From contig NZ_JAEDAJ010000002.1 in assembly GCF_016623465.1 (NCBI RefSeq), positions 136,093 through 200,092 of the forward strand: a stretch of DNA of 64,000 nt, written 5' to 3'. Every line of letters begins with the position of its first letter. Position 1 is the stretch's first letter. Under the pieces are notes generated by a model. That model did no database searches. It was given only the letters and a program-made list of their open reading frames with translations, and was not told the DNA's origin. This document shows positions 1 to 64,000 of the stretch, one piece after another. Both the position numbers and the translations under genes were made by a program. This DNA is from Brachybacterium halotolerans (lineage in GTDB: Bacteria; Actinomycetota; Actinomycetes; Actinomycetales; Dermabacteraceae).

Positions 1-2
1 CG

Positions 3-1634
3 GGCGAGTGGCACGAGCAGCTCGCGGACGGAAATGTGGACCTGCTGCTCGTCGAGTCCGCCTGGCACGGGAACCAGGACGCCTGGCAGTACCAGCTGAC
101 CGGGTCGAAGGCACCGAGCACGGCCCTGCGCGAGGTCGTGGAGCACTGCCGCGCCCTTGGCATCCCGACCGTCTTCTGGAACAAGGAGGACCCGCCGCAC
201 TTCGAGGACTTCCTGGACACCGCGCGGCTGTTCGACCAGGTGTTCACGACGGACGTGACGCTGCTGCCCCGCTACCGCGAAGAGCTGGGGCACAATCGCG
301 TGGACGTGCTGCCCTTCGCCGCGCAGAGCGCCGTGCACAATCCGGTGCGGCCCCAGCACGGCCATCAGACGCGGGACGTGGCCTTCGCTGGGATGTACTT
401 CGCGCACAAGTTCCCCGAGCGCCGCGAGCAGATGGCCATGCTGCTGGGTGGTGCGCTCGACGCCTCCGCGCGCATGGACCACGGGCTCGAGATCTTCTCC
501 CGCTTCCTGGGCGACGATCCGCGCTACCAGTTCCCCGGGGAGCTCGCCCAGCGCGTGGTGGGCTCGCTCCCCTACCAGCAGATGCTCACCGCCTACAAGG
601 CGTACAAGGTCTTCCTCAACGTGAACTCGGTGGTGACGAGCCCCTCGATGTGCGCGCGGCGCATCTTCGAGATCTCCGCCTCGGGCACTCCCGTGGTGAC
701 GGCCCCCTCCCCTGCACTGCACCACTTCTTCCCACCGGACGAGGTGCCGGTGGCCGGCGACCGGGAGGAGGCCGCGCACCTGACCCGCGCCCTCGTGCGC
801 TCGCGCGAGCTTCGCGACCGCACGGTCCACCTCGCCCAGCGCCGCATCTGGCGGGAGCACACGTACACCCACCGGGCACGGCAGGTGCTCGAGTCCGTGG
901 GTCTGGGCGAGCGCGCCGGCCGGGCGGGGATCGCGGGCGACGCCGGTCTGCCGACGGTGAGCGTGCTCGCCGCCACGAACCGTCCCCGTCAGGTCGAGCA
1001 CCTGGTCTCCCAGGTCGCGCAGCAGATCGTCTCGCCGCAGCTGGTGCTCGTCACACATGGCTTCACCGTCGATCCCCGCGTGGTCGCCGCGGCCCATGAG
1101 GCCGGCATCGCGGAGCTCGTGATCCGGGAGATCCCCTCCGACCTCTCGCTGGGAGCATGCCTGAATGCAGCGGTCGCCGCCTCCGACGGCGCCGTGCTCG
1201 CGAAGATGGACGACGACGACCTCTACGGCCCCTGGTACCTGCACGACCTGCTGCGGGCTCGGGATTTCGCGGGCGCCGACGTGGTCGGCAAGCAGGCCCA
1301 CTTCATGTACCTGGGCGGGACCAGGGCAACGCTGCTGCGCTTCCCGTGGCAGGAGCACCGCTTCACCGACCGGGTGATGGGGCCGACGATCACCGCTGGG
1401 AGGGAGGTGTTCGAGGCCCATCCGTTCGCCGACGTCGCGCGCGGGGAGGACACCGGGTTGCTCGAAGCTGTCGGCCGGGCCGGCGGCGTCATCTACTCCG
1501 CGGACCGCTTCGGCTTCACCCAGATGCGCGCCGGGGACTCCCATGGCCACGCCTGGTCCACGAACGACCGCGAGCTCCTGGCCACCGGGGACGTCGCCTG
1601 GTTCGGGCGCAATGACGCTCACGTGATGATCTGA
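3..1634 (+). CDS. two-domain glycosyltransferase (CgeB/DUF3880-like plus GT2), 5' partial
   Basis: The frame is open to the left edge, so the N-terminus is missing; the GTG at 36 is internal, because the upstream codons continue the same fold (GEWHEQLADGN then VDLLLVESAWHGN). The first ~300 visible residues resemble CgeB/DUF3880-type glycosyltransferases: an early VDLLLVES strand, then FLNVNSVVTSPSMCARRIFEISASGTPVV, the nucleotide-sugar-binding end of a GT-B fold. From about residue 316 a second, GT-A-like family 2 domain follows (VSVLAATNRP) with an acidic metal-binding cluster KMDDDDLYG near residue 402. No membrane segment is visible, so it is probably cytoplasmic. It heads a locus with WecB, WecC and a polymer exporter, so it likely builds the surface glycan; donor and acceptor cannot be read from sequence. 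Confidence 0.85.
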   Translation, partial: GEWHEQLADGNVDLLLVESAWHGNQDAWQYQLTGSKAPSTALREVVEHCRALGIPTVFWNKEDPPHFEDFLDTARLFDQVFTTDVTLLPRYREELGHNRVDVLPFAAQSAVHNPVRPQHGHQTRDVAFAGMYFAHKFPERREQMAMLLGGALDASARMDHGLEIFSRFLGDDPRYQFPGELAQRVVGSLPYQQMLTAYKAYKVFLNVNSVVTSPSMCARRIFEISASGTPVVTAPSPALHHFFPPDEVPVAGDREEAAHLTRALVRSRELRDRTVHLAQRRIWREHTYTHRARQVLESVGLGERAGRAGIAGDAGLPTVSVLAATNRPRQVEHLVSQVAQQIVSPQLVLVTHGFTVDPRVVAAAHEAGIAELVIREIPSDLSLGACLNAAVAASDGAVLAKMDDDDLYGPWYLHDLLRARDFAGADVVGKQAHFMYLGGTRATLLRFPWQEHRFTDRVMGPTITAGREVFEAHPFADVARGEDTGLLEAVGRAGGVIYSADRFGFTQMRAGDSHGHAWSTNDRELLATGDVAWFGRNDAHVMI

Positions 1635-1745
1635 AGCTGGGGGCGACTCAGCTCCGCGCGTGCGCGCTCAGAACTCTCTGATCGGATTCGCTGGAAATCG
1701 TGTGAATCGGACATGTAGTCTCACGGGCGAGCACGAGGAGGCACC

Positions 1746-1922
1746 ATGACGACGTACGCACAGCTGAGGCGGCTCGCGGCCGACTGCCGCGCCGAGAGGG
1801 AGAAGGCCCCCCTGGATCCGGACTCCCTGGACGCCCTTCTCGATATCGCCGAGCTGCATGACGCGGCGCGCGGCGAGGCCGAGCACAGGCCGGAGGAGCG
1901 CGTCGGCTCGACCGTGTCCTGA
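1746..1922 (+). CDS. small hypothetical protein, 58 aa
   Basis: A short ORF begins at ATG 1746 with a clear Shine-Dalgarno (GAGGAGG about seven bases upstream) and ends at TGA 1922. The product is acidic and charged, with no Cys pair, membrane segment or known motif; it begins MTTYAQLRRLAADC and is predicted mostly helical (LDALLDIAELHDAARGEAEHR). It lies between the partial glycosyltransferase and the GH79-like gene, on the same strand. I do not recognise the family. The strong ribosome-binding site and GC-rich third positions argue that it is translated, but it could be a chance ORF in an intergenic leader. Confidence 0.5.
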   Translation: MTTYAQLRRLAADCRAEREKAPLDPDSLDALLDIAELHDAARGEAEHRPEERVGSTVS

Positions 1923-2049
1923 CCTCGCCGGAGGGGACGTCGCGGGCTCGCGCGAGAGCCTGTCGACGGCGATCCCGCGGTGGGGAAGAATGGCGGGGCA
2001 CCCCGACCTCGGCCGCGATGCGGCCGGCGCGATGTCCTGAGAGGCGTCC

Positions 2050-3708
2050 ATGCCCCCTTCCCCCCGCGGTCCCCACCCTGCGCTGCGTCGCTGGGGGCCG
2101 GTGGCCCTTCTTGTGCTCGCCGCCCTCGTGGCCGCGTGGATCGCCATTCCCCGCCTCACAGGCGACGGCTCCCCCGAGGCACCGAGGGCGGCTCCGGCCC
2201 CCGACCCTGCCGATCAGCTGCTCGCGGAGGGCTACGACCCCACACCCGGCACCTTCTCCCTGCCGGACGCCGCAGACGACGCGGAGGAACCGATCTCCGT
2301 GCAGCTGCGGGAGTCGCGCAGTGCGGCGACCTGGGGCGGGAATCTGGGCCTCAGCTTCGAGGCCACCGATCTCGCCGACCCCGCGTGGGACTCGGGTGAC
2401 TCCAACCTCGACGAGATGCTCGATGCCCTGGACCGTCCGGTGCTGCGCTTCGGCGGCAATTCGGTGGACCGTCGTATGTGGTGGACCTCGAGCGACGAGC
2501 CCGCGCCCGACTGGGCCCAGGCCACCGTGACCCCGGACGATCTGGATCGCGTCGCCCGGGTCGCGAAGAGGGCCGACGCCTCGGTCACGCTGACCGTTGA
2601 CCTGGGGCACGAGGATCCCCGTCGCGCGGCGGACATGGTGCGCTATGCGAAGAAGGCCTTCGGCACGCACCTGCTCGCGGTGAGCATCGGCAACGAGCCC
2701 AACGGCTTCCATCACCCGCATCAGAAGCAGCTCGCGGTGCGGGACGCCTCGTGGGGGCCGGAGGAGTACACCTCCCAGCTCGAGATGTATGCGCGCGCGA
2801 TCGAGAAGGAATCCCCCGACACCCCGATCGCCGGCCCCGGCACCTACGACGCCCCCTGGTGGCGGGCCTTCGCGGGATCGGACGTGCGCCACAAGGCCGC
2901 ACTGACGATGCACTGGTACCCGCTGTGGGACTGCGACGGCCCTGCGACGTCCATCGCGAACCCGACCGTCGAGGACCTGACGTCTCCGAAGCTGCGCACA
3001 CAGGCCCGGAAGATCATCGGCATGGGCGAGGACGTCGCGAGCGCCGAGGGTCTGCCTCTGTGGATGGAGGAGACCGGCCCGACCTCCTGCGCAGGGACGA
3101 ACGAGACCTCTCGCACGCATGCGCAGGCACTGTGGACCTCCGACTACGCCCTGACCGCGGCCGAGAGCGGCGTGGAGCGCATGGCATTCCACACGACCCT
3201 CGGCGCGTGCCGGGGCGGTGCCCCGATGAGCCCGCTGTGCGCACGCGGCACGGTCGACGACCCGGACCCGATCTTGGAAGGCCGCACCAGCTTCCTCTCC
3301 CTCGTTCAGCTGGGCCAGATCCCCGCGGGGCGCGTGCTGACCCCGACAGTCTCCGGAGACGGGAAGATCATGGTCCATGGGGTGCTGAGTAGCAACGGCA
3401 CACTCTCGATCATCATCGTGGACATGCGCGATCCTTCGGGCGAGCAGCACCCCCGGTCGGTGCGGATCAACGCGCCCTCCAGCATCGGGCAGGACGTCCC
3501 GGATTCCTGGCACCCCGAGCAGGGATCACTCCTGACCGGAGCGTCCCCCGAGGCCCACACCAGTACTCTCGGGGCGATGTCGCCAGTGGACGCGGACCTG
3601 GAGGCCGCGACGCTCGCGCGGGGGCATCCCCTCACGCTCGACAGCGCCCCGGGCAGCACCACGGTGATCCGTCTGGCGCCGGGGGCCAAAGGGTCCGCTG
3701 CATCGTGA
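2050..3708 (+). CDS. membrane-anchored GH79-like (heparanase-type) glycoside hydrolase
   Basis: 552 aa. A basic N-terminus followed by one hydrophobic segment (about residues 16-36, WGPVALLVLAALVAAWIAI) gives a signal anchor, so the rest should be outside the membrane. The body is a TIM-barrel of clan GH-A type: strand VLRFGGNS, acid/base motif SIGNEPNGF (Glu216) and a later WMEETGPTSC strand whose Glu341, followed by Thr, fits the nucleophile of the GH79 heparanase/glucuronidase group. A C-terminal beta domain follows, as is usual in GH79. Start chosen for GAGAGG six bases upstream. Its position next to a uronic-acid polymer locus suggests it trims or remodels that polymer. Family assignment is from motifs only; GH39 or GH30-like relatives are alternatives. 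Confidence 0.7.
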   Translation: MPPSPRGPHPALRRWGPVALLVLAALVAAWIAIPRLTGDGSPEAPRAAPAPDPADQLLAEGYDPTPGTFSLPDAADDAEEPISVQLRESRSAATWGGNLGLSFEATDLADPAWDSGDSNLDEMLDALDRPVLRFGGNSVDRRMWWTSSDEPAPDWAQATVTPDDLDRVARVAKRADASVTLTVDLGHEDPRRAADMVRYAKKAFGTHLLAVSIGNEPNGFHHPHQKQLAVRDASWGPEEYTSQLEMYARAIEKESPDTPIAGPGTYDAPWWRAFAGSDVRHKAALTMHWYPLWDCDGPATSIANPTVEDLTSPKLRTQARKIIGMGEDVASAEGLPLWMEETGPTSCAGTNETSRTHAQALWTSDYALTAAESGVERMAFHTTLGACRGGAPMSPLCARGTVDDPDPILEGRTSFLSLVQLGQIPAGRVLTPTVSGDGKIMVHGVLSSNGTLSIIIVDMRDPSGEQHPRSVRINAPSSIGQDVPDSWHPEQGSLLTGASPEAHTSTLGAMSPVDADLEAATLARGHPLTLDSAPGSTTVIRLAPGAKGSAAS

Positions 3709-3816
3709 GGATGAGCGCGCGTTCGCTCGACGAGCGCACGCGTCTGCTACCGACCAGAAACGATAAGATCGCTCCGGTCTGCCCTTCTCCCTCCCCACCC
3801 CCCTCAGGAGGTCTCG

Positions 3817-5070
3817 ATGAGTCCGAATGCTCCCCTCAACACTGTCTGCGTTGTCGGTCTCGGCTACATCGGCCTGCCCACGGCCGCCGTCCTCGCTCAA
3901 GCGGGGAAGCGCGTGATCGGCGTCGACGTGAAGCAGTCGAACGTCGATGCGATCAATGCGGGCACGGTGCCCTTCGTCGAGGAGGGTCTCGAGACGGTCG
4001 TCGCCGGTGCCGTAGCCCAGGGCCGCCTCTCGGCACAGACGGATACGCCCGAAGCGGACGCCTACATCGTCTCGGTCCCCACTCCTTTCAAGGGCGACCA
4101 CGACGCAGATCTCTCCTACATCGAGGCGGCCGCGCGCGGCATCGCGCCGCAGCTGCACGGCGGCGAGCTCGTCGTCCTCGAGTCGACCTCCCCGCCTGGG
4201 GCGACCGAGTTCATGGCCGACGTGATCCTCGGGATCCGGCCCGAGTTCACGAAGGAGCCGAACCTTCCGAACTCCCTCTACTTCACCCACGCACCCGAGC
4301 GCGTGCTCCCCGGCCGCATCATGATCGAGATGGTCGAGAACGACCGCATCATCGGAGGCCTCACCGTCGAAGCCTCGGAGATGAATCGCGACCTCTATGC
4401 GAGCTTCTGCTCCGGGGAGCTGCTGCTCACCGACGCCCGCACCGCCGAGATGGCCAAGCTCACCGAGAACGCCTTCCGCGATGTCAACATCGCCTTCGCC
4501 AACGAGCTGTCGATGATCGCCGACCGCCAGGGGATCGACGTGTGGGAGCTCATCGAGCTCGCCAACCACCACCCGCGGGTCAACATCCTCCAGCCCGGGC
4601 CCGGTGTGGGCGGGCACTGCATCGCGGTGGACCCCTGGTTCATCGTCTCGGCCGAGCGGGAGACCGCGAAGCTCATCGCGACCGCCCGAAACGTCAACGA
4701 CTCGAAGCCCGAGCTGGTGATCTCCAAGGTGCTCGAGCGCGCGAACCGCCTGAAAGACCCCGTGGTCGCCGCGCTGGGCATCGCCTTCAAGGCGAACATC
4801 GACGACCTGCGCGAATCGCCCTCCAAGGACATCACCATCCAGCTCGCGGACCGGCTCGATCACGGCACCGTCCTCGTTGTCGAACCGAACATCGACGAGC
4901 TCCCGAAGGAGCTCAGCGGACGGGACAACGTCGAACTCAGCAATCTCGACGACGCTGTGAGCCGAGCGGACATCGTGCTCCTCATGGTCGATCATGATCC
5001 TTTCAAGCAGCTGGATCGCGAGACCCTGCAGGAGAAGGTCGTCGTTGACACCAAGGGACTGTGGCGGTGA
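3817..5070 (+). CDS. wecC: UDP-N-acetyl-D-mannosaminuronate (UDP-ManNAc) dehydrogenase
   Basis: 417 aa, normal for the family. It oxidises UDP-ManNAc twice with NAD to UDP-ManNAcA, the uronic donor of teichuronic-acid-type polymers. The N-terminal Rossmann motif is VVGLGYIGLPTA; the middle domain carries the catalytic cysteine in GPGVGGHCIAVDPWF. That GGHCIAVDPWF form is characteristic of WecC/MnaB rather than UDP-glucose dehydrogenases, which read GGSCFPKD. The C-terminal UDP-binding domain has GIAFKANIDDLRESPS. A textbook AGGAGGT sits seven bases before ATG 3817. The partner epimerase WecB is at 12770-13963. The next gene starts 34 bases downstream, so the two are probably co-transcribed. 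Confidence 0.93.
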   Translation: MSPNAPLNTVCVVGLGYIGLPTAAVLAQAGKRVIGVDVKQSNVDAINAGTVPFVEEGLETVVAGAVAQGRLSAQTDTPEADAYIVSVPTPFKGDHDADLSYIEAAARGIAPQLHGGELVVLESTSPPGATEFMADVILGIRPEFTKEPNLPNSLYFTHAPERVLPGRIMIEMVENDRIIGGLTVEASEMNRDLYASFCSGELLLTDARTAEMAKLTENAFRDVNIAFANELSMIADRQGIDVWELIELANHHPRVNILQPGPGVGGHCIAVDPWFIVSAERETAKLIATARNVNDSKPELVISKVLERANRLKDPVVAALGIAFKANIDDLRESPSKDITIQLADRLDHGTVLVVEPNIDELPKELSGRDNVELSNLDDAVSRADIVLLMVDHDPFKQLDRETLQEKVVVDTKGLWR

Positions 5071-5104
5071 CGGCCCGTCGAGTGAGTCCGGAAGGCGCCA
5101 GTAC

Positions 5105-7963
5105 GTGCACGAACAGAGTTTCATGGGACAGCTGAACGTCGAACGCGCCCGCGACGTCACGACAGGCACGATGTTCCTCGCCTCACGGCGGGACCCCGCA
5201 TCCGTGCAGAGCGTGCTCAGTGGGAAGATCGTGCTCAATCCGCACCCGGAGGCTTCCGTCGACGAGAAAGTCGATTGGGAATCAGATCCCTTCGGAGACC
5301 GGAATTGGCGAGCGCAGTTCCACATGCTCCGGTGGATCGATCCGCTTCGACGAGAGGCAGAGAACGGCGATCGTGCGGCTGCCGATCGATGGCTCGACAT
5401 CGTGACGCAGTGGTGCGAGGGAAACCTCGACCCTATGGCTGCGGCCGAGAGCGCCTGGATGGACATGATCGACGGTATGCGCGCTCGAGAGATCGTCGCC
5501 GGCATCCCCCTTGTGAGCCGTGAATACCCCGATGCGCTCGACATGATGGCCACCGCAGTGCGGATACATGCGGAGTGGTTCTCCGACGAGGACAATCTGG
5601 GCCATTCCAACCACCGCCTCCACCAGCTCATGGGTCTCGCCGCCTGCGGGGCGGCCCTCGATGACACGCACTACGTGGAGCTCGCCGCGAACAGGGCTTC
5701 CGCTCTGCTCTCTCAGGAGTACGACTCCGAGGGCATCAATGCCGAGGGCGCCGTCGGCTACCACCTCAACAACTACCGATGGTGGAACGAAGCCCGAACG
5801 CTCTTCATCGCAACCGGGCACGATGTCCAGGGCGACTTCGACGTGCTCGCCGGCGCACCGACCGCATTGGCACACGCCACCCAGCCCGATGGGACGCTCG
5901 TGCCCATCGGGAACACCGGCACAGTCCGCCCCACCTCGGTGCGCCACCCGCATCTGGACTATGTGAACTCCGCCGGAGCACGCGGCGAAGCTCCCGACTC
6001 GAACGTCGCCGTCTATACGGCAGGCTACGCATACGGGCGGAGCGGCTGGGGCGAACACGAACGCTCGTTCGACCAGGAGACCTTCTTCTCGCTGAGTTTC
6101 GGATCCAACAGCAGAGTGCACGGCCACAAAGATGGCGGGTCGTTGACGCTCTTCGCCGACGGAGGTCCGTGGATCGTGGATCCCGGAAAATATTCGTACG
6201 ACTTCTCTGCCGATCGCACCCATTTCGTCGAACGCGAATCTCACAATGTCGTGATCTTCGCCGGAGAGGATCGCCACCGCAAGACCAGTGTCGATCTCAT
6301 CCAGCACAAGGCGTCCGCGGCTGTCGAAGACTTCAAGTTCCGAGACGAGGGCTATCCGGACTCGACAATCGAAAGGCGAGTCGTCTACTCGAACAGCGGA
6401 GAGTACCTCGTTGTCGTCGATACGATCGACTCGCGTCGCGAAGTCGATGCTAGGCAGCAGTGGCAGACTGCCCCCGGGGTCACCGTCGAAATGGACAAGA
6501 ACTCTTTCCATCTCGAGAGGGATGGGGCGCATGCATTGGTCTCGACCTTCGGCATCCCCCCCGAACTCGAGATCCACGAGGGGGAGGAAGACCCTCTCGT
6601 AGGCTGGGTCGCCACGGGGTGGCGGGAGCGAGAGCCTGCACCGCTTCTCAGCGCACGGCGCCAAGGGACGCGATTCCGATTCGTCACGGCCATTGTTCCA
6701 GGGTTCCGCTCGAACAAGCCCACAGTGACGAACGTGCAGGGCCTGCCGAAGGGCTTCATCGGTCTCGACGTGGATACCGGTCGAGCGACAGAGCGCATCC
6801 TTATCTCCGCCAACAGCGTGTCCGTCTGCCCGCCGACGATCTCCCCCGAGGCACTGCTGCGCCTCGTGGAGAACGACGCCGCATCCGACGACACCGAGAC
6901 CGAGTACGACATGGGGCGGGAGGAGCTGGTCCGGGCAAGCCGGGACACGCGGGCGAATGCCTGGCGGAAGCCCTCGATCGAGTCCCGTTCCCTCTTGGCC
7001 GAGCGACTCATAGAAGAGGCCGCGAGAGCTCATCCGAGCGAACGTGCCATTGCTCGCTCGACAGTGACGGACCTCCTAGGCACCACGGACACCTCCTCTG
7101 TGGTTGGAACCCGTAGCCGCGCCGGCCTCCTCGCCTGGCCCGGCATCGACCTCAACAGCACTTCAGGAGACCGCGTCCGCTCCCTGCTGGGCACCGACGA
7201 GATCGTCGACGTGCCTCGCGAACAGGAACTCCACACCTACGATCTCGGTGACCTGGTGCTGCCGCTCCTGGTCGCACCGGACCCGGGGGACACGCTGACG
7301 GTCCTCTTCCATGGCGCGATCGACAGAGCGCGTATCGAACTCCCCTACTTCCAACGGATCCGTTATCAGCGGACGTTGGGAGCCGGGCCGACTATCGCGG
7401 TCTCCGATCCCACGCTGGACCTGAGCGAATCCCTGCGACTCGGGTGGTACCTCGGGACGACGGAGCTCGACCTCATACGTAAGATCGCGGACGTGATCTC
7501 GACCTATCGTGAAGCCCTTGGAGTGCGCAATGTCGTGCTGCAGGGTGGGTCGGGTGGCGGATTCGCGGCCATTGCCGCGTCCATCTATGTCCCCGGCTCC
7601 ATCGCAGTGGCGTTCGACCCCCAGACCGATCTTCCCGCCTACAGCGCTCGCTTCTACCAGGCGGCCATCGACGCCGCCTTCGGCTCAGCGGCCGCGCGAG
7701 ATCAGTCCCTCGTCCCTAGGGAGCGAGTCGATCTCATCGCGCGCATGACGGCCCACGGCCATCCGGCGAAGGTCCACCTCGTCTCCAACATCGGAGACGA
7801 GATCCACCGAGAGCGACATGCTCGGCGGCTGCGTGAGTTCCTCTTGGAGCAGAATGGAGAGTGTTTCGCGGAGACGGCCCTCGACCTCGGTCCTGGGCAT
7901 AGCTCGCCCTCGAACGAGCAGTACCGGATCGTGATGGAGAGCGTTTACTCGGAACTCGAGTGA
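5105..7963 (+). CDS. heparinase II/III-like protein fused to an alpha/beta-hydrolase domain
   Basis: 952 aa from GTG 5105, preferred because GGAAGG lies nine bases upstream; ATG 5123 is an alternative. No signal peptide is visible, so it appears cytoplasmic. Residues ~40-600 match heparinase II/III-type lyases: an (alpha/alpha) barrel with SNHRLHQLMGLAACGAAL and EGAVGYHLNNYRWW, then the beta-sheet domain with HGHKDGGSLTLFADGG and VDPGKYSYD. Residues ~690-952 form a separate alpha/beta-hydrolase-like domain with nucleophile elbow LQGGSGGG (Ser816) and a late His932 (DLGPGHSS), resembling hydrolases in accessory-Sec or capsule loci. The 3' end overlaps the convergent gene at 7945 by 19 bases. 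Likely role: editing or acyl-modifying the ManNAcA-containing glycan. The substrate is inferred from context, not seen. Confidence 0.75.
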   Translation: MHEQSFMGQLNVERARDVTTGTMFLASRRDPASVQSVLSGKIVLNPHPEASVDEKVDWESDPFGDRNWRAQFHMLRWIDPLRREAENGDRAAADRWLDIVTQWCEGNLDPMAAAESAWMDMIDGMRAREIVAGIPLVSREYPDALDMMATAVRIHAEWFSDEDNLGHSNHRLHQLMGLAACGAALDDTHYVELAANRASALLSQEYDSEGINAEGAVGYHLNNYRWWNEARTLFIATGHDVQGDFDVLAGAPTALAHATQPDGTLVPIGNTGTVRPTSVRHPHLDYVNSAGARGEAPDSNVAVYTAGYAYGRSGWGEHERSFDQETFFSLSFGSNSRVHGHKDGGSLTLFADGGPWIVDPGKYSYDFSADRTHFVERESHNVVIFAGEDRHRKTSVDLIQHKASAAVEDFKFRDEGYPDSTIERRVVYSNSGEYLVVVDTIDSRREVDARQQWQTAPGVTVEMDKNSFHLERDGAHALVSTFGIPPELEIHEGEEDPLVGWVATGWREREPAPLLSARRQGTRFRFVTAIVPGFRSNKPTVTNVQGLPKGFIGLDVDTGRATERILISANSVSVCPPTISPEALLRLVENDAASDDTETEYDMGREELVRASRDTRANAWRKPSIESRSLLAERLIEEAARAHPSERAIARSTVTDLLGTTDTSSVVGTRSRAGLLAWPGIDLNSTSGDRVRSLLGTDEIVDVPREQELHTYDLGDLVLPLLVAPDPGDTLTVLFHGAIDRARIELPYFQRIRYQRTLGAGPTIAVSDPTLDLSESLRLGWYLGTTELDLIRKIADVISTYREALGVRNVVLQGGSGGGFAAIAASIYVPGSIAVAFDPQTDLPAYSARFYQAAIDAAFGSAAARDQSLVPRERVDLIARMTAHGHPAKVHLVSNIGDEIHRERHARRLREFLLEQNGECFAETALDLGPGHSSPSNEQYRIVMESVYSELE

Positions 7964-8964
7964 GGCGAGGAGACAGCACCGGTGCCGGACTCGTGAACGA
8001 CGAACGGCGGTCCGGCCGTGCTGTCCACTCGCGTGATGATCCGAGCGGAGGCCGCCGGGACGTCGCCGGGCGGCTGGATCCCGCTGATGTTCACGGTCCA
8101 TGGAAGGTGGTGAACGGCGGGATCGATCGAGTTCACCTCGTCCCATACGGTTCGATCGGCGACCTCGTTGCCCTCGGCGTCGTACCAGACCACATTGATC
8201 CGGACCCGGGCGGCCGCCGGCTTATCGCTCACGAGCCCAGGCGTGCAGAGATTCCTGCTCTCGCCCCCGTCGCGGGATCCGCCCTCGGTCGTGCACGAGG
8301 TCATCCGGACCGTCTGAGTCAGATCGAAGCCCTTCTTCGGCTGATCGATCCGGCCCTCCGTCACGTATGCGGGACGATTGCGAGACACGAGCTGCGGCTC
8401 CGAGCCCTTCATGTCCAGGAACTCGACTCCAGCGCCCGACGCCGCCGCAGTGAGCCGAGTTCTTACGGTGACCTCGGGCTGAACAGAAGCTGCAGCAGAA
8501 TCGAGCGGGGCACTGACGACGACCCGACAATGCGTCGCTGCCGTGGCGTCGACAAGGGCCTCGCCCTCGAGCGAGCCTCCCCGGGCGAGGACCACGTTCG
8601 TGCTCGTAATCCCGTCGAACACCATGTCCGCGCCGCCACTCGTATCGCACGCAACGCGAGCCGCCACGAGCACGCCCGTGTCGGAGTCGATGGCCGCGGG
8701 CGAAACCTCCACGTGGTACTTGAGCTGCGTCGGACCCTTGGAGTCTGCGGGAACTTCGACTTCCGACATCTTGGTATCGCCGGCCGGGAGGGCGAGCGTC
8801 TGCATGTCCTCCCCCTCTCGCGCAGGTGCAGGCGGCTTCTCCATGCGATCTAGCACGACGACGAGGACGGCGAGCGACAAGACGACGAGCACTGCCACAC
8901 AGATCGCAGCACGTATCGGGAAGGCACGTCCCGAGGTAACTGAATCGCCTCCGCGGCGCATCAT
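7945..8964 (-). CDS. single-pass membrane-anchored protein of polysaccharide locus, unknown function
   Basis: 339 aa from ATG 8964, which overlaps the upstream stop as ATGA and has GGAAGGGG about eight bases before it. There is one N-terminal membrane segment (about residues 17-38, ICVAVLVVLSLAVLVVVL), then an extracytoplasmic region of alternating beta-strand pattern with Cys residues that could form disulfides (ARVACDTSGG, THCRVVV, MTSCTTEGG, RNLCTPG). I do not recognise a named family. It is translationally coupled to the second heparinase-like gene and is the last gene of the run 13963 to 7945, so it probably acts with the polymer enzymes at the membrane. Confidence 0.75.
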   Translation of the reverse strand: MMRRGGDSVTSGRAFPIRAAICVAVLVVLSLAVLVVVLDRMEKPPAPAREGEDMQTLALPAGDTKMSEVEVPADSKGPTQLKYHVEVSPAAIDSDTGVLVAARVACDTSGGADMVFDGITSTNVVLARGGSLEGEALVDATAATHCRVVVSAPLDSAAASVQPEVTVRTRLTAAASGAGVEFLDMKGSEPQLVSRNRPAYVTEGRIDQPKKGFDLTQTVRMTSCTTEGGSRDGGESRNLCTPGLVSDKPAAARVRINVVWYDAEGNEVADRTVWDEVNSIDPAVHHLPWTVNISGIQPPGDVPAASARIITRVDSTAGPPFVVHESGTGAVSSPHSSSE

Positions 8965-10706
8965 CGTGCATCCCCTTCCGAGGGCTCTGGCTTCGTCGTG
9001 CTGACATCGAAAGTCACGGTCCCTACAGTGACCTTCACGCACTCGGCCCGGAACACGATGCTCCAGCACGGAGTGACCTCGCCATCCGACTCACTGCGCC
9101 ATCCTTCCAGTGGGTCCGGCCAGCCGAGGGCGACGTCGGGGACACGCTCGAGCGCGTCATGCCCTTGGATCCGGAGAACCACACCTGCGTCCTCCCGACA
9201 CATCTCGACCACCCCGTCCACCATGCGCATCGAGAATCGACCGTCAATCAGGAATCGCGACTCCATTCGATGAGCCTGGCCGTCGTGCAGTCGCACCGTG
9301 TCACGGACCGTGAGTTTGCGCCCCGGTCGGAAGCCGATCAGCCGGCGGTGCGTCCACGTCCCATGAGGCGCTGTCCCAGAGAGGGTGAACCGTCCGGAGC
9401 GGAGCCCTGCCTGTACGTCTCCTCCGCCATAGGGCTTGCGGTGCACGCGGTCATGATCAACACCGTCCAGCAACACCGTGCTGTGGGCCCGTGTGGACTC
9501 GATGTACTGCCGCCTGGGGTCCGCGTAGTAGAAACCATTGCGTCGGAGATCGCTGTCCCGCGGCAGCACGGCCCCGTACCCGAATTTGCCCCCATCGACG
9601 AGAATATTCACGAGGCCCTCTGACCAGCACAGCGAGAGGTCATCTGCGTGCTTGTGCGAACGGGAATGAAATCCCGCATGGAAGGCGAGGTAGGACTCGC
9701 CCCCCGGCTCACTCGCGGAATCCTCAGATGGGCTTCGCACGAACGCCCACCCGGAGTCGGGAAGAGCCTTCCATTGTCGGCGTGCCCGTTGGCCCTCCCC
9801 GCCACGACTAAAGACGAATCTGGCATTCGGGGACATCGGGGGGGCCGTCGGGACCGGCAGGCGTTCCGGGGTGGTGTCACCGATCTCCACCAGATTCCCG
9901 TCCGGTCGGTACATCCACGACAGCGCCTCGTACGCCCCGCGGAGTGGAGACCCGAGCGCCGGGTGCCCACTGGGGACGAACCTCTTGAAAACCGAGTGGA
10001 ACCCCAGAAGCGTCATGCGCTGGTGAGCAGGCGAATGTTCCACGTGGCCGCCGTCGGGCATGAATTGCTGGGAGAAGAGCGCAAGGATCTCGTCGATCAC
10101 CGCGGCTGCTTCTCCCGAGGACTCGCCGACGGCATCATCGATGACGGCGATCTCGGCCAGAGCCGCGAGCACGAAGAGCGACTTGTTCGAGATCGTCGCA
10201 CAAAGCAGGCTCGATAGGCGCTCCCGATGTCCGTTCAGGAGGTGCGGGATCATCCGGGCGATCGCCTCCCCGTGCTGCGAGTGGTCTCGCAGTGCCCGCG
10301 CCGCAACCCCCAAGATGCGCGGAACGCGAAGCGACGTCGACAGGTCATACCAGCACATGCTCGAGTCCGGCGGATCGGACTGCGCGAATTCTCCCCAGGA
10401 GAGAAGCACGCTCGCCAGATAGTCGAGATCAGCCGGCTCACGGTCACGGTCGTACGCGAGCAGAACGGCATCGAGGAACTTCAGGGACTGCAACTGCGAT
10501 GCGAACGACCTGCTCAGGGCGGAAGAGTCCGCCCAATCGAAGGATGGTGCCAGGGGAATCGGCGACTCAGCACCGGGGGCCCATCCAGAGAGGGCCACGT
10601 CCTGCCCCGAACGAGGTGCATCGCGCCCCTTGTCCATACTGTGCCACCCCATGACGGGCGGGATGCGTGCGAGTAGGGCCGCACGGAGCTCAGGCGCCTC
10701 ACCCAA
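8961..10706 (-). CDS. heparinase II/III family protein
   Basis: 581 aa from TTG 10706. An in-frame stop lies just upstream and AGAGG sits seven bases before the TTG; ATG 10652 is the fallback start. No signal peptide, so probably cytoplasmic. Motifs follow the heparinase II/III plan: SNKSLFVLAALAE, then MPDGGHVEHSPAHQRM (family proteins usually have a Tyr-His pair here; Ala-His is seen) and, in the beta domain, HSRSHKHADDLSLCW with VDGGKFGYG. It pairs with the longer homologue at 5105-7963 and is translationally coupled to the membrane protein downstream (ATGA overlap). Known relatives cleave uronic-acid polysaccharides; an intracellular polymer-editing or quality-control role is my inference. 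Confidence 0.78.
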   Translation of the reverse strand: MGEAPELRAALLARIPPVMGWHSMDKGRDAPRSGQDVALSGWAPGAESPIPLAPSFDWADSSALSRSFASQLQSLKFLDAVLLAYDRDREPADLDYLASVLLSWGEFAQSDPPDSSMCWYDLSTSLRVPRILGVAARALRDHSQHGEAIARMIPHLLNGHRERLSSLLCATISNKSLFVLAALAEIAVIDDAVGESSGEAAAVIDEILALFSQQFMPDGGHVEHSPAHQRMTLLGFHSVFKRFVPSGHPALGSPLRGAYEALSWMYRPDGNLVEIGDTTPERLPVPTAPPMSPNARFVFSRGGEGQRARRQWKALPDSGWAFVRSPSEDSASEPGGESYLAFHAGFHSRSHKHADDLSLCWSEGLVNILVDGGKFGYGAVLPRDSDLRRNGFYYADPRRQYIESTRAHSTVLLDGVDHDRVHRKPYGGGDVQAGLRSGRFTLSGTAPHGTWTHRRLIGFRPGRKLTVRDTVRLHDGQAHRMESRFLIDGRFSMRMVDGVVEMCREDAGVVLRIQGHDALERVPDVALGWPDPLEGWRSESDGEVTPCWSIVFRAECVKVTVGTVTFDVSTTKPEPSEGDAR

Positions 10707-10733
10707 CGACGGGCCTCTGGTCGTTCACGGTCA

Positions 10734-12773
10734 TCAGCCTGCCGTCTCCGACACGCGTCCGAGGCGCGAGTACACCTCGACGTATGCCGGAACGTTGGCG
10801 TCCCACGAACGCGCGGCACGCACCCAGTCCGCACCTGCGGCAGACATCCGCTCCTGCTCACCGTCGGTCGTGACGATTCCTCCGATCACGCTCGCCAGGT
10901 CGTGGTCGTCCCCCGCGGTGAACGTCGCGGCCGCGCCACGGGCATCATCCGCGATCTCCTTCAGCGCAGCAACATCCGAGAGCACGACCGCACGGCCGGT
11001 CGAGAAGGCTTCGAACGGCTTGAGCGGCGTCACGAGCTCGCAGACACGGGCAGGTTTCCGGGGCACGACGAAGACGTCGATCTGGCCGTAGAAATCGAGG
11101 ATACGCCTATGAGGAATCCTCCCCGGCATAATGACCCCGTCGATCCCGAGCGACTCCACGAGCCGGCGCAGATGATCGAGATGCGGCCCATCGCCGACGA
11201 CGAGCAGCTTGAGGCCCGTACTGACCTTTAGCCCGTGCTCCTCAGGGTGCCGCTGGAGCCGGGAGAACGCGCGGATCAGAGTGCCGATACCCTCGTACTC
11301 GACGATCGACGAGATGTACCCAACCACGGCATCATCCGGCTCAATACCGAGTTCGCGCCTGAGATCGGGGTCCGCCTCCTGCCGAGGAAAGGCCCCGCTG
11401 TCCACAGCGTTCGGGACGATGGAGATCGCCCCCTCCCCGTACGTGCCGGGAGCACTCTCGTCGACGATGTGCTGTCGCATCACGCGGGCGAGAGTGAAGA
11501 TGTGGTCCGCCTCCTCGCGAACCCGCGCTTCGGCTCCTCGGCGGAGTGCATAAGCCTCTGGCTCACCGAAAACCTCGAAGATGGCGAAGGGGTCATCCCA
11601 ACCAGCCATCTGAGCAGTGCGCGAGAGCCATGACTCCTCCCAGAACCCGCGCGCCTCGTAGACCACGGGAATCCCAGCGGCGCGCCCCACGTGAAGCGCG
11701 ATGGCCGCATTGATGAAGTCTGCGTGTGCATGGATCACGGACGGCCGCGACTCGGAGACCCGATCCATCAGGCCCACCACATTCTGCTCCAGCCAGCCGC
11801 GCCATCCAACGGCAGTCCGTCGCGGGCCCGCCAGGAACGTGACGGGCACCTGATCGTCTTCGACCCGCACGACCGAGTCGAACTGCTCGCGTCCGCCACC
11901 CGCCTGGGCGACGATCTCGCACGGGACTCCGGCCCGCCCCAGCGCATCGACGGTGTAGCGGGTACGCAGGGTGTAGCCGGTCTGGGTATCGGGAAGCGCC
12001 TTGCCCACAAAGTGCAAGACGGGACCCTGAGGATCGCGCAGGTCCGACGACGGCAGCACGGGCATCAGAGCGCGCACATCCTCGTACACATAGAGTTCTT
12101 CGCGCAGCTCACGTGCCACCTTGATGTCGCGCTCGTTCCCGAACCGATCGGCGATGTAATCCATCAGCCGCGAGGCGAGCCGATAGTAGCCGTGCACGCG
12201 GAAGAATTTGTAGGCCTCGCGCACCTCCGTGAGCTTGCTTTCGTCGAGGATTCCATCCCATTCCTCGATGATCGGCTTCGCCTCAAGGAACCGCTTGTCC
12301 TTGAGCAGTCGCTGGAGTAGCTCCGTTGCCCGATGACGCCGCATGACCTGCTTCAAGGGGATGTCATTGCGAGCGGCAAGTCGCACGATGGCGACGTGAC
12401 TGTCGATAATGCTTGCCGTGGCGTCGCGCAGGCCGCTGGGACCGTTCCCCAGCAGGGTCTCCAACCGCTCGAGGGACACGAAAGGACCGACGCCGCCCTC
12501 CTGGGCACCGGACTTCTTGGGCGCGCTGTCGACGGCCTCCTCCAACTGGGCCTCGAACCGTCGCCTGATGTTGTTCAATGCCGTGGCCTGCTCACGGAGG
12601 AGAACTCGCAGAAGCAAGCCAGCCGCCACCCCGGCGACGATACCGAGGACCACGGCGACCAGCACAGAACCCACTGGACCCGCGATAGAACCTGCGATGA
12701 CGGCCGAGAGGACCGTCGACGCGACGAACACGATCCCCACGGACAATGCGAGAACGTACTTCCTGGAAATCAT
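10734..12773 (-). CDS. membrane-associated GT4 glycosyltransferase with long N-terminal helical region
   Basis: 679 aa. Two hydrophobic segments at residues ~8-28 and ~33-58 are followed by a charged, helical region to about residue 230. The rest is a GT-B family 4 glycosyltransferase: it opens with VLHFVGKALPDTQTGYTLRT, has HAHADFINAAIA, and the donor-binding half contains SIVPNAVDSGAF, VVGYISSIVEYEGIGTL, LLVVGDGP and the C-terminal TPLKPFEAFSTGRAVVLSD, where a Glu contacts the nucleotide-sugar. The start overlaps the upstream wecB stop by four bases (ATGA), so translation is coupled. The product at 15957-17819 has the same overall plan (DTQTGYTLRT versus HTQSGYSLRT), so the two are paralogues likely adding successive sugars of the same polymer. 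Confidence 0.85.
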   Translation of the reverse strand: MISRKYVLALSVGIVFVASTVLSAVIAGSIAGPVGSVLVAVVLGIVAGVAAGLLLRVLLREQATALNNIRRRFEAQLEEAVDSAPKKSGAQEGGVGPFVSLERLETLLGNGPSGLRDATASIIDSHVAIVRLAARNDIPLKQVMRRHRATELLQRLLKDKRFLEAKPIIEEWDGILDESKLTEVREAYKFFRVHGYYRLASRLMDYIADRFGNERDIKVARELREELYVYEDVRALMPVLPSSDLRDPQGPVLHFVGKALPDTQTGYTLRTRYTVDALGRAGVPCEIVAQAGGGREQFDSVVRVEDDQVPVTFLAGPRRTAVGWRGWLEQNVVGLMDRVSESRPSVIHAHADFINAAIALHVGRAAGIPVVYEARGFWEESWLSRTAQMAGWDDPFAIFEVFGEPEAYALRRGAEARVREEADHIFTLARVMRQHIVDESAPGTYGEGAISIVPNAVDSGAFPRQEADPDLRRELGIEPDDAVVGYISSIVEYEGIGTLIRAFSRLQRHPEEHGLKVSTGLKLLVVGDGPHLDHLRRLVESLGIDGVIMPGRIPHRRILDFYGQIDVFVVPRKPARVCELVTPLKPFEAFSTGRAVVLSDVAALKEIADDARGAAATFTAGDDHDLASVIGGIVTTDGEQERMSAAGADWVRAARSWDANVPAYVEVYSRLGRVSETAG

Positions 12774-13963
12774 CGGGCGTCTCCCCTCTCGACCAGGGCC
12801 GTGAACTCCGGGACCTCCATTCCCGATGAGAGGCTGAACAGCTGGTGCAGCGCCGCAATGGTGCGCTCCGAGGCCCGTCCATCCCCGTAGGGGTTCACAG
12901 CGTTCGCCATCCCCTTGTACGCCTCCTCCGAATCAAGGAGCAGCGACACCTCATCGACGAGCCGCTGCCGGTGTGTACCGATCAGCTTCACGGTTCCCGC
13001 GAGCACGGCCTCAGGACGCTCCGTGTTCTCGCGCATCACGAGCACGGGCTTGCCAAGACTGGGAGCTTCCTCCTGCACTCCCCCCGAGTCGGTGAGAACG
13101 ACATCGGCGATCCCGAGCGCACGAGTGAACTCTGCGTACGCGAGCGGTTCGATGAGGTAGACGTTCTCGACCCCTTCGACCGCCGGCCGGATTGCGGCAC
13201 GGACCTTGGGATTCTTGTGGATGGGGAAGACCACTGTCAGATCCGGGTACTTTCGGGCCAGCTCTGCGACGGCTTCTCCGATATCCTTCATCGCCGTACC
13301 GAGATTCTCTCGTCGGTGAGCCGTCACTAGGAGAATGCGACCAGGATCGCCGTCGGCACGCTTTTTCTGAAGTCTCTCTAGACGCTCGTCTTCGAAGTGG
13401 ACGACAAGATTCGAATTCGCGAACTGGAGAGTGTCGATCACGCTGTTACCTGTGACCACGATCGCGTTCTCACTGATGTTCTCGCGGGTGAGATTGGACT
13501 TCGACGTCTCTGTGGGTGCGAGGTGGAGGGCTGCAATCTGACTCGTGAGCTTACGGTTCGCTTCCTCTGGAAACGGCGAGTTGATGTCCCCGGATCGCAG
13601 CCCCGCCTCAAGGTGCACGACGGGGATCTGACGGTTGAAGGACGCCACCGCCGCGCCCATCACCGTCGACGTATCACCTTGCACGATCACAGCATCCGGG
13701 GCTTCCTTCTCGAGAAGCCCATCGATTCCCGAGACCACCTTGGCAACAATCTCGTTGAGGGTCTGCCCGGCGCTCATGATGTTGAGATCATGATCTGGAA
13801 CGATTCCGAAGATGGCGTTTACCTGATCGAGCATCTCACGATGCTGACCGGTCACCACGATAATGTTCTCGAGGGCGCTATCGGCCTCGATCGCCTTGAT
13901 GATCGGAGCGACCTTGATCGCCTCGGGGTGAGTGCCATAAACGGTCATGATACGAAATGCCAT
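12770..13963 (-). CDS. wecB: UDP-N-acetylglucosamine 2-epimerase (non-hydrolysing)
   Basis: 397 aa, family-typical length. It interconverts UDP-GlcNAc and UDP-ManNAc, feeding WecC. Catalytic and binding residues known for E. coli WecB are present: Asp in VQGDTST, Glu in HLEAGLRSGD, Glu in PFPEEANR, His in TAHRREN, and the C-terminal DSGGVQEEAPSLGKPVLVMR. One oddity is the N-terminal YGTHPEAIK, where the family nearly always has GTRPEAIK. AAAGGA stands before ATG 13963. It is first in the tightly coupled run wecB, GT4, heparinase-like, membrane protein. With wecC on the other strand it completes the UDP-ManNAcA pathway. Confidence 0.93.
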   Translation of the reverse strand: MAFRIMTVYGTHPEAIKVAPIIKAIEADSALENIIVVTGQHREMLDQVNAIFGIVPDHDLNIMSAGQTLNEIVAKVVSGIDGLLEKEAPDAVIVQGDTSTVMGAAVASFNRQIPVVHLEAGLRSGDINSPFPEEANRKLTSQIAALHLAPTETSKSNLTRENISENAIVVTGNSVIDTLQFANSNLVVHFEDERLERLQKKRADGDPGRILLVTAHRRENLGTAMKDIGEAVAELARKYPDLTVVFPIHKNPKVRAAIRPAVEGVENVYLIEPLAYAEFTRALGIADVVLTDSGGVQEEAPSLGKPVLVMRENTERPEAVLAGTVKLIGTHRQRLVDEVSLLLDSEEAYKGMANAVNPYGDGRASERTIAALHQLFSLSSGMEVPEFTALVERGDAR

Positions 13964-14020
13964 TGTGAATCCTTTGGAGGTCCGGGTATGCCGATGCGGG
14001 GATGAATATCGGGAGAGGAG

Positions 14021-15076
14021 TCAAGGGCCAGATGGGTCGTGCAGGTTGTTCGAAGTCTTCGCCTCCGCGGAGTCAGCCCGATTCGACCCCGGATCTTTTC
14101 CCCGCCGAATGTGCCGCGGCGCTCGCCTCGGATGCGTTGTGGTCCTCTGCCCTCGATGGAAGCCTGTCAGATCCTCTTGCGCGTCCCTCTCCTGTGCGTC
14201 CCTGCCTTCACGTCGGGCATCCATGAGCAGGCCGTTGGCGACGGAGGTGTTCCCCTGTGCGAGGTTGTGCGCGAACCAGCGATATTTCCGCGCGACCTCA
14301 ACGGCATCACCATCGAGCACGACGTGGCCGCGTTCCATCCAGATCGCACGCGAACACATGTTCTCGATGGTTTGCGCCGCATGATTGACGAGGAATACCG
14401 TTCCCGCTCTTTCGAGCAGGTCGTCCATCGCCCGCCGGGAGCGCTCCATGAAGCTGGCGTCACCGGTGGAAAGCGCCTCGTCGATCATTAGAATCTCAGG
14501 GTCTGCAGCGAGGGATATGGCGAACTTCAGGCGTGCACCCATGCCAGATGAGTAGGTTCGCATCGGCAGATCGATGGCATCACCGAGCGCCGAGAGCTCC
14601 ACCACGTCCTCGAAGATGTCGTCAGCCTGCTGGGGGGACAGACCCATGGCCAGAGCTCCGAGCCTCACGTTCTGTGCCCCAGTGAGATCGGGGAGGAGAG
14701 CAGCACTCACACCGAGCAACACCGGCTTGGCGGACGTGAGGACAGTGCCGGAATTCGGCGCCTCCAGCCCGGCCAGGACACGCAGGAGCGTCGATTTACC
14801 TGAACCATTCCGTCCGATGATCCCGATGAACTCTCCCGAGCGCGCCTCAAACGAAACGCCGCGAACAGCACCGACGGAGACCCGCTGAGTTCGCGGGGTC
14901 AGCCCGATGAGTCCCCGTTTCCTGGAGTGGTCCGTCCTGTTCACGTTGTAGCGGACGCGAAGGTCGTGTGCGGCGACGGTGAGAGGGGATGATTCCGGCG
15001 CCGTCCAGCGAGACGCCTGGGCGTTCTCGGCCTCGGCATCTGCACCGTCGCGCGGCTCAACGCTGCTCGTCGCCAT
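14021..15076 (-). CDS. polysaccharide ABC exporter, ATP-binding subunit (TagH/Wzt-like)
   Basis: 351 aa from ATG 15076, chosen for GGGGAGG six bases upstream; it overlaps the permease 3' end by 20 bases. ATPase motifs: Walker A IIGRNGSGKST, signature YSSGMGARLKFAISLA, Walker B EILMIDEALS and H-loop LVNHA. The N-terminal VRYNV...RTQRVSVGAVRGVSFEA region and single-permease partner are typical of TagH/RfbE/Wzt proteins that export undecaprenyl-linked teichoic or O-antigen-like polymers. The C-terminal ~75 residues are Arg-, Asp- and Asn-rich and look disordered; this is not the folded carbohydrate-binding domain of chain-length-sensing Wzt proteins. It should form a complex with the permease at 15057-15953. 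Confidence 0.9.
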   Translation of the reverse strand: MATSSVEPRDGADAEAENAQASRWTAPESSPLTVAAHDLRVRYNVNRTDHSRKRGLIGLTPRTQRVSVGAVRGVSFEARSGEFIGIIGRNGSGKSTLLRVLAGLEAPNSGTVLTSAKPVLLGVSAALLPDLTGAQNVRLGALAMGLSPQQADDIFEDVVELSALGDAIDLPMRTYSSGMGARLKFAISLAADPEILMIDEALSTGDASFMERSRRAMDDLLERAGTVFLVNHAAQTIENMCSRAIWMERGHVVLDGDAVEVARKYRWFAHNLAQGNTSVANGLLMDARREGRDAQERDAQEDLTGFHRGQRTTTHPRRAPRHIRRGKDPGSNRADSAEAKTSNNLHDPSGP

Positions 15077-15953
15077 ACGTCGCCTCCCCACGCCAGAAGA
15101 ATACGAATCCGATGATCAAGATCCCCACGCACCAGACTGCGAGGATGACCCAGGATGCCACCGTCGGGGCCGTACCATCCATAAGGACCCGTCGATACAT
15201 GTGGAGAAGCTGGTATATCGGATTTGCCTGAATGATCGCACCAGCGACCGGATGGGTGAGGTAATTGTCGATCGGGAAGATGACGCCTGAGCCGTACATG
15301 AGCACACGAGAGAGTACCGTTATCACCTGCGAGACGTCCGGAAGAATGAAGCCCACCCGTGACATCAACAGCGATACCCCAAGATTGAGCATGCACTGCA
15401 TCAAAAAGATCGGGATGACCAGCAACCAGGACAGCCGGGGAATCTCATGATTCGGCAGCACAACGATCATAGCTAGCATCACCACAACGGTGAGCACCAT
15501 CTGCATCGATTCTCGCAATTGTGCAGATATAGGCAGTGCAGCACGCGGAAAGGAAAATGCGCGGATCATCGGCTTGCCGACCCGCAGCGTTCCTGGACTC
15601 TGACTCAGGCTCTGCATTGTCGAACGGAACATGAGTACACCGATGATGATGTAGGCCGTGAAGTTGTCGATGCCGCGGTCCGCCTTCAGGATCATCCCGA
15701 AGATGACGAAATACATCGCCGCGTCGAACAGTGGGCGGAGGATCAACCAAAGGTTCCCGAGCCGGTTCCTGCTGTTCTGCAGGGTGATTCGATGCCTCGA
15801 GTCCATCCAGATGAAGTGCCGGCGCTCCCACAGGTCCGAAATGTACTTCGGCAGACTCGGTCTGACCCCAACTGGGCCCAGCGCCGACACATCGAGTCCA
15901 CGACGCTCGAGGTCTCGACGGAGCTGGGGAGCCGTTCTCACGTCAGTGCGCAT
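15057..15953 (-). CDS. polysaccharide ABC exporter, permease subunit (TagG/Wzm-like)
   Basis: 298 aa with about six membrane segments. The cytoplasmic N-terminus ends in SRHRITLQNSRNRLGNLWLILRP, the amphipathic gate-helix region typical of ABC-2 polysaccharide exporters, followed by AAMYFVIFGMI and later segments. The C-terminal loop GVIFPIDNYLTHP...NPIYQLLHMYRRVLMDG is the family signature for Wzm/TagG. It starts three bases after the stop of the GT4 gene upstream and overlaps the ATPase gene downstream, so all three are one transcription unit. Predicted job: move the lipid-linked ManNAcA-containing polymer across the membrane, after which LCP proteins such as those at 19462-21773 attach it to peptidoglycan. 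Confidence 0.9.
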   Translation of the reverse strand: MRTDVRTAPQLRRDLERRGLDVSALGPVGVRPSLPKYISDLWERRHFIWMDSRHRITLQNSRNRLGNLWLILRPLFDAAMYFVIFGMILKADRGIDNFTAYIIIGVLMFRSTMQSLSQSPGTLRVGKPMIRAFSFPRAALPISAQLRESMQMVLTVVVMLAMIVVLPNHEIPRLSWLLVIPIFLMQCMLNLGVSLLMSRVGFILPDVSQVITVLSRVLMYGSGVIFPIDNYLTHPVAGAIIQANPIYQLLHMYRRVLMDGTAPTVASWVILAVWCVGILIIGFVFFWRGEATYGDEQR

Positions 15954-15956
15954 CGG

Positions 15957-17819
15957 TCACTCCTCAGCAGTTTCATGGGCTAGTCGGCGATATACCGTGA
16001 CGTAGCGGTCGGCCAGTGTCGGCCAACGCCTGGAGGCCGCGAGCTTCCGTCCGGCCTGACTCCGGCCGTCCGATCCGTGCCGGTGGCTCCACAGCCGGAT
16101 GATCTCCCCAGCAAGAGCCTCCGGGTCCTCCGGCGGGACCAGTAGAGCACAGTCAAGACCCTCTTCCGTGCGTACGGATTCCCGGAGGGCAGGGAGATCG
16201 CTCACGACGAGCGGTCGGCCGAGGGCAAGGGCCTCCACGGGCTTCTGAGGCGTCACCCATTGCGTGACCCGAAGGTCCCGTCGAGGCACGACGACAGCAT
16301 CGAGAGAGAGCAGCCATGTCGGGGCGTCGGCCCTGGGGACCCGCCCTGGCATCGTCGTGCGGTCACCGATGCCGAGCTCATGTGTGAGGGCACGCAGGGC
16401 AGGAGCGGCCGTTCCGTCCCCCGCGATCACGACGTGGAGATCGTTCCGGAGCTCCTTGGGAGAGGACGGATCATGGATGATGCGAGCCGCCGCGCGAAGC
16501 AGCACGTCGAAGCCTTCGTAGTCGACGAGCGCGCTGACCGCGCCGACTGCGTATGCCTTCGAGGGCAGGTCGGGCAGGACCTGCCTGCGTGCGTCCGTCA
16601 TGTCCGTGGGACGGGAGAGCAGGGCATCCTCGACCCCGTTCGGGACGACGACGACACGAGAGTCATCCACGCCGCGGCGCGCGAGTTCCTGCGCCATGGT
16701 GCGGCTCAGCGTCACCACCGCATGCGCCTCGTTCGCAAGTTCGGCCTCCTTCGCCGCGACGAGCCGGGCCTTCTCGGAGTCAGCGGCTCGAGCACGGGAA
16801 GACTTCGATCTGTGGGAGGCGATCCACGTCTGCTCCATGAGCCCTCTCACCTCGAGGATCCATGGGATCCCCGTGGCCTGACTGACCGCCTGTGCCACGA
16901 GTGCATTGCGGTAGTCGGTCGTCGCATGCAGTACGTGGGGGCGGAACTCGTCGACGATCCTCAGAGCCGCGTCGACCTCCTGCACAAGACGCTGCTCTGC
17001 CGTCGCCCCCAAGGATGAGGGCAGCGTCCGTCTGTACACGACGCCATCGACGGCATCCTCATCGCTGGCCAGCGGCACGCCCACCATGATCGGGTAACCA
17101 GTGCGTGTCAGGGCTATCGACTGCACCCCTGCACGCCGCAGCGACGACAGCAGGCGGTGCGTGCGCAGCGAGTATCCCGACTGCGTGTGCGGCAGTGAAT
17201 TTGTGATCAGATGAAGGACGCGCAGGCCGGCGTCGGCATCTGGATTCTCCTCCGTTGACGGGCCCTTGCGCCCCAGCTCAGCTCCCGCTTGAAGCGGCGC
17301 CAGGCGATGACCGGGCGCAAGAAGTTCCAGCTCGCTGCGGAGCCGACGTGCCTGCATCCTGGTGCCGACGCCTGCATGCTCGAGCAACTCCACGGCCGCT
17401 GAGAGCTCACCGCGCTGCCATGCCGCGCGAGCACGAGCGGCGACCGGTCCACCCGCAGGTAACGCCTCTGAATGGTCCAGGAGCACCGACACCTCGGCAC
17501 CCACGCGGGATCCGCGCTGTGCTGAGTGTTCCGCCAGCTGCCTCGCCGCCTCGTCCCTGCCCGACATCATCGCTCCGAGCGACGCGAAGCCCTCGCCCCC
17601 CGGGACTCTCTGCGCGCAGGAGTGCAGAAGGACACCAGCACGTGTACGGACGTCAACGGGGAGCCGCCTGGACACCTGGATCGCCAGTAGGGCCGGATCA
17701 TCTCGGAGGTGCTGCCATGCTGACGCAGCAAGCAACCGAGCATTCCGCAGCGTGCGGCATGCGCGGGTCAGCGGCACGACATCAAACCTCTCTGGCTCTG
17801 GGAGTGGTATCGAGCTCAC
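15957..17819 (-). CDS. GT4 glycosyltransferase with N-terminal helical extension
   Basis: 620 aa from GTG 17819; an in-frame TGA eleven bases upstream rules out a much longer protein, and the ribosome-binding site is poor. Residues 1-~195 are helical and Ala/Arg-rich with no clear domain. From ~200 a GT-B fold begins (VLHLITNSLPHTQSGYSLRTHRLL), with VLHATTDYRNALVA, VVVVPNGVEDALL, VGAVSALVDYEGFDVLL, HVVIAGDGT and TPQKPVEALALGRPLVVSD. It lacks the membrane helices of its paralogue at 10734-12773 but shares the same acceptor-side motifs. It is co-transcribed with the ABC exporter, so it most likely extends or finishes the exported polymer. Sugar specificity is unknown. Confidence 0.83.
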   Translation of the reverse strand: MSSIPLPEPERFDVVPLTRACRTLRNARLLAASAWQHLRDDPALLAIQVSRRLPVDVRTRAGVLLHSCAQRVPGGEGFASLGAMMSGRDEAARQLAEHSAQRGSRVGAEVSVLLDHSEALPAGGPVAARARAAWQRGELSAAVELLEHAGVGTRMQARRLRSELELLAPGHRLAPLQAGAELGRKGPSTEENPDADAGLRVLHLITNSLPHTQSGYSLRTHRLLSSLRRAGVQSIALTRTGYPIMVGVPLASDEDAVDGVVYRRTLPSSLGATAEQRLVQEVDAALRIVDEFRPHVLHATTDYRNALVAQAVSQATGIPWILEVRGLMEQTWIASHRSKSSRARAADSEKARLVAAKEAELANEAHAVVTLSRTMAQELARRGVDDSRVVVVPNGVEDALLSRPTDMTDARRQVLPDLPSKAYAVGAVSALVDYEGFDVLLRAAARIIHDPSSPKELRNDLHVVIAGDGTAAPALRALTHELGIGDRTTMPGRVPRADAPTWLLSLDAVVVPRRDLRVTQWVTPQKPVEALALGRPLVVSDLPALRESVRTEEGLDCALLVPPEDPEALAGEIIRLWSHRHGSDGRSQAGRKLAASRRWPTLADRYVTVYRRLAHETAEE

Positions 17820-17897
17820 CGAGTGCAGTCAGAACATCCTGAAAGATAGCGCGGTGGAACGGCAGAGGTCTTTCCGCGTTGGGACAGATTACGTGCA

Positions 17898-19241
17898 TCA
17901 GTTCGGAGTCCTGGCGGGTCCTGTACCCGCGGGTCCTACCGGTGGGCGTCCTGTGCTGCAGCCCAGGACTCCCTCGAGAATCCGCAGGTACGTCCGTGCC
18001 AGCACGTCGTCGCTAGCGTTCTCCTGCACCCAATCCCGGCCCGAGGCACGCACCGCGACGTGGGCGCGATCGCTCTGAAGGTCCTTCCACAGGGCGACGA
18101 GGGCCTCGAGATCCTCCGGGGGCACCACGTCGCCCGCACCGGAGGCTCGCACCACATCGGCCGACTCCCCCGCGACGAGCGCCGTCACGTGCCGGCCCGT
18201 CGCCAGCAGCTCGTAGAGCTTCGAGGGGACGGTCCAGGTGAAGGGCTCCCAGTCGCGCAGGGACACGATGACGGTGTCCGCCCACGCGTACTGCTCGCCA
18301 ACGTGAGCGTAGGGGATCCGCTCGTGGATCTCGACCGGCGCATCGAGTTCACGGGCCAGCTCCGCTAGTCGGTCGCGCTCCGCACCGTGGCCCACCAGGC
18401 GCAGCCGGATCGGGACGCCCTGCTTGTGCATCCTGGCCGCGGCCTGCACCACGGTCTCGAGTCCCTGCGAGCGTCCTATGTTGCCCAGGTACAGACACCG
18501 CAGCTCCGTGTGATCCGGCACATGATCGCGCTGGGGCCGCACGACGTCGAGGTCGGTGCCGTTCCGCACCACGTCGACCCGCGCCACGCCGCGCCCATGC
18601 AGGACCTGGGCGAAGCGGGAAGTGGTCGTCACGACCTGCTGTGCATCGCGCTGCCAGGCGGAGACCAGCAGATGCACCTCGGTCTTCACTAAGCCGATCG
18701 ATCGACGCACCGCCGAACGGTGCTCGTCAGCCGTGACGGCCCGGGAAGCCGCCACCCCCTCGTGCCGCACCGCCGCACCCACATGGGTCACGAGATCGGG
18801 CCAGGCGTCGCGCATCTCCACGACGAGCGGCACCCGCCAAAGCCTGGAGAGGACGGTCCCGGCGAGGAGGCTGTCGATCGCGGGGGCCGTCGCGATGATG
18901 ACATCGGGGCGCGCGTCACGACGTGAGAACCGCCGCAGCGAACGCACCAGGCCGTCCATCGCGGCGAGCGCGTGATCGGCGCTGCGGGTGACGATGTCGC
19001 CCCGATGCGGCAGGTAGCGCGTGCGCACGATGGTCTCGCCGTGGGCCCCGCGCTCGACAAGGCCGGCACGATGCTCCCGCGCATGCTCTGCGTCCGGTCT
19101 GCCGTGGGGATAGTGCGGGACCGGCGTCACTACGGTCACCTGGTTGCCGGCAGCGATGAACCGCCCGACGAGAGCGGACCAGCGCCTCTGGGGCGCGCCG
19201 AACTCCGGCGGGTAGTAGTGGCTGATCAGCAGAATTCGCAT
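17898..19241 (-). CDS. GT4 glycosyltransferase
   Basis: 447 aa from ATG 19241 (MRILLISHYYPPEFGAPQRR). The start is set by this classic GT4 opening; no strong Shine-Dalgarno is visible. Motifs: IIATAPAIDSLLAG, VVEMRDAWPDLV, VVRNGTDLDVVRP, CLYLGNIGRSQGLETVVQAA, LRLVGHGAERDRL and the C-terminal VPSKLYELLATGRHVTALV with the nucleotide-sugar-binding Glu. It resembles WbuB-type glycosyltransferases that act early in repeat-unit assembly. It is the first gene of the minus-strand run and lies divergent to the LCP gene at 19462, sharing a 220-base control region. Donor and acceptor are not predictable. Confidence 0.85.
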   Translation of the reverse strand: MRILLISHYYPPEFGAPQRRWSALVGRFIAAGNQVTVVTPVPHYPHGRPDAEHAREHRAGLVERGAHGETIVRTRYLPHRGDIVTRSADHALAAMDGLVRSLRRFSRRDARPDVIIATAPAIDSLLAGTVLSRLWRVPLVVEMRDAWPDLVTHVGAAVRHEGVAASRAVTADEHRSAVRRSIGLVKTEVHLLVSAWQRDAQQVVTTTSRFAQVLHGRGVARVDVVRNGTDLDVVRPQRDHVPDHTELRCLYLGNIGRSQGLETVVQAAARMHKQGVPIRLRLVGHGAERDRLAELARELDAPVEIHERIPYAHVGEQYAWADTVIVSLRDWEPFTWTVPSKLYELLATGRHVTALVAGESADVVRASGAGDVVPPEDLEALVALWKDLQSDRAHVAVRASGRDWVQENASDDVLARTYLRILEGVLGCSTGRPPVGPAGTGPARTPN

Positions 19242-19461
19242 CCGGTTCCGGCTATGGGGGAGAGAGGGCGTGCGCACAGGATATTCGCGCACGAGCACGC
19301 GCATGGGCCTGCGTCGCGCACAGGATCGGAGATCATGGCCAGGACAGGCTAACCCTTTCGTCGCGGCGCGCCGGTTCCGGTCCGAACGAATCCGCGTCCC
19401 CGCCGCACGCTCCCGTAGAGTCGCCGTTGACCCGCCGCCCCACCACTCCTCGAGAGGCAGC

Positions 19462-20493
19462 ATGAGCGACGTCCCCGACACCGACTCCGATGCCGGAGCG
19501 GGCCCGACTCCCCCACCGCACCGTCGGCGCCGACGCCGGCGATCCGCTCTGATCGCGCTGCTCGTGGTCGGCTGCCTGGTGGCCGTCGGAGGCCTGGTCG
19601 TGGGACGCTACGTCCACTCCCTCGACTCCGCGTACCAGAAGCGGACCGTGGTGAGCCTGGATCGAGGCGCCTCCGACTCGGAGCGCGCCGCGAACGGCAG
19701 CGGGCAGAACATCCTCCTCCTGGGATCGGACGAGCGCAGCGGCGACGAGGCTGCGAAGGAGGGTGTGAGCGGTCAGCGATCCGACTCGATGATGCTCGTC
19801 CACATCCCCGAAGACGGGTCCGAGGGCTATGTGGTCTCGTTCCCCCGCGACCTCTACGTCCCGATCCCCGGGCAGGGAGAGGACCGCATCAATTCGGCTC
19901 TCGCCTACGGGGGTCTGCCCCTCGCGGTGAGCACTGTCGAGGACTACACGGGTGCTTCCATCGACCACGTCGCCCTCATCGACTTCGACGGCATCGAGGG
20001 ACTGGTCGACACCCTCGGCGGCGTCGACGTCACGATCCCCGAGTCCTTCGAACAGCACGGCATGACGTTCACCGAGGGTGAGCAGCATCTGAACGGCAAG
20101 GAGGCGCTGACCTTCGCGCGCGAGCGCAAGGCGTTCAGCGACGGCGACTTCCAGCGCAATCGCGATCAGCAGGCGCTGCTGAAGGCGATCGCGACGAAGC
20201 TCATCAGCCGGGACACGCTCTCGTCCCCCACGAAGATGAAGGACTCGATCGAGGCGCTCTCGCCGTACCTGACCACTGACGATGGCCTGGACACCCGCGA
20301 ACTGGTGCATCTGGGACTGTCGAACCGGAACCTCACCAGCAGCGATCTGCACTTCCTCCCGGCTCCGCACGGCGGTCCCACCACCGCGCCGGGCGGAGCG
20401 AGCGTCGTCTCCTCGGACGACGAGGGGATGGATCAGCTCAGGACAGCCCTGAAGGAGGACACCATGGACGAGTACGCAGCCGCGAACGGCTGA
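19462..20493 (+). CDS. LytR-CpsA-Psr (LCP) family cell-wall polymer ligase
   Basis: 343 aa from ATG 19462, with GAGAGG just upstream. A short cytoplasmic tail rich in Arg (HRRRRRRR) precedes one membrane helix (about residues 29-50), then an extracytoplasmic LCP domain. Signature residues are in NILLLGSDERSGD, RSDSMMLVHI and FPRDLYVPIPGQGEDRINSALAYGG; these Arg/Asp positions bind the pyrophosphate of lipid-linked polymer in characterised LCP enzymes. Also ARERKAFSDGDFQRNRDQQ. The family transfers teichoic-acid-like polymers from undecaprenyl phosphate to peptidoglycan. A close paralogue follows at 20763-21773. Divergent from the GT/exporter run, so this is the likely attachment step for that polymer. 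Confidence 0.92.
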   Translation: MSDVPDTDSDAGAGPTPPPHRRRRRRRSALIALLVVGCLVAVGGLVVGRYVHSLDSAYQKRTVVSLDRGASDSERAANGSGQNILLLGSDERSGDEAAKEGVSGQRSDSMMLVHIPEDGSEGYVVSFPRDLYVPIPGQGEDRINSALAYGGLPLAVSTVEDYTGASIDHVALIDFDGIEGLVDTLGGVDVTIPESFEQHGMTFTEGEQHLNGKEALTFARERKAFSDGDFQRNRDQQALLKAIATKLISRDTLSSPTKMKDSIEALSPYLTTDDGLDTRELVHLGLSNRNLTSSDLHFLPAPHGGPTTAPGGASVVSSDDEGMDQLRTALKEDTMDEYAAANG

Positions 20494-20762
20494 CGGGCCA
20501 CGGATCGAGCCCCGTCGGCTGCTATTTCTCCGCCCCTGCGGTCAGTCCCCACCACCTGCTTCAGACAGAAAGCGATGACGATCGTCAGCGGCGTCACGGC
20601 ACACACAGCGAGGCAGCGCCCCTCGAGAGGCACGCGCCACCGCCGAGCGATCCGGCGCAGGACACGAGATCCTCACGATCACGACAGCCGCCCCGGAACC
20701 GGGGCTCGCCTACCGTAAGGTCACCTCGTACACGTCCCGCCTGCTCCTCGAGAGGCCCCGCC

Positions 20763-21773
20763 ATGAACGACTACATCGACCTGCCCTTCGAGGACGAGGG
20801 CGGGGCGGCCACCGCGCCCCGCCCTCGGCGCCGCACCGCCCTGATCGTGCTGCTGATCGTGCTGGCCCTGATCATCGCCGGCGGGATCGTGGCGGGAACG
20901 TACCTGAACTCGCTGAAGAACGCGTACGAGAAGCACACGACGGTCACCCTCGACGACGACACCGATCTCACCGGCGAGGGCCAGAACATCCTCCTGCTGG
21001 GTTCGGACAAGCGCAGCACCGAGGACGCCAAGGCTGAAGGGGTCAGCGGGCAGCGATCGGACACGATCATGCTCGTGCACATCCCCGCCGACGGCGGGGA
21101 GGCGTACATCGTCTCCTTCCCTCGCGACCTCTACGTCGACATCCCCGGCCACGGGAAGGACCGCATCAACGCGGCCCTCGCCTTCGGAGGCCTCCCCCTC
21201 GCGGTGACGACCCTCGAGAACTACACGCAGGTCCCGATCGACCACGTCGCCCTCATCGACTTCGACGGCATCAAGGCGATCGTCGACTCCCTGGGCGGGG
21301 TGGACGTGAACATCCCGAAGTCCTTCACCCGCGACGGGAAGACCTTCACCCAGGGCACCCAGCACCTCGACGGCGACGAGGCCCTCGTCTTCGCCCGCGA
21401 GCGCAAGTCCTTCGCCGACGGCGACTTCCAGCGCAACCGCGACCAGCAGCAGCTGCTCAAGGGCATCGCGGTCGAGTTCATCAGCAGGGACACCCTCACC
21501 TCCCCCGGCAAGCTCAAGGACGCGGTCGAGTCCATCTCCCCCTACCTCACGACGGACGACGGGCTCGACGCCGGCACCCTCGTGAAGCTCGGCTGGGACA
21601 ACCGCAGCCTGCGCGGCAGTGACCTGCACTTCCTCGAGGCACCTCATGGCGCTCCCACCACGACGTCCGGTGGAGCGAGCGTCGTCTCCTCCGACGAGTC
21701 GGGCATGGACGAGCTGCGCAAGTGCCTCAAGGACGACACCATGGAGCAGTACGCGGCCGATCAAGACGGCTGA
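20763..21773 (+). CDS. LytR-CpsA-Psr (LCP) family cell-wall polymer ligase, paralogue
   Basis: 336 aa. Layout is the same as the preceding gene: an acidic N-terminus, an Arg patch (RPRRR), one membrane helix (about residues 25-48), then the LCP domain with NILLLGSDKRSTEDA, RSDTIMLVHI, FPRDLYVDIPGHGKDRINAALAFGG and ARERKSFADGDFQRNRDQQQLL. Similarity to the 19462 protein runs the full length, including the tail (PHGAPTTTSGGASVVSSDESGMDELR), so this is a tandem duplication. GAGAGG stands before ATG 20763. The 269-base spacer between the two contains a short GC palindrome and a TAAGGT hexamer at 20716-20721, so it may have its own promoter. Confidence 0.92.
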   Translation: MNDYIDLPFEDEGGAATAPRPRRRTALIVLLIVLALIIAGGIVAGTYLNSLKNAYEKHTTVTLDDDTDLTGEGQNILLLGSDKRSTEDAKAEGVSGQRSDTIMLVHIPADGGEAYIVSFPRDLYVDIPGHGKDRINAALAFGGLPLAVTTLENYTQVPIDHVALIDFDGIKAIVDSLGGVDVNIPKSFTRDGKTFTQGTQHLDGDEALVFARERKSFADGDFQRNRDQQQLLKGIAVEFISRDTLTSPGKLKDAVESISPYLTTDDGLDAGTLVKLGWDNRSLRGSDLHFLEAPHGAPTTTSGGASVVSSDESGMDELRKCLKDDTMEQYAADQDG

Positions 21774-21828
21774 CACCGCTTCCGCGAGCGAGGCGGCGCC
21801 GCACGGCTCGCTGAGGAAGGATGCCGAT

Positions 21829-23505
21829 ATGGGGATCACTCGCATTCCCCAGGCGCTGCTGCACTCCCTGACCTCTCCCCACGACGGGCATCTGGGCAAG
21901 CAGATCCTCTTCTTCGTCTACGTCCTGACGTTCAGCGCCCTGCTCGGGATCGTCCAGCCCACGGTCATGCTCGGCCTGGAATACCTCTTGGGACTCGCCG
22001 CGATCGCCGCCCTGACGGTCCTGACCTCTCTCGCGTACCCGCGGGTGTCGAGCACGCACCTAGCGTGGATTCTGCTGCCGGTCGCCGACGTCCTCGCCGT
22101 GGCGCCCCTGCGCGACGCCTTCCGGGTGGAGGCCGGCACCGTCACCCTCTTGGCCTTCGTGCCCGCGCTGTGGGCCGCATACTGCTGGCGCTACCTCGGC
22201 GCCGCGCTCGCCACCGCGGCCGTGACGTTGGCTTTCGCTGTCCCGACACTGCTGCGCGAGTATCCGGAGATCGATGGCACGCTCATCGTGAGGACGCTGA
22301 TCATCCTGCTTGTGGTGCTGCAGGTGACTTTGCTGGTCGCCATGGCGACGAGCAGGGCGGCGCGTGAGCGAGCGCGCACCGCGGAGGCACTCCGGGAACG
22401 CACCGATCTGCTCTGCCGCACCGCTGATCAGGAGCAGCTGCTCACCAACGTGATCGACAGTCTGTCGGTGGGCATCGTGGTCGTCGACAAGGACGGTCAC
22501 GACGTGCTCATGAACAGCGCCCAGCAGCAGCTGCACGCCCTTGCGCTCCCTGTGGGCGATCCCGACCCGTCGGAGGACCGGCTCGAGGTGCGCTACCCCG
22601 AATCCTCCATCCCGATCCCACCGCGCGCACGACCCGTGCGCCGCGCCGTCGAGCGGGAGACGTTCACGAACTACCTGGTGTCGCTCGGTCCACTCGACGG
22701 TCCGCGGCGCACGCTCTCCACCGCCGCACGCCAGATCGTCGACGTGCGCGGAGAGCGCGACGGTGCCGTGATCCTCTTCTCGGACGTCTCGGACTTCGTC
22801 GAGGTCGCGAAGCGGCAGCGACAGAGCACCGCCGATGTCTCCCACGAGATGCGGACCCCGCTGACCTCGATCCTGGGGTACCTCGACCTCACCATGGAGG
22901 CTGAGGAACTCCCCTCGACCGCGCGCGAGCATCTCGAGGTCGCCGAACGCAACGCGGAGAAACTGCTGCAGTACGTCGAGGACCTGTTGGAGGGCCTCTC
23001 CGTCTCTCCCGACGAGGACTCCGTCGCTCTCGTGCCCGCGCGGCTCGGCGACCTCGCCCGCGAGACCTGCGAGACCCTGAGGCCCCGGGCCGTCGAGGGC
23101 GAGATCGATCTGCGCTGCACGGTCGAGACCGAGGCCTCGTTGCTGCTGGACCCGCCGAGGATGACGCAGGTGCTCAGCAACCTGGTCTCCAACGCCCTCA
23201 AGTACACACCCGCCGGCGGCCGCGTCGAGGTCCGGGTCTCCGAGGCGCCTGAAGCCCTCGAAGTGCGGGTCTCGGATACCGGGATCGGAATGGCACCGGA
23301 GGAGCAGGCGAACCTGTTCATGGAGTACTACCGCACCACCGCGGTCCGCGAGGGAAGGATCCCCGGTTACGGGCTGGGGCTCTCGATCACCCAGCGGATC
23401 GTGCGCGCGCACGGAGGCCAGATCAGCGTCCGCTCAGCTCAGGGCGAAGGATCGACGTTCACGGTGCGGCTGCCACGGGAGAGACTGCTGGCGCCGCGAC
23501 GCTAA
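21829..23505 (+). CDS. membrane sensor histidine kinase
   Basis: 558 aa from ATG 21829 (GAGGAAGG nine bases upstream). Residues ~25-175 form five or six membrane helices without a large external loop, suggesting it senses a membrane or intramembrane signal. A short coiled region (ATSRAARERARTAEALRERTDLL) leads to a PAS-like module (~210-320), then HisKA with the H-box TADVSHEMRTPLTSILGY (His339) and a HATPase domain with N-box NLVSNALKYTPAGG, G1 VSDTGIGM and G2 GYGLGLSI. No DNA-binding response regulator is adjacent. The nearest partner is the stand-alone receiver protein at 25466-25879, with a glycosyltransferase bearing an HPt-like tail between them. Confidence 0.9.
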   Translation: MGITRIPQALLHSLTSPHDGHLGKQILFFVYVLTFSALLGIVQPTVMLGLEYLLGLAAIAALTVLTSLAYPRVSSTHLAWILLPVADVLAVAPLRDAFRVEAGTVTLLAFVPALWAAYCWRYLGAALATAAVTLAFAVPTLLREYPEIDGTLIVRTLIILLVVLQVTLLVAMATSRAARERARTAEALRERTDLLCRTADQEQLLTNVIDSLSVGIVVVDKDGHDVLMNSAQQQLHALALPVGDPDPSEDRLEVRYPESSIPIPPRARPVRRAVERETFTNYLVSLGPLDGPRRTLSTAARQIVDVRGERDGAVILFSDVSDFVEVAKRQRQSTADVSHEMRTPLTSILGYLDLTMEAEELPSTAREHLEVAERNAEKLLQYVEDLLEGLSVSPDEDSVALVPARLGDLARETCETLRPRAVEGEIDLRCTVETEASLLLDPPRMTQVLSNLVSNALKYTPAGGRVEVRVSEAPEALEVRVSDTGIGMAPEEQANLFMEYYRTTAVREGRIPGYGLGLSITQRIVRAHGGQISVRSAQGEGSTFTVRLPRERLLAPRR

Positions 23506-23613
23506 GCTACCGGTCATCAACTCCCTCGGCGGATGTCGAGCGAGGCGCACTGGCGTCGCCCCGACCGCAGTCGTCCGCGGCGGCCCGCACGCTCCGGTGA
23601 AAGCGAAAACCGA

Positions 23614-25503
23614 ATGCGCACGTTCCTGACGATCCTCCTCGCCCTCCTCTTCGCCGCGGCGGCGGTGGTGGTCTTCGGACTGTCCGGCGTCTTCGGCACG
23701 TTCGGGGAGGTGATCTGGCGCGATGTCGCCGTTCTGGTTCTCACCCTCGTCGCCGCGTGCGCCCTGACGTACGTCGCCCTGCTCCTGATGACGTTCCTGC
23801 GCGAGATCCGGAACCCGCGCAACACCCCGGGCGACCCGGGATCCCTCCAATGGCATCTTCTGGTCCCCTGCCGGGACGAGGAGAACGTGATCGCCGAGAC
23901 CGTGTCCTCCGCGCGCGCCTCCTTCGCCGACATCCACGTGTGGGTCATCGATGATGCGAGCGAGGACGCGACCGCGGACGTGGTGCGCGGCCTCATGGTG
24001 TTCGACGACCACGTGCACCTGATCTCGCGCATCGCCCCCGAAGCCCGCACCGGAAAGGGCGATGCTCTGAATGCCGCATACCGGATCGTCTCCGAGCACG
24101 TGGGCGGGAGCCCGCAGGAACGGCACCGGATCGTGGTCGGCGTCCTCGACGCCGATGGCTTCCTCTCCGACAATGCACTGGCGATGCTCTCCGGTCCCGA
24201 GGCCTTCGGGGACGAGGAGGTCGGCGCGGTCCAGCTCGAGGTGTGGATGAAGAACCGCGGCGACCGCCGCCCGCGCCCCGCAGACGGCCGCTGGGCGAAC
24301 GCAGTCGGTCGCTTCCTCGTGCGCATGCAGGATCTCGAGTTCCGCACCACGAACTCGGCGATGCAGGTGCTGCGCACGCGCACCGGCACCGTCGGCATGG
24401 GCGGCAACGGCCAGTTCACACGCCTGACCGTGCTGGATGCCCTCACCGAGGAGCGCGGCAAGCCCTGGGGCCGCAAGCTCTCGGAGGACTACGAGCTCGG
24501 GCTGAACATCCTGCAGCTGGGCATGCACAATCACTACAGCCGCGAGGCGCACGTCTCGCAGGAGGCGCTGCCGTTCACCCGGCGCCTGATCACCCAGCGC
24601 ACCCGCTGGGCGCAGGGCAACATGGAGTGCGCCTCGGCGCTGCCGGGACTGCGGCGCAGCGGCCACCTGAGTGCGTCCGGGCTGCTGGAGATCCACTACT
24701 TCATGCTGCAGCCGGCGATCATGATGCTGAACCTGATCCTGATCCCGCTGCTGCTGGTCTACGGTGCCGCGCACGAGGGCGCCGGATTCTGGACGGCCTC
24801 GACACTGCTCACCGCCGTCCTCGCCGCGGTGTTCTTCCTGATCCTCCCCTACGCGGTATGGGGCGCTGTCTACCGCAGGGTGACCGATCACGAGATCTCG
24901 TGGCCCATGGCCGTTGCCCTGGGACTGTGTAATCTCGTCTACGTCTACCTCACCTACGTCTACTACGCGCGAGCCGCTTGGCGCGCCGTCACGGGGCGCA
25001 CGGGATGGTCCAAGACCCGCCGCAACGCCGACGGCCGCCGCGCTGCCGACGTCGCGCTCGGCGCAGAGCTCGAGGGTCTGCCCCTGATCCTCGTGGCACA
25101 GCTCGAGGAACTGGGCGCGGAGCTCGACGGTCGCCCGGATCTGGGCATCGACTTCGTCTCCGCCTGGGCGGTCAACTGGCCGACGCGCCTGGCACGCCTC
25201 GAACGCTCCCTGGCCGCCGAGTCACCGCTCGCCTCACGCGACGCGATCGGCAGCATCCGCGTCACGTCGTCGATGGTGGGTGCGTCGCGACTCGAACGCG
25301 TCGCGACGGACCTCGACGCGCAGATCGAGAACGGCGACCTCGTGGGCGCGCGAGATCAGCTTCCGCTGATCACCGCCGTGGGCCGCGACACCGTGAACAC
25401 TCTGCGCAAGGAGGTCTCGGTGCGGCGAAAGCTGCTGCAGACTCCGCATCCGCAGTCACCGTCGATCATGCAGACGCAGATGGTCCCTGCTCGTCGCCGC
25501 TGA
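23614..25503 (+). CDS. processive GT2 glycosyltransferase with C-terminal HPt-like domain lacking its His
   Basis: 629 aa from ATG 23614 (membrane helix follows at once; ATG 23533 would add 27 residues). Two N-terminal membrane helices, then a GT-A domain of the cellulose/hyaluronan synthase type: HLLVPCRDEENVI, WVIDDASEDATAD, DxD in VLDADGFLSD, catalytic SEDYELGLNI and QRTRWAQGN (QxxRW). Three or four helices follow (~360-470). The last ~130 residues align with HPt domains: FVSAWAVNWPTRLARLERSL ... VGASRLERVATDLDAQIENGDLVGARDQL. Where HPt domains have AHTLKGS, this protein has IGSIRVTS, so the phospho-accepting His is Gly546. It sits between a sensor kinase and a receiver protein, so phospho-signalling may control polymer synthesis. 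The product is unknown. Confidence 0.8.
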   Translation: MRTFLTILLALLFAAAAVVVFGLSGVFGTFGEVIWRDVAVLVLTLVAACALTYVALLLMTFLREIRNPRNTPGDPGSLQWHLLVPCRDEENVIAETVSSARASFADIHVWVIDDASEDATADVVRGLMVFDDHVHLISRIAPEARTGKGDALNAAYRIVSEHVGGSPQERHRIVVGVLDADGFLSDNALAMLSGPEAFGDEEVGAVQLEVWMKNRGDRRPRPADGRWANAVGRFLVRMQDLEFRTTNSAMQVLRTRTGTVGMGGNGQFTRLTVLDALTEERGKPWGRKLSEDYELGLNILQLGMHNHYSREAHVSQEALPFTRRLITQRTRWAQGNMECASALPGLRRSGHLSASGLLEIHYFMLQPAIMMLNLILIPLLLVYGAAHEGAGFWTASTLLTAVLAAVFFLILPYAVWGAVYRRVTDHEISWPMAVALGLCNLVYVYLTYVYYARAAWRAVTGRTGWSKTRRNADGRRAADVALGAELEGLPLILVAQLEELGAELDGRPDLGIDFVSAWAVNWPTRLARLERSLAAESPLASRDAIGSIRVTSSMVGASRLERVATDLDAQIENGDLVGARDQLPLITAVGRDTVNTLRKEVSVRRKLLQTPHPQSPSIMQTQMVPARRR

Positions 25504-25879
25504 CGCCTCCGGCATTCTGAGCACCCTCGCCGACGATCCGACGCAGGTCCTCGCGCAGCTGGCGCGGACGGAACGGCTTGGTCAGGTACTCGTCCGCGCC
25601 CGCTTCGAGCCCGAGCTGCGCATCGCGTGCCTGGGAGCGGGCGCTGAGCACCACGATCCTTCCCGAGACGGCGGCGCGAGACTGCCGCACGACCTCGTAC
25701 CCCTCCATGTCGGGAAGTCCGATGTCGACGAGAGCCAGGTCCGGCGGCTCGGTGGTGAGCAGAGCGATTCCCTCGCTCCCCGTCGCCGCGGAGGTCACCG
25801 TGTACCCCTCCTGATCGAGCACCACCTCGAGCAGTCGACGGATGTCGTCGTCGTCCTCGATGATCGTCGCTGTCCCCAT
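25466..25879 (-). CDS. stand-alone receiver-domain response regulator
   Basis: 137 aa, a single REC domain with no output domain. Phosphorylation-site residues are intact: acidic pocket EDDDD (residues 8-12), Asp52 in LALVDIGLPDMEG, Ser in VVLSARS and Lys in YLTKPF. GGGGAGGA lies before ATG 25879. Its last 38 bases overlap the 3' end of the convergent glycosyltransferase gene. CheY-like proteins of this kind act by binding a partner. The kinase at 21829-23505 and the HPt-like tail of the adjacent glycosyltransferase are the obvious candidates; this is inference from gene order. The tail after residue ~118 is Gly/Ser-rich and disordered. Confidence 0.9.
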   Translation of the reverse strand: MGTATIIEDDDDIRRLLEVVLDQEGYTVTSAATGSEGIALLTTEPPDLALVDIGLPDMEGYEVVRQSRAAVSGRIVVLSARSQARDAQLGLEAGADEYLTKPFRPRQLREDLRRIVGEGAQNAGGVSGDEQGPSASA

Positions 25880-25983
25880 GCTGCGTCCTCCCCGGCGCGT
25901 CCGCGCACCCTGTGCGGCCCCCGCCAGGGTAGAGGATCCCGCGTGATCCCTCCCACAGAGCGGCTCGCAGCGGCGCCGCGCGG

Positions 25984-25989
25984 CATAAT
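25984..25989 (+). promoter_or_regulatory. candidate -10 element, possibly leaderless transcript
   Basis: CATAAT matches the -10 consensus at five of six positions. It ends eight bases before the ATG at 25998, and no Shine-Dalgarno is present between them. Transcription starting about seven bases downstream would begin at or next to the ATG, giving a leaderless mRNA, which is common in Actinobacteria. No good -35 is visible at the expected distance. Confidence 0.4.
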
Positions 25990-25997
25990 CCGTTCAC

Positions 25998-27380
25998 ATG
26001 ACACTTCCGGACAACGCACGAACGGGCGGCGCTCCCCCGGTCGCCCATGCATCGTCGTCGGCATCCCCCTCGGCGCCGGTCTCTGCACCGACGTCGCCTG
26101 AGCGCCCCGACCCGATCCCCGAGGGCCTCAAGATCGGCGCCGGCTTCACCTGGCGCGTGCTGATCATCGGACTGGGCATCGTCGCCGTGGCGCTGGCGGC
26201 CGTCTGGCTCTCCGAGATCGTGATCCCGTTCATGGTGGGCCTGCTGCTCTCGGCCCTGCTGGTCCCGATCTCCGCGTTCCTGCAGCGCCACCACGTGCCC
26301 AAGTGGGTCGCGATCATCACCGCCTGGGTGGCCGTGTTCGCCGTGATCACGGGGCTCGTGCTGCTCGTGACCCAGCAGATCCGCAACCAGCTCCCCTCGA
26401 TCCAGATGCAGATCGGCCAGGCCATCGACCAGGCCGAGTCGCTGCTGGCGACCCATCCCTTCGGGATCACCGAGTCCGACGTCGACGGCTACGTCACCAA
26501 AGCCACCGAGTGGCTGCAGAAGCACGCCTCGGAGATCGGCGCGGGCGCCGCCGAGGCGGGCTCGAGCGTCGCCCACATCCTCGAGGGCCTGTTCATCGTC
26601 ATCTTCGTGACCCTGTTCGCCCTCATCGACGGCAAGCACATCTGGATCTGGACCTCGCGGCTGTTCCCGCGCGCGGCGCAGCCGCGGATCCTCGCGGCGG
26701 GTGCCGCCGGCTGGCACACCCTGACCAGCTTCATCCGCATCCAGCTCGTCGTCGCCGCGACCGACGCCGTGTTCATCGGCATCGGCGCCGCGATCCTGGG
26801 CGTCCCGCTCGCGATCCCGATCGCCGTGGTCGTCTTCTTCGGCGCCTTCGTGCCGGTGGTCGGCGCGATCGTGGGCGGAGCGGTCGCCGTGGGCCTCGCC
26901 CTCGTCTTCAACGGCTGGGTGCACGCGCTGATCATGCTCGCGATCGTGGTGGGCGTGCAGCAGATCGAGTCCCACGTCCTGCACCCCATGCTCACCGGCA
27001 CCGCCGTGAAGGTGCACCCGCTGGGCGTCGTGCTCGGCGTCGTCACCGGCACCGCCATCGCCGGCATCGCGGGAGCGTTCTTCGCCGTGCCGTTCATCGC
27101 GACGGTCAACTCGATGATCGTCGCCGCCCGCCGGTGGACGCCGGGCACGCCTGTCGACGACGTGCCCGCGATGCTCGGCGTCCCGGACGTCCCGGTCGAC
27201 GACGACGGGGACGGCGAGACGGACGGGGACGACGACGGGGAGGGCGAGACGGACGGGGACGATGATGGGGACGGCGGCCGCGGAGCCGACGGCGGCGAGG
27301 TCAGCGCCGCGGACGACGGGGACGACCACACCCGCGGCACGCCCGAGACGCCCGCCGGCCCCTCGACACCCGCTCGCTGA
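25998..27380 (+). CDS. AI-2E family transporter-like membrane protein
   Basis: 460 aa. A Pro/Ser/Ala-rich cytoplasmic start is followed by about seven or eight membrane helices in the AI-2E/PerM pattern: FTWRVLIIGLGIVAVALAAVWLS, two helices, a soluble helical stretch (~130-200), then IFVTLFALIDG and the C-terminal set with GVPLAIPIAVVVFFGAFVPVVGAIVGG and QQIESHVLHPMLTGTAVKVHPL, the family signature. The tail (~395-460) is a highly acidic low-complexity repeat rich in Asp, Gly, Glu and Thr, encoded by a 30-bp tandem repeat. The substrate of most family members is unknown; some relatives are Na+/H+ antiporters. It is divergent from the receiver gene and nearly abuts the patatin gene. Confidence 0.88.
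   Translation: MTLPDNARTGGAPPVAHASSSASPSAPVSAPTSPERPDPIPEGLKIGAGFTWRVLIIGLGIVAVALAAVWLSEIVIPFMVGLLLSALLVPISAFLQRHHVPKWVAIITAWVAVFAVITGLVLLVTQQIRNQLPSIQMQIGQAIDQAESLLATHPFGITESDVDGYVTKATEWLQKHASEIGAGAAEAGSSVAHILEGLFIVIFVTLFALIDGKHIWIWTSRLFPRAAQPRILAAGAAGWHTLTSFIRIQLVVAATDAVFIGIGAAILGVPLAIPIAVVVFFGAFVPVVGAIVGGAVAVGLALVFNGWVHALIMLAIVVGVQQIESHVLHPMLTGTAVKVHPLGVVLGVVTGTAIAGIAGAFFAVPFIATVNSMIVAARRWTPGTPVDDVPAMLGVPDVPVDDDGDGETDGDDDGEGETDGDDDGDGGRGADGGEVSAADDGDDHTRGTPETPAGPSTPAR
27198..27275 (+). repeat. in-frame 30-bp tandem repeat, about 2.6 copies
   Basis: Units at 27198-27227 and 27228-27257 differ at one base; a partial third runs to about 27275 with two T substitutions. Each unit encodes an acidic decapeptide of the form DDDGDGETDG in the C-terminal tail of the AI-2E-like protein. 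Because 30 is a multiple of three, copy-number change would keep the frame. Confidence 0.85.
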
Positions 27381-27418
27381 TGGCGACGAGGGAGCAGAAA
27401 CCCCACCAGGGAGACGGC

Positions 27419-28549
27419 ATGGAGACGTCCCGCGCCGACCTCGTCCTCGAGGGCGGCGGCGTGAAGGGCATCGCGCTCGCAGGGGCGATCGAAGTGCTCG
27501 AGGAGCGCGGGTACCGCTTCGGCCGGGTCGCCGGCTCCTCGGCGGGAGCGATCGCCGGGGCGCTGGTCGCGGCCGACGTGCCCGCCGCGGATCTGGTGGG
27601 GCTCCTGCGCGAGATCGACTACGAGAAGTTCTGCGACGGCCCTTGGTGGACGCGTCCACTGGTGGGGAAGGCCGTCGCCATCCTCGTGCGCAAGGGCGTG
27701 CATCGCGGGAAGTACGTGGGGACGTGGCTCGCCGACCAGCTGGCCGAGCACTCACAGCCTGCAGATCCCTCCCGCCCGTTCGCCTTCGCCGATCTCCCCT
27801 ACCACGACCCCGAGGGCGAGTCTCCGGACCAGCCCGTCGCAGACGGGTCGACCTCCGGGTACGCCGCCGCGGGCTCGTCCACCGGCAATGGGACCGGAGA
27901 CGGGACCGGCGACGGGACCGGCACAGTCACGAACGCGTCCCGCCTCGTCGTCACCGCCTCCGACGTCACCGCGGGGCGCCTGCGCCTGCTGCCCCGCGAC
28001 GCCGGCAGGTACGGCATGACCGCCGCCGACCTCCCGGTCGCCGACGCCGTGCGCGCCTCGACCGCCATGCCCTTCTTCTTCCGGCCCGTGCGCTGGACGA
28101 CCTCGCAGGGGCGGCGCGCGCACCTCGTGGACGGCGGGATGCTCTCGAACTTCCCCGTCGGCGTCTTCGATCGGGCCGACGGGGCGCTCCCCCGCTGGCC
28201 CACCTTCGGGATCAAGCTGTCGGCGCGTCCGCCGGCCGACCCGGCCCCGGTGAACCGCATCCGCGGCGCGCTGTCCTACGCGCTCGCCCTGCTGGACACC
28301 CTCATCGGCGCCCGCGACCGCATGCACATCGACGATCCGCACGTGCAGGCCCGCACCATCTTCATCGACACGAGCTTCGTGAAGCCCACCCAGTTCGACC
28401 TCACCGACGAGGACCGCGAGAAGCTCTATCGCACCGGCCGGCAGGCCGCGACCGACTTCCTCGACGGGACGGCCACCCGCGAGGGCTGGGACTTCGAGGA
28501 GTACGTGGCCCGGTACCGCACCGGGGCGCGGGCCGGGGCCGAGGCGTAG
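27419..28549 (+). CDS. patatin-like phospholipase
   Basis: 376 aa from ATG 27419, preferred because AGGGAGA precedes it and LVLEGGGVKG then begins at residue 8; ATG 27380 overlaps the previous stop but lacks a ribosome-binding site. Patatin motifs: oxyanion loop EGGGVKGIALAGA, nucleophile GSSAGA and the catalytic Asp in VDGGMLSNFP, giving the Ser-Asp dyad of acyl hydrolases. A Gly/Thr/Asp repeat (GNGTGDGTGDGTGT, around 27885-27930) forms an inserted loop between the two catalytic motifs. No signal peptide, so probably cytoplasmic or peripheral. It follows the AI-2E-like gene closely and may share its transcript. The lipid substrate is not known. Confidence 0.88.
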   Translation: METSRADLVLEGGGVKGIALAGAIEVLEERGYRFGRVAGSSAGAIAGALVAADVPAADLVGLLREIDYEKFCDGPWWTRPLVGKAVAILVRKGVHRGKYVGTWLADQLAEHSQPADPSRPFAFADLPYHDPEGESPDQPVADGSTSGYAAAGSSTGNGTGDGTGDGTGTVTNASRLVVTASDVTAGRLRLLPRDAGRYGMTAADLPVADAVRASTAMPFFFRPVRWTTSQGRRAHLVDGGMLSNFPVGVFDRADGALPRWPTFGIKLSARPPADPAPVNRIRGALSYALALLDTLIGARDRMHIDDPHVQARTIFIDTSFVKPTQFDLTDEDREKLYRTGRQAATDFLDGTATREGWDFEEYVARYRTGARAGAEA

Positions 28550-28691
28550 GGCGAGGACACGCGGCGCCGCGGCATCCGTGGTCCCGGGGGCCCCGTGACA
28601 GCCCCGCGGCCGTCCTGCCCGCAGCGGTACGGTGGCTCGGCCGACGCGCGCGGCGCGCCGACGCCCCACCCCCCATCGAAGGAGCCGCAGC

Positions 28692-30314
28692 GTGCAGACG
28701 CTCTACCATTCCGGCCGCATCCTCACCATGGTCGACCCCGACGACGCCCCCGAGGCGGTCCTCGTCGAGGACGGCCTGATCACCGGCGTCGGCAGCTCCG
28801 CCGACCTCCGCGAGCGTGCCGACGAACCCGCCGAGGTGGACCTCGCGGGCCGCACCCTGATGCCGTCCTTCGTCGACTCCCACGGCCACCTGCTGGGCCA
28901 CGGCCGGCTCGCCGCACTGGTCGACCTCGAAGACGCCCGCAGCATCGACGAGGTGGTCGCAGCACTCCGCAAGCGCCTCGCCGCGCGGGAGGCGGGCGAC
29001 GTCTCGCCACTGGTCGGCGCGAAGTACGACCCCACGCAGCTGGCCGAGGGGCGCCACCCCACGCGCGATGACCTCGACCGAGTCTCCACCGAGATCCCCG
29101 TCCTCGCCCTGCACCGCAGCATGCACGTGGGCGCGGCGAACTCCGTCCTCGTCGAGGCCGCCGGCATCACCGCCGAGACCCCCGATCCCGAGGGCGGGCG
29201 CTTCGGCCGACGGCCCGACGGCACGCCCGACGGCTTCGCCGAGGAGCATTCTGCGCTCGGCGCCCTGCTCACGGCGATCGCCCCGGAGGGCGGCAAAGGC
29301 GGCATCTTCGGCGGCGGGGACGCCGCGGACGCACTGCGCCTGGCCACCGAGGACTATCTGCGCCACGGGATCACGACCGCACAGGAGGGCGCGGCCGATC
29401 CGGGCACCGTCACCGCCCTCGCGGACGCGGCGCGTGCGGGCGATCTGCCGCTGGACCTCGTGGTCTACCCGGTCGCGGCCTGGGGCGCCCCGGCGCGCGA
29501 GCAGTTCGCGGAGTTCACCGGCGACTACGCGGGGCGTCTGCGCCTGGGCGGGTACAAGCTGATCCTCGACGGCTCCCCGCAGGCGCGCTCGGCGTGGATG
29601 AGCGAGCCCTACGAGCCGATCCCGGGCGACGAGCACCCCGGCTGCGCCTACCCCGCCCACTCGGACGAGCAGGTGCTCGCCTGGACCCGCGAGCTCGCGG
29701 CGGACGGCGTCCAGCTCATCGCCCACTGCAACGGCGACGCCGCCGCGCAGCAGTGGATCGACACGGTGACGCAGGTGGGCGCCGAGAACCCGGCGCTGCT
29801 GGCCGAGCGCCCGGTGATGATCCACGCCCAGACCGTGCGCGACGACCAGCTGGAGACCATGGCGCGGCTCGGCATGATCGCCTCGATCTTCAGCGTGCAC
29901 ACCTTCTTCTGGGGCGACGCCCATCTGCGCAACTTCGGCCCCCGCCGCGGCCGCCGCGTCTCCCCGGCGCGCTCGGCGCTGGACCGCGGAGTGCGCGTCA
30001 CCCTGCACCAGGACTCCCCCGTCACGCCCCCGGACATGCTGCTGAGCATCTGGGCGGCCGTGAACCGGATCAGCCGGGAGGGAACGCCCGTCGGCCCCGA
30101 GGAGCGCATCTCGACCTGGGAGGCGCTGCGCGCGGTCACGACTGACGCCGCCTACCAGTACGGCGAGGAGGAGACGAAGGGGCAGATCCGCGAGGGGATG
30201 CGGGCCGATCTGGTGATCCTCTCGGCCGACCCTCTCGCGACCGACCCGCAGGACCTGCGGGACATCGAGGTGCTCACCACCATCAAGGACGGCGAGGTCG
30301 TCCACTCGGCGTGA
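28692..30314 (+). CDS. amidohydrolase family protein (YtcJ-like, Amidohydro_3)
   Basis: 540 aa from GTG 28692, set by GAAGGAG eight bases upstream. It is a metal-dependent hydrolase of the amidohydrolase superfamily: the N-terminal beta-sandwich ends in VDLAGRTLMPSFVDSHGHL (HxH metal site), followed by a barrel with KLILDGSPQARSAWM, HCNGDAAAQQWID, VMIHAQTV and TLHQDSPVTPPDM, closing with IREGMRADLVILSADPL, the usual C-terminal sandwich. YtcJ-type relatives hydrolyse amide or carbamate-like bonds of mostly unknown substrates. It is convergent with the APC permease gene, with a candidate terminator between them. Confidence 0.88.
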   Translation: MQTLYHSGRILTMVDPDDAPEAVLVEDGLITGVGSSADLRERADEPAEVDLAGRTLMPSFVDSHGHLLGHGRLAALVDLEDARSIDEVVAALRKRLAAREAGDVSPLVGAKYDPTQLAEGRHPTRDDLDRVSTEIPVLALHRSMHVGAANSVLVEAAGITAETPDPEGGRFGRRPDGTPDGFAEEHSALGALLTAIAPEGGKGGIFGGGDAADALRLATEDYLRHGITTAQEGAADPGTVTALADAARAGDLPLDLVVYPVAAWGAPAREQFAEFTGDYAGRLRLGGYKLILDGSPQARSAWMSEPYEPIPGDEHPGCAYPAHSDEQVLAWTRELAADGVQLIAHCNGDAAAQQWIDTVTQVGAENPALLAERPVMIHAQTVRDDQLETMARLGMIASIFSVHTFFWGDAHLRNFGPRRGRRVSPARSALDRGVRVTLHQDSPVTPPDMLLSIWAAVNRISREGTPVGPEERISTWEALRAVTTDAAYQYGEEETKGQIREGMRADLVILSADPLATDPQDLRDIEVLTTIKDGEVVHSA

Positions 30315-30317
30315 GCG

Positions 30318-30356
30318 CCGGCCGGGGGACCGTTACGGCCCGCTCCGCCCGGCCGG
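30318..30356. terminator. bidirectional terminator-like hairpin between convergent genes
   Basis: A nine-base perfect inverted repeat (CCGGCCGGG at 30318-30326 with CCCGGCCGG at 30348-30356) with a 21-base loop fills the 46-base gap between two convergent stops. No T tract follows, as is common in high-GC actinobacteria, so the function is inferred from position. Confidence 0.4.
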
Positions 30357-30360
30357 GCTC

Positions 30361-31872
30361 TCACGGCTCGGGGTGGAGGACGACCTCCTCGAGCTCCGCT
30401 TCCGGGGCGGCCATGAGCCGACGGTGACGCACGGCGAGGAAGACCCCGCCGAGCACCACCCACACGGCGAGCGCGACGAGCGGCGCGGTGCCCAGGCGCC
30501 CCGGGGATCCCGGGACGAACAGCAGCAGGAGGAAGCCCAGCGACAGCAGCGCGCCCAGCAGGGCGATCGCGCGGTAGACGGGGCGAGCGCGGCCGAAGGC
30601 GTCGTGCTCCCCCGCCCGCGCGGGATGGGCGAGCTTGAACGCGGCCAGGCACGTGTACCCGTAGGCGATGGTCACGCCCACCGAGGTCATGTCCACGATC
30701 CACTGCAGCGCGGAGCGTCCGAAGAACGGCGCCAGCAGGCACAGGGCGCTCGTGAACACGATCGCGACCACGGGCGTGCGGTGCCGGCTCTCGACGCGTC
30801 CGAAGAACGCCGGCAGCATCTTCGCCCTGCCCATCGCCATCAGCACGCGCGAGGAGGAGACGGTGAAGCCGTTCAGACCCGTCGCCACCCCCATCAGCAC
30901 GGCGATCACCATCAGACCCTTGCCGAGCGGGCCCATGATCCCGGCGATGACCTCGGCCGTGGGCCAGGCGGCGTCGGGGTGGGTGTCGCCGTTCGGGCCC
31001 AGGGCGACGGAGCTCGAGAAGATCATCGCGAGGTAGACGAGCCCCGCCGTGCCGATCGCGGCGAGGATGAGGAACAGCGCCTTGCGGGGCGAGAAGTCGA
31101 ACTCCCCGGCCGCCTGCGGCACGTTGTCGAAGCCCACGAACGCCCACGGCGCGAAGGCGACCATCACGGCGATCGCCGGCAGCGGCGAGGAGCCCTCCGG
31201 GAACGCCGGGTAGAGCGCGAAGCCGTGCTGCATGCCGTGCAGCAGCGCGCCCAGCAGAATCGCGACCACCGCGATGATCAGCACCACGCAGGCGATGAAC
31301 TGGAAGCGCCCGGACAGGGCCGTGCCCATCGCGTTCATGAAGCCCGTGGCGACGATCGCGAGGGCCGCGATGATCACCTCGGGCAGGTAGATGTCCCAGC
31401 CCGCGACCGTGTACAGGTGCACCTGCTCCATGAGCGAGGGCAGCAGCATGCGGAACACCAGGGCGACGGCCGTCGCGTTCAGGGCGACGATGCACGAGTA
31501 GGCGAGCGCGAGGAACCAGCCCACCACGAACGCATGGCGCCGCCCGAACTCCTGCAGCACGAAGGCGAGCTCGCCGCCGGTCACGGGCAGCACGCGGATG
31601 ATCATCCCGTAGCTGATGCCGATGATGCCGATCAGCACGGCACCGATCGTGAAGCCCAGGAGCGCGCCGGCGGTGCCGCCGTCCTGCAGCCAGTCCACCG
31701 GCAGCATGAACGCGCCCCAGCCCACGGCCGAGCCGAGCGCGATCGCGAACACCCAGGAGGGCTTGAGCGTGGACTGCAGGGAGCGCGTGTTCTCGTCGGC
31801 GCCGGGCGGGGCGGACGTCCCGGCAGCGGAGGAACCAGTGGTCGACGAGGGGGCGGAGGGTCTCTCCGACAT
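30361..31872 (-). CDS. APC-superfamily amino-acid permease
   Basis: 503 aa from ATG 31872 (GAAAGG six bases upstream); longer starts back to 31962 have no ribosome-binding site. About 12 membrane helices follow a Ser/Pro/Ala-rich cytoplasmic tail. The first helix has FAIALGSAVGWGAFMLP, comparable to the unwound substrate-binding GSxxGxG segment of APC transporters; later VLPVTGGELAFVLQEFG and AFAPWAFVGFDNVPQAAGEF are typical of this group. Proton- or exchange-driven uptake of an amino acid or amine is likely; the substrate is not predictable. It is divergent from the YdeI-like gene with a 230-base control region. Confidence 0.88.
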   Translation of the reverse strand: MSERPSAPSSTTGSSAAGTSAPPGADENTRSLQSTLKPSWVFAIALGSAVGWGAFMLPVDWLQDGGTAGALLGFTIGAVLIGIIGISYGMIIRVLPVTGGELAFVLQEFGRRHAFVVGWFLALAYSCIVALNATAVALVFRMLLPSLMEQVHLYTVAGWDIYLPEVIIAALAIVATGFMNAMGTALSGRFQFIACVVLIIAVVAILLGALLHGMQHGFALYPAFPEGSSPLPAIAVMVAFAPWAFVGFDNVPQAAGEFDFSPRKALFLILAAIGTAGLVYLAMIFSSSVALGPNGDTHPDAAWPTAEVIAGIMGPLGKGLMVIAVLMGVATGLNGFTVSSSRVLMAMGRAKMLPAFFGRVESRHRTPVVAIVFTSALCLLAPFFGRSALQWIVDMTSVGVTIAYGYTCLAAFKLAHPARAGEHDAFGRARPVYRAIALLGALLSLGFLLLLFVPGSPGRLGTAPLVALAVWVVLGGVFLAVRHRRLMAAPEAELEEVVLHPEP

Positions 31873-32102
31873 AGGAAGCCTTTCGATGGCGACTGTTCGG
31901 TCGACAGCGTCGTCGCTGCACAGCTTCGTCGCGCGGGCGGAGCCGGGGAGCCATGATGCCACCGGCGGGGAGGGCGCCGACGCAGAAGCCGACGCAGAAG
32001 GGACACGGACGCGGCAGCGAGAGGCCGTACTCTGACCTCGACAGCCTCGACCCCGTCGTCCCCGACGGGTCGGTGGCGACGAGGAGCAGGACGGAGCGGG
32101 AC

Positions 32103-32657
32103 ATGGCCGGGAACGCCGACGAGACAGCGGAGCCGATCGAGGGCACCGGGCGCATCCGCGCCATCGGCGAGCGCCTCATCCTGCCTCTGCCCGCCGCGGC
32201 GAGCGCCCGGCTGCGCACGCGCGGACAGAACGCGGTGACCGCGGTGCTGGACGGTCATCCCTTCGACCTCGTCGTCGAGCCCGACGGCGCCAAGGGGCAC
32301 TGGATCAGTCTCGACGAGGAGATGCTCGAGGTGCTGGGCCGCGGCGACGGCGAGGAGGTCTCCTTCGCGCTGACCCCGTCGGCCGCCTGGCCCGAGCCCG
32401 CGGTCCCCGAGGACCTCGGCGAGGCGCTCGCGGGCGCCGACGGCGTCGGCGGGGTCTGGGAGGACATCACCCCCATGGCACGGTGGGAGTGGGTGCGCTG
32501 GGTCGGTGCCACGAAGAACCCCGACACCCGCGCGCGCCGCGTCGAGGTCTCCCTCGACAAGATGCGCAACGGCAAGCGCCGTCCCTGCTGCTTCGATCTC
32601 GCCTCGTGCACCGACCCCGAGGTCTCCAAGAGCGGGAAGCTGCTCGGGATCGAGTGA
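32103..32657 (+). CDS. DUF1905/YdeI-OmpD-associated domain protein
   Basis: 184 aa from ATG 32103, with GGAGCGG upstream. The N-terminal half is a small beta-barrel of DUF1905 type (LPLPAAASARLRTRGQNAVTAVLDGHPFDLVVEPDG ends at about residue 62). The C-terminal part matches the YdeI or OmpD-associated module: WVRWVGATKNPDTRARRVEVSLDKMRNGKRRPCCFD, ending LLGIE. Biochemical function is not established; the family name comes from an enterobacterial antimicrobial-peptide study. No membrane segment. It is convergent with the JetA-like gene, 50 bases apart. Confidence 0.78.
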   Translation: MAGNADETAEPIEGTGRIRAIGERLILPLPAAASARLRTRGQNAVTAVLDGHPFDLVVEPDGAKGHWISLDEEMLEVLGRGDGEEVSFALTPSAAWPEPAVPEDLGEALAGADGVGGVWEDITPMARWEWVRWVGATKNPDTRARRVEVSLDKMRNGKRRPCCFDLASCTDPEVSKSGKLLGIE

Positions 32658-32707
32658 CGGACGGGCGCCTGCGCGAACGCTGCGACGGGCGCACTCCCGG
32701 GGTCGGC

Positions 32708-34303
32708 TCACTCCACCGGCACGTCGTCCAGGAAGTAGTAGGCGGGCACCTTGGCCGCGTAGTCGTTGCCGTCCAGCTCGCGCCAGCCCACGACCTCCGT
32801 CGACCCCTCGCGCTCCTGGGCGAACTGGGTGGCCAGGAACATCAGGCCGATCACGGAGGCCAGACCCTGGCGCGCGGGCTCCTCGCGCAGCACGTCGCCG
32901 ATCGAGGCCTGCCCGGCGAGCGAGCGCACGCGGTTCACGGAGCCGGTGAGGCCCACGGTGTCGATGTCGTTGGTGCGCACCAGATCCTGGAGCACCTCGA
33001 CGCTGAGCGTGGTCGCGTCGTGCACCTCGGCCTCGACGGGCGATCCCGGGTCGGTCGGATCCTTCAGACGGTGCTGGGAGACCGAGGACATCCGCACCCG
33101 CGCGACCCGCAGGTCCAGCGAGAACGGGAAGCGGGTGGAGACCTCGTCCTTCTGTGCAAGCGCGAGGCCCTGCGCCTCCTGCAGCAGGTCCAACAGCACG
33201 CGGTGCTGGCGGAAGTCCTGGGAGCGCACGAACCGCGCGAGCGAGCGGTACAGCTCGGTCTTGACGTCGAGCACCTCCTGCGCGGGCTCGTAGAGGTCGC
33301 TGAACACGTTCGCGAGCTTCTCGCGGTCCTCGCGCGTGAGGTGCTGGGTGAAGTCGCGCTCGAGCAGCCGGTCCACGACGTCCTGCGCCCGACGGGTCTG
33401 GGCGGGGTCGTTGAGCATCCGGAAGAAGGCGGTGAAGGTGCGGCCCACCTGGGACTGGCCCAGCAGGTCGTCGCCCGCGAGCAGCTGCTCGAGGATCTCG
33501 CCGCGCGAAGCCTCCGGGGAGAGGATCTGCTCGCGCAGGTGGAGGTCGACGGCGCGCAGGTCCTCGCGGTACTGCAGGAAGTCGCCCGAGAGCTCGGAGG
33601 CGATCTGCAGGATGTCCCGCAGGCGATCGGCGGAGGTGTCGACGTTGGGCAGCAGCAGCTCGCCCTCGGCGAGATCGCGGATCTCCTGCTCGATGGCGGC
33701 GCGGCGGCGCTGGAGGTCCGCGAGCCGCACGTCGCGGTCGGTCTCCGTCTCCTGCGCGAGGCGATCGAACTGCTGGAGCACCAGCTGCAGGCGCGACTCG
33801 GTGGTCGTGGGCCGGTGCTCCTCGAGGGAGGCGATGAACTGGACCGCGTCGATCGTCGCCGGGGACGGCTCGAACATCGTCTCCAGGTGCTGCGGGTCGT
33901 CGCGCCGGGTCAGGTAGCCCTCGCGCACCCACGAGTCCACGTACTCCGGGGCGGTGCGGCCCTGGCCGTCCTCGTGCAGCAGGTTGAGGTGCGTCTCGAC
34001 GCGCGCCACGAGATCGCTGCGCCCCAGGCGACGGCTGCCGCCGGGGAACACAGTCTGCAGGATCGCGAGCACCGCCGGCGCCTTGGTCGCGCTCAGCAGA
34101 CGCCAGGTCGAGAGGCGTCGCAGCTGCTCGTAGGCGTCCTTGCGCGCGGAGACCGTCTGCGGACGGTCGCTCGCGGACCCGAGGAGCGGGGCGGACGCCG
34201 GGGACGAGGCGGTCGCCGGAGCGTCCTCGGCGAAGGTGCCCGGGACATCGTCGCGGGTCGACGCGGGCTCCGGGTGCTGCGGCTGGGGCTCGGACGTGGT
34301 CAC
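32708..34303 (-). CDS. orphan JetA-like protein (DUF3375), Wadjet kleisin homologue
   Basis: 531 aa from GTG 34303, the last start before the conserved domain; longer readings run into the poly-G tract and encode only polyproline. The body matches DUF3375: RRLSTWRLLSATKAPAVLAILQTVF, RTAPEYVDSWVREGYLTRR, TTTESRLQLVLQQFDRLAQETETD and a long coiled coil RDVRLADLQRRRAAIEQEIRDLAEG, through to GDVLREEPARQGLASVIGLM. In Wadjet (jetABCD) and MksBEF systems JetA/MksF is the kleisin-type subunit of an SMC complex that restricts plasmids. Here jetB, jetC (SMC) and jetD are absent: a convergent YdeI-like gene begins 50 bases downstream. The protein looks full length, so this is either a remnant or a solo protein with another partner. 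Confidence 0.75.
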   Translation of the reverse strand: MTTSEPQPQHPEPASTRDDVPGTFAEDAPATASSPASAPLLGSASDRPQTVSARKDAYEQLRRLSTWRLLSATKAPAVLAILQTVFPGGSRRLGRSDLVARVETHLNLLHEDGQGRTAPEYVDSWVREGYLTRRDDPQHLETMFEPSPATIDAVQFIASLEEHRPTTTESRLQLVLQQFDRLAQETETDRDVRLADLQRRRAAIEQEIRDLAEGELLLPNVDTSADRLRDILQIASELSGDFLQYREDLRAVDLHLREQILSPEASRGEILEQLLAGDDLLGQSQVGRTFTAFFRMLNDPAQTRRAQDVVDRLLERDFTQHLTREDREKLANVFSDLYEPAQEVLDVKTELYRSLARFVRSQDFRQHRVLLDLLQEAQGLALAQKDEVSTRFPFSLDLRVARVRMSSVSQHRLKDPTDPGSPVEAEVHDATTLSVEVLQDLVRTNDIDTVGLTGSVNRVRSLAGQASIGDVLREEPARQGLASVIGLMFLATQFAQEREGSTEVVGWRELDGNDYAAKVPAYYFLDDVPVE

Positions 34304-34432
34304 GGCCGACGAGTCTACTGGGGACGAGCGGAGCGAGGCGGGGCGTAGCGGGGCGTGGGGGTGGGGCGGAACGGGCGGGAGGCGCGACGGCGCTGGCCGA
34401 CGGCGCCCGGCGCCCTCGACGCCCCGCGCCAC

Positions 34433-34489
34433 CGAGAAGTGAGAAGTTGCTGTCAAAACCGCCTCTTCACGACGACTTCTCACTTCTCG
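34433..34489. repeat. 15-bp perfect inverted repeat (27-nt spacer)
   Basis: Arms CGAGAAGTGAGAAGT (34433-34447) and ACTTCTCACTTCTCG (34475-34489) are exact reverse complements; each arm itself holds two GAGAAGT units. The spacer is unusually A/T-containing for this genome. It lies between jetA and the poly-G tract with no coding function seen. It could be a palindromic intergenic repeat, an operator or a hairpin. Confidence 0.8.
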
Positions 34490-34550
34490 CGGCTCTGGCG
34501 GAGGCGGGGCGGGGCGGACCGGGCGCGGGGCCGGCGGGGAGCGCGGCCGT

Positions 34551-34628
34551 GGGGGGGGGGGGGGGGGGGCCGGGGGGGGGGGCGGGGGGGGGGGGGGGCG
34601 GCCGGCGGCCCGGGGGGGGGGGGGGGGG
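34551..34628. repeat. poly-G tract (runs of 19, 11, 15 and 17 G)
   Basis: Runs of G at 34551-34569, 34572-34582, 34584-34598 and 34612-34628 are separated only by one or a few C/G bases. Nothing else in the window resembles it. The sequence 34304-34631 holds no credible gene: it contains the 15-bp palindrome, GC-rich low-complexity DNA and this tract. Most likely a base-calling or assembly artefact at a scaffold join; a real G-quadruplex-forming tract is the alternative. Confidence 0.9.
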
Positions 34629-34631
34629 CGC

Positions 34632-35031
34632 ACAGGCAAACGAATTCGAACCACTCACGCGCCGTGGCGGGTTGGGGATGCAGTGGCGCCGATGTCAGCG
34701 CGCGCCACCACTTCTTCCCCTGGTCCACCGCGAGCCCCGTGGCGCGCAGTCGCGCGACGAGGCGGTCGTACTCGGCGTCCAGGGCGTCGGCTTCCTCCGG
34801 ATCCGGGTCATGCGCGCCCGTCTCATCGGCGTACGCGGCGCCCATCGCCTCGGACCACGCCCTCAGGGCGTCCCGGAGCGGAGCCGGGATCAGCTGCTCG
34901 GGCGCAGGACCTTCGAGATATGCCACGCCGTCCCACCACTCCAGGATCAGCACATAGTCCCAGTCGACCAGGAGCGGCCCGGGCAGATCGTCGACGCGAG
35001 CGCGCAGATCTTCATCGTCGATGGCGTCCAT
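34632..35031 (-). pseudogene. hypothetical protein gene cut off by the poly-G tract
   Basis: Starts at ATG 35031 with AAAGGA five bases upstream. About 131 credible residues follow: MDAIDDEDLRARVDDLPGP, DYVLILEWWDGVAYLEG, LRDALRAWSEAMGAAYADE, DALDAEYDRLVARLRATG and REWFEFV. It is acidic, with no membrane segment, and looks like a small alpha/beta protein; I do not recognise the family. From 34631 the frame enters the poly-G tract and encodes only Pro/Gly before a TGA at 34480, so the true C-terminus cannot be read. The gene is probably intact in the organism and broken here by bad sequence, but real disruption is possible. Divergent from the beta-galactosidase gene. Confidence 0.55.
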
Positions 35032-35171
35032 ATCGGTCCTTTCGTGCTCGTCCGTGCGCGTCGGCGCCGCGGCGTTTCCTGCTGGGCGGGCGGCGCATGA
35101 CCGTTCCCGCTGCTTCGCAGGCCTGTCCGCCACGTTCGCGGGGTCCCTGCGCGCTCCTCGATCATGCCTCA

Positions 35172-35197
35172 CGTGAACGCTCACGAATCTGTAGGCT
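35172..35197 (+). promoter_or_regulatory. LacI-family-like operator overlapping a candidate promoter
   Basis: CGTGAACGCTCACG (35172-35185) is a near-perfect palindrome with the central CG typical of LacI/GalR operators; only one symmetric base pair fails. A possible -10, TAGGCT, lies at 35192-35197, about 75 bases before the beta-galactosidase ATG. Repression by an unlinked sugar-responsive LacI-type regulator is inferred; no such gene is in the window. Confidence 0.45.
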
Positions 35198-35254
35198 GGA
35201 CCCAGCGCCACCGTCGGCCGTCAGCGCCCGGTCCGACGCGAAGACCCCATCTGA

Positions 35255-38302
<3,048 letters not shown>

Positions 38303-38339
38303 CCGCCCGGCGGTCCGGTTGCCCGATGCCGAATCGCGT

Positions 38340-38383
38340 GCAGCAGGCTCGCCGGCGGGAGGGTCGCCCGCAGCAGGCTCGCC
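38340..38383 (+). repeat. short direct repeat after lacZ
   Basis: A 14-base unit GCAGCAGGCTCGCC occurs at 38340-38353 and 38370-38383, exactly 30 bases apart. The gap 38303-38653 (351 bases) holds no gene that I can support. It contains this repeat, the long palindrome at 38422-38488 and a TAGGCT hexamer around 38610-38615 that may be the -10 of the next gene. Confidence 0.6.
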
Positions 38384-38421
38384 CGCAACCGCCGTGCCCG
38401 CCACGGGTTGTCCGGCGCCCT

Positions 38422-38488
38422 GTGCACTTGGCGTAGCAGGAGGTCGGGTCACGTGTCATATATGCCGTGACCCGACCTCCTGCTCCGC
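38422..38488. repeat. dispersed intergenic palindrome, copy A
   Basis: A 23-base inverted repeat (38431-38453 with 38466-38488, one mismatch) encloses a 12-base loop containing CATATAT. The left side, 38422-38462, matches copy B at 56217-56256 with three substitutions and one indel. The core AGCAGGAGGTCGGGTCACG pairs with its complement on the right. Position after lacZ would allow a terminator role, but the copy elsewhere argues for a mobile or REP-like repeat. Confidence 0.85.
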
Positions 38489-38653
38489 GTCCTGCTCACC
38501 CCTGGCGGAGAGCCGGCCCGGCGCGACGTTCGCGGGACGGTGCGTGCACGGCACGATCGACGTGACCGCGCGGGTCGGCCGAGGCCGGGGCGACGTGACC
38601 TGCCCGATAGGCTGGAACCGCACGAGGGTCGAACAGAGCAGGGAGAACAGCAC

Positions 38654-39604
38654 ATGTCGCAGGGCTACGGGCAGCCGGATCCGCAGCGGGATCAGCCGGG
38701 GTACGGGCAGGCCCCCGACGAGCAGCGGGGATACGGCGAGCATGGGGTCGGCCAGCAGGCCGCCCAGCCGCACGACCCGTACCGCAGCACGTCGGAGCAG
38801 AGCTCTGCACAGACGGGCTGGCCCCAGCAGGGAGGTCAGCAGCCGAGCTGGCCGAACCAGGGCGCCGCATCAGCGAACGCTCCCCAGCCGGGCACGGACG
38901 ATCCGAACACGGGCCAGCCGGACGCAGGCCGACCGAGCGCGACCGAGCAGCCCTCCCCGTGGGGGCAGCCCGGGCAATCACAGCCCTCCCCTGCGCCGCA
39001 GCCGTTCGGTGCCCCGCCGCAGCAGCCGTCGCCCTACGCCGCTCCTCAGCCGGCTGCGCACGGCGGGCCCTACGCTCCGGGGAACGCATCGATGCCCGTC
39101 TACGCACCGGCGGCAACGCCGGATCGCAGCCGGCTGACGCGAACCTTCGCGATCATCGTCGTCACCCTCGGCGCTCTGTTCCTGCTGATCCGTTCGATCG
39201 CCATCATCGTGACCACCGCCGGCGGGTACTCCGCCGGATACCAGGGCTCCGAAGCAGGGGTCGCCGGCTTCGCCGTGGGCGGCGTGCTGCTCGTCATCCT
39301 CAACGTGATCGTGGGCATCGCCCTTCTCGCAGCCGCCGTCTACTTCCTCGTGGTCGGCCCGCAGCGGGTGCGAATCGGTGGCGGACTGGTCCTCGCTCCG
39401 CTCGTCTGCGGCGTCGTCACGCGACTGATCATCTCGGCGATCGCGCAGGCCGCACTGCAGTCCGCTCTCCATGACGGGAGCTTCGACGCCGCGCGAGGAT
39501 TGCTCGTCGTGATGGTGATCGTCGAGGTGATCCGCCACATCATCGAGGGCGCGTTCGTGATCGTCGGCGGGATCGTCGTGCTCCGCGCTGCGAAGAAGTC
39601 CTGA
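38654..39604 (+). CDS. membrane protein with Pro/Gln/Gly-rich N-terminal tail
   Basis: 316 aa from ATG 38654, AGGGAG about ten bases upstream. Residues 1-~155 are low complexity, rich in Gln, Pro, Gly and Tyr (repeats like GYGQ and PQQPSPYAAPQP) and surely disordered. Residues ~160-316 have four membrane helices: FAIIVVTLGALFLLIRSIAII, FAVGGVLLVILNVIVGIALLAAAVYFLVVG, LVLAPLVCGVVTRLIISAIA and VMVIVEVIRHIIEGAFVIVGGIVVL. The layout is common in actinobacterial envelope proteins of unknown function. I cannot assign a role. It is convergent with tgt. Confidence 0.8.
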   Translation: MSQGYGQPDPQRDQPGYGQAPDEQRGYGEHGVGQQAAQPHDPYRSTSEQSSAQTGWPQQGGQQPSWPNQGAASANAPQPGTDDPNTGQPDAGRPSATEQPSPWGQPGQSQPSPAPQPFGAPPQQPSPYAAPQPAAHGGPYAPGNASMPVYAPAATPDRSRLTRTFAIIVVTLGALFLLIRSIAIIVTTAGGYSAGYQGSEAGVAGFAVGGVLLVILNVIVGIALLAAAVYFLVVGPQRVRIGGGLVLAPLVCGVVTRLIISAIAQAALQSALHDGSFDAARGLLVVMVIVEVIRHIIEGAFVIVGGIVVLRAAKKS

Positions 39605-39661
39605 CCTCGGCGCTCGGCGCGCGTCGCACCCTCCGTCAGCAGCCGACCTCCGCGAGACCGC

Positions 39662-41023
39662 TCACCGCGCCTCGCCGTAGTACGCGCCCGTGCGCTCCTC
39701 GCGCAGGGCGTCGAAGTCGCCGCTCGCGATCGACGCCCTGATCTCGTCGACCAGGCGCACCACGAACCGCTCGTTGTGGATGGTGCAGAGCGTCGCCGAG
39801 AGGATCTCCTTGGCGCGGAACAGGTGGTGGATGTACGCGGCGGTGTAGTGCGTGCACGTGAAGCAGTCGCAGGTCTCGTCGATCGGCGCGAACTGGCGCT
39901 TGTACCGCGAACCGGTGAGGTTCACCCGGCCCGTGCGCGTGTAGACGGCGCTGTTGCGGGCGACCCGGGAGGGCGAGACGCAGTCGAAGGTGTCGGCGCC
40001 GGCGGCCACGGCGATGAACAGGTCGTCGACCTCGCTGATGCCCAGCAGGTGCCGCGGGCGCTCCTCGGGCAGCTCATCGGTCACCCAGCCGACGATCGTC
40101 CCCAGGTTCTCCTTCTCGAGCGCGCCGCCGATGCCGAAGCCGTCGAAGACCTGGTCGTCGACCTCCATCGCACCGAGGTCGCGGGAGGCCTTCCGGCGCA
40201 GGTCCTCGTACTGGGCGCCCTGGATGACGCCCCACAGCTGCTGATAGGGCTTGGTGTCCCGCTCGATCGTCAGACGGCGGTGCTCGGCGAGGCAGCGGAT
40301 CGCCCACAGCCGCGTCCGCTCGAGCGCCTGCTCCTGGTAGGGGCGGGAGTTCATGAGCGTGGTGAGCTCGTCGAAGGCGAACATGATGTCGGCGCCGAGC
40401 CCGTGCTGGATCTGCATGGAGATCTCGGGCGTGAAGCGGTGGACGTCGCCGTTGATGAAGGAGCGGAAGGTGACGCCGTCGTCGTCGACGTGCGCGAGGC
40501 GCTCCTTCCCCTCGGCGACGGCGTCGTCCTCGCCGCTCGCGGTGCGGGCCTTCTGCCCGCCGGAGAACTCGCTGGAGAGGACCTTCTTGAAGCCCGCGCC
40601 CAGGCTCATCACCTGGAAGCCGCCCGAGTCGGTGTACGTGGGGCCGGGCCAGTTCATGAAGGCGCCCAGACCACCGGCCTCGTCGACCAGGTCGTGGCCG
40701 GGCTGGAGGTAGAGGTGGTAGGCGTTGGCGAGCACCGCCTGCGCGCCGAGATCGGCGACGGCCTGCGGCAGCACGGCCTTCACGGTCGCCTTGGTGCCCA
40801 CGGGAACGAAGGCAGGGGTCGCGATGTCCCCGTGCGGGGTGCGGATCACCCCGGCGCGGGCCTTCTCGCCGTGGCGCGCGGTGATCGTGAAGCCGCTGCG
40901 GTCCGGGGCGAGGTCCGACAGGGCGGCCGACGCGGGGTACGGGGCAGCGTGCGGCGCCGAGTGCGGGGCCAGGTGCGCGTTCGACGGGGCCTGCTGCGCG
41001 GGATCGGACGACGGGGAGGTCAT
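39662..41023 (-). CDS. tgt: tRNA-guanine transglycosylase
   Basis: 453 aa from ATG 41023; GTG 41035 is an alternative. It exchanges guanine-34 of GUN-anticodon tRNAs for a queuosine precursor. Residues ~1-45 are a Pro/Ala/His-rich extension before the catalytic barrel. Motifs: GFTITARHGEKARAGVI, TPAFVPVGTKATVKAV, YTDSGGFQVMS (first catalytic Asp), AFDELTT (nucleophile Asp) and GFGIGGALEKENLG, and the zinc site CDCFTCTHYTAAYIHH. The DDAVAEGKERL insertion after KKVLSSEFSGG is part of a loop common in Micrococcales homologues as far as I recall. No queuosine synthesis gene is nearby, so the base may be salvaged. Confidence 0.92.
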   Translation of the reverse strand: MTSPSSDPAQQAPSNAHLAPHSAPHAAPYPASAALSDLAPDRSGFTITARHGEKARAGVIRTPHGDIATPAFVPVGTKATVKAVLPQAVADLGAQAVLANAYHLYLQPGHDLVDEAGGLGAFMNWPGPTYTDSGGFQVMSLGAGFKKVLSSEFSGGQKARTASGEDDAVAEGKERLAHVDDDGVTFRSFINGDVHRFTPEISMQIQHGLGADIMFAFDELTTLMNSRPYQEQALERTRLWAIRCLAEHRRLTIERDTKPYQQLWGVIQGAQYEDLRRKASRDLGAMEVDDQVFDGFGIGGALEKENLGTIVGWVTDELPEERPRHLLGISEVDDLFIAVAAGADTFDCVSPSRVARNSAVYTRTGRVNLTGSRYKRQFAPIDETCDCFTCTHYTAAYIHHLFRAKEILSATLCTIHNERFVVRLVDEIRASIASGDFDALREERTGAYYGEAR

Positions 41024-41126
41024 GGGGCTGGGCACCCGCTCAGTGTCCCACGCGGCGAGGCTCCGACCTCGTCCCGTCGCGGCGCCCGACGGCACGTGCG
41101 AGCTCGACCCGTCGCGGCACGCGCCG

Positions 41127-42551
41127 TCAGCCCCGCAGGTACTCCTCGAGGGCTGCGTCCTGGTCGGCCGGGGTGAAGCCCGTGGCCTCGATCCTGGCGA
41201 GGGAGAGCACAGAGCTGCGAGGGCGGGGCGCGATCGTGCCGTCGCCCTCGGCGCGGCCCTGGGCGGCGTAGTACTCCGCCGTGGGGACGCCGCGGACGCG
41301 CGCGGGGTCGTGCCCGGTGAGGGCGAAGACGCGGCGGGCGATGTCCGCCCAGCTGCTCGGCTCCCCCGCGCACGTCACGTCGTACACCCCGGGCGCGGGG
41401 CGCACGGTCAGCAGATGGTCGATCGCGCGGGCGAGCTCGCTCGCGAAGGTCAGCCGGCCCAACTGGTCGTCGACCACCGCGGGGTCGATGCCGCGCGCGG
41501 CGAGGTCCGCCATGGTGCGCACGAAGTTCCGTCCCTCCCCCACGACCCAGCTGGTGCGCAGCACGAAGTGCTCGGGCAGGGTCTGGACGAGGCGGTCGGC
41601 CGCGGCCTTCGTCTGCCCGTAGACGCCCAGGGGGCTCAGCGGCTCCTCCTCGTCGTGGACCTCCGCGGCGCCGTCGAACACGTAGTCGCTCGAGACGTGC
41701 ACGAGGGTCGCCCGGTGCCGTCGTGCCGCCTCGACGAGCCGCGCGACGCCGTCGACGTTCGTCGCCCACGCCTCCCGACGGCCCTCGGGGGTCTCGGCGG
41801 CGTCGACGGCGGTGTGCGCGGCGGCGTTGACGATGACCCCGTAGGGCGAGAGGTCGAAGGCGCCGACGGAGGCGGGGTCGGCGATGTCCAGGCGGTCGCG
41901 GCCCACCAGGTCCACGTCGGCCCGGCCCTGCCAGTGCGCGGCGAAGGCGCGGCCCAGCTGGCCGCTCGCGCCCACGACCAGGGTGCGGCGGGGCAGCACC
42001 GGGGCCACGTCCGCGAGGCGGGGATGGGAGCGGTCCTTGTCCGAGAGGACGGCCCGTTCGAGGGGGATCGGCCAGGGGATCGCGGAGGACTCGTCGGCCA
42101 GGTTCAGGAACGTGTACTGGGCCTGCGCGGCCTGCGACCAGTGGTCGTTGACCAGGTAGGTGTAGGCGGCGGGGGCCTCCAGGGTCTGGAAGGCGTTGCC
42201 GACTCCTCGGGGCACGAGGACCGCGACGCCCGGGGTGATCTCGTGCCAGTAGGCCGTCCCGAACGTCGGCCCCTCGCGCAGATCCACCCAGGCCCCGAAC
42301 ACCCTGCCCGTTGCGACCGAGACGTACTTGTCCCAGGGCTCGGCGTGGATGCCGCGCGTGACGCCCGCCTCCTGGTTGAAGGAGATGTTGTTCTGCACGG
42401 GGCCGAAGTCCGGCAGCCCCGCGGCGACCATCTTCCCGCGCTGCCAGTTCTCCTTGAACCAGCCGCGCGCATCGCCCGGCAGCGGCAGGTCGAGCACGAG
42501 GAGACCCGGGATCGGCGTGGTGGAGACGACGAGTCCGCCCGTGCCCGTCAC
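41127..42551 (-). CDS. bifunctional dTDP-4-dehydrorhamnose 3,5-epimerase / reductase (RmlC-RmlD fusion)
   Basis: 474 aa from GTG 42551 with GGAGG seven bases upstream. Residues 1-~185 are RmlC-like: PGLLVLDLPLPGDARGWFKENWQ, NISFNQEAGVTRGIHAEPWDKY (active-site His) and PRGVGNAFQTLE. Residues ~190-474 are RmlD, an extended SDR: RTLVVGASGQLGRAF (NAD(P) site), VIVNAAAHTAVDAAE, VHVSSDYVFDG, GVYGQTKAAAD (YxxxK catalytic pair). Together they make dTDP-L-rhamnose from the RmlB product. It follows rfbB by 23 bases on the same strand, so the two are co-transcribed. Confidence 0.9.
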   Translation of the reverse strand: MTGTGGLVVSTTPIPGLLVLDLPLPGDARGWFKENWQRGKMVAAGLPDFGPVQNNISFNQEAGVTRGIHAEPWDKYVSVATGRVFGAWVDLREGPTFGTAYWHEITPGVAVLVPRGVGNAFQTLEAPAAYTYLVNDHWSQAAQAQYTFLNLADESSAIPWPIPLERAVLSDKDRSHPRLADVAPVLPRRTLVVGASGQLGRAFAAHWQGRADVDLVGRDRLDIADPASVGAFDLSPYGVIVNAAAHTAVDAAETPEGRREAWATNVDGVARLVEAARRHRATLVHVSSDYVFDGAAEVHDEEEPLSPLGVYGQTKAAADRLVQTLPEHFVLRTSWVVGEGRNFVRTMADLAARGIDPAVVDDQLGRLTFASELARAIDHLLTVRPAPGVYDVTCAGEPSSWADIARRVFALTGHDPARVRGVPTAEYYAAQGRAEGDGTIAPRPRSSVLSLARIEATGFTPADQDAALEEYLRG

Positions 42552-42574
42552 TGTCCCGCCTCCGCGTACTTCGC

Positions 42575-43726
<1,152 letters not shown>

Positions 43727-43761
43727 CTATCAGGAGTGCCGCCGATGACGGGGGCTTCGTC

Positions 43762-44562
43762 ATGTCGAGGGAGACCATGGCCGATCACCGCAAGACGTCT
43801 GGCAAGCCGACCGACACCGTACCGATGCGCGAGATCGTCACCGCGATCATGGTGGACGGTGGGTTCTACCGGAGGCGAGCGCGTCGGCTCTTCGGTGAGA
43901 AGACCGCCGCAGAGCGGGCAGACGAACTCATGGAGTACTGCCGACGCCACATCCGCACGTCGCGAAGCCATCTGTACCGGATCTACTACTACGACTGCCC
44001 ACCCTCGGACAAAGTCATTTTCCATCCCCTAACGCGCCAGCACGTCAACCTCGCGAAGACACCGGAGCACGGGTGGATGTCGGAATTCCTGGAGACGATC
44101 GTGCGCAAGCGCAAAGTTGCGCTTCGACGCGGAGAAGAGCTAGAGACACAGCAGGGATACACGCTCAAACCGACTCCTCTAAAGAAGTTGTGCAGCGGCG
44201 CGATCGCGATCCAGAACCTCACCGAGCAGGACTTCTCGCTCGACATCACTCAAAAGGGCGTCGACATGCGGATTGGGCTGGACATCGCATCGCTGGCTGA
44301 ACGGCGCGCGGTGAACCAGATCATCATGATCTCCGGCGATAGCGACTTCGTGCCCGCGGCGAAACACGCACGCCGGGAAGGCATCGACTTCATCCTCGAT
44401 CCAATGTGGGCGCCGGTCGCAAAGAGCCTCAATGAGCACGTGGACGGGGTCAGAGAGTGCGTGCGCCGCGACCCGTCGAATAGACTGGACCCGCTCCATG
44501 TCGAGAAACTTCACGCCAACGAGCCTTCACCGGATCTCGACCCTGATCGAGAAGAACTCTGA
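43762..44562 (+). CDS. NYN-domain (PIN-like nuclease fold, COG1432/LabA-like) protein
   Basis: 266 aa from ATG 43762; ATG 43777 five codons on is an alternative. The NYN fold is seen in IVTAIMVDGGFYRRRARR (first Asp), a middle VDMRIGLDIASLA (second acidic patch) and IIMISGDSDFVPAAKHARREG (Asp pair), matching the acidic residues that bind metal in this RNase-like family. A positively charged insert (TIVRKRKVALRRGEELE) lies between. The C-terminus is charged and disordered. It sits on the opposite strand inside the rhamnose cluster, has its own promoter-like element, and is visibly less GC-rich with less biased codons than its neighbours, suggesting recent insertion. RNA or tRNA cleavage is a family-level guess. 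Confidence 0.8.
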   Translation: MSRETMADHRKTSGKPTDTVPMREIVTAIMVDGGFYRRRARRLFGEKTAAERADELMEYCRRHIRTSRSHLYRIYYYDCPPSDKVIFHPLTRQHVNLAKTPEHGWMSEFLETIVRKRKVALRRGEELETQQGYTLKPTPLKKLCSGAIAIQNLTEQDFSLDITQKGVDMRIGLDIASLAERRAVNQIIMISGDSDFVPAAKHARREGIDFILDPMWAPVAKSLNEHVDGVRECVRRDPSNRLDPLHVEKLHANEPSPDLDPDREEL

Positions 44563-44580
44563 AGGAATCTTCGCGAACTT

Positions 44581-45462
44581 TCAGGTAGGCCGACCGGTCT
44601 CGCGCTCGAGGATGTCGAGCAGGTGGGCGCCGTAGCCGGACTTCACGAGGGGCTCGGCGCGCTCGCGCAGCTCGTCGTCGGACAGGAACCCCATGCGCCA
44701 GGCGACCTCCTCGGGGGCGCCGATGAACAGGCCCTGGCGCTTCTGGACGGTGCGGATGAACTCGCCGGCGGCCGCGAGGTCGTCGAAGGTGCCGGTGTCC
44801 AGCCAGGCGGTGCCGCGGGTGAGGACCTCGACGCGCAGCGCGCCGTCCTCGAGGTACGAGCGGTTCAGGTCGGTGATCTCGAGCTCGCCGCGGGCCGACG
44901 GGCGCAGCGCCTTCGCGCGCTCCGAGGCGGTGGCGTCGTAGAAGTACAGGCCGGGGATCGCGAGGTTCGAGCGGGGCCGGGCCGGCTTCTCCTCGAGGGA
45001 GAGGGCGCGCCCGTCGGCCCCGACCTCGACCACGCCGTAGGCGCGCGGGTCCTTCACCCAGTAGCCGAAGACCGCGGCGCCGTCGACGTCGACGAAGCGG
45101 CGCAGCTGCGTGCCCATGCCCTGGCCGAAGAAGAGGTTGTCGCCCAGGACCAGTGCAGCGGGGCCGCCGTCCAGGAAGTCCTCGCCGATGACGAGCGCCT
45201 GCGCGAGGCCGTCGGGCGCGGGCTGCACGGCGTACTCGAGGCGGATCCCGAAGCGCGAGCCGTCGCCCAGCAGCGTCCGGAAGGACTGCTGGTCGTGGGG
45301 CGTGGTGATGATGAGGATGTCGCGGATGCCGGCGAGCATCAGGGTGCTCAGCGGGTAGTGGATCATCGGCTTGTCGTACACCGGCAGCAGCTGCTTGGAG
45401 ACGCCCAGGGTCAGCGGATGCAGACGCGATCCGGTGCCTCCGGCGAGGATGATGCCGCGCAT
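44581..45462 (-). CDS. rfbA: glucose-1-phosphate thymidylyltransferase
   Basis: 293 aa from ATG 45462, AGGAG nine bases upstream. First step of dTDP-rhamnose synthesis: dTTP plus glucose-1-phosphate. N-terminal [18 protein letters not shown] (nucleotide-binding GGxGxR), [29 protein letters not shown] (metal Asp), [22 protein letters not shown] and [15 protein letters not shown] are all RmlA signatures. Only 18 bases separate its stop from that of the convergent NYN gene. Divergent from the membrane-protein gene at 45682, across 219 bases that presumably hold both promoters. Confidence 0.95.
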
Positions 45463-45681
45463 GGGTGCACGCTCCTGAGGGTGTCGACGCGGGTGGGGCG
45501 CGGGGGCGCGCCCCGATGCCCCTGTCCGGATGCTATCGAGAGGGAGGACGGCCCGGCGACGCGCCGACGCGACGACGCGGCGCGGACCGTGGCGTTGCGG
45601 CCGGGTCGCGTGTGGCATGGTGAGCTCGCCCGAGCGGCCCGCGCCGCCCCCTTCCCCGTCGGACCGTGCCGAGGAGTCCGC

Positions 45682-47814
45682 ATGCCGCTGGCAGTGATCG
45701 CCGCCTTGGCCGCCGCGCTCGGCGTGCTCGTGATCCCCGGGCTGCCGCTCGTGGTCGCCCTCCGGCCGCGCCCGCTCACCGGCGCCGCGCTGCTCGCCCC
45801 GGCCTCGCTCGTCGTCGTCGCGGTCGCGGCCGAGGGCTCCCACGCCGTGGGCGCGGCGTGGTCCCTCGAGACGCCCGTGATCGTGGGCGTGATCGCGGGT
45901 GCGCTCGTCCTCGCGACGGGCAGGATCGCTGCGCGAGCGGGGCGGACGACGTCCCGAGGAGTGTCCCCGCGTGGCGCAGATGACGGGGACGGCCCGTCGG
46001 CTCCTTCCACCCCGCCGGCCCCGACGGACGGCTCGCCGCGCGCCCGGACCCTCGCCGGGCTGCTCGGGCTGATGATCGGCGGCGCGGTGATCGTGGTGCG
46101 TGCGCTGCACGGGATGGGCGGCATCGACGCGATCAGCCAGACCTACGACAACATCTTCCATCTGGGCGGTGTGCGCGCGATCCTCGACGCCCACGACGCC
46201 TCCGCCGCGGTGGTCTCGACGCTCAACCTCCCCGAGGGGCGCAGCGGCTTCTACCCGGCGGGCTGGCACCAGCTCGCGAGCCTCGTGGTGATGGCCTCGG
46301 GCCAGTCCCTCCCTCTCGCCTCGAACGCGCTGATGCTGCTGGTCGGAGCGGTCGTGTTGCCGCTCGGGATCGTGGCTCTGGTCGCCGGGTGCACGCGGGT
46401 GGGCCCGGCCGGCCTGTGCGCGGCGGGCGCGCTCACGGGCGCGTCCTTCGCGTTCCCGCTCGCGCTCATGACCTGGGGCCTGCTGCTGCCGAACTTCCTG
46501 TCCACCGCGATGCTCCCGACGGTGGTGCTGGTGGCGGCGCAGGCGCTCGGCCTCGCGCCCCGCGTCCGTGAGCACCTGCGCCCGCTGCAGCTGGTGATCG
46601 CGGCCCCGGTCGCGGCGTGCGCCGTGCTCTGGGCGCATCCGCAGGGCCTGCACGCCTCGCTCGTCCTGGTCGCGCCGATGGCGCTGTGGGCGGCGGTCGG
46701 CGGGATCCTCGCGTGGACGCGGGGACGGAGGAGTCGGAACTCGGTCGACGGGCGCGGCCCCCGCCGGCGCTTCCCGCTGTTCGCGTGCGGCGCCGCGCTC
46801 GTGCTCCTCGCCCTCATCCCGTTCGCCTGGACGGAGCTGCGGCCGTCGCGCCGGGCGTCGGCCTGGCCAGCGCACATGCACATCGCGGAGGCTCTCCGGG
46901 CGGGGCTCGGGATGTCCGGGGCGCACGTGCCTCCCGGCGTGATCCCCGCGCTGCTCGTGGGCCTTGCGATGCTCGTGGTGCTCGTGTTCTCCCGCTCGCG
47001 CTGGATGCTGCCGCCGCTGCTGGTCAACACTTTCCTGTTCGTGGCGGCGGCGGCCTTCGGCGACCGCGACCTCCGCTACCTGCTCACCGGCCCCTGGTAC
47101 ATCGACAGCTATCGGCCGGCCGCCCTGATCCCGGTCCTCGCGATCCCCGTGCTGGCCGTCGCGGTCGATGTGCTCGCCCGCGCGGCGGGTGCCCTGACGG
47201 CCCGGCGCCGAGCGCCCGCTGGACGCCGAGTGCGCGCAGGGAGCGCGGCTCACCGCGGACACACCGCTGGGTCTCCCGCGTCGGCCCTCGTGGTCGCGGT
47301 GTGCGTCCTCGGCCTCCTGGCTCCCGCCGTCCGCTCCCCCGCGGCGCAGCACGAGGACGACCTCATGGACCGCTACTGGCAGCATCCGCACGTCGTCTCC
47401 CCCGACGAGCTCGCCGTGTTCGCGCAGGTCGACGCCCTGGTGCCGCCGCACGCGACGATCATCGCGGATCCCTGGGACGGAGGCTCGCTGCTGTGGGCGC
47501 TCGAGGACCGCCGCGTCCTCGCCCCGACGCCCGCCTCGGCCCTGAGCGAGGACGACCGCCTGCTGCTGCGGGGACTCGGCAGGATCGACAGCGACCCCGC
47601 GGTGTGCGACGCCGCCGCGCGGCAGGACGCCCGCTACGTCTTCACCTCCACGGAGGGTGCGCTCTGGCGCAAGCGCAGCCCGAACCGCGGTCCCGAGGAC
47701 GCCGCGCGCAACGGCAGCGCGATCGAGCTGCACCGGGTGGGGAAGGCTGCGCTGTGGGAACTGCGCCCGTGCCGCGGGTCCGACGGGCGGATGGAGCTCA
47801 CCGGCGACGGCTGA
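45682..47814 (+). CDS. polytopic membrane protein (DUF6541-like)
   Basis: 710 aa from ATG 45682 (GAGGAG upstream). It begins with a membrane helix ([20 protein letters not shown]), then about a dozen more, interrupted by a short disordered loop (~90-120). The first large external loop has [18 protein letters not shown] and [14 protein letters not shown], conserved in DUF6541-type actinobacterial proteins that resemble GT-C glycosyltransferases. The C-terminal ~170 residues are soluble and external ([31 protein letters not shown]). A role in transferring polyprenyl-linked sugars, perhaps rhamnose, to a wall polymer is inferred from fold and neighbours. Confidence 0.75.
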
Positions 47815-47971
47815 GACCCGGATCGGCGGCCGACGGGCCGCGCAGCCGGCTCCGGCGTGCGAGGCAGGACTCGCCTGGGCGCCGTGCGCGCTGACGATAG
47901 GATCTGTGCGCTCGCCTCCGCATGCATGCCGCGACGGACGGGTGCGCTGACGAGCTGACGAAGGGGGACGG

Positions 47972-50900
47972 ATGTCGGACGACGACGCGCGGTCGGCGCC
48001 GCGCGCCCACGGCCGTCGCCGCGGCACCCCTCGTGACGAGACGCCGCCGGTCGCCTCGGAGACCCCGGGGGCCGACGGGCGCGTCCCCGGCCCGGCCGAG
48101 CGGGAGGCGTCGCCGGACCTGCGCGCCGCCGCCGTGCAGAGCACGAGCACGCCCCCGCCCGCTCGCCGCCACGGCCGTCGCGCCCGACGCCTCGAGGAGC
48201 CGCCGCCCGAGGCTCCCACCTCGTCGGACGCGGAGACGCCCGCCGCCGCGTCCGAGGAGACACCCTCCGAGCGCACCCCCGCTCGCGCCGCATATGCGCA
48301 CGTCCATCCCGGGTCCCTGGACGCCTGGCTCGAGCCCGGCGATGCTTCGGCCGACCTCGGGTACCCCGTCGAATTCGAGGGGACAGCGGACGACGGGGAC
48401 GACAGGACCAGGGACGAAGCGACCGGGGACGAAGCGACCGGGGACGACGGGGCCGGGCACGTCGGGATTGAGGCTCGGGCGACCGCGGAGGATGCAGCGC
48501 CCGCGGCAGACGACACCGCCGAGATCCCGCGCGCGGATCCGCGCCCCGCTGCGCCAACCGAGCCCGCCGGGCCAACCGAGCCCGTCGGGCCCGCTGACGA
48601 CGTCCACGACGCGTGGACCACGGCACCCCGCGCCGAGCCGACCGCGCCCGACGCGCGACCGCTCCCCTCCCACGCCGATCTCGACCGCGCCACCCGCGGA
48701 CGCACGCACCCGGCACCTGCAGCACCCGCGGAACTCACAGCACCCGCCGCGCCCGCAGCTCCCCCGGAGTCACCGGCGCCTCGGCCCGTCGAGCCCGCGC
48801 CCACCGACCCGTCGGCCGATGCACCCGCCCCCGCCGCACTGCCGACCGAGACGCCAACCGCCCCGTCGACCGAGGCTCCGGCCTCTCTGCCGACCGAGGC
48901 TCCGGCCGCCCCGTCGACCGAAGCGCCTGCTGCTCCGTCGCCCCGCCCCTCGGAGCCGGGCCTCTCGGTCCCGTTCCGGGTCGAGATCCACGGGCTGCGC
49001 GCGATCGCGATCCTGCTGGTCGCGGTCTACCACATCTGGTTCGGGCGGGTCTCCGGCGGCGTCGACGTCTTCCTGTTCATCTCGGCCTTCCTGCTCACGG
49101 GATCGTTCGCGCGGCGTCTCGAGTCGGGACGTCCGCTCGCGGTGCCGCGCTACTGGCTGAAGACGTTCAAGCGCCTGCTGCCGCCTGCGGTCGTGACGAT
49201 CCTGGGGTCGCTGGTCCTCGCGTTCACGGTGCTGCCGCCGACGATCTGGGCGACCGTGCAGCGCCAGGCGTGGGCGAGCGCCCTGTACGTGCAGAACTAC
49301 GTGCTCGCGGCGGACAGCGTCGACTACTACGCGCACGACGCCGCGGCCGCCTCCCCGCTGCAGCACTTCTGGTCGATGTCGATCCAGGGGCAGATCTTCC
49401 TCCTCTGGCCGCTGCTGTTCGCGCTCGGCGCCGTGCTGGTCCGCCGCCTGCCCGCGCTGCGCGCCCACCCGCGATGGCTGATGGCAGGCATGTTCTCGCT
49501 GGTCATCGTGATCTCCCTGGTGTGGTCGATCGTCTCCACGGTGTCGAACCAGACCTTCGCCTACTTCGACACCGCGGCCCGGCTGTGGGAGTTCGCGCTG
49601 GGCTCTCTGCTGGGGCTGATGCTGCCGCGGATCGACCGGGCGACGGGCGCGACGACCTCGAACGCCGCCCCACCGCGCTTCGCCGTGGCGCGCGCGGTGA
49701 TCGGCTGGGTCGGTCTCGCGGCGCTGCTCTCGTGCGGGGCGCTGCTGGACGTGCAGGGCATGTTCCCCGGCTGGATCGCGATCTGGCCTCTCGCCGCGGC
49801 GGGCCTGGTGATCCTCGCCGGACGCTCGGGCCGCGCCTGGGGCGCCGACGCGTTCCTCTCGCTGCGTCCGGTCGCCTTCCTCGGGTCGATCGCCTACGCC
49901 CTCTACCTCGTGCATTGGCCGCTGCTCATCGGCTGGCTCGCCCTCACCGGGCAGGAGCGCGCCGGGGCGCTCGACGGCGCCGGGGTGCTCGCCGTGTCCC
50001 TGCTGGTCGCGTGGCTGCTCACGCGTCTCGTCGACACTCCCATCCGCCGCTCGGCCTGGCTCGATGCGCGGCCGCGCAGGGCCCTCGCGGCGGTCGCGGT
50101 GAGCCTGGTCGTGGTGCTCGTGGGCTCCCAGGCCGTCTTCCCCGCGGTCGGCGAACGGTCGCTCACCGTCGCCCAGGGCGCGCAGGACGACGACGGCGGC
50201 GCGAGCGACGGCGGCACGGCCGCGCCCACCGTCCCGAACCCGGGCGCGCAGTGGACGGTGGATCCCATGACCGACGGCTTCGGCACTACCATCCCCTCGC
50301 CCGACGTCGTCACCGAGCCCTCCGAGCACACCTACGCCGAGGACTGCCAGAAGAAGCTGGGCCTCCCGGACACCGTCACCTGTCGATACACCCCCGCGTC
50401 CGACGGCGACCCCGACCTCACGGTCGCGCTCGCGGGCGACTCCCACGCCGGCCAGTACACGGGCGCGATCCAGCAGATCGCGAAGGAGAGGAACTGGGCC
50501 GTCTACTACATCGGCCACAGCGGCTGCACCTTCACCACGGACCCGGCGACCAACCAGTGCAAGGACGTCAACACCTCCTGGGAGACCCTCATCGACGGCG
50601 TCGACCCCGACGTGCTGATCACGATGGGCACCCGCACCTCGTTCGACGGCGGATCGGAGTCCGAGGCCGACCGCACGAACCTCGACAGCGCGCTCCCGCT
50701 GACCACCGAGCGGGGCATCCCCGTGCTGCTGCTGCGCGACAATCCGCGCTGGCCCAAGAAGGAGGAGTCCGGCAACCGCTTCGACTGCTCCTTCGACGTG
50801 CTGCGCGAGGGCGGCGACGCGACGCAGGCCGACGCCGAGTGCGGCGACGACATGAAGAACCGGATGGACGCCGAGAACCCGTCGGCCTACCGGGCGAGCG

Positions 50901-51133
50901 ACGACCCGTACGCGCCGATCCGCATCGCCGATCCCGCGACCGACGTGCTGTGCCCGAAGGGCCGCTGCTCGCCGATCATCGGCAACGTGTTCGTCTACCG
51001 CGACAGCTACCACCTCACCGACGCCTTCTCCCGCACCATGGACGACTGGTTCGAGAAGCAGATCGACGCGACGCTCGCGATGAAGGGCCCCGACGCGGAG
51101 GCCCCGCAGAGCGAGCCGTCCGACGCCGGCTGA
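47972..51133 (+). CDS. acyltransferase 3 / SGNH-domain protein (OafA-like) with long disordered N-terminus
   Basis: 1053 aa. Residues 1-~328 are disordered, rich in Ala, Pro, Glu, Thr and Asp, with repeats such as [16 protein letters not shown]. Then the acyltransferase-3 membrane domain: [21 protein letters not shown] (catalytic His region HGLRA), [14 protein letters not shown] and [23 protein letters not shown], with about ten helices to ~700. The external C-terminal region is an SGNH-like domain: [16 protein letters not shown] (block I GDSH), and a late [10 protein letters not shown] with the His/Asp pair. Proteins of this kind O-acetylate cell-surface polysaccharides, the membrane part passing acetyl groups outward. 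GAAGGGGGAC precedes ATG 47972. Likely modifies a glycan made by the adjacent genes. Confidence 0.88.
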
Positions 51134-51267
51134 TCCGGGCCGACGGGGACGGACGGGCGGACGAGGCCGGACGGGACCGGGCCGACGAGACGAGTCGGGA
51201 CGGGCAGACGAGGATGGACGGGCCGAAGCCGCCGTCGCGCCTCCGGCCGCTGTGGAACGATGAGGCC

Positions 51268-52602
51268 ATGACCTCCGCACCTGCCGAATCTGCAGTCCAC
51301 CCCACCGACGAGGCCCGCGATTTCGCGACCGACCTGGGCTCCTTCGTCACCGCCTCCCCCTCGAGCTTCCACGCCGTGCGCGAAGCGGCCCGGCGCCTCG
51401 AGGCCGCGGGATTCTCGGCGCTGGACGAGACGGAGCAGTGGGACGGGGACGCGGTGCGCGGGAACCGCTACGTGCTGCGCGACGGCTCGCTCATCGCCTG
51501 GTCCGCACCCGCGGAGGCATCGGAGGGGACGGCCTTCCGGATCGTCGGCTCGCACACCGACTCCCCCGCGCTCAAGGTGAAGCCCGACCCGCAGCTCGCC
51601 GCGGAGACGATCGCGCAGGTGGGCGTCGAGGTCTACGGCGGGGCGCTGCTGAACTCGTGGCTGGATCGCGAGCTGCGCCTGGCCGGGCGGCTGGTGCTGC
51701 GCGGCGGCCGCGAGGTGCTGGTCGCGACCGGTCCGCTGCTGCGGGTCCCGCAGCTCGCCGTGCACCTGGACCGCGGGGTGAACGCCGACGGCCTCACGCT
51801 GAACCCGCAGAAGCACATGCAGCCGATCCTGGGCCTGGGCGAGGTCGACGTGCTGGGTCTGCTCGCCGAGCGCGCGGGTGTGCAGCGCGCGGAGATCCTG
51901 GGGACCGACGTGGTCACCGCGGACGCGCAGGCGCCCGGCTTCTTCGGAGCCCACGAGGAGTTCCTGGCCTCGGGCCGCCTGGACAACCTCTCCTCCGTGC
52001 ATGCCGAGGTCGAGGCGCTCGTGCGGCTCGCGGGCGGCGCGGGAGCGGGCGCAGGGGCGGCCGAGGGCGAGCGCCCGATCGCCCTCATGGTCGCCAACGA
52101 CCACGAGGAGGTGGGTTCGGCGTCCCGCTCGGGCGCCGCCGGGCCGTTCCTCGAGGACGTGCTGGTGCGCGTGCACGCGGCGCTCGGCGGGGACGAGGCC
52201 TCGCGGCGCCGGGCTCTCGCGGGCTCGATGGTGCTCTCGGCCGACGCCGGCCACGCCGCCCACCCGAACTACCCCGAGCGCCACGACCCCGTGAACCGTC
52301 CACGCCTGGGCGCCGGGCCGATCCTCAAGATCAACGCCAACCAGCGCTATGCGACCGACGCCGTGGGCACCGCGGCGCTCACCGAGGCCTGTGAGCGCGC
52401 GGGCGTGCCGCTGCAGGCGTTCGTCTCCAACAACGCGATGCCCTGCGGATCCACCATCGGCCCGATCACGGCGACCCGGCTGGGCATGACCACGATCGAC
52501 GTGGGCATCACCCTGCTCTCGATGCACTCGGCCCGCGAGATGTGCGCCGTCGCCGACCCGCTGCACCTCTCGCGGGCGTGCGAGGAGTTCCTGCGGGGCT
52601 GA
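51268..52602 (+). CDS. apeB: M18 family aminopeptidase
   Basis: 444 aa from ATG 51268. Cytoplasmic dinuclear-metal aminopeptidase removing acidic N-terminal residues in characterised members. Metal and catalytic residues: IVGSHTDSPALKVKP (His and Asp), ASGRLDNLSSVHAEVEA (bridging Asp), ANDHEEVGSASRSGA (catalytic Glu pair), SADAGHAAHPNYPERHDP and TLLSMHSAREMCAV (last His). An Ala/Gly-rich loop (GGAGAGAGAAEGE) precedes the HEEVGS block. The spacer before the gene (51134-51267) is a run of GACGGG-like repeats. It stands alone between the acyltransferase and a regulated oxidoreductase. Confidence 0.9.
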   Translation: MTSAPAESAVHPTDEARDFATDLGSFVTASPSSFHAVREAARRLEAAGFSALDETEQWDGDAVRGNRYVLRDGSLIAWSAPAEASEGTAFRIVGSHTDSPALKVKPDPQLAAETIAQVGVEVYGGALLNSWLDRELRLAGRLVLRGGREVLVATGPLLRVPQLAVHLDRGVNADGLTLNPQKHMQPILGLGEVDVLGLLAERAGVQRAEILGTDVVTADAQAPGFFGAHEEFLASGRLDNLSSVHAEVEALVRLAGGAGAGAGAAEGERPIALMVANDHEEVGSASRSGAAGPFLEDVLVRVHAALGGDEASRRRALAGSMVLSADAGHAAHPNYPERHDPVNRPRLGAGPILKINANQRYATDAVGTAALTEACERAGVPLQAFVSNNAMPCGSTIGPITATRLGMTTIDVGITLLSMHSAREMCAVADPLHLSRACEEFLRG

Positions 52603-52694
52603 CGGGCTGCGAGCCCGCTGGTGGGGCACCCGCCCGGCCGGTACCAGCGGGCGCTCGAGGAGCTGCGCAGCTCGCCACGAAGAGAGCGCTGAAA

Positions 52695-52728
52695 CGGTGA
52701 TAAGGTCATCACCGCACTTATCTATAGA
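52695..52728 (+). promoter_or_regulatory. inverted-repeat operator with overlapping -10 candidates
   Basis: Perfect seven-base arms CGGTGAT (52695-52701) and ATCACCG (52708-52714) with a six-base spacer precede two -10 candidates, TATCTA (52719-52724) and TATAGA (52723-52728), about 90 bases before the oxidoreductase ATG. A repressor such as a GntR- or LacI-type sugar regulator could bind; the family is a guess. Confidence 0.45.
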
Positions 52729-52818
52729 CCCGAAATCAACTCCTCGCGCCGGGGTGACCCGCCGCTTGACCGAGGACCCCGGGTCGCCTGTCAGCGCCGA
52801 CGGAAGGGCCGCTCACCC

Positions 52819-53928
52819 ATGACCTCTCAGAACACCCCGATCCGCGCCGGCGTCGTCGGCATCGGCTGGGCGGGCCAGCAGCACATGGCCGCCTACGACG
52901 CCGCGCCCGGCGTCGAGCTGGTCGCCATCGCCGGCATGGAGGACGACGTCCGCGCCGAGCTCTCCGAGCGCTACGGGATCGAGGCGACCTACCGCGACTG
53001 GGAGTCGATGATCGCCCGCGGCGATCTTGACGTGGTCAGCGTCGCCGTCCCCACCTTCCTGCACGCACCGATCGCGATCGGCGCACTGCGCGCGGGCGCC
53101 CACGTGCTCAGCGAGAAGCCCATCGCCCGCACCGGCGAGGAGGGCCAGGCCATGGTCGACGCCGCCCGCGAGGCCGGCCGGGTGCTCGAGGTCGTCTTCA
53201 ACCATCGTCGGCGGGGGGACATCGAGGCGATCGCGGCGGCCGTCGAGGACGGCACCGTCGGCCGCCCCTACCACGCGCGCGCCATGTGGCTGCGCCGCGC
53301 CGGGATCCCCGCGCTGGGCAGCTGGTTCACCAATGCGGAGATGTCCGGCGGCGGCCCTCTCGTGGACCTCGGCGTGCACGTGCTCGACTGGACCCTGCAC
53401 ATCATGGGCGAGCCGCGCGTCACCGCCGTCTCCGCCGTCACCCACGCCGAGCTGGGCCCGCGGGGCCTGGGCGGCGCCGTCGGCGGGGCGAAGTCCGGCG
53501 CCGACTCCGCCTACGAGGTCGAGGACCTCGCGAGCGCGCTGCTGCGCCTCGAGGGCGGCGGCTCGATCATGCTCGAGACCAGCTGGGCGGCCCACCGCGC
53601 CACTCCCGACGAGTTCGGCATCACCCTCTACGGCACCGACGGCGGGGCCGACCTGAAGGTCGAGGGCTACGCGCCCTCGGGCGAGCTCACGCTCTTCACC
53701 GGCGACGGCGAGGACGCGATCGACACCCCGATCACCGCGCCGGAGGGCCGCGGGCACGGCGCCGTGGTCGAGCGCTTCCTCGAGCACGTGCGCGACGAGG
53801 CGTCCTGGGCGCAGCACGACGGCGGCGTGGGCCTCAGCCGCGCCCGCATCGTCGACGCCTGCTACGCCTCGGCGCGCCAGGGCCGCGAGGTCCGCCTCGA
53901 CGAGAACGGGGAGATCCTGGGCGACTGA
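52819..53928 (+). CDS. Gfo/Idh/MocA family oxidoreductase
   Basis: 369 aa. NAD(P)-dependent dehydrogenase or isomerase acting on a sugar or sugar derivative. The Rossmann half begins RAGVVGIGWAGQQHMAAY; MEDDVRAELSERYGIEATYRD and AVPTFLHAPIAIGALRAGAHVLSEKPIA carry the catalytic Lys of the EKP motif. The C-terminal half has GGGPLVDLGVHVLDWTLHIMG (family His/Asp). A GGAAGG lies about 11 bases before ATG 52819. Single gene with an operator-like palindrome upstream, so inducible sugar catabolism is likely; the substrate is unknown. Confidence 0.9.
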   Translation: MTSQNTPIRAGVVGIGWAGQQHMAAYDAAPGVELVAIAGMEDDVRAELSERYGIEATYRDWESMIARGDLDVVSVAVPTFLHAPIAIGALRAGAHVLSEKPIARTGEEGQAMVDAAREAGRVLEVVFNHRRRGDIEAIAAAVEDGTVGRPYHARAMWLRRAGIPALGSWFTNAEMSGGGPLVDLGVHVLDWTLHIMGEPRVTAVSAVTHAELGPRGLGGAVGGAKSGADSAYEVEDLASALLRLEGGGSIMLETSWAAHRATPDEFGITLYGTDGGADLKVEGYAPSGELTLFTGDGEDAIDTPITAPEGRGHGAVVERFLEHVRDEASWAQHDGGVGLSRARIVDACYASARQGREVRLDENGEILGD

Positions 53929-53947
53929 GCCCGGGAACCGGCGCTGA

Positions 53948-54664
53948 TCAGCCCGCATGCTCCGAGCGCAGCAGGAGCAGCGACTGCAGCCAGGAGTGAT
54001 GCGTGCTGGTCAGCGCCACGATCCCGTCGACGATGACCACGAGGCCGCCCAGGGTCAGCAGCCCCGAGAAGATCAGCAGCAGGATCCGTCGGCGCGGGCC
54101 GAAGAAGTTCTCGAGGGCGCGCAGCACCCGGGTGTGCAGGCCGAACTGGGAGAGCACGGTGACGGTGACCAGCGGCAGCTGGTAGATCACGTTCCAGGCC
54201 ACCAGTAGCACGATCTCCTCGAGCAGGCTGTGGGTCTGCATCGCCAGACCCACCGCGATCGTGAAGGTCGGGTCGGCGAACGTGGTCAGCGAGAGCAGCA
54301 GCCCGCCGACGGCGAGCGAGCCCACCTGGTCGATCGTGTGGTGGTCCTTCGGCGGGCGCGGGCGCAGGGCGCTGCGGCACTGGTAGGCGGCGAAGCCGAG
54401 CAGCGCGCACCCGACGACCAGCTGGATGACCGAGACCCGCGTGCCGGAGTCGAGGACCGGCGCGAGCCAGTGGCCGACGAAGGCGAGGATCGGCTTCAGC
54501 ACGAGGGTCACCGCGAGCACTGCGACCGCGTATCCGCCCAGGAAGTACAGCAGGTGCAGCGGGCGCATCCCGCGCGCGAGGAAGGTGGCGGCGATGACGC
54601 CGCCCAGCACGTCCATGGTGACGACGGCGAGGCCGAAGAAGGTCAGCAGGCCCGCGAGCGTCAT
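53948..54664 (-). CDS. six-helix membrane protein, LysE/GAP-like
   Basis: 238 aa from ATG 54664; GTG 54694 would add ten residues. Six membrane helices: TLAGLLTFFGLAVVTMDVLGGVIAATFLA, LLYFLGGYAVAVLAVTLVLKPILAFVG, VIQLVVGCALLGFAAYQ, then a charged loop (RPRPPKDHHTID), LAVGGLLLSLTTFADPTFTIAVG, IVLLVAWNVIYQLPLVTVTVL and ILLLIFSGLLTLGGLVVIVDGIVAL. The helix pattern with Pro in the fourth helix resembles LysE-superfamily exporters and GAP proteins, but I cannot name a substrate. It ends 19 bases from the convergent oxidoreductase stop. Confidence 0.7.
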   Translation of the reverse strand: MTLAGLLTFFGLAVVTMDVLGGVIAATFLARGMRPLHLLYFLGGYAVAVLAVTLVLKPILAFVGHWLAPVLDSGTRVSVIQLVVGCALLGFAAYQCRSALRPRPPKDHHTIDQVGSLAVGGLLLSLTTFADPTFTIAVGLAMQTHSLLEEIVLLVAWNVIYQLPLVTVTVLSQFGLHTRVLRALENFFGPRRRILLLIFSGLLTLGGLVVIVDGIVALTSTHHSWLQSLLLLRSEHAG

Positions 54665-54795
54665 GCCGCCGAGAGTACAGGCGCCGCGTGGCACGATGGA
54701 TCCGCCGAGGGGACGAGCATCGGGGCCGACGATCGGACCCGGGTCGGACTCGGGTCGGACCCCCGTCGAGCTCCTCGGCCGATGGGAGGCGCACG

Positions 54796-55005
54796 ATGAC
54801 GCAGTTCGCGAAGGGCGACCACGTGCAGTGGAACTCGGAGGTCGGCATCGTCTCCGGCGTGATCACGGACGTCCACGAGAAGGACATCGAGTTCAAGGGA
54901 CGCACGCGGCACTGCAGCTCCGAGGATCCCCAGTACGAGATCCGCAGCGACAAGACCGATCACGTCGCGATGCACAAGGGCGGGGCACTGACGAAGGTCG
55001 AGTGA
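54796..55005 (+). CDS. DUF2945 (TUDOR-like) small protein
   Basis: 69 aa from ATG 54796 with GGAGG seven bases upstream. A single small beta-barrel: FAKGDHVQWNSEVGIVSGVITDVHEKDIEFKGRTRHCSSEDPQYEIRS ends at about residue 52, then a SDKTDHVAMHKGGALTKV tail; this is the DUF2945 family, annotated as hypervirulence-associated TUDOR domain. The family is widespread and its function unproven. No partner is evident; it lies between the divergent membrane protein and the convergent folP-like gene. Confidence 0.85.
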   Translation: MTQFAKGDHVQWNSEVGIVSGVITDVHEKDIEFKGRTRHCSSEDPQYEIRSDKTDHVAMHKGGALTKVE

Positions 55006-55120
55006 CGCGGCGGGGCGTCGGTGACGGCGGGGCGGCGAAGACGGCGGTCCGACGGGGCCGCGCGGTGCGGCTCCGCCCCTGCTCGCGGAAACTTCCGTGG
55101 CCCCCGCGGCGCCTGCCGGC

Positions 55121-56002
55121 TCAGACGTTGTGGGTCGGGTGCATGTTGTGCTCGAGGCGCACGGGATCACGCAGGCCCAGGATCGCCTCGGTCATGCGCA
55201 CGGCGTCCACGGTCTCGGGGACGTCGTGCATGCGCACGATCCGCGCGCCCTTGAGGATGCACACGCTCATCGCGGCGAGCGAGCCCGCCAGGCGCTCACC
55301 CTGCGGCCGGTCGATCGACTCGCCGATGAAGTCCTTGTTCGAGACCGCGACCAGCAGGGGCAGTCCGATCTGCGCGAGCTCCTCGAGCCGGCGCGTGATC
55401 TCCAGGGAGTGCAGCGTGTTCTTGTCGAGATCGTGCCCGGGGTCGACGATGATCCGCTCACGCGGGATCCCGGCCGCCTCCGCGCGCGCGACCTGGTCCA
55501 GCAGCGCCTCGCGGACCTCGCCGACCACGTCCTCGTAGTGCGCGGCGGGCTTCTCCTCGCGGGGCCTGCCGGCGCTGTGGCAGAGGATCACGTGCGCACC
55601 GCCGTCGGCGACGACGCGCGCCATCTCCGGGTCGGTGAGTCCGCTGGTGTCGTTGATGACCGCGGCGCCCGCCTCGAGTGCCGCTCGGGCGACGGCGGCG
55701 CGGTTCGTGTCGACCGAGACCATCACCTGGGGATGGGCGGCGGTGAGCCGCTCGATCACGGGGACCACGCGCTCGATCTCCTCCTCGACGGAGACCGCGG
55801 GGCCCCGCCCGAAGGGCACGCCGCCGATGTCCACCCAGTCGGCGCCATGCTCGACGGCGCGCTCGGCGCTCTCGACCGCCTGGTCGAGGACGAAGGTGCG
55901 GCCCTTGTCGTAGAAGGAGTCGGGGGTCCGGTTCACGACGGCCATCACGGCGACGTGTCGAGTGAGGTCCAGGGCGCTCATCCCGCGGTGCTCGGGCTCC
56001 AT
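55121..56002 (-). CDS. folP2: FolP2-type dihydropteroate synthase homologue
   Basis: 293 aa from ATG 56002 (GAGAGAGGA upstream); ATG 55981 is possible. TIM-barrel of the pterin-binding family: [74 protein letters not shown] and VAVSNKDFIGESI. True DHPS enzymes read NVTPDSFSDGG at the first motif; the NRTPDSFYDKG form is that of mycobacterial FolP2 (Rv1207), which as I recall does not replace FolP1 in folate synthesis. No other folate gene is adjacent, which fits FolP2 rather than FolP1. Its real substrate is unknown. Confidence 0.85.
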   Translation of the reverse strand: MEPEHRGMSALDLTRHVAVMAVVNRTPDSFYDKGRTFVLDQAVESAERAVEHGADWVDIGGVPFGRGPAVSVEEEIERVVPVIERLTAAHPQVMVSVDTNRAAVARAALEAGAAVINDTSGLTDPEMARVVADGGAHVILCHSAGRPREEKPAAHYEDVVGEVREALLDQVARAEAAGIPRERIIVDPGHDLDKNTLHSLEITRRLEELAQIGLPLLVAVSNKDFIGESIDRPQGERLAGSLAAMSVCILKGARIVRMHDVPETVDAVRMTEAILGLRDPVRLEHNMHPTHNV

Positions 56003-56125
56003 CCGACGTCCTCTCTCCCCGACGGCTTCCCGCCGCCCGCACTGGTGGCATCCGCACTGGTGGCGCATGCTCGGCACGACTCTACGGGGCGTTCCCGACA
56101 GCGCGCGGGTCACGGAGCGCGGGCC

Positions 56126-56191
56126 ACGCGGGGCACGGCGAGCGCAGGGCACGCAGGGTTCGCGGGGCACGGCACGGCGAGCGCAGGGCAC
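56126..56191 (+). repeat. imperfect direct repeat upstream of palindrome copy B
   Basis: A 20-base block is exactly duplicated (56131-56150 and 56172-56191, 41 bases apart). The 314-base gap 56003-56316 contains this repeat followed by palindrome copy B and no supportable gene. The low-complexity GGGCACGG composition suggests replication slippage. Confidence 0.6.
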
Positions 56192-56216
56192 TCAGCGCAC
56201 GGTCTCCGACGAGGGC

Positions 56217-56289
56217 GTGCACTTCGCGTAGCAGGGGATCGGGTCACGTGCATATACGAGGGTCACCCGATCTCCTGCTACGTGAAGTG
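56217..56289. repeat. dispersed intergenic palindrome, copy B
   Basis: Arms of 25 bases (56220-56244 with 56265-56289) differ from perfect complementarity at two positions, both allowing G-U pairs on the plus-strand RNA, so the whole stem can pair. The 20-base loop contains CATATA. Positions 56217-56256 match copy A (38422-38462). The right arm ends 27 bases before the HAD phosphatase start, so the hairpin may lie in or before its leader. Confidence 0.85.
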
Positions 56290-56316
56290 TCCGGGGGTGC
56301 TCGGTAGTCTCGGCGG

Positions 56317-57030
56317 ATGCTGCTGCTGATCGACCTCGACAACACCCTCATCGACCGCGACGGCGGCTTCGCGCGCTGGGCGAAGAGTTTCGTCGAGGAT
56401 CTGGGCGGGGGTCGCGAAGACCTGGACTGGCTGCTCGCGGCCGATGCGCACGGATACGCTCCCCGCCGCGTCCTCGCCGACGGACTGCGCGAGAGGCTGC
56501 GCCTGACCACCGACCCGGAGGAGCTCGTCTCGCAGCTGCGGCGCGGCCACCTCCCCTACATCGAGCCCTACTCCGGTGTGGTCGAGGAGCTGCAGAGCCT
56601 GCGCGGGGCCGGCATCCCGATCGTGGTGGTGACCAACGGACGCTCCGAGCAGCAGTCCCGCAAGCTCGAGCTCACCGGGATCGGCGACCTGGTCGACCAC
56701 GTCGTGATCTCCGAATCGGTCGGGGTCAAGAAACCGTCGGCGGGCATCTTCCACGCGGCGCTCGAGCGTCTCGGGTCGTACGCGGAGCCCGGAGCGGTGT
56801 GGATGGTCGGCGATCATCCCGACGCCGACATCGCCGGCGGGCGCAACGCGGGGTTCTCGACCGGCTGGGTGCGCCATGGCAGGCCGTGGGACGACCAGGG
56901 AAGGGATTGGCGGCCCACCGTGCAGGCCGAGACCACCCGTGAGGTGCTCCAGCTCATCGCCGAGGACGCAGGACATGTCGAGCACGCCTCGCGTAGGGAG
57001 GACCGTGAAGGCGGCGTGACCCGGAAATGA
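56317..57030 (+). CDS. HAD-superfamily hydrolase
   Basis: 237 aa. Phosphatase-type HAD: motif I LLIDLDNTLIDRDG (nucleophile and acid Asp), a helical cap (~15-95), motif II VVVTNGRSEQQ (Thr), motif III Lys in GVKKPSAGIFHAAL and motif IV MVGDHPDADIAGGRNAG. This set resembles YjjG/PynA-like nucleotide or haloacid phosphatases. The weak CGGCGG before ATG 56317 is the only ribosome-binding candidate. It is translationally coupled to the GrpB gene (ATGA overlap at 57027). Preceded by palindrome copy B. Confidence 0.9.
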   Translation: MLLLIDLDNTLIDRDGGFARWAKSFVEDLGGGREDLDWLLAADAHGYAPRRVLADGLRERLRLTTDPEELVSQLRRGHLPYIEPYSGVVEELQSLRGAGIPIVVVTNGRSEQQSRKLELTGIGDLVDHVVISESVGVKKPSAGIFHAALERLGSYAEPGAVWMVGDHPDADIAGGRNAGFSTGWVRHGRPWDDQGRDWRPTVQAETTREVLQLIAEDAGHVEHASRREDREGGVTRK

Positions 57031-57551
57031 CCTCAGCGGAGCGGCCGGATACCCCGTCGGAGCAGGCTGTCCTGCTCGTCGATCCGAGACCGGAGGACTG
57101 GGCACTGCGCTTCGCGCGGATCCGAGACGACGTCCTCGCTGTGCTGCCCGGAGTGCGGATCGAGCACATCGGTTCGACCGCCGTCCCTGGTCTTCCCGCG
57201 AAGGATGTCGTCGATGTGATCGTCGGCGTCCCGCAGAGCGCCATCGCCGCTGCGGCGCATCGCCTGGAAGGTGCGGGCTGGGACCTCGAAGGAGAGCGCG
57301 AGCGGCACTGCTGGTTGAGCCGTCCCACGCGCCGCGCGCGCGACTGCGTCCTCCATCTCGTCGAACACGGCGGACGGATCTGGACGGAGCGCCTCGACTT
57401 CCGGGATCTCCTGCGCCAGGACGCCGATGCTCGAGCCGACTATCTGCGCACGAAGGTCGAGGCAGCCCGATCATCCATCGGGTGGACCGAGTACACCCGC
57501 GCCAAGGCCCCGACCGTCGGCAGGCTGCTGAACGAGCATCGGGAGAGCTGA
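57027..57551 (+). CDS. GrpB/UPF0157 family protein (nucleotidyltransferase fold)
   Basis: 174 aa, typical length. ATG 57027 overlaps the HAD stop by four bases. The GrpB family belongs to the nucleotidyltransferase superfamily: the hG[ST] motif is EHIGSTAVPGLPAKDVVDVIVGV, with the two acidic residues in KDVVDVIV, then GWDLEGERERHCWLSRP and CVLHLVEHGG. The C-terminal RDLLRQDADARADYLRTKVEAA helix is conserved in the family. GrpB relatives often follow dephospho-CoA kinase, sometimes fused; here the partner is a HAD phosphatase. Substrate unknown. Confidence 0.9.
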   Translation: MTSAERPDTPSEQAVLLVDPRPEDWALRFARIRDDVLAVLPGVRIEHIGSTAVPGLPAKDVVDVIVGVPQSAIAAAAHRLEGAGWDLEGERERHCWLSRPTRRARDCVLHLVEHGGRIWTERLDFRDLLRQDADARADYLRTKVEAARSSIGWTEYTRAKAPTVGRLLNEHRES

Positions 57552-57576
57552 GCGGCCGCCCCCACCACCACCGACC

Positions 57577-57864
57577 TCAGCCCTTCTCGCCAACGCTTTC
57601 GATGAGGCGCCACACCTCCGCCTTCGCCTCCTCGGCGCGGGCGGTGCGCGGATCGTCCCCGGTGAGCTCGCGGCGGCAGTCCTTCACGAGCTCCTCGACC
57701 TGCAGGGCGGCGTCCTCGGCGCGGCCCTCGCGGGCGCAGGCGATCGCGAGATCGGCGCGCACGTCGATGACGGCGGCGTCGAAGGCGTTCGGGGCGTCGG
57801 CACCGGTGAGCATGGCCGCGAGGCGCGAGTAGAGCTCGGCCGTGGTGGGACTCGGCGTGGTCAT
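57577..57864 (-). CDS. small helical protein, unknown function
   Basis: 95 aa from ATG 57864 with GGAGGA seven bases upstream. All-helical by pattern: TAELYSRLAAMLTG, FDAAVIDVRADLAIACAREGRAEDAALQVEELVKDCRREL and ARAEEAKAEVWRLIESVG. The central ADLAIACAREGRAEDAALQVEELV reads like one TPR-type helical hairpin. It lies 30 bases after hemA on the same strand and is probably co-transcribed, but I see no link to haem. Family not recognised. Confidence 0.8.
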   Translation of the reverse strand: MTTPSPTTAELYSRLAAMLTGADAPNAFDAAVIDVRADLAIACAREGRAEDAALQVEELVKDCRRELTGDDPRTARAEEAKAEVWRLIESVGEKG

Positions 57865-57894
57865 CGGGTCCTCCGGATCAGGGGATGCGACGGG

Positions 57895-59490
57895 TCAGGA
57901 CCGGCCGTGGCCGACCTGCTCGAGGAACGCCTGCTGCTGTGCGGGCGTGAGGGGGCAGGCCGAGGGATTCTGGCGCACGTTCTCCTGCACGCCCATGCGC
58001 GCCAGCCTGGCGAGCGCCTTCATGGTGTCGGCGGTCGGCGCGGCAGGCGCGGCTCCCTCTCCTGCTGCCGTCCCGTCGGCCCCCGACACGGCGGCCGTCG
58101 ACGCGTGACCCGTCGACGCGGAACCGGCCCACGCGGCGTCGGCCGGCGCACCGGGCGTCTCCCCCGTCAGCAGGGCGCCCTCGCGCACGGCCTCCGGTGG
58201 GACGGTGCGGTCCAGCCGCACCCAGGGGCTCGCGAGGTGGTCGCCCTCGGCGGGGGCGTCGGCCTCCCCGAGGTCGACGCCGAAGATGGTGTGGAAGGCC
58301 TGCACGAACTTGTCCGCATCGCCCTGCTCGGCGAGCTCGCGGGCGCGGGCCGTGGGCGAGTGCATGACCTTCGCGAGGATGCGGCGAATCGACCGCTCCA
58401 CGTCGTCGGCCTCCTCGCCCTTGCCGCCGCGGCGCAGCCGCGCGACCTCGGAGTCGGTCGCCTCGCCCAGCGAGCGGCGCAGCGCGGCCATCGCCGGGTC
58501 GACGCGCCGGTACTCCTGGCGGGCGGTGAACTGGGCGACGCCGTCGGCGATGATCTGCCGGGCCGCCTCGAGCACGGGGGCGGCCTCCTCGTCGATCTCG
58601 ATGGTGAGGTCGGAGAGGTCGAGCACCTGCACATCGTTCAGGTGACGCACCAGGGGGTGCAGGTCGGAGTGCAGGGCGAGGTCGAGGATGAGCGTGGGGC
58701 CGACGTCCCGGAAGTGGTCGGGAAACAGGCTCGTGCCGCGGCCGGAGCAGGCGAGCACGAGGTCCGCCTCGCGGATCGCGGTCCCGAGCTGGTCGGCGCG
58801 GATGGCCTCGATGCCGTGGCGCTCGGCGAACCCGAGGGCGCGCCCGGAGCCGGAGTGCACGCGCACTCGGCCCGCGCCGCGGCGGGTGAGGTCGGCGACG
58901 CCCAGGCGCGCATAGGCGCCGGTGCCGATGACCAGCACGTCCTTGTCCTGCAACGGCCCGATGAGGCCGACGGCGTGGTCGAGCGCGATCGCGACGCCCG
59001 AGCGGCCGGCCGCACCCACCGGGGTGCGGGAGGCGACCCGCTTGGCGAAGCGGAAGCCGATCTGGAAGAGGTCGTTGAGCTGCGCGGTGGTGTGGCCGGC
59101 GCCGCGGGCGGCGTCGAAGGCCGCGCGTACCTGGCCGGCGATCTCCGCCTCGCCGAGAACGACGGAGCGCAGCCCCGCGGTGACCTCGTAGAGGTGCTCG
59201 GCGACGGGCGCGCCCATCGCGGTCTCGAAGCACACGGAGACCAGTTCGGCGTCCAGGCCGCTGGTCTCGCTCACGGCCTCGACGACGAGCTCGAGCCCGT
59301 CGTGGAAGCGCTGGGTGTCGAGGTAGACCTCGAGGCGGTTGCACGTGGACATGACGACCCAGCCGTCGAGCGGGCCCCCGTCGGCATTGAGGTTCTCGAT
59401 GACCTCGGGGAGGTCGGCCGCATCGCGGGTGAGCACGTCCAGCACCCCGAGATCGAGGTGCTCATGAGTGGCACGGACGGCGGCGAGCAT
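57895..59490 (-). CDS. hemA: glutamyl-tRNA reductase
   Basis: 531 aa from ATG 59490; GTG 59493 directly before it is possible. First committed step of C5-pathway haem synthesis, reducing Glu-tRNA to glutamate semialdehyde with NADPH. Catalytic Cys in VVMSTCNRLEVYLD; LRSVVLGEAEIAGQVRAAF; NADPH domain VLVIGTGAYARLGVADLTRRG; dimerisation domain EYRRVDPAMAALRRSL. About 100 extra C-terminal residues, Ala/Gly-rich then ending VRQNPSACPLTPAQQQAFLEQVGHG, go beyond the E. coli enzyme length (418 aa). The SACPL Cys could be a haem or redox ligand, though this is a guess. Divergent from hemE, so the two arms of the pathway share a control region. Confidence 0.93.
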   Translation of the reverse strand: MLAAVRATHEHLDLGVLDVLTRDAADLPEVIENLNADGGPLDGWVVMSTCNRLEVYLDTQRFHDGLELVVEAVSETSGLDAELVSVCFETAMGAPVAEHLYEVTAGLRSVVLGEAEIAGQVRAAFDAARGAGHTTAQLNDLFQIGFRFAKRVASRTPVGAAGRSGVAIALDHAVGLIGPLQDKDVLVIGTGAYARLGVADLTRRGAGRVRVHSGSGRALGFAERHGIEAIRADQLGTAIREADLVLACSGRGTSLFPDHFRDVGPTLILDLALHSDLHPLVRHLNDVQVLDLSDLTIEIDEEAAPVLEAARQIIADGVAQFTARQEYRRVDPAMAALRRSLGEATDSEVARLRRGGKGEEADDVERSIRRILAKVMHSPTARARELAEQGDADKFVQAFHTIFGVDLGEADAPAEGDHLASPWVRLDRTVPPEAVREGALLTGETPGAPADAAWAGSASTGHASTAAVSGADGTAAGEGAAPAAPTADTMKALARLARMGVQENVRQNPSACPLTPAQQQAFLEQVGHGRS

Positions 59491-59633
59491 CACTCCATGG
59501 TAGGCCCGGGCCGCCGCCGGGCCGGTGAGGTGTTGACCACCCCGGGACCTTCCTCCCGCGGACCGCCCACGGGCTGGGGGCACAATGGCAGAGCACGGCG
59601 ATCGTGCACGTCAGAGCCACTTTTCACGACAGG

Positions 59634-60812
59634 ATGTCAGATCAGATGAGCCCCGCCCCCGCCGCCCGTCCGGGCACTGCGCAGGCCCCGCAGGCCACCG
59701 CGCAGGACACCCCGACCCTGGTGCGTCGGCTGCGTGGAGAAGCCGTCGACCCCGCGGCGCCCGCATCCGTGTGGTTCATGCGCCAGGCCGGCCGCTCGCT
59801 CCCGGAGTACCGCGAGGCCCGCGAGGGCACCGGCATGCTCGAGGCCTGCCTCATGCCCGAGCTCGCCGCCGAGATCACCCTGCAGCCCGTGCGCCGCCAT
59901 CGTGTGGACGCGGGCATCTTCTTCTCCGACATCGTCGTGCCCGCGAAGATCGCCGGCCTCGCCGTCGAGATCGTCCCCGGCCGCGGCCCCGTCTTCGACC
60001 ACCCGATCCGCACGGTCGCCGACATCGACGCCCTGCCCCCGATCGACGACTCCCTCGAGGACTCGCTCGAGCCGATCCGCGAGGCCGTGCGCCTGGTGAC
60101 CGCCGAGCTCGGCGCGACCCCGCTCATCGGCTTCTGCGGCGCCCCCTTCACCGTCGCCTCTTACATGGTCGAGGGCGGCCCGAGCCGCGACCACCTGCGC
60201 ACCCGCGCCCTGATGCGCGAGGACCCCGCCGCCTGGGACCGCCTCGCGGGCTGGGTCGCGGAGCTCTCGGGCCGCTTCCTGCGCGCCCAGGTCACCGCGG
60301 GCGCCCAGGCCGTGCAGCTGTTCGACTCCTGGGTGGGCGCGCTCTCGGCCGAGACCTACCTGACCCATGTCCAGCGGCACTCGGCGGCCGTGCTCGACGC
60401 CGTCGCCGACCTCGACGTGCCGCGCATCCACTTCGGCGTGGGCGCGAGCCACCTGCTGCGCGAGATGCACGCGGCCGGCGCGACCACGATGGGCGTCGAC
60501 CACCGGATCACCCTCGACCAGGCCATCGACCTCCTCGGCGGCGACGTGCCCGTGCAGGGCAACATCGACCCCGCCGTGCTGTTCACCGGGGCCGACGCCC
60601 GCTACGCGGAGGCCGACGCGGTCCTCGCCCGCGGCGCCTCCGCCCCCGGCCACGTGGTGAACCTCGGCCACGGCGTCCCGCCCGACACCGATCCCGGGGT
60701 CCTCACCGACCTCGTCGCCTACCTCCACGAGCAGTCCCCTGCGGCCGGCGAGCCGTCCTCGACGGGCCAGGCCCCGAGCACCCCGAGCACTCGGGAGGCC
60801 GACGCGCTGTGA
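59634..60812 (+). CDS. hemE: uroporphyrinogen decarboxylase
   Basis: 392 aa from ATG 59634; GTG 59604 and ATG 59646 are alternatives, since no start has a good Shine-Dalgarno and the conserved domain begins about 25 residues in. Converts uroporphyrinogen III to coproporphyrinogen III. Signatures: VWFMRQAGRSLPEYREARE (Arg residues binding substrate), FFSDIVVPAKIAGLAVEI (catalytic Asp), IGFCGAPFTVASYMVEG, QLFDSWVGALS and VQGNIDPAVL. The last four bases overlap the start of the oxidase gene (GTGA), so hemE, cgoX and chdC are translationally coupled. Confidence 0.95.
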   Translation: MSDQMSPAPAARPGTAQAPQATAQDTPTLVRRLRGEAVDPAAPASVWFMRQAGRSLPEYREAREGTGMLEACLMPELAAEITLQPVRRHRVDAGIFFSDIVVPAKIAGLAVEIVPGRGPVFDHPIRTVADIDALPPIDDSLEDSLEPIREAVRLVTAELGATPLIGFCGAPFTVASYMVEGGPSRDHLRTRALMREDPAAWDRLAGWVAELSGRFLRAQVTAGAQAVQLFDSWVGALSAETYLTHVQRHSAAVLDAVADLDVPRIHFGVGASHLLREMHAAGATTMGVDHRITLDQAIDLLGGDVPVQGNIDPAVLFTGADARYAEADAVLARGASAPGHVVNLGHGVPPDTDPGVLTDLVAYLHEQSPAAGEPSSTGQAPSTPSTREADAL

Positions 60813-62290
60813 GCACCCGTGTCCTCGTCCTCGGCGGAGGTCTCGCCGGGCTCCTGGCCGCGCGCCGGCATGCGCGCGGCGGGGCCCGCGTCACCCTCGT
60901 CGAGCGCCGTGAGGACGTGGGTGGGGCCGTGCGCGGCGTCGACCTGGGCGGAATCCTCGTCAACGCCGGCGCCGAGGCGTACGGCACAGGCTCCGGCGCG
61001 GTCGACGCACTGCTCAGCGACCTCGGCCTCGGCGAGCACGTCGTGACCCCCCGCGCCGGGCTCGGCTCCCGCGTGGTCTCCGACGCCGGCGCGCTCGTCT
61101 CCCCGCCCGGCGGCCTGCTGGGCATCCCGGGCGACCCGCTGTCCCGCGAGGTGCGCGCGGCGCTCGGCACGACGGGCGCGCTGCGCGCCTGGGTCGAGCG
61201 CCTCCTGCCCGCCTCCTTCGGCTTCGCCGACGGCGTGAGCGTCGCCGAGTACGTGCGGCGCCGCATGGGCGCCCGCGTCGCGGAGCGCCTGGTCAGCCCG
61301 ATCATCGGCGGCGTGCACTCGGCCGATCCGCACACCCTCGAGCTCGCGAGCGTGCTGCCGCGCCTCGAGGAGACCGTGCGCGAGACCGGGTCCCTCGCCG
61401 CGGCCGTGCGCCGCCTGCGCCCGCAGCCCCATGCCTCCGCGGGCACCGCGGTGCGGGCACTCGATCCGACGATGGCGCTGCTGCCCGGCGCCCTCGCCGA
61501 CGACCTGATCGCCCACGGCGGCACGATGCTCGGCGGAACCCGCGCGGTGGGCGTCCGACGGGGCGGCACCGACGCGGCCGACGCCCAGCCGGACGCCCCC
61601 GACGCAGCCTGGCAGGTGCGTCTCGAGGGCGCGCACACCGGTACGCTCGCGGCCGACCACCTCGTGATCGCGACCGATCCCGGCACCGCCCGCGACCTGC
61701 TGCTCGGGAACGGGGCCGCGGAGGCCGACGGCTCCGATGCCGACGCCGATCTCGCGGAGGTCGCCCGGGCGATCCCCTCGAGCCCCGCCGTCGCCGTCCG
61801 CCTCGTGCTGCTGGCGCTCGACGCCCCGCAGCTCGACGCGTTCCCCTCGGGCACGGGAGCGCTGGTCGCGCCGGGCACCCGCGGGATCCGCGCGAAGGGC
61901 CTGACCCACGCGAGCGCGAAATGGGAGCACGTCGAGCGGGCCGCGCGCGAGCGCTTCGGACCGCACTCCCACGTGCTCCGCCTGTCCTACGGACGCCCCG
62001 GCGAGGTGCTGCCCGGGGACGACGCCCTCACCGACGAGCAGGTCACCGACCTCGCCCTCGCCGACGCCTCCGCGATCCTCGGCACCGCGCTCTCGCGCGA
62101 GCAGCTGCGGGCCGCCCGCACCGTCACCTGGCGGCGCACCATGCGGCAGGCCCGCCCCGGCCACCGCGCCGCCCTCGAAGACCTCGACCGCATCCTCGGC
62201 AGCGCTGGGCTGCCGCTGGAGCTGACCGGCGCATGGCGCGCCGGGACGGGGCTCGACGCCCTCGTCCGACACGATGGAAGGACATCATGA
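60809..62290 (+). CDS. cgoX: coproporphyrinogen III oxidase (HemY/HemG type)
   Basis: 493 aa from GTG 60809. FAD-dependent oxidase that in Gram-positives oxidises coproporphyrinogen III to coproporphyrin III. FAD site VLVLGGGLAGLLAARRHARGG and LVERREDVGGAVR; LVSPIIGGVHSADPHTLE is the oxidase signature; VVAVR-type strand PSSPAVAVRLVLLAL; C-terminal FAD-binding GAWRAGTGLDALVR, although the usual GxGxxD reads AGTGLDAL. Loop ADAQPDAPDA (~265) is an actinobacterial low-complexity insert. Overlaps chdC by four bases (ATGA). Traditional names are hemY or hemG. Confidence 0.92.
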   Translation: MSTRVLVLGGGLAGLLAARRHARGGARVTLVERREDVGGAVRGVDLGGILVNAGAEAYGTGSGAVDALLSDLGLGEHVVTPRAGLGSRVVSDAGALVSPPGGLLGIPGDPLSREVRAALGTTGALRAWVERLLPASFGFADGVSVAEYVRRRMGARVAERLVSPIIGGVHSADPHTLELASVLPRLEETVRETGSLAAAVRRLRPQPHASAGTAVRALDPTMALLPGALADDLIAHGGTMLGGTRAVGVRRGGTDAADAQPDAPDAAWQVRLEGAHTGTLAADHLVIATDPGTARDLLLGNGAAEADGSDADADLAEVARAIPSSPAVAVRLVLLALDAPQLDAFPSGTGALVAPGTRGIRAKGLTHASAKWEHVERAARERFGPHSHVLRLSYGRPGEVLPGDDALTDEQVTDLALADASAILGTALSREQLRAARTVTWRRTMRQARPGHRAALEDLDRILGSAGLPLELTGAWRAGTGLDALVRHDGRTS

Positions 62291-63051
62291 GCAGCGAAGA
62301 CACCCACCAGGCCTCGTCGGCCCCCGCGGCGACCGCCCCGTCGGCCGCCTCTACCCCGTCGACCCCGTCGGCCCCCACCGGCGGCGAGACGGTCCGGTAC
62401 ACCTCCTACACGGTCTTCACGCGCGTCGAGGCGGCCGACGCCCCGCGCGAGCAGGTCGCGGCGGAGGTCGCGAAGGTCGTGGCAGCGATCGAGGCCGAGG
62501 GCACCGTGGTGCGCGGCATCTACGACGCCTCGCTGTTCCGCGCCGAGGCGGACCTCATGCTGTGGATGCACGCCGAGACCCCCGAGGCGCTGCAGGACGC
62601 CCTGCGCCGCTTCGAGCGCACGCGCGCCGCCGAGGGCCTCGTGCGCTCGTGGTCGGCCGTCGGCGTGCACCGCGAGGCCGAGTTCTCCCGGTCCCACGCC
62701 CCGGCCTTCCTCTCCCCCTCGCGCACCCCGCAGCAGTGGGTCACGGTCTACCCCTTCACCCGCTCCTACGAGTGGTACCTGCTGCCCGACGAGGAGCGCC
62801 GCGACATGCTCATCGAGCACGGCACGCTGGGCCGCACCTACCCGCAGGTCCACGCGAACACCGTTGCCGCGTTCGCTCTCGGCGACTGGGAGTGGCTGCT
62901 GTCCTTCGAGTCCGACGACCTCCACGACCTCGTCGACATGATGCGCGCCCTCCGCTACACCGGCGCCCGTCTGCACGTGCGCGATGAGCTGCCCTTCCAC
63001 GTGGGCCGCCGCCTGGCCGCCGCCGACGACGTCGCCGCCATCCTCGTCTGA
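62287..63051 (+). CDS. chdC: coproheme decarboxylase (chlorite dismutase family)
   Basis: 254 aa, also called HemQ. Oxidatively decarboxylates coproheme III to haem b, the last step of the coproporphyrin pathway. A disordered Ser/Thr/Pro tail (1-~35) precedes the fold. Active-site features: VTVYPFTRSYEWYLLPDEERRDML (Tyr of the YPFxRSxEWY block forms the radical), HGTLGRTYPQVHANTVAAFALGDWEWLLSFE with the proximal His in VHAN. The decarboxylase-type YPFTRSYEWY block, not a chlorite-dismutase distal Arg pattern, supports ChdC. Translationally coupled to cgoX and followed by cpfC. Confidence 0.94.
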   Translation: MSSEDTHQASSAPAATAPSAASTPSTPSAPTGGETVRYTSYTVFTRVEAADAPREQVAAEVAKVVAAIEAEGTVVRGIYDASLFRAEADLMLWMHAETPEALQDALRRFERTRAAEGLVRSWSAVGVHREAEFSRSHAPAFLSPSRTPQQWVTVYPFTRSYEWYLLPDEERRDMLIEHGTLGRTYPQVHANTVAAFALGDWEWLLSFESDDLHDLVDMMRALRYTGARLHVRDELPFHVGRRLAAADDVAAILV

Positions 63052-63127
63052 TCCCGTCCCGCACCCACCCGATTCCCTTCCGCCCCGGCCGCCCCGCCGG
63101 AGCATCGACTGCGACCCGGAGGTCACC

Positions 63128-64000
63128 ATGCTCGAGAACCCCGCACCCCTCCCCGACGACGTCCCGTACGACGCGATCCTGTTCGCCTCCTTCGGCGGAC
63201 CGGAGCAGCAGGAGGACGTGGTGCCGTTCCTGCGCAACGTCACCCGCGGGCGAGGGATCCCGGACGAGCGCCTCGAGGTCGTCGGCGAGCACTACCGCAA
63301 GCTGGGCGGGCGCTCCCCGATCAACGACCAGAACCGCGACCTCATCGCCCGCTTCCAGCGGGCGCTCGCAGCGGCCGGCATCGACCTGCCGGTCTACTGG
63401 GGGAACCGCAACTGGGCGCCGTTCACGAGCGACGTGGTCGGGCGGATCAGCGCCGACGGGCACCGCCGGGTGCTCGCGGTCGCCACGAGCGCCTACTCCT
63501 CCTACTCCTCGTGCCGCCAGTACCGTGAGGACTACGCGAAGGCGCTGGTCGCGAACGATCTCGTGGGTCAGATGGAGATCCAGAAGATCCGCGCCTACTT
63601 CGACCACCCCGGATTCCTCGAGCCCGTGCGCGACGGGGTGCGCGCGGCGATCACGCAGATGCGGGACGCCGGCCACGACGCCTCCCGCACCCGGGTGCTG
63701 TTCTCCACGCACTCCATCCCGCACGTCATGTCCAGCGCCTCCGGGCCCGCGGAGAAGGACGCGCAGGACCCGTCGGCGGGCGATGTGGGCGGCTGGTACG
63801 TCGCCCAGCACCTCGCGGCGTGCCGCTGGGTGATGGAGCAGCTCAGGGCGACCGGCGGCGCATCGGCCGGCGCGCGCCCGGGCGACGCGGCCCGGGCCGA
63901 CGGAGGTGCAGCGGCCCTCGGCGTACCCGACTGGGAGCTCGTCTACCAGTCCCGCTCGGGCGCTCCGCACGTGCCGTGGCTCGAGCCCGACATCAACGAC
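63128..64000 (+). CDS. cpfC: coproporphyrin ferrochelatase, 3' partial
   Basis: 291 codons are visible from ATG 63128 (GGAGG six bases upstream) and the frame is still open at the window edge, so the C-terminus is missing. Formerly hemH; inserts Fe(II) into coproporphyrin III. Motifs: YDAILFASFGGPEQQEDVVPFLRNV, HYRKLGGRSPIND, PVYWGNRNWAPF, VLAVATSAYSSYSSCRQYRED, RVLFSTHSIPHVM (metal-binding His) and LVYQSRSGAPHVPWLEPDIND, which should continue into the Glu-containing part of the site. Low-complexity insert ATGGASAGARPGDAARADGG around residue 245. Last visible member of the run hemE-cgoX-chdC-cpfC. Confidence 0.94.
   Translation, partial: MLENPAPLPDDVPYDAILFASFGGPEQQEDVVPFLRNVTRGRGIPDERLEVVGEHYRKLGGRSPINDQNRDLIARFQRALAAAGIDLPVYWGNRNWAPFTSDVVGRISADGHRRVLAVATSAYSSYSSCRQYREDYAKALVANDLVGQMEIQKIRAYFDHPGFLEPVRDGVRAAITQMRDAGHDASRTRVLFSTHSIPHVMSSASGPAEKDAQDPSAGDVGGWYVAQHLAACRWVMEQLRATGGASAGARPGDAARADGGAAALGVPDWELVYQSRSGAPHVPWLEPDIND

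Follow-up and report, generated by a model that had tools for sequence, protein, structure and literature searches.

A GT2 membrane synthase with a histidine-less HPt-like tail is linked to a sensor kinase and a lone receiver, suggesting its direct control by a two-component system

How might a membrane glycosyltransferase be controlled when its gene lies between those of a sensor histidine kinase and of a receiver without output domain, and when its C-terminus looks like a histidine phosphotransfer (HPt) domain that has lost its histidine? This question is raised by a locus of Brachybacterium halotolerans located in a stretch of 64,000 nucleotides, called here the window. A preliminary description of this DNA had given the gene order as kinase, GT2 synthase and convergent REC-only protein, and both the order and the coordinates were borne out on re-examination. 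The features of the locus are the following:

21829..23505, + strand: membrane sensor histidine kinase (Pfam PAS_4 3.4e-6, HisKA 5.9e-15, HATPase_c 1.5e-30)
22843-22845, + strand: kinase H-box His339 (H-box motif)
23614..25503, + strand: GT2 membrane synthase with C-terminal pseudo-HPt, 629 aa (Glyco_tranf_2_3 1.3e-23)
25093..25425, + strand: pseudo-HPt helical bundle, residues about 494-604 (AF2 model, structural matches, profile matches)
25249..25251, + strand: codon of Gly546, at the HPt histidine position (alignment column)
25466..25879, - strand: lone receiver (REC), 137 aa (Response_reg 4.6e-26)
25724-25726, - strand: receiver phosphoacceptor Asp52 (receiver alignment)

The receiver and synthase genes are convergent, and their 3' ends overlap tail to tail by 38 bp. 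The closest named relative of the synthase is that of Brachybacterium endophyticum (80% identity). Two tandem LCP-family (LytR_cpsA_psr) genes with about 64% mutual identity are present directly upstream of the kinase gene (window 19438-21773), a position occupied by one LCP-family gene in B. endophyticum. Further away (window 36-15953), a capsule-type gene set encodes glycosyltransferases, a UDP-sugar dehydrogenase, a UDP-GlcNAc 2-epimerase, two proteins with Hepar_II_III_C domains and an ABC-2 type exporter pair.

The kinase starts with a hydrophobic region of about six membrane segments (judged by eye), followed by the PAS_4, HisKA and HATPase_c domains. Its H-box reads HE[LM]RT in all 25 kinases aligned, and the HExxT form is typical of bifunctional kinases. 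The acidic residues 9-11, Asp52, Ser79 and Lys101 are invariant in the 26 lone receivers compared. Among the 18 measurable of the 23 receivers of the genome, that of the window is the only one with fewer than 80 residues after the receiver domain. The two proteins qualify as a two-component system with a lone receiver, i.e., a HisKA/HATPase kinase and a receiver that has kept its acidic residues and lacks an output domain.

The catalytic part of the synthase (residues 44-473 only) is recognised by the NCBIfam model NF053846, 'XrtP-associated glycosyltransferase' (529.3 bits for a cut-off of 520); the last ~150 residues fall outside this model. Foldseek matched the synthase with BcsA (5ej1, E 6.6e-12) and with hyaluronan synthases, and BcsA was also found by profile search (6e-7). 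The catalytic motifs DAD, ED and QRTRW are invariant across 26 aligned synthase rows. The full-length AlphaFold2 model has a mean pLDDT of 86.9, with a dip at residues 466-476, between synthase and tail. In its membrane GT2 fold and catalytic motifs, the protein resembles the processive synthase type (BcsA or hyaluronan synthase), in agreement with the processive polysaccharide synthase proposed initially, the activity itself being inferred. The enzyme probably builds a polysaccharide; polymer synthesis and secretion are likewise inferred, without biochemistry.

Small membrane proteins with sub-threshold exosortase matches (5e-4 and 9e-4) adjoin two GT2 homologues that lack the tail (L067, 7800-8339; L068, 7847-8482). 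These neighbours fit the XrtP name, which suggests that the NCBIfam label may mislead for tail-bearing members. We detected no PF09721 match at E <= 0.001 in the genome of the window, but this model could miss an exosortase, since the neighbours just mentioned obtain only such low scores. A literature search under the XrtP name turned up a single, unrelated paper.

Taken alone, the tail of the window (residues 471-629) matches the Pfam Hpt family PF01627 only weakly (17.5-17.6 bits, below the cut-off of 24.6), and relatives were therefore gathered. Nineteen of 21 fused tails match PF01627 at E <= 1, the best at 4.3e-6. Tail profiles also find histidine-keeping HPt domains of large multidomain proteins, with E-values down to 1.7e-8 in one genome and of about 3e-11 in a limited number of retrieved loci. 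The histidine of these genuine HPts aligns with Gly546, without any gap around that position.

AlphaFold2 folds the tail with confidence into a bundle of helices (mean pLDDT 89.6). In a Foldseek search with this model, the first 22 rows are HPt or CheA P1 entries by title, with the exception of 4euk. The first 23 rows obtained with VIA (Z 15.9 to 11.8) comprise 22 entries titled as HPt and again 4euk, titled only 'Crystal structure', which we take to be an HPt complex. HptB of Pseudomonas (7c1i) is among the best structural matches (TM 0.87 over target, Z 15.7). The Foldseek E-values are modest (best 3e-3), and helical bundles can score high against unrelated bundles; a gap of 4.4 Z units separates the best HPt rows from the first unrelated one (Z 11.5), but the weakest HPt row (11.8) barely exceeds it. 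As judged from profiles and a predicted structure, the last ~130 residues of the synthase are homologous to HPt domains. The preliminary description had considered the tail HPt-like along its length, with the histidine replaced by Gly546, and would have been refuted by a structure prediction without a bundle. The profile matches to genuine HPts, the alignment and the model uphold it on all three points. Chance likeness between a helical tail and HPt domains was ruled out by the profile matches, the PF01627 matches in 19 of 21 tails and the structural matches.

The loss of the histidine is general. The corresponding column contains A 14, G 11 and V 1 in the fused tails, with no histidine in 26, for H in 11/11 of the genuine HPts aligned. 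Of the 26 tails, 25 retain the basic residue at H+3 (R 24, K 1, A 1), and the HPt glycine at H+4 is replaced throughout (V 24, A 2). We infer that this conversion of a big-small residue pair into a small-big one reshapes a docking face. Among the helices of the tail, conservation is highest in the one surrounding the missing histidine, with a relative entropy of 0.74 of the mean in fused and standalone copies alike.

Are the three genes associated beyond B. halotolerans? Tail-bearing homologues were identified in 8 of 38 genomes of the genus, a ninth being severed by a contig end, and in 12 of 396 genomes of the order. A scan of our collection yielded 27 loci: 20 tail-bearing, one cut off and 6 tailless. 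The 20 tail-bearing loci belong to Brachybacterium, Brevibacterium, Occultella, Enteractinococcus, Kocuria, Arthrobacter, Nesterenkonia, Rothia, Aestuariimicrobium and Zimmermannella. A lone receiver gene adjoins the synthase gene in all 26 tail-bearing loci, window included, and a kinase gene is nearby in 25 of them. GT2-HPt fusions with an adjacent receiver thus occur across several genera, and the observation that would have spoken against the initial proposal, a tail with no kinase or receiver nearby, did not come true. By neighbour-gene clustering, the 14 tailless homologues have neither kinase nor lone receiver; one of them (L066) has a weak receiver match (33%, 3e-9) about 6.6 kb away, and the contig of another (L096) ends two bases past the match, leaving the downstream side unseen. 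These linkage counts exclude G030 (L061/L094), in which the contig ends inside the GT2 gene. The 3.4 kb contig L081 carries part of the kinase only; it is counted in the 26 but lies outside the 25 clustered tail loci.

The layout of the window is kept in 23 of the 26 loci, and L060 and L080 are rearranged with the genes still together. In Arthrobacter sp. H35-MC1, kinase and receiver are on the other side and divergent; in G012, the kinase is downstream of the receiver, and the two halves of the GT2 gene do not share a frame. Kocuria coralli is the one case without a kinase beside the module; its closest kinase is encoded on a different contig and spans two frames. If shadow frames are disregarded, no other neighbour cluster is present in more than 7 of the 25 tail loci. 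A small-protein cluster is common to 10 of the 14 tailless homologues, and the two members inspected gave sub-threshold exosortase matches. That kinase and lone receiver travel with the synthase across genera suggests that the sensor probably controls polymer making directly and not via genes.

A close lone receiver (at least 65% identity) is encoded in 9 of the 38 genus genomes, 8 of which also have the synthase. The Brachybacterium-type genome G003 encodes a kinase of the module type and a 68%-identical lone receiver in abutting genes (L203 6953-9025, stops 8650/8651), with no GT2 gene between them and no GT2 relative in the genome at E <= 0.001. This pair counts against a strictly obligate unit; it may have another role or may have outlived a lost target. 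In its receiver, the motif that is DIRRLLE in nearly all the others has become DIRGLLE, an isolated case.

The tail is also related to a family of standalone histidine-less HPts in Micrococcales, which makes the finding broader than the preliminary description. The tail profile matched in 45 of the 396 order genomes, many of the matches being in small open frames. We examined 24 standalone regions (four of G051 and twenty chosen mainly by rank, lower-ranked places being left out). A response regulator is encoded near the standalone copy in 17 of them, and a kinase of the type found in the window in 14; one region has the kinase only, and in six both are missing. All 17 regulators combine Response_reg and Trans_reg_C domains and are therefore OmpR-type (L123, L126, L157-L161, L163-L169, L171, L175 and L176). 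The histidine column of 25 standalone copies contains L 20, I 3, R 1 and V 1 and no histidine, partly through selection, because these copies were picked by their likeness to the tails. Two of five standalone copies tested exceed the Pfam Hpt cut-off without the histidine (32.0 and 37.0 bits vs 24.6). In G037 (L058 / L176), a single kinase gene is flanked by the GT2 module on one side and by a regulator with a standalone pseudo-HPt on the other, as though it served two outputs. In L173 (3813-5546) and L126 (4592-6292), the gene next to the standalone pseudo-HPt encodes a separate GT2 protein (about 375 aa); by eye, both loci also have a neighbour resembling a glucanase.

In the HPt tree, from which two of 63 HPt-like rows were left out (<75 residues), the 26 fused tails form one clade (98/92) beside the standalone pseudo-HPts, so that the 26 loci do not correspond to 26 independent events. 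When this tree is rooted on genuine HPts, standalone copies surround the fused-tail clade, with weak deep forks. The lone receivers also form one clade (100/100), and a split with support 100/96 separates them and the regulators encoded near standalone copies from 17 other receivers of the genome of the window; this tree has few columns and long branches. The simplest history involves one fusion of a pseudo-HPt to the synthase and the loss of the DNA-binding part of the regulator. We lean slightly towards a wider interpretation: histidine-less HPts would be a dedicated class of receiver readers in Micrococcales, acting as standalone proteins on OmpR-type regulators, one of which became fused to a synthase while the regulator lost its DNA-binding domain and the kinase family was kept, a transcriptional system being thereby rewired to enzyme control.

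If the lone receiver now reads the tail, its constraints could differ from those of its relatives. We compared relative column entropies between the 26 lone receivers and 18 regulators, one of which (L080) comes from a GT2 locus and was not shown to lie beside a standalone copy. Helix alpha1 is much more constrained in lone receivers (0.48 vs 1.30 in regulators), helix alpha5 much less (1.40 vs 0.59), and alpha4 is less constrained too (1.31 vs 1.06). Each position of the motif DIRRLLE is kept in at least 25 of the 26 lone receivers. Residues 9-11 (0.00 vs 1.09) and the loop 79-82 (0.24 vs 1.26), near the active site, are tightened as well, so the effect is not limited to alpha1. Conservation has left alpha5, the output helix that belongs to the usual OmpR dimer face, and now falls on alpha1, the docking helix, and on the active-site loops. 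In a receiver serving the kinase only, alpha1 should vary as it does in related regulators; its unusual constraint is what is expected if the receiver reads the tail. A mirror-tree analysis of 24 loci did not set the tail-receiver pair apart (partial r 0.31, vs 0.43 between the receiver and the GT2 catalytic part), so that co-inheritance is enough to explain the raw correlations.

We consider it likely, although well short of certain, that the three genes form a module whose two-component system controls the polysaccharide synthase through direct contact between the proteins. Upon a signal, the membrane kinase would phosphorylate the lone receiver at Asp52, and, given its HExxT-form H-box, it may also dephosphorylate it. 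The receiver, having no output domain of its own, would use helix alpha1 and the beta5-alpha5 loop to dock on the pseudo-HPt bundle of the synthase, where no phosphate would be passed to a histidine. Docking, or release on phosphorylation, would then change the activity of the synthase. Everything from docking onward is inference: in the absence of a complex model and of binding or activity data, we infer the contact, which state of the receiver takes part in it, whether synthesis is turned on or off, and which polymer is made. What the computations show is that the tail is homologous to HPt domains and shares their fold, that it lacks the histidine, that the genes are tightly linked, that standalone pseudo-HPts and their nearby regulators are kin to proteins of the module, and that constraint on the receiver has shifted. 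Of the gating of the synthase by a pseudo-HPt, as first put forward, the fold, the linkage and the constraint on receiver alpha1 lend support to the general scheme, and binding, receiver state and sign remain inferred.

Other explanations have to be weighed. The tail could remain a working phosphotransfer domain that uses another residue, as part of an ordinary phosphorelay. Atypical HPts do exist, such as Spo0B and ChpT, which are built by dimerisation, according to the part of the source available to us (PMC11481889). The alignment of 21 tails, however, has no conserved histidine column, the tail of the window has a single histidine, located towards the C-terminal end where model confidence is low, and the glycine of HPts at H+4 has gone as well, which leaves this explanation hardly tenable. 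In the genome of the window, no HPt exceeds the Pfam cut-off, the single weak match (19.8 bits) being in a 292-aa protein. A canonical phosphorelay was ruled out by this absence together with that of a conserved tail histidine column.

Alternatively, information could flow in the reverse direction, the tail capturing the receiver (or the dimerisation domain of the kinase) and thus titrating or tuning the pair, with its real output elsewhere. Such a design would account for G003, which retains kinase and lone receiver without the synthase, and for G037, in which the kinase adjoins an OmpR-type regulator with a standalone pseudo-HPt, a second output at hand; DivL, in the portion of the paper accessible to us, provides a precedent for a domain of this kind serving as input sensor (PMC4211667). 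Against it, the tail is fixed to the synthase in 26 of 26 fused loci, with no other gene recurrent beside most of them, and the synthase is missing in just one of nine genus genomes with this receiver; we regard reversed flow as unlikely. We attach equally little weight to a third explanation, in which the HPt bundle is kept only as a structural or oligomerisation scaffold, with kinase and receiver linked for some other reason. The 14 tailless homologues manage without the tail, and without kinase or receiver, the helix that lost its histidine is the most conserved one, OmpR-type regulators are present near standalone pseudo-HPts in 17 of 24 loci, and alpha1 of the receiver is constrained, all of which speaks against a mere scaffold, even though the histidine is gone, binding data are lacking and the mirror-tree distances show no preference for the tail-receiver pair.

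Control of the synthase by direct contact with the receiver, the reading that we prefer, would modify the usual view in which two-component systems are gene switches and membrane polysaccharide synthases are targets of c-di-GMP. Here, a kinase and a lone receiver appear to be wired straight to the synthase via an HPt-like domain without the residue that would accept phosphate. The relatives suggest a route for this rewiring, which would start with a regulator and a standalone pseudo-HPt and end with a receiver stripped of its output domain and a fused pseudo-HPt. The module suggests a testable mechanism by which a Gram-positive cell could start or stop making polymer at once, and provides an entry point to the small pseudo-HPt genes scattered over Micrococcales genomes.

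The preliminary description knew of no system with this design, and our literature search found no description of a pseudo-HPt-tailed synthase either, within a coverage of titles and abstract openings from which most subscription journals are absent. Each part has a precedent, in two-component systems with direct output or in post-translationally controlled synthases, so only the combination and the standalone family appear to be new. The NCBIfam family NF053846 has in common with our synthase the catalytic part, which is over its cut-off, but its model leaves the tail uncovered, and exosortase-like neighbours were seen beside tailless homologues. In Caulobacter, HfiA inhibits the predicted glycosyltransferase HfsJ in response to signals, as far as the accessible part of the source goes (PMC11481889), and is similar in being a signal-responsive protein acting on a predicted glycosyltransferase. 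HfiA differs in being a dedicated inhibitor, not a receiver. To our knowledge, HfsJ has no HPt tail. The plant pseudo-HPt AHP6 has also lost its histidine and still engages His-Asp signalling; it is a free inhibitor of the phosphorelay, whereas the pseudo-HPt described here is fused to an enzyme. BcsA, which is controlled post-translationally by c-di-GMP through its PilZ domain, and other c-di-GMP-gated synthases share with our protein the synthase fold and the post-translational control of a processive GT2 enzyme, a second messenger and PilZ there taking the place of the putative receiver and pseudo-HPt tail here.

By analogy, the nearest precedent in logic may be the DivL-DivK pair of Caulobacter, in which DivL has a tyrosine for the histidine and DivK is a lone receiver. 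A domain of DivL without kinase and phosphatase activity reads phosphorylated DivK via the docking interface, according to the part of the paper available to us (PMC4211667). In both cases, a receiver would be read by a His-to-Asp signalling domain through the docking interface of response regulators, but DivL is a histidine-kinase-like dimer acting in a kinase circuit, whereas the reader predicted here is an HPt-type bundle fused to a membrane synthase.
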